Assembly (NCBI GenBank): GCA_024694565.1
Contig: JAILJR010000139.1
Location: 1 to 36,036, forward strand
Source of the DNA: Butyrivibrio sp.
GTDB lineage: Bacteria > Bacillota > Clostridia > Lachnospirales > Lachnospiraceae
DNA length: 36,036 nt
Direction of reading: 5' to 3'
The number at the start of each line of letters is the position of its first letter. The first letter of the stretch is position 1. Positions 1-36,036 of this stretch are shown piece by piece. The position numbers and the translations under genes are program-made. The notes under the pieces are model-generated. The model searched no databases, had not been told where the DNA came from, and saw nothing but the letters and a program-made list of their open reading frames with translations.

Positions 1-55
<55 letters not shown>

Positions 56-259
56 AAATAGTTCATCCCGTTCAGAACTTAAGCTTGGCTTTTGTTCTGT
101 CCGTTTTACTTTTGGTTTGTTTATTCTGAAATAATTCTCAATGAATTTTTCAGGGTTGCATTACTGTTTATTTGTCAAGGTGCCACGGGCTTTAAACCCG
201 CATCATTACTGCATTTGCTACAAGTTCAATGTTTCAATACTTCAGCAGCAACGAATGTA

Positions 260-288
260 ACTATATCACTATCAATAATGTGTGTCAA
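260..288 (-). promoter_or_regulatory. rRNA operon promoter (-35 TTGACA, 17 bp, -10 TATAGT)
   Basis: On the minus strand TTGACA lies at 288-283 and TATAGT at 265-260, exactly 17 bases apart, pointing at the 16S gene. This is close to the sigma-A consensus and the best promoter in the window. The predicted start near 253 gives a pre-16S leader of about 200 bases. A second TTGACA at 178-173 (minus) has no convincing -10 partner. A small GC hairpin (cgggctttaaacccg, 186-200) lies in the leader. Confidence 0.8.
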
Positions 289-342
289 CATCAAATTTTC
301 ATTTTTTGAAAATTTTTTAGTCCGGCGGAATGCGGATTTCTC

Positions 343-969
343 CTATTTACCATCCGGAAAGCTTGTAAATGCATTTCTCTCAACTGTGGGAAGGCCATAT
401 TTTTCCTTTGCATCAGCAAATGCTTTGACCATAAAGGACATATTCCTTGCAAGATTCCTCATTGTCTGAAGTCCTTCCAGATCTTTCTTTACATCTTCGG
501 CAGAAAATCCGTGAACCTGGTTCCAATATGTGCTGGAAGCCACAGGCATTCCGCTTATGGTAAAGTATTTGTTGAGCACATCAAAAGATGCTGTGTTGCC
601 GCCTCTTCTGCAGCTCACAACAGCAGCGCCGACTTTCATCTGCTTGGAAAAAGAAGTGCTGTAAAAGAGTCTGTCCATAAAAGAAAGGATTGTTCCGTTA
701 GGTGAGCCGTAATATACAGGACTGCCCACCACAAGGCCATCAGCTGCCTCAAACTTCTCTGCCACTTCGTTTACCAGATCATTAACCACACATTTTCCGT
801 TTTTTTCACAGTATCCACAGGAAACGCAGCCTCTTATGTCCTTGTTCCCAATATGGATGACTTCTGTCTCTATACCCTCTTCGTCAAAGATCTTTATCAT
901 TTCATTAAGTGCCGTGGCTGTGCATCCATTTGCTTTTGGACTGCCGTTAAGTAATAGAATTTTTGCCAT
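343..969 (-). CDS. Flavodoxin-fold NAD(P)H-dependent FMN reductase / iron-sulfur flavoprotein-like
   Basis: A 208-aa protein starting MAKILLLNGSPKANGCT, the phosphate-binding GSP loop of the NADPH-dependent FMN reductase family. It has a second flavin-contacting motif, VVGSPVYYGSPNG (about residues 80-92). Between them is a Cys cluster (CVSCGYCEKNGKC, about 48-60) at the place where related iron-sulfur flavoproteins bind a cluster or use redox thiols. It is expected to be a cytoplasmic flavin-dependent electron carrier or reductase; the substrate is unknown. AGGGAG lies eight bases before the ATG. A minus-strand extended -10 (TGGTACAAT) about 110 bases upstream is the likely promoter. It is divergent from the permease at 1300. 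Family assignment is firm, specific function is not. Confidence 0.85.
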   Translation of the reverse strand: MAKILLLNGSPKANGCTATALNEMIKIFDEEGIETEVIHIGNKDIRGCVSCGYCEKNGKCVVNDLVNEVAEKFEAADGLVVGSPVYYGSPNGTILSFMDRLFYSTSFSKQMKVGAAVVSCRRGGNTASFDVLNKYFTISGMPVASSTYWNQVHGFSAEDVKKDLEGLQTMRNLARNMSFMVKAFADAKEKYGLPTVERNAFTSFPDGK

Positions 970-1078
970 TTTAAATCTCCCTTCTTAAATTTCGCCGGAA
1001 GTCGGTTCTTTACCATCATGCCTGATAACACGCATTTTCCATGTGTTCCGGTCTCCATTATCGATTTGTATTCATATC

Positions 1079-1087
1079 ATTGTACCA
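1079..1087 (-). promoter_or_regulatory. Extended -10 promoter of the flavodoxin-like gene
   Basis: On the minus strand the bases read TGGTACAAT preceded by an A-rich tract (TTTAAAAA). A good extended -10 with no clear -35 is typical of Firmicutes. The predicted start near 1071 gives a leader of about 100 bases. The remainder of the 970-1299 gap holds two palindromes (1129-1144 and 1156-1175) and no gene that I can see. Confidence 0.45.
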
Positions 1088-1155
1088 TTTTTAAAGCCAA
1101 AGAGGATGTTACAGTTTGACTTGCTTTTGGTAACGATCCTTACCCTCAAAAAGGC

Positions 1156-1175
1156 ATTGGTCCCAAAATACCAAT
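1156..1175. promoter_or_regulatory. Palindrome ATTGGT-N8-ACCAAT, possible operator
   Basis: A perfect six-base inverted repeat with an eight-base spacer lies about 130 bases before the permease start. The same half-sites with the same spacing recur at 6609-6628 in front of the EIICB gene. A neighbouring palindrome, GGTAA-N6-TTACC, is at 1129-1144. The regulator is unknown. Confidence 0.35.
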
Positions 1176-1299
1176 TCCTTCTTTTCTATTCACGTTATGC
1201 TTAAGGATGCACAGGCAAATGCGTCTATGCTCCTTGCAAAAAGGCGTATTTTTGTGGTATTATTTCGTCGTTTTGAGGTTTAATTGCGAGGTATTTTTC

Positions 1300-2430
1300 A
1301 TGGGAAGAATTCTAAAGAATATTCGGAAAATAGATACGGTACTGTGTATAGCCTGGATTCTGGCCATAATTTCAGCCTTCTTTGTTCATCCGACAAAAGC
1401 GTACCTTGGCTACATAGATTTCAGGTCTCTCGGAATTCTCTGGGGCCTTATGATTATAATACAGGGGCTTAAGGAGAACTCAGTCTTTGACAGAATTGCA
1501 GGATTTCTTTTATCCAAGGTCACAAAGAGCTGGCAGCTCTCCGCTGTACTTATACTCATGTGTTTTTTTGGAAGCATGCTTATCACCAATGATGTAGCAC
1601 TCATAACCTTTGTTCCGTTTGCGCTTATGATCCTTCACGGGTGTAATCGAGAGGACATGATGATCCCGACAGTTGTTCTGCAGACAGTTGCTGCTAACCT
1701 TGGAAGTATGCTTACTCCTATCGGTAATCCCCAGAACCTTTATCTGTATGGACTTACAGGCATGAGCCTTGGCAGCTTTGTCCTGATCATGCTGCCGTTC
1801 AGCCTGGTCTCGGCAATTCTCCTCGTTCTTGGGCTCTTGATTATTCCCGGTAGGGAAAAGAGCCTTAGCAGAAGCAACCGTTCTTCCATCATAAGTCAGT
1901 TTGGAAGCAGGCGCCAGATAATCATATACACTGTATTATTTGCAATAGCTCTTTTAACAGTTGTAAGGATCGTGCCCTGGTATGTATTTGCAATTATCGT
2001 TTTAGTTATAGTAGGTGGAATGGATTACAAGATTCTTTTCCGTGCAGACTATGTACTGCTCCTTACTTTTATCGGCTTCTTTATTTTCACGGGTAACATG
2101 GGAAACATCAAAGTCATCAGTTCTTTCCTTAAGGAAATCCTGATTGGCCGTGAGTTTGCAATATCCGTTGCCCTTAGTCAGGTGATCAGCAATGTTCCTG
2201 CGACTCTAATGCTCTCCGGCTTTACATCCGGCTATAAGGATCTGCTTATCGGTGTCAACGTGGGCGGCCTCGGAACACTTATTGCTTCCATGGCTTCTCT
2301 TATTTCATACAAGGCTTACAGTAAAGAGTATCAGGAAAAAAGCGGAAAATACCTTCTTGTCTTCACTGCTGTAAATGTGGTATTTCTGATAGCGTTAATC
2401 CTGACGTATATAATTGTCAGAAATCTTTAA
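1300..2430 (+). CDS. SLC13/ArsB-type anion permease (citrate-transporter-like)
   Basis: A 376-aa integral membrane protein with about ten hydrophobic segments. The motif GSMLTPIGNPQNLYLYG (about residues 130-146) and the matching ISNVPATLMLSGF (about 306-318) in the second half are the paired substrate-site signatures of the ion-transporter superfamily (SLC13, CitM, ArsB, NhaD). The substrate could be a dicarboxylate, citrate, sulfate or another anion; the sequence does not decide it. The reading frame opens upstream at 1207, but the start is set at 1300 because GCGAGGT lies eight bases before this ATG and the 31 earlier residues are not membrane-protein-like. It is monocistronic and faces the end of the zinc operon across element F (2430-2530). 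Confidence 0.85.
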   Translation: MGRILKNIRKIDTVLCIAWILAIISAFFVHPTKAYLGYIDFRSLGILWGLMIIIQGLKENSVFDRIAGFLLSKVTKSWQLSAVLILMCFFGSMLITNDVALITFVPFALMILHGCNREDMMIPTVVLQTVAANLGSMLTPIGNPQNLYLYGLTGMSLGSFVLIMLPFSLVSAILLVLGLLIIPGREKSLSRSNRSSIISQFGSRRQIIIYTVLFAIALLTVVRIVPWYVFAIIVLVIVGGMDYKILFRADYVLLLTFIGFFIFTGNMGNIKVISSFLKEILIGREFAISVALSQVISNVPATLMLSGFTSGYKDLLIGVNVGGLGTLIASMASLISYKAYSKEYQEKSGKYLLVFTAVNVVFLIALILTYIIVRNL

Positions 2431-2530
2431 GCCAGCAAGATTTCCTTCTGATACGATTCACGCTCTTACGAATGCTTCTAAAGTGTAGCGAACGTTAAAG
2501 TATCATGAAGCTGTTTGTTTTGCTGCTTTA
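2430..2530. repeat. Long imperfect palindrome F between convergent genes
   Basis: Outer arms pair AGCCAGCAA... with ...TTTGCTGCTT. Inner arms pair GATAC (2450-2454) with GTATC (2500-2504), and ACG with CGT. The central part contains ACGCTCT and GTAGCG, words also found in the core of elements A and B, in the same order. It lies between the permease and the last gene of the zinc operon, so it could act as a two-way terminator. Relation to A and B is tentative. Confidence 0.4.
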
Positions 2531-2606
2531 GCCCGGCAGATATGGAGACTTTTTCCCTAATATTTCCATCGCAGCTGATAAAAAGTCGGAGGCATAAGTT
2601 ATATTC

Positions 2607-3302
2607 TCAATCCTGCATCCTTGAATTTCTAAGTGTACAGTATGTGTATTCCCCCTCCTTATAGGTGTCAAACAGGCCTTCTACACAGATCTGATCGCCT
2701 TCTTCGGGATAATCGTCAGGATATTTATAATCATCTGTCAGTTCAAACTCTATTCCCTGTGAGCAACAGGCTGTAGCATCCGATATGATGCAGGCGTGAT
2801 AGTACCTGTCTGTACTCTCGTCGTGATAGACAGCATACAGTCCACTCATCTTAACGGTCTTTCCGACATAATTTTCAGGATAATACATCATGTTATAGAC
2901 TTCCGAATAAACCATTGTGCTGGATAACGCAGTCAGGTCAACATAATCCTTATCCTTTGAGCCTGATGTATCAGTCACGGGTTTGCTTACAGAATCCGGT
3001 AATGCATCGCCCGGTGTTATGCTTTGAAGCTTTCCGGCGGCATCGGAGGCATTCTGTTCAGGTATATCCGATTCAGCTATGTCAGGTTCAGCTTTGTCAG
3101 ATCCAGGTATGTCAGGTTCAGCTTTGTCCGATTCAGTTTTATTTTCATTCTTAGAATCAGACATCCCCTGTTCAAGCACGGCCTGTACATTATTCCGGTT
3201 GTTTGTTGTTCTGCCGGTATTATTTTCATTTTTCCCGCAGCCCGCAGCCAATATAACAGCGGCAGTACATGCAGACAGCCACAAAATCTTTTTCATCTTC
3301 AT
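2607..3302 (-). CDS. Zinc-operon lipoprotein with a Cys-Cys C-terminal domain (DUF1980/OB-like)
   Basis: 231 aa. A lipoprotein signal (MKMKKILWLSACTAAVILAAGC) is followed by a low-complexity acidic linker with repeated DKAEPDI units (about residues 55-85). A C-terminal domain (about 120-231) contains NYVGKTVKMSGLY, HACIISDATACCSQGIEFEL and GDQICVEGLFD. The order GK-V-sG-(10-20)-CC-(8)-E resembles the C-terminal domain of YcgQ-type DUF1980 proteins, which belong to a zinc-linked permease pair; that similarity is from memory and unverified. Its start overlaps the stop of znuB in an ATGA junction, so it is translationally coupled. I infer an extracellular zinc-binding or transfer role from context and from the His/Cys residues. 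Confidence 0.75.
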   Translation of the reverse strand: MKMKKILWLSACTAAVILAAGCGKNENNTGRTTNNRNNVQAVLEQGMSDSKNENKTESDKAEPDIPGSDKAEPDIAESDIPEQNASDAAGKLQSITPGDALPDSVSKPVTDTSGSKDKDYVDLTALSSTMVYSEVYNMMYYPENYVGKTVKMSGLYAVYHDESTDRYYHACIISDATACCSQGIEFELTDDYKYPDDYPEEGDQICVEGLFDTYKEGEYTYCTLRNSRMQD

Positions 3303-4141
3303 CTGCCGATGCCTCCCTTAACACATCCTGTGATATAACAGATTAAAAATACAGCCACGTCAACCGCAACGATTGTCGATCCCACCGGCGTTCCGGCCAG
3401 AATGGATATGATGATCCCAAGGAATGCACCGATCACCGACAATACCGCCGAGCATACTGTGACAGCCCTGAAATTATTAAAGAGCCTCATTGCCGACAAT
3501 GCCGGAAAGATGACAAGTGCCGATATCAAAAGCGAACCTACCAGATTCATGGCGAGAACTATGATGACTGCTATAATGACCGCGATCATCAGATTGTAGG
3601 CGCCCGCATTTGTTCCTACTGCCCTTGCGAAATCCTCGTCAAACGTGACAGCAAAGATCTTGTTATAAAACAGTATAAAGATTATCACTATCGCTATCGA
3701 AAGAATGGTGCACAGCCACACTTCGCCGGGAGTCAGGGTAAGTATTGAAGTAGATCCGAACAATGTTGAGCATACATCCCCCGACAGATTTGATGATGTT
3801 GAAAAGATGTTCATAATCAGATAGCCAAAAGCCAACGCTGCTACTGATATCATGGCAATAGCCGCATCTCCCTTAATCTTCGCATTCTGTCCTGTGCGCA
3901 GCAATAATACTGCACTTATTACCGTAACAGGAAGTATGAGCGCCATTTCATTCGTCAGCTGAAGAACAGCTGCAACAGCCATGGCCCCAAATGCCACATG
4001 GGACAATCCGTCTCCTATAAACGAAAAACGCTTAAGGACAAGTGTTACACCAAGCAATGATGAACAAAGGGCGATCAATACCCCTACGATCAAAGCATAT
4101 CTTACGAAAGGGTACTGCATATACATGATCAGCTTATCCAT
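3299..4141 (-). CDS. znuB: Zinc ABC transporter permease, ABC-3 family
   Basis: 280 aa with about eight or nine membrane segments. It carries the family hallmarks: SLLGVTLVLKRFSFIGDGLSHVAFGA near the N-terminus, DEDFARAVGT in the cytoplasmic coupling region, and NLVGSLLISALVIFPALSAM in the core. The family moves Zn, Mn or Fe; zinc is favoured here by the His-rich binding protein in the same operon. The frame opens at 4255, but ATG 4141 is chosen because AGAGGCGGTGAG lies just ahead of it and it overlaps the ATPase stop by only eight bases; an earlier start would overlap far more. The 3' end forms an ATGA junction with the next lipoprotein. Confidence 0.9.
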   Translation of the reverse strand: MDKLIMYMQYPFVRYALIVGVLIALCSSLLGVTLVLKRFSFIGDGLSHVAFGAMAVAAVLQLTNEMALILPVTVISAVLLLRTGQNAKIKGDAAIAMISVAALAFGYLIMNIFSTSSNLSGDVCSTLFGSTSILTLTPGEVWLCTILSIAIVIIFILFYNKIFAVTFDEDFARAVGTNAGAYNLMIAVIIAVIIVLAMNLVGSLLISALVIFPALSAMRLFNNFRAVTVCSAVLSVIGAFLGIIISILAGTPVGSTIVAVDVAVFLICYITGCVKGGIGR

Positions 4142-4850
4142 TTTTCTCACCGCCTCTCTGCTGCATGATAAAGAATCTTCCGACCTCGCTTTCCAGATAT
4201 TCCTCTTTGGTCCCGAAAAATATCCTGTCTCCGATATGAAGGATATGGCTCGCATACTTTACTGCCGCCTGAATATCGTGAGATATCATTATGATCGTGA
4301 TTCCCTCTTTGTTCAGTCCTTCGATAAGATCATACATTTGTGTGGTGACGACAGGATCGAGACCGGCAACCGGTTCATCAAGGAGCAGTACTTTTCTTGT
4401 CGCACATAAAGCCCTTGCAAGAAGTACCCTTTGCTGCTGTCCTCCGGAAAGCTCCCTGTAGCAGCGGTCTGCCAGATCTGTAATCCCCATCCGCTCCATG
4501 TTTTCTTTGGCAAGTGCTTTATCTTCCCTGCTGTAAAAAGGTGATATGCCGCAGCGCGCCTGACAGCCTGAGAGAACAATTTCTCTTACGGATGCGGGAA
4601 AGTCCTTCTGAACGATGGTCTGCTGCGGCAGGTAACCTATCTCATTTTTCCTGAGACCATCACCGGTTTTGATCTGTCCGCTTATCGGCTCCCTGAGATG
4701 CAATAGTGTTTTCATAAGAGTTGACTTGCCGGAACCGTTTTCTCCCACGATACACAGATAATCACCCTTTGATACCGAGAAGCTGATGTTTTTTGCTACT
4801 ACCTGTGTATCATAGCCTAGCGATAAATCCGTTGCGGTGATGAAAGCCAT
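4134..4850 (-). CDS. znuC: Zinc ABC transporter ATP-binding protein
   Basis: 238 aa, a complete ABC ATPase. Walker A is GENGSGKST (about residues 36-44), the Q-loop lies in YLPQQ, the signature is LSGGQQQRVLLARAL (about 134-148), Walker B is VLLLDEP with the following D-loop, and the switch His is in MISHDIQAA. It sits between the binding protein and the permease. AGGAGG (4857-4862) is eight bases from the ATG and overlaps the end of znuA. It energises uptake through ZnuB at the inner face of the membrane. Confidence 0.92.
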   Translation of the reverse strand: MAFITATDLSLGYDTQVVAKNISFSVSKGDYLCIVGENGSGKSTLMKTLLHLREPISGQIKTGDGLRKNEIGYLPQQTIVQKDFPASVREIVLSGCQARCGISPFYSREDKALAKENMERMGITDLADRCYRELSGGQQQRVLLARALCATRKVLLLDEPVAGLDPVVTTQMYDLIEGLNKEGITIIMISHDIQAAVKYASHILHIGDRIFFGTKEEYLESEVGRFFIMQQRGGEKNG

Positions 4851-4861
4851 AATGATTCCTC

Positions 4862-5914
4862 CTACTTAAGTCCTTCTTTAAGAACCGACAGATTCTTCTC
4901 CATTACTGACAGATAAGTTGTTCCGGCGGTCACATCTTTTGACGTGGCAGACTGCATTGAATCCATTGTAAGTATCTGCTGGTCCTTACTTGCAGTGTTC
5001 TGTATTATTGTTTCCGCGATCCTGTGATCATTCCCTTCAATCGTCATAACGGCATGTAACGACAACTCATCAACTTTTCCTGCAAGGAAAGTTATGGTCT
5101 CAAAGCTTGCTTCAGTTTCTGCCGAACAGCCTGCAAAAGCCGCATAATAGGTCAGGCCATAATCATCCGTAAGATAGCGGAACGGAAAGCGGTCTCCGAA
5201 CAGGATTGTCTTAACAGAAGCTGCCGACACAGCATCGCTGTACTGCTTGTCGAGATCATTCAGTTTGCTGATATATGCGTCAGTATTGGTCTTGTAAACA
5301 GAAGCGTTTGCAGCATCTATCCTCTGAAGCTCTTTTGAAATACAGTCTGTTAATGTGGCAGCATTTCGAAGAGACAGCCATACGTGTTCGTCATACTCCG
5401 CTTCACCCGCCTCATGCTCATGTTCATGCTCATCAGCATCGGCACCTTCAAGCTCATGTTCGTCAGCATCGGCACCTTCATGCTCATGCTCATGTTCACT
5501 CTCCTGCATACCTTCTACCATTTCTTCTTCCTTAATGGAATCTCCAAGGACCTCAAGAAGGTTGATCACGGCCATATCTTTATTTGTTGCTTCTTTAAGG
5601 GCATCTTCCACCCATTCATCAGACTCGCCTCCAACAAATATGAACATGTCACAGGTTGATATCTTAAGAATATCGTCTGCAGTAGGCTGATAGCTGTGAA
5701 GGTCAACGCCGTTATCCAAAAGCATTGTAACTTCCGCATTTGCCGGATTATCACCAAGAATATTCATTACCCAATCGTACTCGGGGAAAATAGTTGTTAC
5801 GATTTGAAGCTTATCATCACCTGATTTCGCGGATGTATCATTTACCGATCCGCAGGCAGAAAGACCGCATACCATCATAATGGCTGCAAGCAGAACCGAA
5901 ATATATTTTTTCAA
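4862..5914 (-). CDS. znuA: Zinc ABC transporter substrate-binding lipoprotein with His-rich loop
   Basis: About 350 aa. The signal LKKYISVLLAAIMMVCGLSAC gives a lipobox Cys. The rest is a cluster A-I metal-binding protein: IFPEYDWVMNILGD, a VDLHSYQPTADDILKIS motif supplying a metal-ligand His, then an acidic His-rich loop (HEHEHEGADADEHE-type repeats, about residues 140-172) and DEHVWLSLRNA. The His-rich loop is characteristic of zinc-specific members. TTG at 5914 is the likely start: GGAGGT (5928-5923) is eight bases upstream and the signal peptide then begins properly, whereas the upstream in-frame codons add MCAKICKIRRC with no RBS. The loop is built from near-identical DNA repeats and could vary in length between strains. 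Confidence 0.9.
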   Translation of the reverse strand: MKKYISVLLAAIMMVCGLSACGSVNDTSAKSGDDKLQIVTTIFPEYDWVMNILGDNPANAEVTMLLDNGVDLHSYQPTADDILKISTCDMFIFVGGESDEWVEDALKEATNKDMAVINLLEVLGDSIKEEEMVEGMQESEHEHEHEGADADEHELEGADADEHEHEHEAGEAEYDEHVWLSLRNAATLTDCISKELQRIDAANASVYKTNTDAYISKLNDLDKQYSDAVSAASVKTILFGDRFPFRYLTDDYGLTYYAAFAGCSAETEASFETITFLAGKVDELSLHAVMTIEGNDHRIAETIIQNTASKDQQILTMDSMQSATSKDVTAGTTYLSVMEKNLSVLKEGLK

Positions 5915-6007
5915 TTTTAAACACCTCCGTATTTTGCATATTTTCGCGCACAAAAATATAAGGCAAACAGCCTCAGAAGGGCATAGTTTACCTATACGCA
6001 GTGTTTT

Positions 6008-6319
6008 TTAATTATTAAGGCGGACTTTGGTTGAAACAGGAGTATCCTGCTTAAATGAAGGTACAACAAAAGATATGAACAGTGATAACAGAAAAGCCGG
6101 CAGAATAACCGCTGACACAAATGAAATACCGGAACCTAATCCACGGATGGTATTCTCGCACTGCTGTATGCAGGCACAGATGGGACAATCCTCTCCCGTG
6201 CAGCTATGCACACCGTGTGCCCCGATAAAGAAAGATGAAAAAAGCATGGAAAAAAGCATCATGGCTGTCATGATGAGTGCTGTGAGTCGTATTCTTTTCA
6301 TGCCTCGTACTTTTTTCAT
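6008..6319 (-). CDS. Small Cys-rich membrane protein, first gene of the zinc operon
   Basis: 103 aa. A hydrophobic N-terminal segment (about residues 10-33) is followed by an extracytoplasmic His/Cys motif, HGVHSCTGEDCPICACIQQC (about 35-54), a second hydrophobic segment (about 62-87) and a short basic tail. H-x2-H-x-C-x5-C-x2-C-x-C-x4-C looks like a metal-binding site. Position ahead of znuA and behind a candidate metal-responsive operator suggests a role in zinc handling or sensing at the membrane. I do not know a characterised homolog. The first ATG is used; a second Met at residue 7 has poor RBS spacing. About 93 bases separate it from znuA. Confidence 0.75.
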   Translation of the reverse strand: MKKVRGMKRIRLTALIMTAMMLFSMLFSSFFIGAHGVHSCTGEDCPICACIQQCENTIRGLGSGISFVSAVILPAFLLSLFISFVVPSFKQDTPVSTKVRLNN

Positions 6320-6401
6320 AACTATTCCATCTCTGTCAGAAACATTTTTCGCATTTTCCCTTGCATCTATTTTACCAGATTCAGGTCCGGGAATCAGCTC
6401 T

Positions 6402-6437
6402 AAATGCAGTATTTAAGCGCATTTGACTACATTTATA
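6402..6437 (-). promoter_or_regulatory. Candidate zinc-operon promoter and overlapping palindromic operator
   Basis: On the minus strand a -10 TATAAA lies at 6437-6432 with a weak -35 (TTTAGG) 17 bases upstream. Immediately downstream, around the predicted start, is an inverted repeat AAATGC-N11-GCATTT (6402-6424), the 23-bp span expected of a Fur/Zur-type site. Zur is an inference from gene content; the half-site does not match a consensus I can state with certainty. The remainder of 6438-6589 shows nothing I can assign. Confidence 0.4.
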
Positions 6438-6589
6438 TCTTCTGTTTTGCATACCCTAAATAAATCCCATATACCCTGCAACATAATTTTTCCATTCTTA
6501 AAAGCTGACATAGCAGCTTCCCTTCCTTTTTTATTTTCGTAATTTCCATTATCTCACAATTAAAAATAAAAGTATAGAAAGATTTCGAG

Positions 6590-6628
6590 TATAATATAAT
6601 CAGGAGCTATTGGTGAAAGGAGACCAAC
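6590..6628 (+). promoter_or_regulatory. EIICB promoter (-10 TATAAT) and ATTGGT-N8-ACCAAC palindrome
   Basis: Two overlapping TATAAT hexamers (6590-6595 and 6595-6600) have no good -35. Directly downstream, at the expected start, is ATTGGT-N8-ACCAAC (6609-6628). It has the same half-sites and spacing as the palindrome at 1156-1175, so it may be an operator for a common repressor or a small hairpin at the RNA 5' end. Confidence 0.4.
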
Positions 6629-6671
6629 TAATCAGATTCGTATAAAAGCATCCACATAAAAAGGAACTGAT

Positions 6672-6706
6672 TACCGTTAGTGCACGTACTTTGGGCGCAC
6701 ACGGTA
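6672..6706 (+). promoter_or_regulatory. Bulged hairpin in the EIICB leader
   Basis: TACCGT (6672-6677) pairs with ACGGTA (6701-6706), and GTGC (6680-6683) pairs with GCAC (6697-6700), leaving a two-base TA bulge on one side and a 13-base loop. No T-run follows, so it is not a terminator. A bulged stem in a sugar-PTS leader recalls protein-binding antiterminator RNAs, but I see no overlapping terminator. Confidence 0.4.
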
Positions 6707-6766
6707 TCCGCAAGAGGCCGGAATAAGTCAGATATAAACTGTCGTTTATAGAGGAGGAACCAAAGT

Positions 6767-8209
6767 ATGATGAAGTATTTCCAAAAGATCGGCAAATCTC
6801 TGATGCTTCCTGTAGCTGTACTTCCTGCAGCAGGTATTCTCTACGGCATCGGATATTGGATCGACCCCACAGGCTGGGGGACCAACAGCGTAATCGCAGC
6901 TTTTTTTATAAAGGCTGCTTCTGCCATTATCGATCAGATCCCTATTCTGTTTGCAATAGGTGTCTCTGTGGGAATGGCTACGGATCATGACGGAACCAGT
7001 GCTCTTGCGGGACTTGTCTCTTTTCTTATGATAACAACCCTGCTCAGCACAGAAGCTGTAGCAATGTACAAAGGTGTAGATACCTCTGAAGTACCGGCTG
7101 CTTTTGGCAAAATAAGCAATGCCTTTATCGGAATCCTCTCCGGTATTATTGGTTCAAGCTGCTACAACAGGTTTAAAGATACCAGGCTTCCGGACTGGCT
7201 TGCCTTCTTCAGCGGGAAAAGAAGTGTAGCAATAGTTACAGCAGGGGCATCAATCTGTACCGCTGTAGTTCTTTACTTTATATGGCCTCTTGTCTACACA
7301 GGTCTGGTAGCTTTCGGAACAGCTATCATTGGTCTTGGCGCCGTGGGGTCGGGCATCTATGCAATGCTTAACAGAGCTCTTATCCCTCTTGGTCTTCACC
7401 ATGCACTCAATGCGGTATTCTGGTTCGATACAGCAGGTATCAATGATCTTGGACTTTTCTGGTCAGGTGCAGAGGGTGCTGTCAAAGGCGTCACCGGCCA
7501 GTATATGACAGGCTTCTTCCCTGTTATGATGTTCGGCCTCCCCGCCGGAGCATTGGCCATGTATCACACAGCAAAAACCTCAAAAAAGAAAGCTGCTTCC
7601 GCCCTTCTTATGGCAGGAGCTCTGGCCTCATTTTTCACAGGAATCACAGAACCGCTGGAGTTCTCATTTATGTTCCTGGCTCCCGGACTTTATCTGGTAC
7701 ATGCTGTCCTTACAGGAATTTCAGCTTTCATCTGCACCCTGCTTCCTATGAGGCTTGGTTTCAATTTCTCGGCAGGTCTCGTGGACTGGATACTCAGCTT
7801 TAAGGCTCCCATGGCTCTCAATCCATGGATGCTGATCCCTGTGGGCCTTGTTTATGCCTGCATATACTACTTTGTATTCAGATTTGTCATCACCAGATTT
7901 AATCTTAAGACTCCCGGGCGAGAGGATGATGATGAAGAAAAAGAGAATAAGATCGAACTTGCCAGTGACGACTTCACTGCCATGGCTGGGCTGGTCCTTG
8001 CAGGACTTGGAGGTAAAGACAATATCAGGGAGCTGGACTACTGTGCCACAAGAATCCGCGCTGAAATAAAGGATTATACACAGGTTGATGAAAAAATGAT
8101 CAGGCAGGCGGGAGTTGCCGGAGTCATTCGACCATCAAAGACAACCGTACAGGTAGTTGTAGGTCCAAAGGTACAGTTTGTGCATGATGAAATAAAGAAG
8201 ATGTTATAG
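6767..8209 (+). CDS. nagE: PTS EIICB component, N-acetylglucosamine/glucose type
   Basis: 480 aa. The EIIC membrane domain (about residues 1-375) starts LMLPVAVLPAAGILYGIGYWIDP and carries LIPLGLHHALNAVFWF and the substrate-site GITEPLEFSFMFLAP. An acidic linker (DDDEEKEN) leads to an EIIB domain (about 400-480) with the phosphorylation Cys in LDYCATRIR (Cys426). The EIIC family and missing EIIA fit a Gram-positive NagE that takes phosphate from a separate EIIA; one is encoded at 23677. It imports and phosphorylates GlcNAc (or glucose) at the membrane. A strong GAGGAGG precedes the ATG at 6767. The symbol is by family; the sugar is not proven. Confidence 0.82.
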   Translation: MMKYFQKIGKSLMLPVAVLPAAGILYGIGYWIDPTGWGTNSVIAAFFIKAASAIIDQIPILFAIGVSVGMATDHDGTSALAGLVSFLMITTLLSTEAVAMYKGVDTSEVPAAFGKISNAFIGILSGIIGSSCYNRFKDTRLPDWLAFFSGKRSVAIVTAGASICTAVVLYFIWPLVYTGLVAFGTAIIGLGAVGSGIYAMLNRALIPLGLHHALNAVFWFDTAGINDLGLFWSGAEGAVKGVTGQYMTGFFPVMMFGLPAGALAMYHTAKTSKKKAASALLMAGALASFFTGITEPLEFSFMFLAPGLYLVHAVLTGISAFICTLLPMRLGFNFSAGLVDWILSFKAPMALNPWMLIPVGLVYACIYYFVFRFVITRFNLKTPGREDDDEEKENKIELASDDFTAMAGLVLAGLGGKDNIRELDYCATRIRAEIKDYTQVDEKMIRQAGVAGVIRPSKTTVQVVVGPKVQFVHDEIKKML

Positions 8210-8332
8210 AGGTACACGGGCAGTACGCCAATTTAAGACAACAGCGCAGGTGACGGTAATCTGAAAATTTTAGTAAATTATGAATGACAAGGTACACTAA
8301 CTGTGAAAATAATTTGCAGAGTCAAAAAAGCA

Positions 8333-8361
8333 GGCACTTTTGGAGAATTCCCAAAAGTGCC
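8333..8361 (-). terminator. Intrinsic terminator of the 56-aa gene
   Basis: A perfect 11-bp stem, GGCACTTTTGG / CCAAAAGTGCC, with a seven-base loop. Read on the minus strand it is followed by TGCTTTTTT, so it ends transcription of the small gene at 8478-8648. Confidence 0.7.
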
Positions 8362-8382
8362 ATGCGATTTATCGATATGATA

Positions 8383-8413
8383 CGGCGCGACCTATAGGCT
8401 GCGCCTCTTTTTT
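8383..8413 (+). terminator. Intrinsic terminator downstream of the EIICB gene
   Basis: GGCGC...GCGCC with an inner ACCTATAGG pairing, followed by CTTTTTT on the plus strand. It lies about 175 bases after the EIICB stop. Confidence 0.7.
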
Positions 8414-8477
8414 ATTTGTTTTTCCGGGATCTTTTCAACTATGTACTCAGGGAGTACTGCCCGATGATCAGACATCT

Positions 8478-8648
8478 TTATCTGATGTAACCGTTCTGTC
8501 TGTTGAAAACAATGTCCAGGTTTCTCTCTCTGCGCCTTTCTTCTCCCCTAAGTAGTTCCTGGATATAGGGGTTGTCGTTTGCACCTCCTATGGAAAGCGG
8601 CTTTGTCTCAATGTTGATGAAGATATCTTTTAAAGATTTTCCAAACAT
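8478..8648 (-). CDS. Small hypothetical protein (56 aa)
   Basis: The minus strand encodes a 56-aa protein beginning MFGKSLKDIFINIETKPLSI, continuing through GGANDNPYIQELLRGEE and a charged stretch RRRERNLD, and ending NGYIR. It has no membrane segment or known domain that I recognise. Gene status rests on its signals: GGGAGG six bases before the ATG, an extended -10 TGGTATAAT about 40 bases upstream, and a strong intrinsic terminator just downstream (8333-8361). It is divergent from the ABC exporter at 8792. The predicted product is a short charged cytoplasmic protein; function unknown. Confidence 0.7.
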   Translation of the reverse strand: MFGKSLKDIFINIETKPLSIGGANDNPYIQELLRGEERRRERNLDIVFNRQNGYIR

Positions 8649-8683
8649 ATAAAACCTCCCTTCCTGTTTATTTGGTATTATTA

Positions 8684-8692
8684 TTATACCAC
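8684..8692 (-). promoter_or_regulatory. Extended -10 promoter of the 56-aa gene
   Basis: The minus strand reads TGGTATAAT about 40 bases before the start codon. No convincing -35 is present, as usual for extended -10 promoters. Confidence 0.55.
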
Positions 8693-8731
8693 CTGCTCCG
8701 TTTTAATGCAGGATGTTTTAAATACTAAATC
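8692..8731. repeat. 40-bp repeat matching the terminator region at 11809-11847
   Basis: CCTGCtCCGTTTTaATGCAGGATGTTTTAAATACtaAATC recurs at 11809-11847 with about four differences. There it forms a perfect hairpin terminator; here the left arm is degraded, so it may be a decayed terminator copy. Confidence 0.6.
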
Positions 8732-8791
8732 CTGACAGATACTCTTTCCCAATACAAGGATTTTACTAATACAAACCTTAAGGAGCTGATC

Positions 8792-10525
8792 ATGAACCTT
8801 ATCCGCAAATTCATTCCCTACTACAAGCCATATTTAGGCATATTCTTTATGGATCTCTTCTGCGCATCGGTGCTTTCTGTCATCGATCTTGCCTTTCCGC
8901 AGCTGCTTCGCTTTTTGCAGGGCGGCCTTTTTTTGCAGAGCTCTGAAGTTATATTGAACAAACTATGTCTCATCGCCCTGCTTCTGATCGCAATGTATGC
9001 GGTCCGCACCGCCTGTCGGTACTATGTGACCTATCAGGGACACATGATGGGCGCGCGCATGGAATCTACTATGAGGCGGGAGCTCTTTGAGCGGTTCGAG
9101 GCATTTTCCTTTTCCTATTACGACACCCACAACACCGGTGAGATGATGTCAAAGCTGGTCTCAGATCTCTTCGACATATCCGAGCTGGCACATCACGGAC
9201 CGGAGAACATCTTCATCTCTGTTGTAAAGATCATCGGCTCCTTCATCCTTCTCATGTCCATAAGCGTCCCGATGACGCTTTGCCTTGTAGTTGTGGTGCT
9301 GTGCATGGCTGTCTTTTCAATAAAGCAGAACCGTCTCATGCGCGCCACCTTCTCTGACAACAGGAAAAAAATCGCCGGCATCAATTCATCCCTTCAGGAC
9401 ACCCTGGGAGGAATAAGGGTTGTGAAGTCCTTCACCGGTGAGGATATTGAAAAAGAAAAATTTGACAGATCAAACATTGCATTTCTCACCTCAAAGCAGG
9501 CAAACTACCGGCAGATGGCAAAGTTCCACTCGGGCAACAACCTGTTCGAGGGGCTCATGTTTGTGACTGTGATCGTGGCAGGCGGGTACTTTATCGCAAC
9601 AGGGCAGCTGACAGGAGCTGACCTTGCAATCTATGCGCTTTACATCAACATTTTCATCAATCCCGTCAACGTACTCGTGGAGTTCACGGAACAGCTCCAG
9701 AAGGGGCTTGCAGGGTTTGAGAGATTTTCTGAAGTAATGGATACCATGCCCGATATCGTGGACAAAAAAGATGCCCGTGAGCTTAAAGATGTCACAGGCG
9801 TTATCGATTATAAAGATGTATCGTTCTCATATGAAAAATCTGAGACGGTACTTAAAGGCATTGATCTGCACGTGGATGCAGGAAAGTCAGTAGCGATAGT
9901 TGGTCCATCCGGTGGCGGAAAGACTACCCTCTGCTCTCTCCTTCCAAGATTCTACGACGTGACCGGCGGAGCAGTAATGATCGACGGAACTGACATAAGG
10001 GATGTCACCCAGAAGTCACTCCGCTCCTTTATCGGCATAGTTCAGCAGGATGTCTATCTTTTTAACGGAACCGTAAAAGAGAATATCGCTTACGGAAAGC
10101 AGGATGCCTCCATGGAAGAAATAGTTGACGCCGCAAAAAATGCAGATCTTCTCGATTTTATTGAAAGTCTTCCAAACGGCTTTGATACTCAGGTTGGTGA
10201 GCGCGGCGCAAGACTCTCAGGCGGCCAGAAGCAGAGGATCGCAATTGCCAGGGTCTTCCTGAAGAACCCGCCAATACTCATCCTCGACGAGGCAACCAGC
10301 GCACTTGACAATGAGAGCGAGCGCTACATCCAGGAGAGTCTCGACAGGCTCTCAGTCGGAAGGACTACCATCACTATCGCCCACAGGCTCTCCACAATTC
10401 TTGGCGCCGACGAGATCATCGTCCTTGATGAAGACGGAATAAAGGAGCGAGGCACACACAAAGAGCTCATCAAAAAAGGCGGCCTGTATGAGAAGTACTA
10501 CAGGATGCAGCTTGGAGCCATTTAA
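8792..10525 (+). CDS. ABC exporter, fused permease and ATPase (MdlB/MsbA-like)
   Basis: 577 aa, the usual length of a half-transporter. Six membrane helices lie in residues 1-310 (exporter-type ABC domain with SKLVSDLFDISELAHHGPE and the coupling-helix region TLGGIRVVKSF). The ATPase domain has Walker A GPSGGGKTT (about 370-378), Q-loop IVQQDVYLF, signature LSGGQKQR (about 474-481), Walker B ILILDEATSALD and switch AHRLST. It works as a homodimer or heterodimer in the membrane, exporting a lipid, drug or peptide; the substrate cannot be read. AAGGAG precedes the ATG. No partner ABC gene is adjacent, so a homodimer is plausible. Confidence 0.9.
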   Translation: MNLIRKFIPYYKPYLGIFFMDLFCASVLSVIDLAFPQLLRFLQGGLFLQSSEVILNKLCLIALLLIAMYAVRTACRYYVTYQGHMMGARMESTMRRELFERFEAFSFSYYDTHNTGEMMSKLVSDLFDISELAHHGPENIFISVVKIIGSFILLMSISVPMTLCLVVVVLCMAVFSIKQNRLMRATFSDNRKKIAGINSSLQDTLGGIRVVKSFTGEDIEKEKFDRSNIAFLTSKQANYRQMAKFHSGNNLFEGLMFVTVIVAGGYFIATGQLTGADLAIYALYINIFINPVNVLVEFTEQLQKGLAGFERFSEVMDTMPDIVDKKDARELKDVTGVIDYKDVSFSYEKSETVLKGIDLHVDAGKSVAIVGPSGGGKTTLCSLLPRFYDVTGGAVMIDGTDIRDVTQKSLRSFIGIVQQDVYLFNGTVKENIAYGKQDASMEEIVDAAKNADLLDFIESLPNGFDTQVGERGARLSGGQKQRIAIARVFLKNPPILILDEATSALDNESERYIQESLDRLSVGRTTITIAHRLSTILGADEIIVLDEDGIKERGTHKELIKKGGLYEKYYRMQLGAI

Positions 10526-10666
10526 AATTCTCATATTAAAGTCTGACTTCCATGAACCGCCTAAAGATCAGCACTGTAAGGATCATCCTGTTATAAAGAC
10601 CATTCTTTTAGCGCGACATACAGGCAGGACCACCACCGGAATCTAAAGTCACCGGGCGTCTGGCAG

Positions 10667-11377
10667 CTATGCCACTTTTCCATCAATAAATACCTTCAGG
10701 GAATCTGTCAGATGCTGGTGGTGAATATGGGTCGCATCAAACTTCACAGTGTGGAAAGCCATCTGCATTATCGGTCCGGTAGCAAAAGCACATATCAGTG
10801 TTCCTATTCCAACAGGTCCACCCAAAAGCCATCCTATATAAGTCGTAAATCCCAAAAGTAAAATACTGACAAGACCTATCGGAACCTTCCCTGCTCTCTT
10901 TGCAAGTGCGACAAGCAGGGTATCTCTTGGGCCACAGCCCAGTGCTGCGCTCATGTAGGTGAACTGCGTATATGCCATGATGAAAAGACCGATGAGCATA
11001 ACCGGTATTCCGCTTGCAAGCGAATCACATTTCGGAATGACACCTATTCTGTTAAAGAGATCGACGGACTTACCGACAACAAAAGCATCAATGAACATTG
11101 CAATCCCAATTGGTTCTCTGAGTGCGATATCAATTCCAAGGATTGCATACGACACTGCAACTGAGGCGGTGCCGTACAGTATTCCAAATGTTTTTGCCAG
11201 CCCGATGTTAAGAACGTCCCAGGGGCCTGCTCCAATATTGGCCTGGATCGTCATATATACACCAAACCCGTTGATGAAAAGACTCATTGCTGCCAAGACC
11301 ATATTGATGAGAATTTTGCCTGATGTCCGATTATCCTTCAGATCATTGACTTTGGAAAAAAAATCAGAAGACTTCAT
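10667..11377 (-). CDS. YczE/YyaS/YitT-family membrane protein
   Basis: 236 aa with about six membrane segments. NGFGVYMTIQANIGAGPWDVLNIGLAKTFGI and the later ALGCGPRDTLLVALAKR are the duplicated GxGPxDxL motif of this uncharacterised integral membrane family. The longer frame opens at 11506, but those 43 residues fall inside palindrome A. The ATG at 11377, with GAAAGG nine bases upstream, fits the start of the conserved protein. The leader (about 240 bases from the extended -10 near 11627) contains the whole of element A. Function unknown; some relatives are annotated as permeases or regulators without proof. Confidence 0.8.
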   Translation of the reverse strand: MKSSDFFSKVNDLKDNRTSGKILINMVLAAMSLFINGFGVYMTIQANIGAGPWDVLNIGLAKTFGILYGTASVAVSYAILGIDIALREPIGIAMFIDAFVVGKSVDLFNRIGVIPKCDSLASGIPVMLIGLFIMAYTQFTYMSAALGCGPRDTLLVALAKRAGKVPIGLVSILLLGFTTYIGWLLGGPVGIGTLICAFATGPIMQMAFHTVKFDATHIHHQHLTDSLKVFIDGKVA

Positions 11378-11400
11378 AAAACTTTGCCTTTCATAAATAA

Positions 11401-11610
11401 TATGAGTTGGCCGACAAAAGCCCGCCAGTCCATCTCCGGCTGTGCATATTGTACAATCACTTCGGACACGCTCTCGCTCCTTTCGCTTCGTAGCGGTACT
11501 AAGCACGAAAACACCTCGCTAAGTACCGACGAGCTCATAGGGCCACTCAGCCTATTGTGCAATATGCACAGCCGGAACTGGCCTGGTGAGCTTTTGTCGG
11601 TCGGCTCATA
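11401..11610. repeat. Long palindromic element A with conserved core, in the yczE-like leader
   Basis: Two 57-base arms (11401-11457 and 11554-11610) match as inverted repeats at 48 of 57 positions. The middle holds a core: ACGCTCTCGCTC (11468-11479), then CGT-AG-CGGTACT-A-AGC (11489-11504) pairing with GCT-A-AGTACCG-ACG (11518-11531), with an AG bulge on one strand and an A-A mismatch. Element B repeats this core. On the minus strand it would be transcribed in the 5' leader of the gene at 10667-11377. Confidence 0.8.
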
Positions 11611-11626
11611 ATATGTAACAGTCTTC

Positions 11627-11635
11627 ATTATAACA
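11627..11635 (-). promoter_or_regulatory. Extended -10 promoter upstream of element A
   Basis: The minus strand reads TGTTATAAT immediately before the right arm of element A and points towards the yczE-like gene. The predicted start near 11619 puts the complete palindrome in the transcript. The rest of the gap up to 11799 shows nothing else. Confidence 0.5.
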
Positions 11636-11798
11636 GCAGGGCTGATTTCCTGCCACTAGGTTTTGGGTTTGCGGGAACGACGCTGAAATCAAAAGGGAAG
11701 ACGCTTGTTACAAGTCCCCCTGCAGGCAGTAATGGCTTATGATATATCAAATAAAATAACTGCACCTTTAATCAGCTGATGAATTGTGATGTGCTTTA

Positions 11799-11835
11799 GA
11801 AAAAACATCCTGCACCGTTTTGATGCAGGATGTTT
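11799..11835 (-). terminator. Intrinsic terminator of the truncated surface-protein gene
   Basis: A perfect 12-bp stem, AAACATCCTGCA (11803-11814) with TGCAGGATGTTT (11824-11835). On the minus strand it ends in a run of six T. It starts eight bases after the stop codon at 11843. Confidence 0.8.
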
Positions 11836-11842
11836 AAAATAC

Positions 11843-13105
11843 TTAATCAGTCTTTAGTCCAAACTTGCCGCCCAGATATAAGAAACCGGTGAAACCGTTT
11901 TTGTCTACAAGAGACATTGCGTCGGTTCCTTTTGGAATTACTACCATGCAGCGGTTTCCTTTATAGCCTTCATCGAGGAAGCTGATCTCCAGCGTTACGT
12001 CCGGTCGTTCTGCCAGAGCTTCCATTACCATCTTGTGGAAGGATATCCACTTTGCAGTCTTAATCATTACTGTGGCATTCCTGGGAGCTTTTCTGATCTT
12101 CTCTGTTGTGTTCTTGTTGAAAACGTTGTAGGCGGTCAGCGGTACTCTGGTCTGAATATAACCGCAGATCTCACACTGGTATCTTAGCTCTCCGTCTTCT
12201 TCTTCTGTTGCTTCAAATGTTTCCCAGATGAACTTATGCACATGCTCGTCGCCTGTTTTCTTCGGAGGAATGTAGCCGACAGGAACAACGGTTACTTTGC
12301 AGCTTGCCGAGTACTCTTTTCCATCAACCTTGATAGTCGCTGTGATGGTTGCTGTTCCTGCTTTATTTCCTTTCACAACTCCGCTTCCATCCACAGAGGC
12401 AACCGACGGATTCGAGCTGCTCCATGTAACAGAAGTTCCCTCAGGGGTTGTCGTGGCTTTGAGAGCCTTTTCCGTGCCCTGTGTGATAGTTGTCTCCGAA
12501 ACACTAAGTGTTACGCCGGCTTCAGTTGGTGTTGGTTCCGGAGTTGGCGTTGGTGTCGGTGTCGGCGTCGGTGTTGGTGTCGGTGCGGGTTCAGGCGTAT
12601 CATCTTTATCATAAGTATAGGTATAAAGAGTATTCTCTGCTATTGTTGCCCCTGCTTCCGGCGTTTTATCCCAGCTGCCCTTCTTGTAGCCTGCGTTTGG
12701 ATTTGTACTAACATTCGGGATCACATTCTCAGGAAGTTTAATGGTTTCGCCATCTTTTGCAGTTAATGCTACGTTTATATCTTCTGTCGTTCCATCATCC
12801 CAGGAACCATTTACTACCTTGAAAGAAACAATCCTGGTTATCACTCCTAGCGGTGCATAGATGTAGGTATATGTTGTATCCGCAGTTATAGCTGTATCAG
12901 GACTTGGAGTCTTGTCCCAGATGCCTTCCTTATAGCCATCGCCCGGTTTTGCTCCTGCTGCAGGTATCTGATCAGCTGTAAGCTTAAGCGTATCACCCTC
13001 TTTTCCTGTCAGAGTAACTTTTATGTCATCTTTCTTTCCATCATTCCAGAAGCCATTTTTGCAAGGGGCCTTTGGCACCCTTGCAAGATGCCTTTGTGTA
13101 CACAC
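11843..13105 (-). CDS. 5'-truncated cell-surface protein (repeat domains, Big_2, C-terminal module)
   Basis: The frame encodes two copies of an extracellular repeat (NGFWNDG...TYTYIYAP and NGSWDDG...LYTYTYDKD, about residues 17-84 and 98-168). A Pro-Thr linker and a Big_2 Ig-like domain (about 195-276, TLSVSETTITQGTE, WSSSNPSVASVDGSGVVKG) follow. A C-terminal module has H-x-H, CEICG and RPDVTLEISFLDEGYKG. Such domains belong to secreted proteins, yet there is no signal peptide: the frame begins at a GTG with no RBS, shortly after an in-frame TAG, and the first repeat is cut near 13060. A tight hairpin (13061-13085) lies at that junction. Most likely the 3' remnant of a larger adhesin-like gene, so a pseudogene in practice. 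Confidence 0.7.
   Translation of the reverse strand: MCTQRHLARVPKAPCKNGFWNDGKKDDIKVTLTGKEGDTLKLTADQIPAAGAKPGDGYKEGIWDKTPSPDTAITADTTYTYIYAPLGVITRIVSFKVVNGSWDDGTTEDINVALTAKDGETIKLPENVIPNVSTNPNAGYKKGSWDKTPEAGATIAENTLYTYTYDKDDTPEPAPTPTPTPTPTPTPTPEPTPTEAGVTLSVSETTITQGTEKALKATTTPEGTSVTWSSSNPSVASVDGSGVVKGNKAGTATITATIKVDGKEYSASCKVTVVPVGYIPPKKTGDEHVHKFIWETFEATEEEDGELRYQCEICGYIQTRVPLTAYNVFNKNTTEKIRKAPRNATVMIKTAKWISFHKMVMEALAERPDVTLEISFLDEGYKGNRCMVVIPKGTDAMSLVDKNGFTGFLYLGGKFGLKTD
13061..13085. repeat. Tight hairpin at the truncation point of the surface-protein gene
   Basis: GCAAGGGGCC pairs with GGcaCCCTTGC (one bulged base) around a three-base loop. Homology to the surface-protein repeat ends at this hairpin, so it may mark the recombination or insertion junction. 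No T-run follows on either strand. Confidence 0.5.
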
Positions 13106-14266
13106 AGGCGAATCTTGCTAATTTTTATTAACGGTATTTTGATAATTTATGACGATAACGTCATTTAGATGTCTGGAAAGTTTCTGACCGGAAAAGGCAT
13201 TAAGACGGCACAGGAAGACCCATTTCTTCCGCATAAGTTTTTTCTTGCAATGTGCCGAAGTAAAAAGACAGCTTCTTGATTTCATCAGCATCAGCTTATG
13301 CATGAATGACAGGCAAAAATGCAAAGAAAAGAGAATGCCTGCTATGTTGTTTGATCAGGGAAAGTGCTGCTGCAAGAACTGTGGCAGTTGGTCCTTCGAT
13401 TTTTTTGTCATCAGAAAACAGAATCAAAACTTAGACTACTATCCCACAGGAAAAATATTAATCAAGCGGGAGTTCTTAAGATGAAGCCGGTGGTTGTTTG
13501 CGTTTTTTATATATCAACAAATCTAAAACGTCGAAAGTATGGTATGTAAACCCAACTCTTTATACACATCTAAAAATCGATTTTTTCCAATTCCGGATAT
13601 CGTCAAAAATCTATGCCCATCCAAAAAGCCAATTTCCTTAATTTTAGATAGCACTTCCCTGCTATTTTTTTCTTTTGACTAAACCAAAATTTTCAAAACA
13701 CGAAAAATAGATGTTGTCTTGCATCTTTTTTTCCATAATTCAGGAATTAGCTGTATACAAATCATAACTCAGAGAGTGGTGAGACATCTAAATTTAGAAT
13801 TTTTGTATTTTAGATGTAGTGATAAAAATCCTGCTATCCCGAATTTGAATTTTTTGTATTTTAGATGAGTTTTTGAATGACTTTGAAACAATTTCTTTAA
13901 GATAGCAGAAAAGTACGTTTTTTTCTTATATCACTCATAAGGTTTGTACCCCAAAAATAAAGTGTTTTCTTTTCTGTTTGCGCCTAACCGGCTCGCGGCT
14001 GTCACGTCAAACCTGCCAATAGAATCCATGTATCCCCCTAACAGTAGGGATTTACACTTCATAGCCAACACAATGTCTCCTGTTGAAAAATAAAGGAACT
14101 TTAGTTTAACTTAATTGTGCGAGATTGTCGCCATATGCCGCGTTGTCATCAGTCGTCGAGCACGTTCTGTTCAAGTAATTCTCCAAGAGAGAAAGGCACT
14201 GATCACCTTCCAAATTCAAGCATCTGACAGAAAATTTTATATTTTTTAAAAAAACATGAAAATTTA
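13106..14266. other. AT-rich non-coding stretch with repeated TTTAGATG words
   Basis: I see no supported gene in this 1.2 kb. Short frames at 13118-13324 and 13245-13484 overlap on opposite strands, lack RBS and read as low-complexity. The octamer TTTAGATG or its complement occurs at 13164, 13567, 13785, 13809 and 13860. The last two are within a direct repeat (TTTTTGTATTTTAGATG) about 51 bases apart. ACATCTAAA (13784-13792) and TTTAGATGT (13809-13817) form a hairpin. The stretch separates the truncated surface gene from the next secreted protein and may be decayed sequence. Confidence 0.5.
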
Positions 14267-14296
14267 TTGCCACAGGTTCAATTCACTTCGTATAAA
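14267..14296 (+). promoter_or_regulatory. Promoter of the secreted repeat protein (TTGCCA-18-TATAAA)
   Basis: TTGCCA at 14267-14272 and TATAAA at 14291-14296 are 18 bases apart. The predicted start near 14303 lies after the first in-frame ATG (14300), which supports ATG 14354 as the real start. Confidence 0.6.
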
Positions 14297-14353
14297 TAAA
14301 TGTCAAAACAAAAATATAATAATTATGGCCAAGAGCCAGGGAGGGAAAATAAA

Positions 14354-15121
14354 ATGAAAAAGACTATTGTTACAAGGGTACTCACAATCGCAACCGCAGC
14401 AGTTATGTTTGCAGGATCACTTACAGCAGGTGCCTGTGCTGCACCGGCAATCAGGGTTGAGGCAGCTGATGCTTCTTTTACACAGACACTTTTAAACGCT
14501 TTTGATTCTCAGTTCTATGCTTCAAAATATGCCGATGTAAAGAAGGCTTATGGCAATGATGCTGATGCTCTCTTTGCTCACTTTCTCAATAACGGGATGA
14601 AGGAAGGCCGCATGATAAATGCAAACTTTGATCCCAAGGCTTATATCCAGGCTTACTCAGATGTAAAGTCATACTGCAACGGCAGCTATACAAAGGCATA
14701 TGAACACTACTACAAGATCGGAAGAGCCGAAGGCAGAAGCCTTACAACCTTTGCAGCAATCGACGCACAGAAAAACGCAGCAAAGACACAGAAAGAGATC
14801 CAGAAAAAGGTAATAAATAATCTTCCTGTATACAGAGACGTTAACCTTGGCTATGGCCTCACAGTTTCACTCAGCAACAAGCAGCTTGACAGCTGCATCG
14901 TCTACATATTTGAGAGCGATTACGGCTATGGCGCATACATAAATGAGAGCCTTGTTGCAACATCTGGCTTTTTCAGGACAGAAGGAGCTTCTCTCTACTC
15001 AACAATTGTATTTGATGACGGCGACATGACCGAGATCATCAACGACACTCCTTCTTACAGTGATGACGAGCTTGCAGATGCCCTTGCACTCGGAATGGTA
15101 CTCTACGCTTTGTCAGAGTAA
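14354..15121 (+). CDS. Secreted protein with two YxDV/EGR repeats
   Basis: 255 aa. A signal peptide (MKKTIVTRVLTIATAAVMFAGSLTAGACA, cleaved near AxA) is followed by two copies of a roughly 40-residue repeat: FDSQFYASKYADVKKAYG...HFLNNGMKEGR and FDPKAYIQAYSDVKSYCNG...HYYKIGRAEGR. This repeat is frequent in secreted and surface proteins of Lachnospiraceae (from memory). The C-terminal half (about residues 150-255) is unassigned. No anchor motif is seen, so it is probably released or held non-covalently. The start is set by GGGAGG eight bases upstream and by the promoter position. The gene stands alone between an AT-rich region and a strong terminator. Confidence 0.75.
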   Translation: MKKTIVTRVLTIATAAVMFAGSLTAGACAAPAIRVEAADASFTQTLLNAFDSQFYASKYADVKKAYGNDADALFAHFLNNGMKEGRMINANFDPKAYIQAYSDVKSYCNGSYTKAYEHYYKIGRAEGRSLTTFAAIDAQKNAAKTQKEIQKKVINNLPVYRDVNLGYGLTVSLSNKQLDSCIVYIFESDYGYGAYINESLVATSGFFRTEGASLYSTIVFDDGDMTEIINDTPSYSDDELADALALGMVLYALSE

Positions 15122-15161
15122 GCAGGTGCACAATCTGATTAAATAAAATACTTGCAACGCA

Positions 15162-15207
15162 AAAGGGACTGTGAAAAAATGTTTTCTCATTTTTTCACAG
15201 TCCCTTT
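15162..15207. terminator. Bidirectional terminator hairpin between convergent genes
   Basis: A perfect 20-bp stem: AAAGGGACTGTGAAAAAATG (15162-15181), six-base loop, and its complement (15188-15207). It lies 40 bases after the secreted-protein stop and about 100 bases after the end of bioY on the other strand. Confidence 0.75.
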
Positions 15208-15304
15208 GAATTTACAACTTATACACATGGTCAGAAGCTGGTCACATAGCATCCGATCCTTCAAAGATGCTAATTTCTGTCAAGCTGTGCCAATTTTTTA
15301 CTAT

Positions 15305-15871
15305 TTAATTCCTGATCACAGGCTCTATCCTTTTTGAGACCACAAAAGCCAGCACCAGCTTAAGAAGGTCCGGGAGGACAAACGGGAACACGCACCATCC
15401 AAGTACCGTAAGCATGCCGACCTCTCCGCTGTTTTTCATATATACATGCATGAACCACACTGTTCCAAATGCATAACATACAGTAAGGCCCAGAACAAGT
15501 GCGGCTGCCTTAACAACCAGGCTCTTCCCCAGAAATTTTGTGGCCAGCATATATATAAGGCCTACAAACAGAAATCCTACTATATATCCCCCGGTAGTAC
15601 CGAAAAGAACTCCGAACCCACCGGTAAATCCTGCAAAAACAGGCAGTCCGGTTGCTCCAAGCAGCACATATACAAGTGTTGCTATTGTCCCTCTCTCACC
15701 TCCCAAAAGGAGCAGGACGAAAAATACCGCAAATGTCTGCAGTGTAAACGGAACTGCAGTGGGGATGCTGATCCAGGAACATATTGCTATCAGAGCTGCT
15801 CCGATTGCAATATATACCAGATCCAGTACTTTTGAATTATCTCTCGTTTTAGCTACTTCTGTTGTGCTCAT
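15305..15871 (-). CDS. bioY: Biotin transporter BioY (ECF S component)
   Basis: 188 aa with six membrane segments. ISIPTAVPFTLQTFAVFFVLLLLGGERGTIATLVYVLLGATGLPVFAGFTGGFGVLFGTTGGYIVGF is the classic BioY signature, with biotin-site residues in PFTLQT and GLPVFAG. It captures biotin, alone or with a shared ECF energy module encoded elsewhere. ATG 15871 is chosen because GGAGGT lies seven bases before it; the earlier in-frame ATG at 15886 overlaps the Shine-Dalgarno. It starts 20 bases after the HD/RyR-like gene, so the two are probably co-transcribed, an odd pairing. Confidence 0.92.
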   Translation of the reverse strand: MSTTEVAKTRDNSKVLDLVYIAIGAALIAICSWISIPTAVPFTLQTFAVFFVLLLLGGERGTIATLVYVLLGATGLPVFAGFTGGFGVLFGTTGGYIVGFLFVGLIYMLATKFLGKSLVVKAAALVLGLTVCYAFGTVWFMHVYMKNSGEVGMLTVLGWCVFPFVLPDLLKLVLAFVVSKRIEPVIRN

Positions 15872-15891
15872 TGTCTTTACCTCCAAATTTG

Positions 15892-17976
15892 TTAGCGCGC
15901 AAACCGGTATATTCTCAGCCCGTCAAACCTTCTTATCAGTCTCAGCATACAGTTGAAAGGCTGAAAATCCTTATTCTGCTCGCTTTCAGGCAGAAAACTC
16001 CGGTAGTGCAAAAGAATATCCTCTGTTTTCAGCTCTCCATCCATTGCCATTGCATGGCAGCGTGACTGCTCACGAATTGCTTTCCGGTATTGTTTTTCAG
16101 GGATATCTCCCGGCACCGGTACATGTTCATAAAAATCATTGCAGCTCCACCCCATCGACTGATGCTCACGCACCCATCTTTCATGCTCCATTGGTGCGAT
16201 ACATTCAATCTCCTCCGGCGTAAACTCATCCACCATGTCGAAATCCACCTGACGATCCGTATAGAAGCAATGAATTGCATTCAGATACCTGCTGAAACTC
16301 TTTACCTGATTAATATTAGCTAATTTATATTCAAGTGACAATACCGAAAATTCTTTTTCCATCGTGGATTTCTCCACTTCGTCCACATCACCTTCATGGG
16401 CATGACGGGCATTCAGAACCACCGCAAAGTCATGCATGTGAAGGAAACTGCTGTCCGAAAGGTATATGTGCTTGTTTCCTCTGTTCACAGGCGCAATATC
16501 ACACACAACAGTAATCGGAATACCGTCGGTATCAACAATTTTCTCAATGTCTTTTACAAAGCTGTTCTCCGTATTGGCCATATCGCTGTATACCTTCAGC
16601 TTTGGTGCATCTCCCTGCCGGCCGTTCTTTTTCCACTCAACACAGGCCCATAAATATGCGTCGATCTTTTCCTGTTCAGCTTCGTCGTACTGATATCTCG
16701 CGATGAGGCGGTTTTTGCTGAAATCAAATTCCACAGCCATAGGATGTAATTCACTTCTGGAATTCCTTCCGTATGCCGTGCGGTCCCAGCACTGAAGCTC
16801 ATCGCACAGCATCAGAAGCCATGCCATGGGATGAATATCCATGGATAGTGTCGACTTCATTCCGGGCTCTCTCCCGGCAATCGAATACGTGAACAGATCG
16901 TAGTGAAGAAGAATAGCACTCAGTGCGTCTATATGGGCAGGTTTGAAGGTCCCCGGATGCACAGGGTTTTCTTCCCCGGTATCAATTCCCATGGCTACTG
17001 TCAGTTCGTGGAAAAGACAGAGCGTGCTGAAGTAGGCATGATCCATATAATAGCAGAAGCTCTCAGGCGAAACAGGCTTCTTCCTGAGGGTCTTCAGCAG
17101 GTAATCCTCTGTAAACCCATAGGTTTTTCCAAGCTTCAGGGTAAGATCGTGGACCATCACCTCATCGATTGTCCGGAAGCTTCTTCCGTACATTTTTCTG
17201 AAGAGCTCCTGAGCCTGAGGCCCCAGTTCAGTCATTGTCTTGATATTATTGTAAACAATGAACGGTGTGTGTGTTCCACGATCGTCATCACCGGCCTCAA
17301 AGAAGGAAATCACCTGTTCAAATGTCAGCTCAAAGGGATAGCCCACATCGTGAAACAAAGCTGTCTTTCCCCAGTATTCAAGGAAGAAATGTGCCGCTTT
17401 CCGGGATTCTTTGGGATCCTCTGCATCAGTCGAAAAATGATAAAAGCTGTTAAATGCCCTTCGGAAGTTTTCATTTGTTTCATAGATGGCAAGGCCGAGC
17501 ACGAAAACGTACACCGAATGTGAAAAATGATCCCGGTGCTTCATCAGCAGAGAACAGCCATTGGATTCATATTCGCTTAGCAGCTCTATGATCTTTTTCG
17601 ATTTTCCGTAGCTTCCGAAAAAGATCTCCATGAAACAGTAATATACACTGTAGGCATCCTGCGTTGCCCCGGAATCCATGAATCTCTCCAGTTCACGCTC
17701 AAGACAGAGCCGGTTTATATCCATCTGCATATTGTAGGGTATCTGGTTCGGAGCAACACTTGTGCCGCGGTAAACCCCCGTGCGCTCTTCCTCCTCTTCT
17801 ATCTGTTTGTCAAAAAGCAGATCCTCACAGCTCTCATGCATAAAGCGCAAAACCGCAGATTTCAGGTCATAGCCTTCCCCTGCTTCGCAAGACAGCACAG
17901 GCTGAAAGGGTCCTGTGTCTTTTCCAAATCTCTGTTTGTTTAACGATCTCATTTTTTCAAATGCCGAATATGCCAT
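15892..17976 (-). CDS. Large protein with an HD-like domain and a C-terminal RyR-like domain
   Basis: 694 aa, soluble. Residues about 145-400 look like a divergent HD metal-dependent phosphohydrolase: KHRDHFSHSVYVFVLG (His147/150/153), GKTALFHDVGYPFE (His209-Asp210), an AHIDALSAILLHYD helix (His348/358), and MAWLLMLCDELQCWDR with the closing Asp392. Residues about 588-650 read EIECIAPMEHERWVREHQSMGW followed by an Arg/Lys-rich helix, the pattern of the prokaryotic RyR domain (EHxRW-x7-GW). RyR domains in bacteria have been linked by comparative genomics to nucleotide-centred signalling and conflict systems. Role here is unknown: a nucleotide sensor or hydrolase is inference. AGGAAGG precedes the ATG. 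Followed by bioY. Confidence 0.65.
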   Translation of the reverse strand: MAYSAFEKMRSLNKQRFGKDTGPFQPVLSCEAGEGYDLKSAVLRFMHESCEDLLFDKQIEEEEERTGVYRGTSVAPNQIPYNMQMDINRLCLERELERFMDSGATQDAYSVYYCFMEIFFGSYGKSKKIIELLSEYESNGCSLLMKHRDHFSHSVYVFVLGLAIYETNENFRRAFNSFYHFSTDAEDPKESRKAAHFFLEYWGKTALFHDVGYPFELTFEQVISFFEAGDDDRGTHTPFIVYNNIKTMTELGPQAQELFRKMYGRSFRTIDEVMVHDLTLKLGKTYGFTEDYLLKTLRKKPVSPESFCYYMDHAYFSTLCLFHELTVAMGIDTGEENPVHPGTFKPAHIDALSAILLHYDLFTYSIAGREPGMKSTLSMDIHPMAWLLMLCDELQCWDRTAYGRNSRSELHPMAVEFDFSKNRLIARYQYDEAEQEKIDAYLWACVEWKKNGRQGDAPKLKVYSDMANTENSFVKDIEKIVDTDGIPITVVCDIAPVNRGNKHIYLSDSSFLHMHDFAVVLNARHAHEGDVDEVEKSTMEKEFSVLSLEYKLANINQVKSFSRYLNAIHCFYTDRQVDFDMVDEFTPEEIECIAPMEHERWVREHQSMGWSCNDFYEHVPVPGDIPEKQYRKAIREQSRCHAMAMDGELKTEDILLHYRSFLPESEQNKDFQPFNCMLRLIRRFDGLRIYRFAR

Positions 17977-18079
17977 AACCGCCTTCCTGTTCTGCCAGAC
18001 CTGACTCTTTTTTCAGGCTCTGTCAATCTGCTCTGGTGTAGTATCTAAATCACTTTTATTTTGTGCCGGATTGTTGTCA

Positions 18080-18152
18080 TATGCAACGAGCCGTCCGCAA
18101 TAATCCGCCCGACAAGCTAAAACTGTGCCGGCATTTATCGGTCGGCTCATGC
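18080..18152. repeat. Short palindrome E (core-less, shares ends with element A)
   Basis: ATGCAACGAGCCGTCCG at the left is matched by CGGTCGGCTCATGCAA at the right with one mismatch in the ten-base GAGCCG part. The right end equals that of element A (TCGGTCGGCTCAT). The remainder of the 17977-18173 gap shows nothing else. Confidence 0.55.
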
Positions 18153-18173
18153 AAAGCAAAAAAAGGAACCGAT

Positions 18174-18318
18174 GCCCCTGCAGCGTATCATTGTCCGTTA
18201 TCCGGAGCTATAAATATATCACCGTCTGTTACCCGGGGGGCTATAAATGTATCACCGTCCGTTACCCGGGGCAATAAGTGTATCACTGCCCGTTACCCAA
18301 GCCTATAAGTGTATCACT
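18174..18318. repeat. 31-bp tandem repeat spanning the 3' end of the EIIC-EAL gene
   Basis: Four units and a fragment: 18288-18318 (31), 18257-18287 (31), 18224-18256 (33), 18193-18223 (31), and the partial 18174-18192. On the minus strand the first unit encodes the last residues of the EIIC-EAL protein and the second supplies its TGA. Because 31 is not a multiple of three, each unit is read in a new frame. Confidence 0.85.
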
Positions 18319-20379
18319 GTCAACCGCCGGGCTGAAAAGATATCCCTGATAAAGGAGACAACCGATCTCTTCGAGCACTTCCTTCTGCTTTTCGGTCTCA
18401 ACATATTCTGCCAGAACCCTGAAGTTCAGAGACCCTGACAAATGAACGATAGAAGCGATGATATCTCTGGTGCGTTCATTGTCAAGCATTCCCTTTACCA
18501 GATTACCATCAAGCTTCACAATATCAAACTGGTTGTGCTGCAGGTACTGAAGTGAAGTATGCCCCATACTGAAATCATCCAGGGCGAGGGTGTATCCAAA
18601 TAGCCTTATGGCGGATAACAGCTCTCCGGTTTCTTCTGTTGCAGCAAGCTCTGTTTCCTCCGTGATCTCCAGACATATATTTCCTGTTCTCAGTTTATAC
18701 CTGTCTGCCATCGCCCTGGCAAAATCTAAAAACCTCCTGTCAAAAAGCGTCGATACCGTTACATTTATGCTCAGCTTGAAGTCCTCACCAAAGCTCTGCC
18801 GGAATCTTTCTGATTCCCGGATTGACCTCTCGATGATATATGTCTCCAGGGAATATAAGATCCCGCTTTCTCCGGCTATCTTTATGGCAAGCGGCGGATA
18901 TATCCCGCCAAACGTTTTGTGCTCCCACCTAAGAAGTGCCTCTGCACCTATGCATTTCCCGTGACTGTCATACTGCGGCTGATACTTTATCAGCAGCGGA
19001 TTCTCCACGTTAAAGAGTGACGAGACCGTTCTTGCTTCGGAAATTGATGCCTCCAGCTCTGATGCAAGATGCTTGGCCAGTCTTCCGGTGTTTCCCTCGC
19101 TCTCGATGAGAACAACCTCCTGATTTGTCTCCTCGCTCCTTTTAAGGAGGCCAATAAGTCTGTCCATCCCTGATGAAAAGACGCCTGAGGATTTCTTTTC
19201 ATTGCGAATGACAAACGGAGCATAGCATATCCCGGAAATGAGAATGTTCAATAACTGGACCACGATTCCCCTGGCTGAGCCTGTCGCGATATAGCCGCTC
19301 ATCAGCGCCGGTGTTGTCCACACAACCTCCCTGGTAACCGGTGGAACGAATCCCACCATCGTGAGAAAATATGCGTTGGAAAAACTAAGGACAGGCGCCA
19401 GTATAAAAGGGATCAGCATCACCGGATTGTATATCACCGGCATTCCAAAAACGAGCATTTCTCCTATATTAAACACCCCCGGAACAAGCGCCATTCCGCA
19501 TAATTTTCTGGTCGATCGTCTTTTTCCAAATATCACAAGTGCAAGGAGAAGACCTGTCAGACACCCTGTTCCACCCATATTTACAAAGGTGTCGATGAAG
19601 CTCTTTGAAACTATCTCCCCCGGTATGATCGCGGTAAACATATCTTCTGCGACCTGATTTAACACATTATTGCCGTGAATGCCAAACCACCACATGATAC
19701 TGATCAGCGTGGTGAAAAGAATACCGCTGGAGTAAGATCTGTGCATCTTAAGGAAGATCATATCCACCGCTTTCATGAACAGATGCTGAAGGCTCTTAAC
19801 CTGAAAGCATACCGTGATCAGATAATTCCCCACGGCAAAAGTAAGTGCCACGCAGAGAAACGGAAGGATAACCAAAAGCGCCGCATTAAACTCCGAATCC
19901 GCACCGTCAATGAATACCATCTTTCTTTTGACAAAGATCTTTTCAAACCGGCAAAAGAGAGCCGAACCCGCAATACCTGCAAGAAGTGCGCTGAATACTC
20001 CCTGTCCGCTCAGAAGGGAAAGATCAGCCTCCCCCGAGAAAAAGCCTACAAGGATAAAGAAACCGCTGATGCACCCGAGGAGGCTTCCGAATTCGAAGAC
20101 AGTCCTCTTCCCACCGCCTTTTTGTTTCATATAGCTTATGTTGAGCGCTATGGTTATGTATATGGCGAGTATTCCAAGTGTTGTAAACTGCAGCATTATG
20201 ATCAGGCTTCTGAGCGCTCCGCCCAAAAATGAATCCAGAAAATCCTGGTAGCCCTGTACAGGAAACCCGTTCAGCAGAACTGTGACACTACCTATGAAAA
20301 GAATGGGTATCACCATTGCAAGCCCTGATCTTATTGTTCGGGCTATAAATGATGCCCCGGTCAACAAATTTGCTTTCAT
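18283..20379 (-). CDS. PTS EIIC (lactose/cellobiose type) fused to an EAL c-di-GMP phosphodiesterase
   Basis: 698 aa. Residues about 1-395 are a PTS_EIIC membrane domain with about ten helices and the sugar-site segment FNIGEMLVFGMPVIYNPVMLIPFILAP. After a linker comes an EAL domain (about 445-690) with EALLRW (Glu480), SINVTVSTL, CLEITEETEL, LALDDFSMGHTSLQYL, VKLDG, AEYVETE and YQGYLFSPA. All metal and catalytic positions appear present, so it is probably active; AEGVET is changed to AEYVET. No EIIA or EIIB is fused, which suggests EIIC acts as a sugar sensor or a transporter fed by other PTS parts. Its start is two bases after the kinase stop with AGAGGAAAG inside the kinase gene: tight operon. 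The C-terminus runs into a 31-bp tandem repeat. Confidence 0.88.
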   Translation of the reverse strand: MKANLLTGASFIARTIRSGLAMVIPILFIGSVTVLLNGFPVQGYQDFLDSFLGGALRSLIIMLQFTTLGILAIYITIALNISYMKQKGGGKRTVFEFGSLLGCISGFFILVGFFSGEADLSLLSGQGVFSALLAGIAGSALFCRFEKIFVKRKMVFIDGADSEFNAALLVILPFLCVALTFAVGNYLITVCFQVKSLQHLFMKAVDMIFLKMHRSYSSGILFTTLISIMWWFGIHGNNVLNQVAEDMFTAIIPGEIVSKSFIDTFVNMGGTGCLTGLLLALVIFGKRRSTRKLCGMALVPGVFNIGEMLVFGMPVIYNPVMLIPFILAPVLSFSNAYFLTMVGFVPPVTREVVWTTPALMSGYIATGSARGIVVQLLNILISGICYAPFVIRNEKKSSGVFSSGMDRLIGLLKRSEETNQEVVLIESEGNTGRLAKHLASELEASISEARTVSSLFNVENPLLIKYQPQYDSHGKCIGAEALLRWEHKTFGGIYPPLAIKIAGESGILYSLETYIIERSIRESERFRQSFGEDFKLSINVTVSTLFDRRFLDFARAMADRYKLRTGNICLEITEETELAATEETGELLSAIRLFGYTLALDDFSMGHTSLQYLQHNQFDIVKLDGNLVKGMLDNERTRDIIASIVHLSGSLNFRVLAEYVETEKQKEVLEEIGCLLYQGYLFSPAVDSDTLIGLGNGQ

Positions 20380-20381
20380 CG

Positions 20382-23318
20382 TCAGCTTTCCTCTTTAACC
20401 TCCGCTATTATCCCATCCCAGTCCAGTTCTGTGAGCTTTCTTTCTATATTACTGATTCTGTCCCTGCCTTTAGAAGAAAGGCGATACCCTCGCAGCTCCT
20501 TCAGTAAGTCCTCCATCAGGCCATAATCCATGCTTCCTGCTATCTCCAGAATGGTCTGATATGCTTCCTTCAGGTCAGTATCAGGAATCTCCGGCAGATC
20601 TTCATCTGTCTGTTCAAGCCACATTAGCTTCCCGCCAAGTCCTCTGTACATCTCAAGGAGCCTTTGGGTATTTCCTTGTATTACTTTTGTATCGCTTCTC
20701 TTTCCTGCATCCTCAAGCTCTTTTGCAAGCTCCGACAATGCAGCTGCCCCGATCATCCGGGCTGAGCTCTTGAGCGCATGCACCTTTATGGTATAGTTTT
20801 GCAGATCACCGCTGTTGTAGTACCCTTCTATCTCATCCGCCTTGGAAGGGATGGTCCGGCAAAAGACCTCCAGCACCGACCTGTATGTGTCCTCAGATCC
20901 GCAGTTATGCAGTCCTGACTTTTCATCGATTTCGGAAATGCCCGTAAGCCGGGCCAAAAAATCAGATGTCTTTCCTGCTTCTAAATCTTCATCAGGCTGC
21001 ATTTCACAATCCGGACCGGCAGTTTCCGGCTTCGTAACTTTTTCGGCAGGAAGCAGCTTTAAAAGCATCTCTTCGAGCCTTAATCCGTCCACCGGCTTTG
21101 ACAGATAATCGGTGAAGCCTGCCTCCAGATACATTTCCCTTGCTCCTGAAACAGCATTGGCAGTCAGGGCAACTGCCGGCGATTTGCAGCTTTTCCCCTC
21201 CTTCCTTATATTTGAAAGAGTTTCAACTCCGTCCATATCAGGCATCATGTGGTCGATGAATATCACATCATAATGGGTATCAGCGGCCAGCTTTATTGCT
21301 TCCTTTCCGGAAAGAGCCGTGTCTATATGGATTTCTGTCTTTTTAAGAAGCCCCTTTATGACTACAAGATTCATCTCAGTATCATCCACAACCAGAATGC
21401 GCGCATCGGGGGCATGGAACAGCTCACGATACTCATAGGCGCTCTGTGACAGCTCATCAAGTCTTGCTGCGTAATCTCCAAGCTCCTCCCACCTGCTGAC
21501 CTCCTGACAGATTTTAAAGGAAAACTCTGAGCCGACGCCATATTCGCTATGCACATTCAGAGAACCTCCCATGAGCTCAAGAAGCTGCCTTGTGATGCTC
21601 ATACCAAGCCCTGTTCCTTCTATGGTCCGGTTCCGCTTCTCTTCTATGCGCTTGTAGGGTGAGAAAAGATTCTCCATGTCCTCCTCCTTCATTCCGATTC
21701 CCGTATCAGACACGGAAAAATGAAGAAGAATGTGATCGCTGTCTTCCTTATTATATGATATCTTAAGCTTCACCTCTCCCTTCTCGGTATATTTCACCGC
21801 GTTTGTGAGAAGGTTCATGGCGCACTGCCTGATGCGGATCTCATCACCGATAAGCATTCGCGGTATGCCTTCATCCGCCTGAACGGTAAACTTAAGTCCC
21901 TTTTTGACAGCTCTTCCGCGGATGATGTTGACCAGATCATTTATCAGTATCGACAGGTCATATGAAACGGGGATAATCTCCATTTTGCCCTCTTCGACCT
22001 TTGAGAGATCCAATATGTCATTGATGAGAGAAAGCAGCGTCTGCCCTGCGGACTTTATGTCTGCAGCATATGCGCGGATATTTTTTTCATTCGATTCCCG
22101 CAGGATCATCTCATCCATGCCAAGCACAGCATTGATGGGAGTTCTTATCTCATGGGACATACTTGCAAGGAACCTTGATTTTGCTTCATTGGCGCGGTCC
22201 GCCACCTCCTTCTTATCCTGCAGCTCCTCCATATATCTGTAGTGCTCCGTGTCATCCACCAGAGCATAGAGTTTGCCGTAACACTCACCATTGTACATGA
22301 GGTCATTTTCTTCAGGAGTATAGATACGGTCTGCCACATTGAGAGTTTTCCCATTCCTGACAGCACTCTGTATCATGGAAAGAACATCATACGGTGTATA
22401 GAGCTGCCTCAGCCTGCCCGTATCATCCCTCACCGCATAGGAGTCTTTTTTTATCAGGACACCGGGCTTTTGCGCAAGGAGTGACTTTGCGGAATAGAAC
22501 GTGTCAAACTGAGGATAGATTGCAGCAACCGGCTCATTGAAATACTGGATTCTCCCGTCATTGTCCACGGCAATGACTCCCTCGGATATCCTGTCGATAG
22601 CAAAATCCTTCGCAATTTCTCTTGTTCCAAGCAGATCAAATTTCAGGATCCCAATCAGCATGAAAACCGTTCCAAGAAGCGCTCCCGGCATAGTCAGATC
22701 GTAATAATCGGTAAACCCAAAGGCTCCTGTCAGCTGCATAAAGAAAAAGAGTATCTGAATACCGAATGCCATGACCAGCATCAGTATGCGCTGTTTGGAC
22801 ATTCTGTTTTTTTCTGTGAGATAATCCCTCGCGACCCAGAAAAAGGCAAAGGAGACCAATACTGCATTTAAACTCATAAACAGGTCATGAACACTTCCAT
22901 TGCCGTGGGAAAACCTGGGAAACATCGGATCCGCGATGTACCTGTAACTGCTGTAGTACAGATTGTTAATGCCTATTGTAAGAACCGAGATGTAAACCCC
23001 TACGTGCAGACAGATGATAACGAACAGGATACTCTTTGGGATCCTGATCCTGCACATTTTGGCAGAAAACAGAAAAAACGCAAGAACAATCCATACCCTT
23101 CCGGCATATGAAAGCTTAAGGGCCGTGATATACGCCTCTTCCGTCTTCGCATTCATTTGAAACAGATATCCCAGATTGCTTATAAATGATGCAATACAGG
23201 CCAGGAGCAGATAAGAATGTATCGTGTTCTTACACCTCATGAACACGACCAGTATCTCAACAAACAATACGCTTACCGTTATACCTTGCACCGTCAGCAA
23301 TATAGAATGAATATTCAT
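20382..23318 (-). CDS. Hybrid sensor histidine kinase (7TM - PAS-like - HisKA - HATPase - REC - HPt)
   Basis: 978 aa. An N-terminal 7-helix region (about residues 1-230) resembles the 7TM histidine-kinase input domain. A PAS-like segment follows (EGVIAVDNDGRIQYFNEPV). The kinase core has SHEIRTP with His389, N-box LLTNAVKYTEKGEV, DTGIGM and GTGLGMSI. A receiver (ILVVDDTEMN, Asp689 in FIDHMMPDMDG, ALTAN, SKPVDG) leads to an HPt domain with His847 in VHALKSSARMIG. This is a self-contained phosphorelay whose final output must be another protein. The co-transcribed EIIC-EAL gene has no receiver, so coupling would be by level or contact. GGAGTC precedes the ATG. The predicted leader contains all of element B. 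Confidence 0.9.
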   Translation of the reverse strand: MNIHSILLTVQGITVSVLFVEILVVFMRCKNTIHSYLLLACIASFISNLGYLFQMNAKTEEAYITALKLSYAGRVWIVLAFFLFSAKMCRIRIPKSILFVIICLHVGVYISVLTIGINNLYYSSYRYIADPMFPRFSHGNGSVHDLFMSLNAVLVSFAFFWVARDYLTEKNRMSKQRILMLVMAFGIQILFFFMQLTGAFGFTDYYDLTMPGALLGTVFMLIGILKFDLLGTREIAKDFAIDRISEGVIAVDNDGRIQYFNEPVAAIYPQFDTFYSAKSLLAQKPGVLIKKDSYAVRDDTGRLRQLYTPYDVLSMIQSAVRNGKTLNVADRIYTPEENDLMYNGECYGKLYALVDDTEHYRYMEELQDKKEVADRANEAKSRFLASMSHEIRTPINAVLGMDEMILRESNEKNIRAYAADIKSAGQTLLSLINDILDLSKVEEGKMEIIPVSYDLSILINDLVNIIRGRAVKKGLKFTVQADEGIPRMLIGDEIRIRQCAMNLLTNAVKYTEKGEVKLKISYNKEDSDHILLHFSVSDTGIGMKEEDMENLFSPYKRIEEKRNRTIEGTGLGMSITRQLLELMGGSLNVHSEYGVGSEFSFKICQEVSRWEELGDYAARLDELSQSAYEYRELFHAPDARILVVDDTEMNLVVIKGLLKKTEIHIDTALSGKEAIKLAADTHYDVIFIDHMMPDMDGVETLSNIRKEGKSCKSPAVALTANAVSGAREMYLEAGFTDYLSKPVDGLRLEEMLLKLLPAEKVTKPETAGPDCEMQPDEDLEAGKTSDFLARLTGISEIDEKSGLHNCGSEDTYRSVLEVFCRTIPSKADEIEGYYNSGDLQNYTIKVHALKSSARMIGAAALSELAKELEDAGKRSDTKVIQGNTQRLLEMYRGLGGKLMWLEQTDEDLPEIPDTDLKEAYQTILEIAGSMDYGLMEDLLKELRGYRLSSKGRDRISNIERKLTELDWDGIIAEVKEES

Positions 23319-23338
23319 AGAGACTCCGTTTATTAAGA

Positions 23339-23535
23339 TACAATTCAGCGGTCAGCCAGGACAGGACAGCCCGACGCGATGTATGACTGCCCGGAGGACG
23401 CTCTCGCTCAGTGAAAAACGTAGCGGTACTAAGGCGCTAAAGTACAGCGCCTAAGTGCCGACGTTTTTCAATGCCCTCCGGCTCAGTCATACATTCGCTC
23501 TGGGCTGTCCTGTCCTGGCTGCCCACTGAATTGTA
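23339..23535. repeat. Long palindromic element B with conserved core, in the kinase leader
   Basis: Outer arms pair ACAATTCAG...CAGCCAGGACAGGACAGCCC and ATGTATGACTG...CCGGAGG with their complements at the right. The core has ACGCTCTCGCTC (23398-23409), GAAAAACGT-AG-CGGTACT-A-AGGCGCT (23414-23438) and the partner AGCGCCT-A-AGTGCCG-ACGTTTTTC (23446-23469). It shares the AG bulge and A-A mismatch with element A. It lies between the minus-strand kinase gene and its predicted promoter. Confidence 0.85.
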
Positions 23536-23568
23536 ACAATAAGAATTACCTTTACTCAGCCTAAAAGC

Positions 23569-23577
23569 ATTGTACCA
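23569..23577 (-). promoter_or_regulatory. Extended -10 promoter of the kinase operon
   Basis: The minus strand reads TGGTACAAT, identical to the flavodoxin-gene promoter, with an upstream A-tract. The start near 23561 would give a leader of about 240 bases carrying element B. It overlaps the -35 of the EIIA promoter on the other strand. Confidence 0.5.
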
Positions 23578-23598
23578 TATTTTTATAAGCGTTATAGT
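23570..23598 (+). promoter_or_regulatory. EIIA promoter (TTGTAC-17-TATAGT)
   Basis: TTGTAC at 23570-23575 and TATAGT at 23593-23598 are 17 bases apart. The predicted start near 23605 leaves a 70-base leader. The overlap with the minus-strand kinase promoter suggests competition or co-regulation. Confidence 0.55.
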
Positions 23599-23676
23599 TA
23601 AATAGGAAGAAAAACCGCGTTTCATATTTTTCAGGACAGTATTCATCGGCAGCATTTCAAAAAACGGAGGTGACCA

Positions 23677-24159
23677 ATGGGGTTATTTGGGAAACTATTT
23701 AGTGGAAATAAAATTGAAATCGGATCTCCTGTAAATGGGGAGATTGTTCATATAACAGATGTAAAGGATCCTACTTTTTCTGAGGAGATGATAGGAAAAG
23801 GAGTCGCCATCATCCCTTCGGACGGCAAATACTATTCACCTGCTGACGGAAAGCTTGTTGCGTTATTCCCTACCGGTCACGCCTATGCCATCAATACCGA
23901 TTCAGGTGCAGAGCTCCTGGTACACATCGGAATAGATACGGTGGAGCTGAACGGGGAATATTTCACAGTTCACGCCAGGCAGGGAGACACCGTTAAGAAG
24001 GGGGATCTTATTGTTGAAGTGGATCTTGAAGAGGTAAAGAAAGCCGGATATGATGTCATTACACCTTTGATAGTATCCAACCATGCCAAATTCAACGGTT
24101 TTGAGAAAAAATCCGGCAAAGTCCGGGCACTTGAGCCGGCAATCATATTGTCCAGATGA
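23677..24159 (+). CDS. PTS EIIA component, glucose family (Crr-like, stand-alone)
   Basis: 160 aa, the length of a single EIIA-Glc domain. The two active-site histidines are in FPTGHAYAI (His68) and LLVHIGIDTV (His83, the phosphorylated one), followed by VELNGEYFTVHARQGDTVKKGD. It is a soluble protein that takes phosphate from HPr and passes it to EIIB. It can supply the EIICB at 6767, which lacks EIIA. It is divergent from the kinase/EIIC-EAL operon with overlapping promoters, so it may also report PTS phosphorylation state to that system. GGAGGTGACC gives a strong RBS. Confidence 0.9.
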   Translation: MGLFGKLFSGNKIEIGSPVNGEIVHITDVKDPTFSEEMIGKGVAIIPSDGKYYSPADGKLVALFPTGHAYAINTDSGAELLVHIGIDTVELNGEYFTVHARQGDTVKKGDLIVEVDLEEVKKAGYDVITPLIVSNHAKFNGFEKKSGKVRALEPAIILSR

Positions 24160-24186
24160 AGCGGCAAAGCAGACACAGGTTAATTT

Positions 24187-24250
24187 TATGAGTTGCCCAA
24201 AAAAGCTCACCGGTAAGAGCCGGACCTGTGAACTTTTGCCAGGTGGCTCG
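24187..24250. repeat. Short palindrome D (core-less relative of element A)
   Basis: The left arm TATGAGTTGCCCAAAAAAGC closely follows the left arm of element A, and the right arm (GTGAACTTTTGCCAGGTGGCTC) pairs back imperfectly. It lacks the conserved core. It lies between the EIIA gene and the peptidase gene, next to a terminator. Confidence 0.5.
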
Positions 24251-24258
24251 TTCCATTA

Positions 24259-24304
24259 AATAAGCGCCAGAACACAGTTCAAACTCTGTGCTTTGGCGCT
24301 TATT
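24259..24304. terminator. Terminator hairpin between EIIA and the peptidase gene
   Basis: AATAAGCGCCA...CACAG pairs with CTGTG...TGGCGCTTATT around an eight-base loop. It is symmetric and sits between convergent genes. Confidence 0.65.
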
Positions 24305-24357
24305 ATCTTCTTTGTTTATACCACTATCTGGCTCAGAGCGTCAGCCAGCAGCTTTCT

Positions 24358-26535
24358 TTACTCTGCTTCCGGAAGGACATACTCAGCCTTGCTGCCATCC
24401 CAGTTAAGCTCGATGATATCAGTTTCTGTACTGTTTCCAACAACATCCTTTATCACGAATGAGTAGCCATATTCGCCTGCAGGAAGCTTTTGATTTTCCA
24501 TACTAAGGTTTCTGGATATCTCCAGTGTATCTCCCTTTCCAAATATCATAGCGCCTGTCAGTTCGTCAGTCTTAGGATAAAGAAGCCTTACTGTAATACC
24601 TTCAAAGTCCTTGAGGGAGAATGTTCCTCTGTCAGGTAAGCTGGTGTTTTCGTTGAAATAGCTCTGTTTCGCCAGACCATATACCTCATATATACCCTGG
24701 TGCTCATCCTCGGCAGGTTCAGAATCAGTTTCTTCTTCTTTTGCCTCTTCGCCTTCTTCTGACGTTGATTCATCCTCCGGAGCATCGCCGGCTGCTATAG
24801 GCATAAATGCACTTGTGATCGACATTACCTCTCCTATGAGTAATTCAGGGTCATCTTCTCCCTGATATTTCTTTTCATCAACGCTCTCTATCACGCAGCT
24901 TGTGTTATATCTTGTGTAAGCAAGGTTCTCGTCATCAATATCCATGTATGCAAATACACCATCTATTGCAGGCCATCTGCCATTGAAGGAGGACTCAAAT
25001 ATACCTTTTTCCTCATCAATAACATGTATATCGGTACAGTATCCCATATCTTCATAAATGCCGTCTTCACCCATCTTGTAAAGCTTGGCATCTATCTGAA
25101 CAACCGCGCCCATTCCATCAAGAATATCGAGCTCAAGATTTCCGTTCTCAGTCAGAGCTACATCGACATCAACTCCATAGTCATCATAGGTAAGATCGCC
25201 TATTGGATCAGTTACTTCATATACCCAGTCAGGTGCTGTCCAGTTGTTATGTACAGCATCAAGGTATGCCAGATAATAAGCACTCTTTGCTGTCCTTGCA
25301 TAGTGATCAAGTTCTCTTTCAGATGCGCCCAGACCATCATAGTATGACAGACCATGAGCATGGCTTCTTCCTCTGCCTCTGATATTGTATGATACTGCAT
25401 CTTTAACAGATCTCTGGAGCTCTATTGCCTCTTCAGATATAAGATCGCACCGTCTTGCTTTTTCAGCCATATCAGCGATATCAATCATTCCATATCGTCC
25501 GCCGCCATATCCTTCAGCATAGTTGATCAGCTGCATATATCTTCTGAAATCCTCGGGAGACTTTACGACCTCTGCAAGTTTTTTAAAGTAATTATCAAAC
25601 GCCTCACTTACATCATCCATTTTACTAAGGTCAACAACTGACTGTGTAAGTATGGTCGTGCTCATGTCATCGTTAAGCTCTATGTATTTCACCTGTGCTG
25701 TGTCGCACACTGCCACACCGACTTCTTCGCCGCTGCATCTGGGAACGTCATAAATATACTGAAGCCAGGCATTCCAGTCTGTACCCCTGCCGGGCTCAAT
25801 TTCTTCTGAAGCAATAAGATAATTGCAGTAATCCTTTGCAGCCAGTGCCATATCGATGGTTGCCATCAGGCAGCAATCGCAGGCAACTGCTTCAAGCTGT
25901 ACATCCGCACGCTTCAAAGCCCTTTCGAAATCCGTCAGCGACATACATGCATGATTATAAAATTCATCAACAATAAGGCCTACCTGTGACCCACCGCCGT
26001 GATCCCACATAACCAGCATATACTTTTTGGCCGGATACTCCTCAGTTGCCCATGAAATGAAATCAGAGAGTGTCTGACCTGATGCCATATTCTGAAGGGG
26101 CATCTCTTCCAACAGAGTAAATCCGTCTTCGCCATAAGATATCCTGTTGGACTTTTTAGGATCAAGCGTAAGACCAAGCTCCTCAGTATGCCAGGCCTTC
26201 GTTCCACCTGTCTGAAGGACAACATTTACAGAGTCATTGGGTATAGTATTGGCTATTTCCTCAAAATTGATTGTTGCCAACCCGCCTTCACTCTCAAGAT
26301 CTGTTCCACAGATATATCCCATGACGGTCCATTCGGCGATATCATCCTCATCTTTTTCTTCTTCATCGTCATCTTTTTCTTCCTTTTCGCCTTCATCGGT
26401 TTCACTATTCTCAGATCCTGAAGCGGCATAGGATGCCACATTCACAGACGACGCCAGCAACATGACTGCCATAAGCAGCCCAAGCAGACTTCTCGGACTA
26501 AGTTTCTTCATTCTTTGTGTCCATTTCTGATACAT
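24358..26535 (-). CDS. Secreted clostripain-family (C11) cysteine peptidase
   Basis: About 725 aa. An N-terminal signal segment (LLGLLMAVMLLASSVNVASYAA) is followed by a very acidic linker (DEGEKEEKDDDEEEKDEDD). The C11 domain has WTVMGYICGTDLES, catalytic His in MLVMWDHGGGSQ (His179) and catalytic Cys in ACDCCLMATIDMA. It is predicted to cut after basic residues outside the cell. A C-terminal part (about residues 470-725) has beta-rich, acidic, unassigned sequence. ATG 26535 is preferred; TTG at 26538 is one codon earlier with slightly better spacing to AGGAA. A monocistronic gene. Confidence 0.85.
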   Translation of the reverse strand: MYQKWTQRMKKLSPRSLLGLLMAVMLLASSVNVASYAASGSENSETDEGEKEEKDDDEEEKDEDDIAEWTVMGYICGTDLESEGGLATINFEEIANTIPNDSVNVVLQTGGTKAWHTEELGLTLDPKKSNRISYGEDGFTLLEEMPLQNMASGQTLSDFISWATEEYPAKKYMLVMWDHGGGSQVGLIVDEFYNHACMSLTDFERALKRADVQLEAVACDCCLMATIDMALAAKDYCNYLIASEEIEPGRGTDWNAWLQYIYDVPRCSGEEVGVAVCDTAQVKYIELNDDMSTTILTQSVVDLSKMDDVSEAFDNYFKKLAEVVKSPEDFRRYMQLINYAEGYGGGRYGMIDIADMAEKARRCDLISEEAIELQRSVKDAVSYNIRGRGRSHAHGLSYYDGLGASERELDHYARTAKSAYYLAYLDAVHNNWTAPDWVYEVTDPIGDLTYDDYGVDVDVALTENGNLELDILDGMGAVVQIDAKLYKMGEDGIYEDMGYCTDIHVIDEEKGIFESSFNGRWPAIDGVFAYMDIDDENLAYTRYNTSCVIESVDEKKYQGEDDPELLIGEVMSITSAFMPIAAGDAPEDESTSEEGEEAKEEETDSEPAEDEHQGIYEVYGLAKQSYFNENTSLPDRGTFSLKDFEGITVRLLYPKTDELTGAMIFGKGDTLEISRNLSMENQKLPAGEYGYSFVIKDVVGNSTETDIIELNWDGSKAEYVLPEAE

Positions 26536-26573
26536 CAATTCACGTTTCCTACATAAAGCTTATTTCCAGCTAA

Positions 26574-26608
26574 CAACTATTTTAATATTTTGTGTTTAAT
26601 AATAGTTG
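26574..26608. promoter_or_regulatory. Inverted repeat CAACTATT / AATAGTTG upstream of the peptidase gene
   Basis: A perfect eight-base inverted repeat with a 19-base AT-rich spacer lies about 40 bases before the start codon, where the promoter should be. It is a possible operator. No good -35/-10 pair stands out. Confidence 0.35.
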
Positions 26609-26655
26609 GAATTTCGAGTATTTTCATAATAGTTTAATAAACACTTTACCTTTTT

Positions 26656-26841
26656 GAAGCTTTTTATCTCAGATAGTCGCCACTGCCCTCCCCCTGGTAA
26701 AAGCCACGGAGCTGACATCTTCATCGATGGGGCTTTCTCTGAGTGAAGATGATCAGGGCATTCAGCAGATATATAAGTCGATTGAAGACCGTGCGAAAAT
26801 TCAGAATAAGCCGCAGCACAGGCTCATATTTCTCAAAAATA
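26656..26841 (+). pseudogene. Possible gene remnant (no start, no known family)
   Basis: After an in-frame TGA the plus strand reads about 60 codons of protein-like sequence (ALPLVKATELTSSSMGLSL, then SEDDQGIQQIYKSIEDRAKI, QNKPQHRLIFLKN) before running into a terminator. There is no RBS at its only Met. This could be a decayed gene tail or chance. The rest of 26609-26655 shows nothing. Confidence 0.2.
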
Positions 26842-26883
26842 AAAAAGGGTGTCGTTCACGGGATTGCTCCCCAAACGACACCC
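26842..26883 (-). terminator. Intrinsic terminator of the DUF6465-like gene
   Basis: GGGTGTCGTT (26847-26856) pairs with AACGACACCC (26874-26883). On the minus strand it is followed by TTTTTTATTTTT. It lies 34 bases after the stop codon. Confidence 0.85.
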
Positions 26884-26916
26884 TTCATTTAATCAATTGT
26901 CAGATTCCCTGTAGAT

Positions 26917-27543
26917 TTAAAGATCGAAGTCTCCGCTGACGCCATCGATCACAAAGTATACTTTGTACTCTTCGGGCTTGACATACAGCTCAAGATTCTT
27001 GATCTTGTCTGCATCACCACCCATGTCGAACTGGTATTTATTCCTGGCATCCTGAACAAGTGCATCATATGATACGCTTTTCTCACCAAACTGCAGCTCA
27101 ATATTTACCGCTACGGAAGGCTCTGCGCTCTTCTTTGCTGCCGTGCTCTTCTTAGCAGCAGTACTCTTCTTAGCAGCAGTACTCTTCTTTGCAGTGCTCT
27201 TTTCCTCAGTAGCGCCTGCCTCTACTGCCTTCTCTTCCTTTGCTTCACTCGTTTTCTTAGCCGTGCCTGTCTTCTTTGTCGAACTCTTCTGGGCTGTAGC
27301 TGTCTTCTTTGCAGTGCTCTTCTTTGAAGCAGCCTTCTCTTCTGCTGCATTCTCAGTCACAGCTGCCGGCTCTTTTTCTTCAGCTATTTCAACAACAGCT
27401 ACTTTCTTTCTGGTCTTCTTTGCAGCTTTCTTTTCTACGTCATCCAAGATGTCTTTCTTTGCTTTTGCCCCAATAGAAATGGCCGCTGCTGCTAATAATG
27501 CTTCTTTCTTTGTTTCTGCAATTACCTTTTTTGGACGTGGCAT
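26917..27543 (-). CDS. Lys/Ala-rich protein with a C-terminal DUF6465-like domain
   Basis: 208 aa. The start region (MPRPKKVIAETKKEALLAAAA) and a long Lys-Ala-Thr-Ser tract with repeated STAAKK units (about residues 60-140) resemble histone-H1-like DNA-binding tails. The C-terminal 65 residues (VNIELQFGEKSVSYDALVQDARNKY...KNLELYVKPEEYKVYFVIDG) form a compact domain found in many Lachnospiraceae proteins and called DUF6465, from memory. A nucleoid-associated or structural role is inference from the basic tail. ATG 27543 is chosen because AGGAG is nine bases upstream; the earlier ATG at 27552 overlaps it. A TGGTATAAT extended -10 lies at 27588-27596. Confidence 0.75.
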   Translation of the reverse strand: MPRPKKVIAETKKEALLAAAAISIGAKAKKDILDDVEKKAAKKTRKKVAVVEIAEEKEPAAVTENAAEEKAASKKSTAKKTATAQKSSTKKTGTAKKTSEAKEEKAVEAGATEEKSTAKKSTAAKKSTAAKKSTAAKKSAEPSVAVNIELQFGEKSVSYDALVQDARNKYQFDMGGDADKIKNLELYVKPEEYKVYFVIDGVSGDFDL

Positions 27544-27587
27544 ATTTCTCATCTCCTATCGAAAAACAAAACATAAGTTATCTTCAT

Positions 27588-27596
27588 ATTATACCA
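27588..27596 (-). promoter_or_regulatory. Extended -10 promoter of the DUF6465-like gene
   Basis: The minus strand reads TGGTATAAT 45 bases before the chosen start, with a poor -35. Confidence 0.55.
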
Positions 27597-27694
27597 TCGT
27601 CGGCAATTTGTGAAGACTGTTTATCCTTTTTTAAGGCAAGATTTTTTATCGCAGGCTACAATTTAGGTGCTCCGGATTGTGCGTGGAACAGCTA

Positions 27695-28825
27695 TTATCC
27701 TTCCTGCTCATACAGGGTGGCAAATTTTTCAAGATTCTCTCTTATGTGGATGTGCTGAGGACAATTCTTTTCACACAAGCCGCATTTAATACACTCGGAA
27801 GCCTTTCCATGATTCATGGAGAAGCGCTCATAGTACATGTTGGATTTGTTCCCTGTCACAGCATGCATGTTGAAAAGGCCGAAATACTCAGGGATATTTA
27901 TGTTTTTGGGGCACACTTCCATACAATACCTGCAGCTGGTGCACGGTATTGTTTCTGTGCTGTTAAGGATCTGTGTTATGTCAGCGACAAGCTTCTTTTC
28001 AGCTTCTGAAAGAGGCATAAACTCTTTCATGACAGCGGTGTTATTGTCAAGCTGGTCTATACTGCTCATGCCGCTGAGGACCATCTGCACATTATCAAGT
28101 GATGCCGCATACCTTATGGCAAGAGATGCAGGTGTGTGATACGTTTCACCGGATGATCCGTAAAAATCATTGAATAGTGCTATCGCCGCATCAGGAAGCT
28201 TTACAAGTGCGCCTCCCTTGACAGGCTCCATTACTGTAACAGGTTTACCATGTCTTTTGGCTGTTTCATAGCAGCGCCCGGACTCGATAGCAATGCTTTC
28301 CCAATCAAGATAATTGATCTGGAGCTGTACAAAATCAACCTCCGGATGATCCGTAAGTATCCTGTCCAGGGTCTGTGCATCATCATGAAAAGAGAAACCG
28401 ATATTTCGGACGTAGCCCTCCTTCTTGAGCTTTTCTATGAAAGGGAATCCACCAAACTTTTCAGTGTTGATATATCTGTCCCTTCCAAGATTGTGGAGAA
28501 GGTAGTAGTCGAAATAATCAACGCCGCAGCGACGCAGCTGCTCGTCAAAGTACATCCGGTAATCCTCTGTTTTTGTAACCCTGAGAATCGGCATTTTATC
28601 CGCAAGAAGAAAGCTATCGCGTGGAAAGCGTTTTACAACTGCTTCTTTTACTGCATCCTCAGAATGCTCCTGGTGATAAGGGTATGCTGTGTCGTAATAG
28701 CAGAATCCGCGCTCCATAAACATATCTGCCATCTTTTTAAACTGCTCAAGATCAATTGTTGCCGGATCATCCGGATCAAGCCTGGGCAGTCTCATTGTTC
28801 CAAATCCAAGTTTTTTCATATTCAT
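27695..28825 (-). CDS. Aldo/keto reductase with C-terminal 2[4Fe-4S] ferredoxin domain
   Basis: 376 aa. The N-terminal TIM-barrel reductase starts MNMKKLGFGTMRLP and has the catalytic tetrad pattern: Asp and Tyr in YYDTAYPYHQEHSE, Lys in LLADKMP, His in YYLLHNLGRD. The C-terminal quarter has two Cys clusters, CTSCRYCMEVCP (about residues 293-304) and CIKCGLCEKNCP (about 342-353), for two [4Fe-4S] centres. This architecture is common in anaerobes; the substrate is unknown. ATG 28825 sits eight bases after AGGAG; the in-frame TTG two codons earlier is less likely. It begins 29 bases after the MscS-like gene and is probably co-transcribed with it. Confidence 0.9.
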   Translation of the reverse strand: MNMKKLGFGTMRLPRLDPDDPATIDLEQFKKMADMFMERGFCYYDTAYPYHQEHSEDAVKEAVVKRFPRDSFLLADKMPILRVTKTEDYRMYFDEQLRRCGVDYFDYYLLHNLGRDRYINTEKFGGFPFIEKLKKEGYVRNIGFSFHDDAQTLDRILTDHPEVDFVQLQINYLDWESIAIESGRCYETAKRHGKPVTVMEPVKGGALVKLPDAAIALFNDFYGSSGETYHTPASLAIRYAASLDNVQMVLSGMSSIDQLDNNTAVMKEFMPLSEAEKKLVADITQILNSTETIPCTSCRYCMEVCPKNINIPEYFGLFNMHAVTGNKSNMYYERFSMNHGKASECIKCGLCEKNCPQHIHIRENLEKFATLYEQEG

Positions 28826-28853
28826 AATCAAATCTCCTGCTAAAGTGGCACGC

Positions 28854-31820
28854 TCATGGACTGAATTTTTCCGTATTATCTGCCTGCGCTTTTTTATCAG
28901 CGCTGTCTTCCCTCCTGTTTATCACAACCTGAGGGAACGGAACATTTATGTCATACTTGTCGAACATAAGCTTAAGCTCACGATTTACAGCGTAACTGAC
29001 AGGGTAATAGTCCTCATTCCTGCACTTTGTCCTGAACTTAAGAATTACAGCCGAATCACCAAGTTCCGATACCCCGCGGTATAACGGACCCTCGATAGCA
29101 CCAGGGATACGACCATGCATGGCCGGAAGCTCTTTTTCAATAACTTCCTCTATCCTGCTGAGCTTCTCGCCATATTCTGTTCCGATCGTCGTGTAGATAC
29201 ATGTTGGAAGATCAGACAGATTGATTATCTGATTTATTGAGCTGTTGTGCAAAACTCTTATATTGTTGGCATCTACATCAATGACCCGGGTATTTCGAAT
29301 ACCGATTTCAAGAACCCGTCCTCTCCAGTCCTCACCATCGATCTTTATGACATCTCCCACCTTATAAGCCTTTTCAAAGATGATAAACAGACCGGCAAGT
29401 ATGTCAGTTACGAGGCTCTGCGCTCCAAGACCAACCACAATTGTCAGAATACCGGCAGAAGCAAGGAGGGTATCCGTTGGAGCACCAAGAAGCTTGGCAC
29501 AGTAGAAAACCAGGCCGATAACCGCTATATATCTGGTAAAGCTTATCAGCATCCTGATTATTGTCTCACCCCTTGAGTTCATCAGCCTTCCTGCCAGCTC
29601 CAGTACCAAAAGCAGAAGTGAAACGGTGAAATAAACCGTACAGCTTATCACAAAGCATTCCGTAACAGAAAAAACATGTACCCCGGTGTTCCAGTAGCCA
29701 TTGAGCAGCATGCGTATAACATCATTGTTCCTGAATATAAAGTCCTTCAGAAGCAGGATAAATGTAACCACTCCCGAAAAGATAAAGAAGGATATTCTCA
29801 AAAGACTTACAATGCGCCCGGCTGCAAGATTTTCAACAAGTCGTCTCTGATCTTCCCTTGTCCATTGATCAGCCCCTTCACTGTCCGGCTCAAACGGACT
29901 TCCTTCATTGATGTAAAGCATTCCTATGAAAAACAGCAGCTGGATCAATATCCCGGCCAGTGAAACGTATATTCCCCTGCTTATGCTCTCCACAGTTATT
30001 ATGCTGACACTGGCTGCTGTAAATATCAGATTTTTGTTCCAGGATTCACAGTATAACAGTTTCTTTTCACCATCGAAAAATGCCCGGGAAAAATATCTAT
30101 CCTGCATCATTTCTTCCGTGATCCCCGTTCCTTCTACAGGCTCGTCCTTGAAGCTCTCGTCAGGATAATAAAGGAAGGTTTTGTTTTCGTCGTCCACTAT
30201 AAAAGCATAGGCATTGTTGCGGCCGCTAAAGGTTGCCGGCAGCGATTCAATTCCGGACTCACTCAGAGAAGCGCTTAAGAAATCCGGCGAAAACAGCAGC
30301 TGAACAAATCCATTGAGGTCATTGTTCTGGTCAGTTACTATCGCACCAACATACCTGTATGGGTTTTCCAGATATGTTTTATCAATCTTTTTCTGAGCCA
30401 GGACCGGAGTTCCGGTGAGAACCTTCCTGAATTCATAGGAAAGATCATCAGGATCCGTTGAGAGTCTCAGTCCGCTGTAATACGCATCAGAAAGAAAGAC
30501 TCTGCCGGCTTTATTATATAGAAGAACATGCTCTGCCCCAAGACTTTTGGCTATGATTTCCAGATCCGTTCTGGTTATCTGTGACGGATTATTTGAAATA
30601 AACCTTGCCGCCAGAGTTGTCAGATTCTCAAGATCCTTATAATATTTATCACTTATCTGCTTCTGTAATTCCTCATTCCTTTCCAGCTGCTCAACAAGAG
30701 CATCCGCTTCCTTCTTATTTGAATCAGCCTGAAGATACATGGCGTACATTATCTGGGGGAAAAGCGACGATGCCACCGAGAATAACAAGGCAAGCACCAA
30801 CAAAATAGCCATTTTTCTGAATAAAAATTTTCGAAGTGATTCAGGCTTGTTTCCATCAACACTATCTCTTGGCTCACCTATGAGCATAAGTGAGTACAAA
30901 AGCTGCAGTGACATAAAGATAAAAGCAATAAATAAAGGAACTGCAGTTACTACAACTACGTTCGAAGTGATCTCATCTGAAGGAATTGCACATATAGTAT
31001 ATACCCCGAACCTGTCGTTATAAGTAATGCCGCAATAATAGTCCACTCCTACAAGATTGATCGTCCCCCGGAATCCATCCTTTATCATATCCATTGATAT
31101 CCCAAGCTGTTCGATCATATAAACCTCGTTATCGCGTCCCTGATCAAAAGCGTAAACAAGTCCCTGGTCATCTACTGCAAAAACGAATCCGTTCTTACCA
31201 AGAGTAATTCTCGGAAGAACAACATCCCACGAGTTGGAAGCCCCCTGCTGCTCAACAAGCTCATTGGCATCATTCTCTACTACGACAAAATCTCCGTTAT
31301 TCAGTGACGCCGCACAATATGAATGAAAAGCTATATTCGCAGAATCAGTACTGACAGGGTATTCGTTCACCTCTGATGCTTCATTGGTCCCTATAATTTT
31401 CTGTATGCTGGCCAGAAAAGAATTATCTCCATCTCCTAAATCACTGATATTAGTGACTCCTGTATCGACCGCAGCATATGTCACGTTTCCTTTCGCGTCA
31501 ATAATATACACATTGTAAACATCCAGAAGTGCCTTCAGATGCTTCATTGATGCAGTTGAATAAACAGTATCCTCGTCGTTTCTTATGTAAAATTTGGCCA
31601 TCTTGGCCTTGGCAGCAATAATCAGATCATAGCTGTTATAGATATCATCTGTACTTTCATTTGCCTGATCTAATATACGTGCCAGATCATCATTCGTCAG
31701 GTCTATTTCCCTGTTCGCATTATGATAAAACAAACGGGACTGAAGTATATACATAAAAAGAACGCAGAGCACAACCAGGACCAGCTCTAAAGTAATGAGC
31801 ATATTTCTTCTTTTTTTCAT
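28854..31820 (-). CDS. MscS-family channel with N-terminal extracytoplasmic sensor (Cache-like) region
   Basis: 988 aa, much longer than a canonical MscS (about 290 aa). A TM helix at residues 8-28 precedes an extracytoplasmic region (about 29-285) of dCache type (FYIRNDEDTVYSTASMKHLKALLDVYNVYIIDAKGNVTYAA). Two TM segments, a second extracytoplasmic region (about 365-590, also sensor-like) and more TM helices follow. The MscS pore and beta domain are at about 780-880: GAQSLVTDILAGLFIIFEKAYKVGDVIKIDGEDWRGRV, then NTRVIDVDANNIRVLHNS. The fusion suggests a channel gated or tuned by an external ligand. GGAGGG lies just before the ATG. Confidence 0.82.
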   Translation of the reverse strand: MKKRRNMLITLELVLVVLCVLFMYILQSRLFYHNANREIDLTNDDLARILDQANESTDDIYNSYDLIIAAKAKMAKFYIRNDEDTVYSTASMKHLKALLDVYNVYIIDAKGNVTYAAVDTGVTNISDLGDGDNSFLASIQKIIGTNEASEVNEYPVSTDSANIAFHSYCAASLNNGDFVVVENDANELVEQQGASNSWDVVLPRITLGKNGFVFAVDDQGLVYAFDQGRDNEVYMIEQLGISMDMIKDGFRGTINLVGVDYYCGITYNDRFGVYTICAIPSDEITSNVVVVTAVPLFIAFIFMSLQLLYSLMLIGEPRDSVDGNKPESLRKFLFRKMAILLVLALLFSVASSLFPQIMYAMYLQADSNKKEADALVEQLERNEELQKQISDKYYKDLENLTTLAARFISNNPSQITRTDLEIIAKSLGAEHVLLYNKAGRVFLSDAYYSGLRLSTDPDDLSYEFRKVLTGTPVLAQKKIDKTYLENPYRYVGAIVTDQNNDLNGFVQLLFSPDFLSASLSESGIESLPATFSGRNNAYAFIVDDENKTFLYYPDESFKDEPVEGTGITEEMMQDRYFSRAFFDGEKKLLYCESWNKNLIFTAASVSIITVESISRGIYVSLAGILIQLLFFIGMLYINEGSPFEPDSEGADQWTREDQRRLVENLAAGRIVSLLRISFFIFSGVVTFILLLKDFIFRNNDVIRMLLNGYWNTGVHVFSVTECFVISCTVYFTVSLLLLVLELAGRLMNSRGETIIRMLISFTRYIAVIGLVFYCAKLLGAPTDTLLASAGILTIVVGLGAQSLVTDILAGLFIIFEKAYKVGDVIKIDGEDWRGRVLEIGIRNTRVIDVDANNIRVLHNSSINQIINLSDLPTCIYTTIGTEYGEKLSRIEEVIEKELPAMHGRIPGAIEGPLYRGVSELGDSAVILKFRTKCRNEDYYPVSYAVNRELKLMFDKYDINVPFPQVVINRREDSADKKAQADNTEKFSP

Positions 31821-31895
31821 TATCCCTCCTGTCAGATGGCATCACGCTGTCGCTGCTCATTTTCAAAGTCCACTGCATTTATGCGGGCAGTTTAA

Positions 31896-32699
31896 TTACT
31901 CCTTCATAAGGAACTCATATACTCTCTTTTTGTAATCAGGAGCCGTGTCAAAAGCGGCATGCCCATATCCCTTGTACAGGTACAGTGCAAAGTCGTCCCG
32001 GTAATCGAGATTCTCCGCGATTTCCATAGTGGCATCACTGTCCAGAACACTGTCTTCAAATACACCCATTACAAATACAGGACAATCCAGCTTCTTTAGC
32101 TCTTTTGACACATCAAAATTTCGGATTGCCTTCGCCAGTATGACAAACTTCTCAAGCTCTTCATCGGTTACAGTGGCAGCTGCTTCTGTAAAAAAGTCTT
32201 TGAACTTTTCATAAATATCACTGGGATAAATTTCCCGCCCGTATTCCTGATACAGCTCGCGCCTGTTCTTTTCCTCTGCAAGCCTGATCCACTTGTCAAT
32301 AACAGCACTCTGCCCATTCTGTATATGTGAGGATGTGGAGGCAAGCACAAGCTTTTTTACCAGTTCAGGATATCTTATGGCTATTACAAGCGATATCATA
32401 CCGCCCTGAGATGCTCCGAAAAGATTCACATCCTTAAGTCCAAGCTTTTTTATAGCAGCCGCAGTATCATCTGCCATGTCATAGATAGAATAATCTTCCG
32501 GAATGCTCATTCTCCTGTCAAACACGTAAACAGTGAAGTCGTTGGCATAGATTTTGCACGCTCCCTCTACTGCTGAACTGTTTCCGGTCACACTCTGTAT
32601 GGAAAGCCCCGGAACCATGACAAGACACTTGTCTCCGCTTCCAAACTTAAAATATTCCATCTCAAACTTATCTGTCTTTACTATCCCTTTTTCTGCCAT
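31896..32699 (-). CDS. Alpha/beta hydrolase
   Basis: 267 aa, the full length of a simple alpha/beta hydrolase. The nucleophile elbow is NLFGASQGGM (Ser97), the acid is probably in VFEDSVLDSDAT, and the catalytic His is in YKGYGHAAFD (about 249). The oxyanion region is VMVPGLSIQS. Cytoplasmic, no signal peptide; the substrate is unknown (ester, lactone or C-C bond). GAGGAGAG precedes the ATG. It lies between the DUF362 gene (121-base gap) and the MscS gene (75-base gap) on the same strand. Confidence 0.88.
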   Translation of the reverse strand: MAEKGIVKTDKFEMEYFKFGSGDKCLVMVPGLSIQSVTGNSSAVEGACKIYANDFTVYVFDRRMSIPEDYSIYDMADDTAAAIKKLGLKDVNLFGASQGGMISLVIAIRYPELVKKLVLASTSSHIQNGQSAVIDKWIRLAEEKNRRELYQEYGREIYPSDIYEKFKDFFTEAAATVTDEELEKFVILAKAIRNFDVSKELKKLDCPVFVMGVFEDSVLDSDATMEIAENLDYRDDFALYLYKGYGHAAFDTAPDYKKRVYEFLMKE

Positions 32700-32820
32700 T
32701 TACTCTCTCCTCGAAAAACACCGGTTTATATCTTACTTATGCCGCCTACTGCAGATCTCATAAGCGCCCGGATTACAAGCGCTGATGGTACCCGCTCCTG
32801 TCTGCATGGCCAAAAAACAT

Positions 32821-33717
32821 TCAGTCAACGTTTATCAGCTCATATTCCTTTACGCCAAATCCCATTTCTGCAGCAGCATCCACTGTATGCTCACCATTTC
32901 TTGTCTGTACACGCTCTAGGAAGTGGTCTCTTCCCGGATCATCCGACTTATAGATAAGGTCAAGGCAGGCTCTGTCAATGGCAATAGGATCCGTAGAAAT
33001 AAGGATTCCAACGTCCTCCATGCACGGATCTTCTGCTATTGCGCAGCAGTCGCAGTCAACAGACATGTTTTTCATGACATTTACAAAGACCATATTCCCC
33101 TTAAAATGCTCAACTACAGCCGATGCTGCCTCTGCCATTGATTCAAGGAAAATATCCTGCTCTGCATGGTTGCCCCACACAATGGCCTGGTCATCAGTCC
33201 CGGTAAGCTTGCCGCCTGAATGGATGTTTACCTTTCCTGCAGTCGAGGCGCACCCTATCGACAGCTGCTTAAGCGCTCCGCCATATCCGCCCATGGGATG
33301 GCCCTTGAAATGCGATAAAACCAGCATGGAATCGTAATTCAAAAGATTCTTTCCGACTATATCGCTCTTAAGATGATTGGCATGGGGAATAGTAAGCTCA
33401 ACATCAGGTCCCTCCGCATCCATCAGGTCGACAATAAAGAAGTCATTCCATCCGTGCTTCTTAATCAGTTTGGTATGCTTCTCTGTATTATTTCTCTCTC
33501 CTTCATAAGCGGTATTGCACTCAACTACTGTGCCGTTTACGTGCTCAACCATCGGCCTCCAGAACTCCGGCTTTAAGTAGTTCTGGTTACCATCCTCTCC
33601 TGAATGTACCTTTACCGCAACCTTTCCATCCAGCTTTTTCCCGAGAACGTCGTACATCTTCACAACCTGTTCAGGTGTGATTGTTTTTGTGAAATATACT
33701 TTAGAAACAGAACCCAT
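32821..33717 (-). CDS. DUF362-family protein
   Basis: 298 aa. The DUF362 pattern is clear: VAVKVHSGEDGNQNYLKPEFWRPMVEHV near the start, SMLVLSHFKGHPMGGYGGALKQLSIGCAS in the middle and DPIAIDRACLDLIY near the end. A Cys cluster, DCDCCAIAEDPC (about residues 228-239), may bind a metal or Fe-S cluster. The family is common in anaerobes and its biochemical role is unknown; a redox function is often suggested. ATG 33717 has AGGAGG six bases upstream; the longer frame from 33738 would start inside that RBS. A minus-strand promoter lies at 33782-33810. Confidence 0.85.
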   Translation of the reverse strand: MGSVSKVYFTKTITPEQVVKMYDVLGKKLDGKVAVKVHSGEDGNQNYLKPEFWRPMVEHVNGTVVECNTAYEGERNNTEKHTKLIKKHGWNDFFIVDLMDAEGPDVELTIPHANHLKSDIVGKNLLNYDSMLVLSHFKGHPMGGYGGALKQLSIGCASTAGKVNIHSGGKLTGTDDQAIVWGNHAEQDIFLESMAEAASAVVEHFKGNMVFVNVMKNMSVDCDCCAIAEDPCMEDVGILISTDPIAIDRACLDLIYKSDDPGRDHFLERVQTRNGEHTVDAAAEMGFGVKEYELINVD

Positions 33718-33781
33718 GATATTCCTCCTTTTAGACAAATGTAGATGATTGAAATCAGTAGATAATTTGTGAAATCCGATA

Positions 33782-33810
33782 ATAGTATTTTATCGTGTGC
33801 CCCAGTTCAA
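33782..33810 (-). promoter_or_regulatory. DUF362 gene promoter (TTGAAC-17-TACTAT)
   Basis: On the minus strand TTGAAC (33810-33805) and TACTAT (33787-33782) are 17 bases apart and give a leader of about 60 bases. Palindrome C lies upstream of this promoter, so C is not in this leader. Confidence 0.5.
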
Positions 33811-33839
33811 GTAAAGTTAAATAATCCATTGTATCGTTG

Positions 33840-33943
33840 CAATTCAGTAGTCAGCCGGACGGAGCAGGCCGCCGCAAGTGAAAGTCTGCCCGGGGTGCCT
33901 TTCACTTGCTCCGGCCTGCTCCGTCCGGCTGACTACTGAATTG
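33840..33943. repeat. Near-perfect palindrome C (shares ends with element B, no core)
   Basis: A 32-base arm (33840-33871) is perfectly complementary to 33912-33943. After a three-base mismatch, ten more bases pair perfectly (33875-33884 with 33899-33908), leaving a 14-base loop, TCTGCCCGGGGTGC. The outer ends CAATTCAGTAGTCAGCC match the ends of element B, and the loop resembles ACTGCCCGGAGGACGC beside the core of B. C therefore looks like B with the core deleted. Confidence 0.9.
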
Positions 33944-34067
33944 TTATGAAATTGACCTTCAAAAAACAATTGACATAAGCCCCCCATTTGGAGGAGTATA
34001 TATAGGGTATGACTTTTCGGATTTTGGAAAACCCGGGAAGCAAAAAACTATTTTAGGAGGTATTATT

Positions 34068-35285
34068 ATGGCACGATTTACACTGCCCAGAGACATCTAT
34101 CATGGAAAGGGGGCTCTTGAAGCTCTTAAGACGTTTGAGGGCAAGCGCGCAATGATCTGCACAGGCGGTGGATCAATGAAAAGGGGAGGTTTTCTTCAGA
34201 AGGTAGAGGATTATCTGAAGGAAGCCGGAATGGAGGTTGAGCTGTTTGAGGGGATTGAGCCCGACCCATCCGTTGAAACTGTTATGAAAGGTGCTGAGGC
34301 CATGCAGAAGTTCCAGCCTGACTGGATCGTTGCAATCGGCGGAGGCTCACCAATAGATGCAGCTAAAGCTATGTGGATAAAATATGAGTATCCTGACACA
34401 ACATTTGAGGATATGTGCAAGGTATTCGGACTTCCAAAGCTGCGCACCAAGGCAAAATTCTGCGCAATCTCATCCACATCGGGCACAGCTACCGAGGTTA
34501 CAGCATTCTCGATTATTACCAATTATCAGCAGGGCATCAAGTATCCTATCGCTGACTTCGAGATCACACCCGATGTTGCTATCGTTGATCCTGAGCTTGC
34601 TCATACAATGCCCAAAAAGCTGGTTGCTCACACAGGTATGGATGCCATGACTCACGCAGTCGAAGCTTATGTTTCTACAGCAAACTGTGATTATACAGAT
34701 CCGCTTGCAATCCACGCAATCGAGATGATCATGGACAACCTTGTTAAGTCTTATAATGAAGATATGGGTGCACGCGATGCCATGCACAACGCACAGTGCC
34801 TCGCAGGTATGGCATTCTCAAATGCTCTTCTTGGAATCGTACACTCAATGGCTCACAAGACAGGTGCCGCATTTGCAGATCTCGGTGCTCATATCATCCA
34901 CGGCGCAGCAAATGCAATGTATCTGCCCAAGGTTATTGCCTTTAATGCAAAAGATGAGACAGCCAAAAAGCGCTATGGCGTAATCGCTGATTATATGCAC
35001 CTTGGCGGAAACAGCGACGACGAAAAGGTTAAGCTTCTGATCGAGTACCTTCGCAAGATGAATGATGACCTCAATATTCCTCACAGCATTAACCACTACG
35101 GTCCAGACGGACTTCCTGCTGAACAGGGATTTGTTCCTGAGAATGTCTTCCTTGAGAGGCTTCATGACATTGCAGCCAATGCCATTCTTGATGCCTGCAC
35201 AGGCTCCAATCCTCGTCAGCCAAGCCAGGAAGAAATGGAAAAGCTTCTTAAGTGCTGCTACTATGACACAGAGGTAGATTTCTAA
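34068..35285 (+). CDS. Iron-containing alcohol dehydrogenase (group III)
   Basis: 405 aa. The nucleotide-binding loop is AIGGGSPIDAAKAMW (about residues 90-104). Metal ligands lie in HTGMDAMTHAVEAYVS (Asp and second His) and GIVHSMAHKTGAAFADLGAHIIHGAANAMYLP (two His). It reduces aldehydes to alcohols (ethanol, butanol or a diol) with NAD(P)H, consistent with a fermenting anaerobe; the substrate is not readable. AGGAGG sits seven bases before the ATG. Upstream, TTGACA (33970-33975) lacks a well-spaced -10, so the promoter is unsure. A strong terminator follows at 35343-35379. Confidence 0.92.
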   Translation: MARFTLPRDIYHGKGALEALKTFEGKRAMICTGGGSMKRGGFLQKVEDYLKEAGMEVELFEGIEPDPSVETVMKGAEAMQKFQPDWIVAIGGGSPIDAAKAMWIKYEYPDTTFEDMCKVFGLPKLRTKAKFCAISSTSGTATEVTAFSIITNYQQGIKYPIADFEITPDVAIVDPELAHTMPKKLVAHTGMDAMTHAVEAYVSTANCDYTDPLAIHAIEMIMDNLVKSYNEDMGARDAMHNAQCLAGMAFSNALLGIVHSMAHKTGAAFADLGAHIIHGAANAMYLPKVIAFNAKDETAKKRYGVIADYMHLGGNSDDEKVKLLIEYLRKMNDDLNIPHSINHYGPDGLPAEQGFVPENVFLERLHDIAANAILDACTGSNPRQPSQEEMEKLLKCCYYDTEVDF

Positions 35286-35342
35286 ATCAGCCGGTCAGAC
35301 TGATATCTGTAAGCTATCAGTAATCAGACAGGTATAATAAAA

Positions 35343-35379
35343 GGGGCTGTCGCACTAATTAGTGTGGCAGCCTTTTCTT
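35343..35379. terminator. Terminator after the alcohol dehydrogenase, also usable from the minus strand
   Basis: GGCTG...GCACTAATTAGTG...CAGCC forms a long stem centred on CTAATTAG, followed by TTTTCTT on the plus strand. On the minus strand it ends in CCCCTTTT. It adjoins the end of the 99-aa frame. Confidence 0.75.
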
Positions 35380-35677
35380 ACGCCCAGCCCCAAGGTATCC
35401 ATTTGGAAATGCTTGTGTTCGTCTGTGGTGTGATTTTCTGCATATGGCGCCCTGCTTCGGCCGCTTTTGCGGAGCTAAACGGCCACGTTGCGTAGCGAGC
35501 GGCCAGTATTTTTTCTTTATTTAATCCTATGTTATTCCTCATAATGATGTTATATCCTTTTATCTTGTATTCCTGATATTCGCCATCCTCATCAATAACC
35601 CTTATTTTCATCGGGGTTATCTTCCCATCACGGGAATGCCGGCATATAACATCAATGGGTTTTAGTTCTGCTGCCAT
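35378..35677 (-). CDS. Small conserved protein with C-terminus replaced by repeat-derived sequence
   Basis: 99 aa. The first about 45 residues (IDVICRHSRDGKITPMKIRVIDEDGEYQEYKIKGYNI) match a small conserved Firmicutes family, from memory, whose members normally continue into a beta-rich domain of about 50 more residues. Here the frame instead runs into RYATWPFSSAKAAEAGRHMQ and ends ISKWIPWGWA, encoded by palindromic, GC-richer DNA (35345-35520) that reads like an inserted intergenic repeat with a terminator. So this is probably a gene truncated by a repeat, still open by chance. The start has a GGAGAGGTG-like RBS. Function unknown. Confidence 0.55.
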   Translation of the reverse strand: MAAELKPIDVICRHSRDGKITPMKIRVIDEDGEYQEYKIKGYNIIMRNNIGLNKEKILAARYATWPFSSAKAAEAGRHMQKITPQTNTSISKWIPWGWA

Positions 35678-35820
35678 AATACCTTCACCTCTCCTGAAGA
35701 TGTTGCGGAACGTATTTTCGATTTTGTAAAGAAGTATAGAATCTCAACATAGGAATAAGCCAACACACAAAATAATCTTTTGTTTTTCACAGCCTTTTGG
35801 ATGCTATTAATTTTCTTATA

Positions 35821-35829
35821 TGATATACT
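35821..35829 (+). promoter_or_regulatory. Extended -10 promoter of the last gene
   Basis: TGATATACT lies about 62 bases before the start codon at 35891, with no clear -35. The rest of 35678-35890 shows nothing else. Confidence 0.45.
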
Positions 35830-35890
35830 CAAATAAAGTTATCCTTTTTCAATTTATATTAATCTCGGACTGAGAACCAGAGGAGAAATA

Positions 35891-36036
35891 ATGGCTACCT
35901 CAGATAATACTGATGAAAAATTGACAACACAAGATGATTTTTCAGAACTATTCATAAAACTCATCGATGCCATGGTTGATTATGAACATTTTTCCAGAGA
36001 GACCCTGGTTGATGTTCTTTGCAGATTGGCTCGTTC
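35891..36036 (+). CDS. Partial CDS, unknown (cut by the window end)
   Basis: An open frame from ATG 35891, with AGAGGAG seven bases upstream, reads MATSDNTDEKLTTQDDFSEL, then FIKLIDAMVDYEHFSRETLV, and DVLCRLARS at the edge. The visible 48 residues are soluble and helical. The EHFSRETL...DVLxRL stretch recalls the N-terminal region of some Lachnospiraceae GGDEF proteins, but this is a weak memory and no catalytic domain is in view. Confidence 0.6.
   Translation, partial: MATSDNTDEKLTTQDDFSELFIKLIDAMVDYEHFSRETLVDVLCRLAR

Follow-up and report, generated by a model that had tools for sequence, protein, structure and literature searches.

Palindromic repeats with a covarying folded core in Butyrivibrio are probably MITE-like mobile elements

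Results

Two palindromic hairpins with a common core

The two long palindromes of a Butyrivibrio genome described here, A and B, are probably non-autonomous, MITE-like mobile repeats of about 200 bp, with arms that change at the rate of the flanking DNA and a core that keeps a common fold and diverges more slowly. Both lie in a window of 36,036 nucleotides, the whole stretch of DNA that was analysed. As shown in Table 1, the two elements differ in their ends and share the order of their core segments, as the initial annotation had described. The palindromes themselves were borne out: on the plus strand they fold far beyond chance, with z-scores of -14.3 for A and -17.2 for B, and none of 200 shuffled sequences was equally stable. 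The AG bulge and the A.A mismatch were present in both elements and mostly retained among further copies. The segment ACGCTCTCGCTC, previously taken as unpaired, was found in both A and B; its unpaired state did not hold entirely, since two base pairs can close a mini-hairpin within it, GC-TCTC-GC, which covaries across genera. Neither element contains a transposase gene, and only short chance ORFs cross them.

Table 1. Positions of elements A and B, their core segments and neighbouring features in the window
Feature	Position	Strand
Left 7-bp target duplication of A, ATAATAT	11397..11403	
Element A, palindromic, putatively mobile hairpin with core, 204 bp, A-type ends GAG...CTC	11404..11607	+
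Core A, ACGCTCTCGCTC with covarying mini-hairpin	11468..11479	+
Core A stem, 5' strand CGT-AG-CGGTACT-A-AG (AG bulge and first A of the A.A mismatch)	11489..11503	+
Core A stem, 3' strand CT-A-AGTACCG-ACG	11519..11531	+
Right target duplication of A, ATAATAT	11608..11614	
Extended -10 site for A (consensus scan)	11656-11627	-
Element B, palindromic, putatively mobile hairpin with core, 201 bp, GATAC...GTAAC	23337..23537	+
Core B, ACGCTCTCGCTC with mini-hairpin	23398..23409	+
Core B stem, 5' strand	23419..23433	+
Core B stem, 3' strand; AGTGCCG gives a T.G wobble on the plus strand	23451..23463	+
Core-less hairpin, B-type ends, 112 bp	33836..33947	+

Copy number and presence or absence between sister species

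A and B are not alone in this genome, where the copies that bear the core number at least 67, these two included. Of 200 genomes sampled from the bacterial family, 87 held the core, which is scattered across gut and rumen bacteria, and the copy number ranged from 0 to at least 67 per genome in 61 genomes of the genus. Because both flanks of B matched together at one place in none of 60 other genomes of the genus, the search for empty sites turned to other loci, compared within two pairs of sister species; there, copies were present in one species and absent from the other, a difference that is unpolarised as to gain or loss. Copies were spread over the two replication strands (69 vs 66, n = 135). 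Plasmid sequences and viral contigs gave no match to the core, and the single match in a phage collection was discarded as its sequence looks like bacterial DNA. Contigs of this genome repeatedly end at such repeats.

Target duplications

Element A is flanked by a perfect 7-bp duplication, and no matching duplication was found at the ends of B. A blunt first scan of this genome gave at least 7 exact bases in 5 of 52 copies (1.3% expected), with palindromy extending into the duplication. When copies were separated by their ends, at least 6 of 7 bases were alike in 9 of 22 A-type copies (1.9 expected) and at least 7 of 8 in 10 of 35 B-type copies (0.0 expected); perfect 8-mers flanked 8 of 47 copies (0.2 expected). 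In other genomes, 7-8 bp duplications were seen in 0 of 99 copies, after an earlier 0 of 93 for perfect 8-mers, so the duplication evidence for the mode of spread is confined to this genome. An excess of 5-mers in other genomes (27 vs 10.9) was set aside as mostly repeat sequence inside the elements of one genome.

B-type ends match IS66-like insertion sequences

Two end patterns occurred 175 and 167 times in this genome, and the reversed-pattern controls gave 0 and 1 occurrences. The elements are short, lack a transposase gene and have defined terminal inverted repeats in many copies, as MITEs do. B-type ends, with the pattern G(A/T)TAC...GTAAC, matched those of IS66-like insertion sequences found in sister species, with one mismatch in 21 against the element of sister species G012. 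Like B-type copies, the IS66-like elements of G012, G257 and G283 have the ends GTTACARTTCAG and 8-bp duplications. The IS66 family differs in carrying a transposase gene, which has no counterpart in A or B, and A-type ends differ from its ends; no partner insertion sequence was found for A-type ends.

No matching transposase was found in this assembly, which is 82% complete, and a piece of the G012 transposase was unmatched at E 1e-8. The one IS66-family gene of this genome had no GTTACAATTCAG-like end, with up to 2 mismatches allowed, in the 2.9 kb examined. Among the end positions listed (about 100 of the 175 and of the 167), no autonomous partner was found; two long convergent pairs of A-type ends (C82 and C142) were considered and rejected, as the ORFs that they enclose do not look like transposases. 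IS66 as a general carrier of the core was also disfavoured, with IS66 genes in 16 of 41 core-positive vs 10 of 20 core-negative genomes of the genus.

Gene context

The initial annotation had placed both elements between a promoter and a minus-strand gene, in the same orientation, and had offered a leader regulatory RNA, a structure-recognised mobile element or both. A minus-strand ORF does begin shortly downstream of each element, and a consensus scan found an extended -10 site for A; the same scan found no promoter for B. The same-orientation placement did not extend to a rule, since the flanking genes of 88 classified copies were arranged ++ in 26, -- in 29, +- in 18 and -+ in 15. Neighbours were many and different: clustering of the ORFs up to 2 kb from the cores (L001-L132) gave no recurring mobile-element family, and the largest clusters spanned 9 loci at scattered distances. 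That A and B are cis-acting leader RNAs of the adjoining minus-strand genes is therefore barely credible. The missing orientation rule, the presence and absence between sister species, the target duplications and the IS66-like B-type ends together argued for MITE-like mobile elements and against leader RNAs. In such a scheme, a DDE transposase would act in trans on the ends and move B-type copies, and A-type copies would be moved by another enzyme.

The core covaries and favours the plus strand

The structure of the core was fitted in alignment A4 and is a three-way-junction fold, with double changes in 24 of 28 pairs. Exact-pattern matches numbered 138, of which 31 had no recognisable 3' core strand; 104 were distinct, 77 of these had short tips, and 48 rows hand-picked from the 77 for variety made up alignment A3. 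The slight preference for the plus strand proposed earlier became a clear leaning, as the paired core columns held GT 24 times vs AC 4 times. The conserved letters of the core are largely the unpaired ones.

Such strong covariation, conserved unpaired letters and wobble bias would also be expected of a multi-copy structured RNA gene or domain that acts in trans and has spread since the RNA is useful to the elements or the host. However, no Rfam family was matched at the gathering score in the window (B had sub-threshold matches to unrelated families only), copies occur in either orientation with diverse flanks, and folded single-stranded DNA would give the same wobble bias, and we regard a trans-acting RNA as distinctly unlikely.

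The core diverges more slowly than arms and flanks

At 13 orthologous loci, divergence was 1.2% in the core (6/483), 8.7% in the arms (207/2372) and 8.6% in the flanks (578/6697). The core thus diverged at about one seventh of the arm rate, and its 6 changes compare with 16-33 expected from simulated listing bias. The outer arms changed at the flank rate, and in nine orthologous pairs their pair-breaking single changes outnumbered compensated pairs by 82 to 12, so selection on the fold is not supported for the outer arms. The pair L214/L489 was left out of the 13-locus count; L288/L297 is in that count and not among the nine pairs. The earlier proposal of selection on a folded strand was consequently upheld for the core, by its double changes, wobble bias and slow divergence, and not for the outer arms. 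Selection on the folded plus strand of the core is supported, with gene conversion as a rival cause of the constraint.

In that rival, hairpin tips would often suffer cuts or mispairing, with other copies serving as templates for the repair, so that the core evolves in concert and the arms do not. It concerns the core only and is compatible with a mobile element. Consistent with it, twelve copies in genome G126 share a near-identical inner stretch, with the core variant peculiar to that genome, in differing arms; tips and halves were exchanged among copies of this genome (L004, L012 and L017); and in several orthologous pairs the arms outpaced the flanks (e.g., 20.7 vs 10.4%). On the other hand, the converted tract would need to end within tens of bases, and conversion alone does not predict that the conserved letters are largely unpaired. 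We therefore consider homogenisation of the core possible, though on the unlikely side.

Discussion

For the mobile repeats proposed here, the folded core is probably recognised by something in the cell, and its folded single strand may be exposed to such a factor as a transcript or as DNA during replication. The palindromic arms may arise when replication switches template, or DNA recombines, around the tip of the hairpin, which would account for one core in several arm types with different ends. A bolder reading makes the core a family-wide module, recognised in its plus-strand fold, whether as RNA or as single-stranded DNA, by a factor that acts independently of transposon ends; fold-back at the tip in replication would then copy one flank onto the other and turn any adjacent IS end into a matched pair. 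We hold this to be unlikely; if true, the core would serve as a general generator of palindromic mobile elements.

REP sequences have GTAG next to an imperfect hairpin, occur in many intergenic copies and form a folded strand, and the A/B family resembles them in all of these features. In both A and B, GTAG precedes an imperfect hairpin that contains a mismatch, and this genome has two Y1 genes, which would fit REP-like elements moved by a RAYT, the Y1 transposase whose substrate is folded single-stranded DNA. However, no core motif lies near these two genes, Y1 genes occurred in 47 of 87 core-positive vs 69 of 113 core-negative genomes, and they were absent from 8 of 15 genomes with at least 20 copies. 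Moreover, Y1 enzymes are not known to make target duplications, which are present in this genome. Lacking linkage to or co-occurrence with Y1 genes, and having target duplications, the A/B family differs from REP/RAYT systems, and this origin is very unlikely.

Integron attC sites, which are recognised as a folded strand, form imperfect hairpins whose extrahelical bases are conserved and whose arms vary. By description, the A/B core may be likened to them in its imperfect hairpin, conserved extrahelical bases and variable arms, and in its putative recognition as a folded strand.

Closer parallels are the BOX, RUP and SPRITE repeats of pneumococcus and the Correia elements of Neisseria, which the excerpts of PMC3049150 and PMC10969869 drawn on here describe as bacterial MITEs or small interspersed repeats. 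Judged by these excerpts (PMC3049150, PMC10969869), they resemble the A/B family in being small, gene-free, strongly foldable and interspersed, and in their terminal inverted repeats, target duplications and ends like those of resident-type insertion sequences; BOX also has modular inner parts, as the A/B family does. As far as the same excerpts go, the A/B family is unlike them in that a single palindrome takes up almost all of the element and in that a covarying core is common to different ends and many genera.

A search of open-licence paper listings found no description of these elements. Palindromic MITE-like repeats are already known; a covarying core that is constrained at orthologous loci, unlike its arms, and recurs between different transposon ends across a bacterial family indicates a recognition or homogenisation event that has so far gone unnoticed. 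The core offers a concrete probe for the factor, its covariance model, and a natural test of whether compensatory change stems from selection or from template switching. The core may also be lost from such repeats: the third hairpin of the window did not match the core model, and its tip looks, by its sequence, like that of a B-type element after core deletion.

Copy number, spread and placement of the A/B family

The two long palindromes were present as described in the initial annotation, with folding z-scores on the plus strand of -14.3 for element A and -17.2 for element B, and of -9.2 and -17.2, respectively, on the minus strand. The core pattern had 20 exact matches in the genome of origin, of which 13 lay forward and 7 lay in reverse, against none for the control, and the covariance model of the core, R2, gave at least 67 copies there, all 67 scored candidates being matches. 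The covariance-model search proposed earlier found further copies, and these extended to 87 of 200 family genomes (one per genus), 15 of which held at least 20 each. Within the genus, R2 matched the core in 41 of 61 genomes, with 0 to at least 67 copies per genome. A pattern scan of genome contigs gave at least 111 stretches with the core pattern; the 80 matches listed were mainly from Lachnospiraceae, Eubacteriaceae and other Clostridia, with one from Schwartzia and one from Selenomonadaceae. An identical element was found in same-genus locus L021 and Butyrivibrio locus L095. A weak core match also lay in MT837545.1 (L504), between the genes of two apparent cobalt/ECF-type ABC ATPases that are accompanied by an apparent membrane partner; the record is filed as an unverified bacteriophage, and its DNA looks bacterial.

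A leader regulatory RNA had been suggested from the position of both elements ahead of minus-strand genes. Among 90 copies with enough flank, a simple ORF caller classified both neighbours of 88, and their orientations relative to the element were mixed (++ 26, -- 29, +- 18, -+ 15). The leader reading is not supported. ORFs of 150 codons or more enclosed three of the 90 copies, and of 135 elements 69 had a positive and 66 a negative GC skew along their length.

Coordinates of the elements and of nearby or related features
Feature	Sequence	Position	Strand	Remark
Element A	window	11404-11607		A-type ends
Element B	window	23337-23537		B-type ends
Fused protein	window	18283-20379	-	PTS EIIC and EAL domains in one protein
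Third hairpin	window	33836-33947		B-type ends, no core; tip resembles core deletion
Hairpin repeat cluster	L318 (genome G242)	656-1070		other repeat, GTGTGCCACTGGGGACGGTTCTC, where G243 has a core element
Y1 (RAYT-like) transposase genes	L135 (genome of origin)	1388-2146; 10248-11288		two genes, 9 kb apart
Inverted arms	L135	10166-10243		perfect, 37 bases, adjoining one Y1 gene; hairpin distinct from core family

Ends, target duplications and presence in sister species

The A/B family is MITE-like, with an unusual, constrained, single-strand-foldable core; its mobile nature in the genome of origin is well supported, and for the core we infer a function. Copies in this genome sorted into end types: at up to three mismatches there were 175 A-type ends (GAGYYGCCCGACAAAAGCTCRCC) and 167 B-type ends (GTTACAATTCAGYKGYCAGCC), against 0 and 1 for the reversed-pattern controls. 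Besides forms near 200 bp, there were short forms of 53-114 bp, lacking the core stem in the eight looked at, and long forms of 277-321 bp, with an expanded tip in the three of 293 bp. With ends defined by type, flanking 8-mers agreed at seven or more places in 10 of 35 B-type elements (0.0 expected) and flanking 7-mers at six or more in 9 of 22 A-type elements (1.9 expected); duplications also flanked short core-less forms (L387, L355, L390). ATAATAT stands on either side of element A, and the flanks of element B showed no duplication. Of 47 copies in the genome of origin, 8 had perfect flanking 8-mers according to a generic edge finder (0.2 expected), as did 0 of 99 copies from other genomes (0.3 expected).

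Most listed copies were orthologous within two sister-species pairs whose shared stretches are 85-99% identical. Among seven unpaired copies examined, the hairpin was absent from the sister at L299/L317 and L286/L312 (the latter with about 80 more unmatched bases) and absent save for a small arm remnant at L285/L313; the sister retained only the 5' half at L302/L316 and had different DNA at L300/L315 and L306/L318, and the counterpart site of L296/L314 was not found. The proposed comparison of occupied and empty sites gave absence at some loci, in an unpolarised form that does not tell gain from loss. Together with defined ends and target duplications, this presence and absence supports the mobile-element reading.

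Conservation of the core fold

Alignment A3 comprised 48 sequences picked by exact pattern, so that invariance of GCTCTCGCTC and CGTAGCGGTACT, including the AG bulge, is by construction. Standard pairs filled 89.6% of its pair cells, and the covariation score was 0.435 versus 0.145 in shuffles (0/500 reached it; slid maximum 0.134), with no excess of doubly changed pairs (15 versus 14.5). Alignment A4 (36 rows, 35 distinct), made up chiefly of the best copy from each of 29 further genomes, was collected by and fitted to the covariance model and is biased towards it; it gave 96.3% standard cells, a score of 0.725 versus 0.213 (0/500) and double changes in 22 of 26 pairs. When a further stem of two pairs was placed within the supposed bulge, 24 of 28 pairs were doubly changed (shuffles 18.1, 0/500). 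None of the 35 distinct rows breaks this stem; 2 carry AU in place of GC, and 3 carry UA in place of CG. Unpaired letters mostly persisted: A4 retained the loop T..C in 36/36 rows, the A.A mismatch in 33 and the AG bulge in 31 (AA in 4, TG in 1). In paired columns GT outnumbered AC by 24 to 4 in A4 (9 to 4 minus one column) and by 41 to 20 in A3 (27 to 20 minus one column), which favours the plus strand, as the initial annotation had slightly leaned.

Arms outside the core were self-complementary (score at least 15) in 89 of 98 copies (mismatched controls 1.5%). At 13 orthologous loci, two from a third species pair, differences numbered 6/483 in the core, 207/2372 in the arms and 578/6697 in the flanks; the contrast of core with arms had P 3e-11, and that of arms with flanks P 0.9. 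A pair could enter only if its two members were among the matches listed, down to about 69 bits; simulating such selection at an assumed 3-6 bits per change gave 16-33 expected core changes, and at most 1 of 20,000 draws had six or fewer. Arms too were nearly unchanged in three orthologous pairs, and in several pairs they changed faster than flanks. In the G242/G243 pairs L301/L308, L303/L311 and L298/L305, arms differed by 0.5-1.6% and flanks by 4.7-11.8%, as if the arms had been recently exchanged.

In nine orthologous pairs, one poorly aligned, 82 arm base pairs were broken by a single change versus 12 compensated, although double changes numbered 20 versus 7 expected under independence. 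For the most part, then, individual loci do not preserve the palindromy of their arms. Template switching can make and mend hairpins without selection (PMC8794818), so arm covariation by itself would be no proof of selection. Selection on a folded strand is supported for the core, with gene conversion as a less likely alternative there, and is not supported for the arms.

Modular build

One inner hairpin in the genome of origin lay inside several differing outer arms, all palindromic (A, C and D types, L020). An expanded tip was common to A-type L004 and B-type L381-L383, L017 combined a 5' half of A type with a 3' half of C type, the core of L012 was mirrored, and twelve copies in genome G126 had a common inner stretch and differed outwards. 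This modularity could stem from nested insertion, from recombination or from fold-back copying. Other long hairpins, e.g. GTGTTACGGTTGCAAACCGTAACAC, lay within the tip or arm of core elements at L026, L121 and L130.

Candidate recognising factors

Neither transposase family considered tracked the core: Y1_Tnp occurred in 47/87 core-positive versus 69/113 core-negative family genomes (P 0.39), and IS66 in 16/41 versus 10/20 genomes of the genus (P 0.58).

In genome G012, an insertion sequence known from separate pieces at contig ends was bordered by ends one mismatch in 21 from the B-type pattern. Its C-terminal piece matched the NCBIfam IS66 transposase model at 6.5e-8, far under the curated score, and PF03050 at only 0.016; searching the genome of origin with the transposase piece gave no match. 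Related copies in G257 and G283 had ends GTTACAGTTCAG and 8-bp duplications (CTTTTGCA, ATTTTTTT, TCTTACTT); a third G257 copy lacked its first bases. The G257 protein (572 residues) matched PF03050 at 1.1e-18, above the cut-off.
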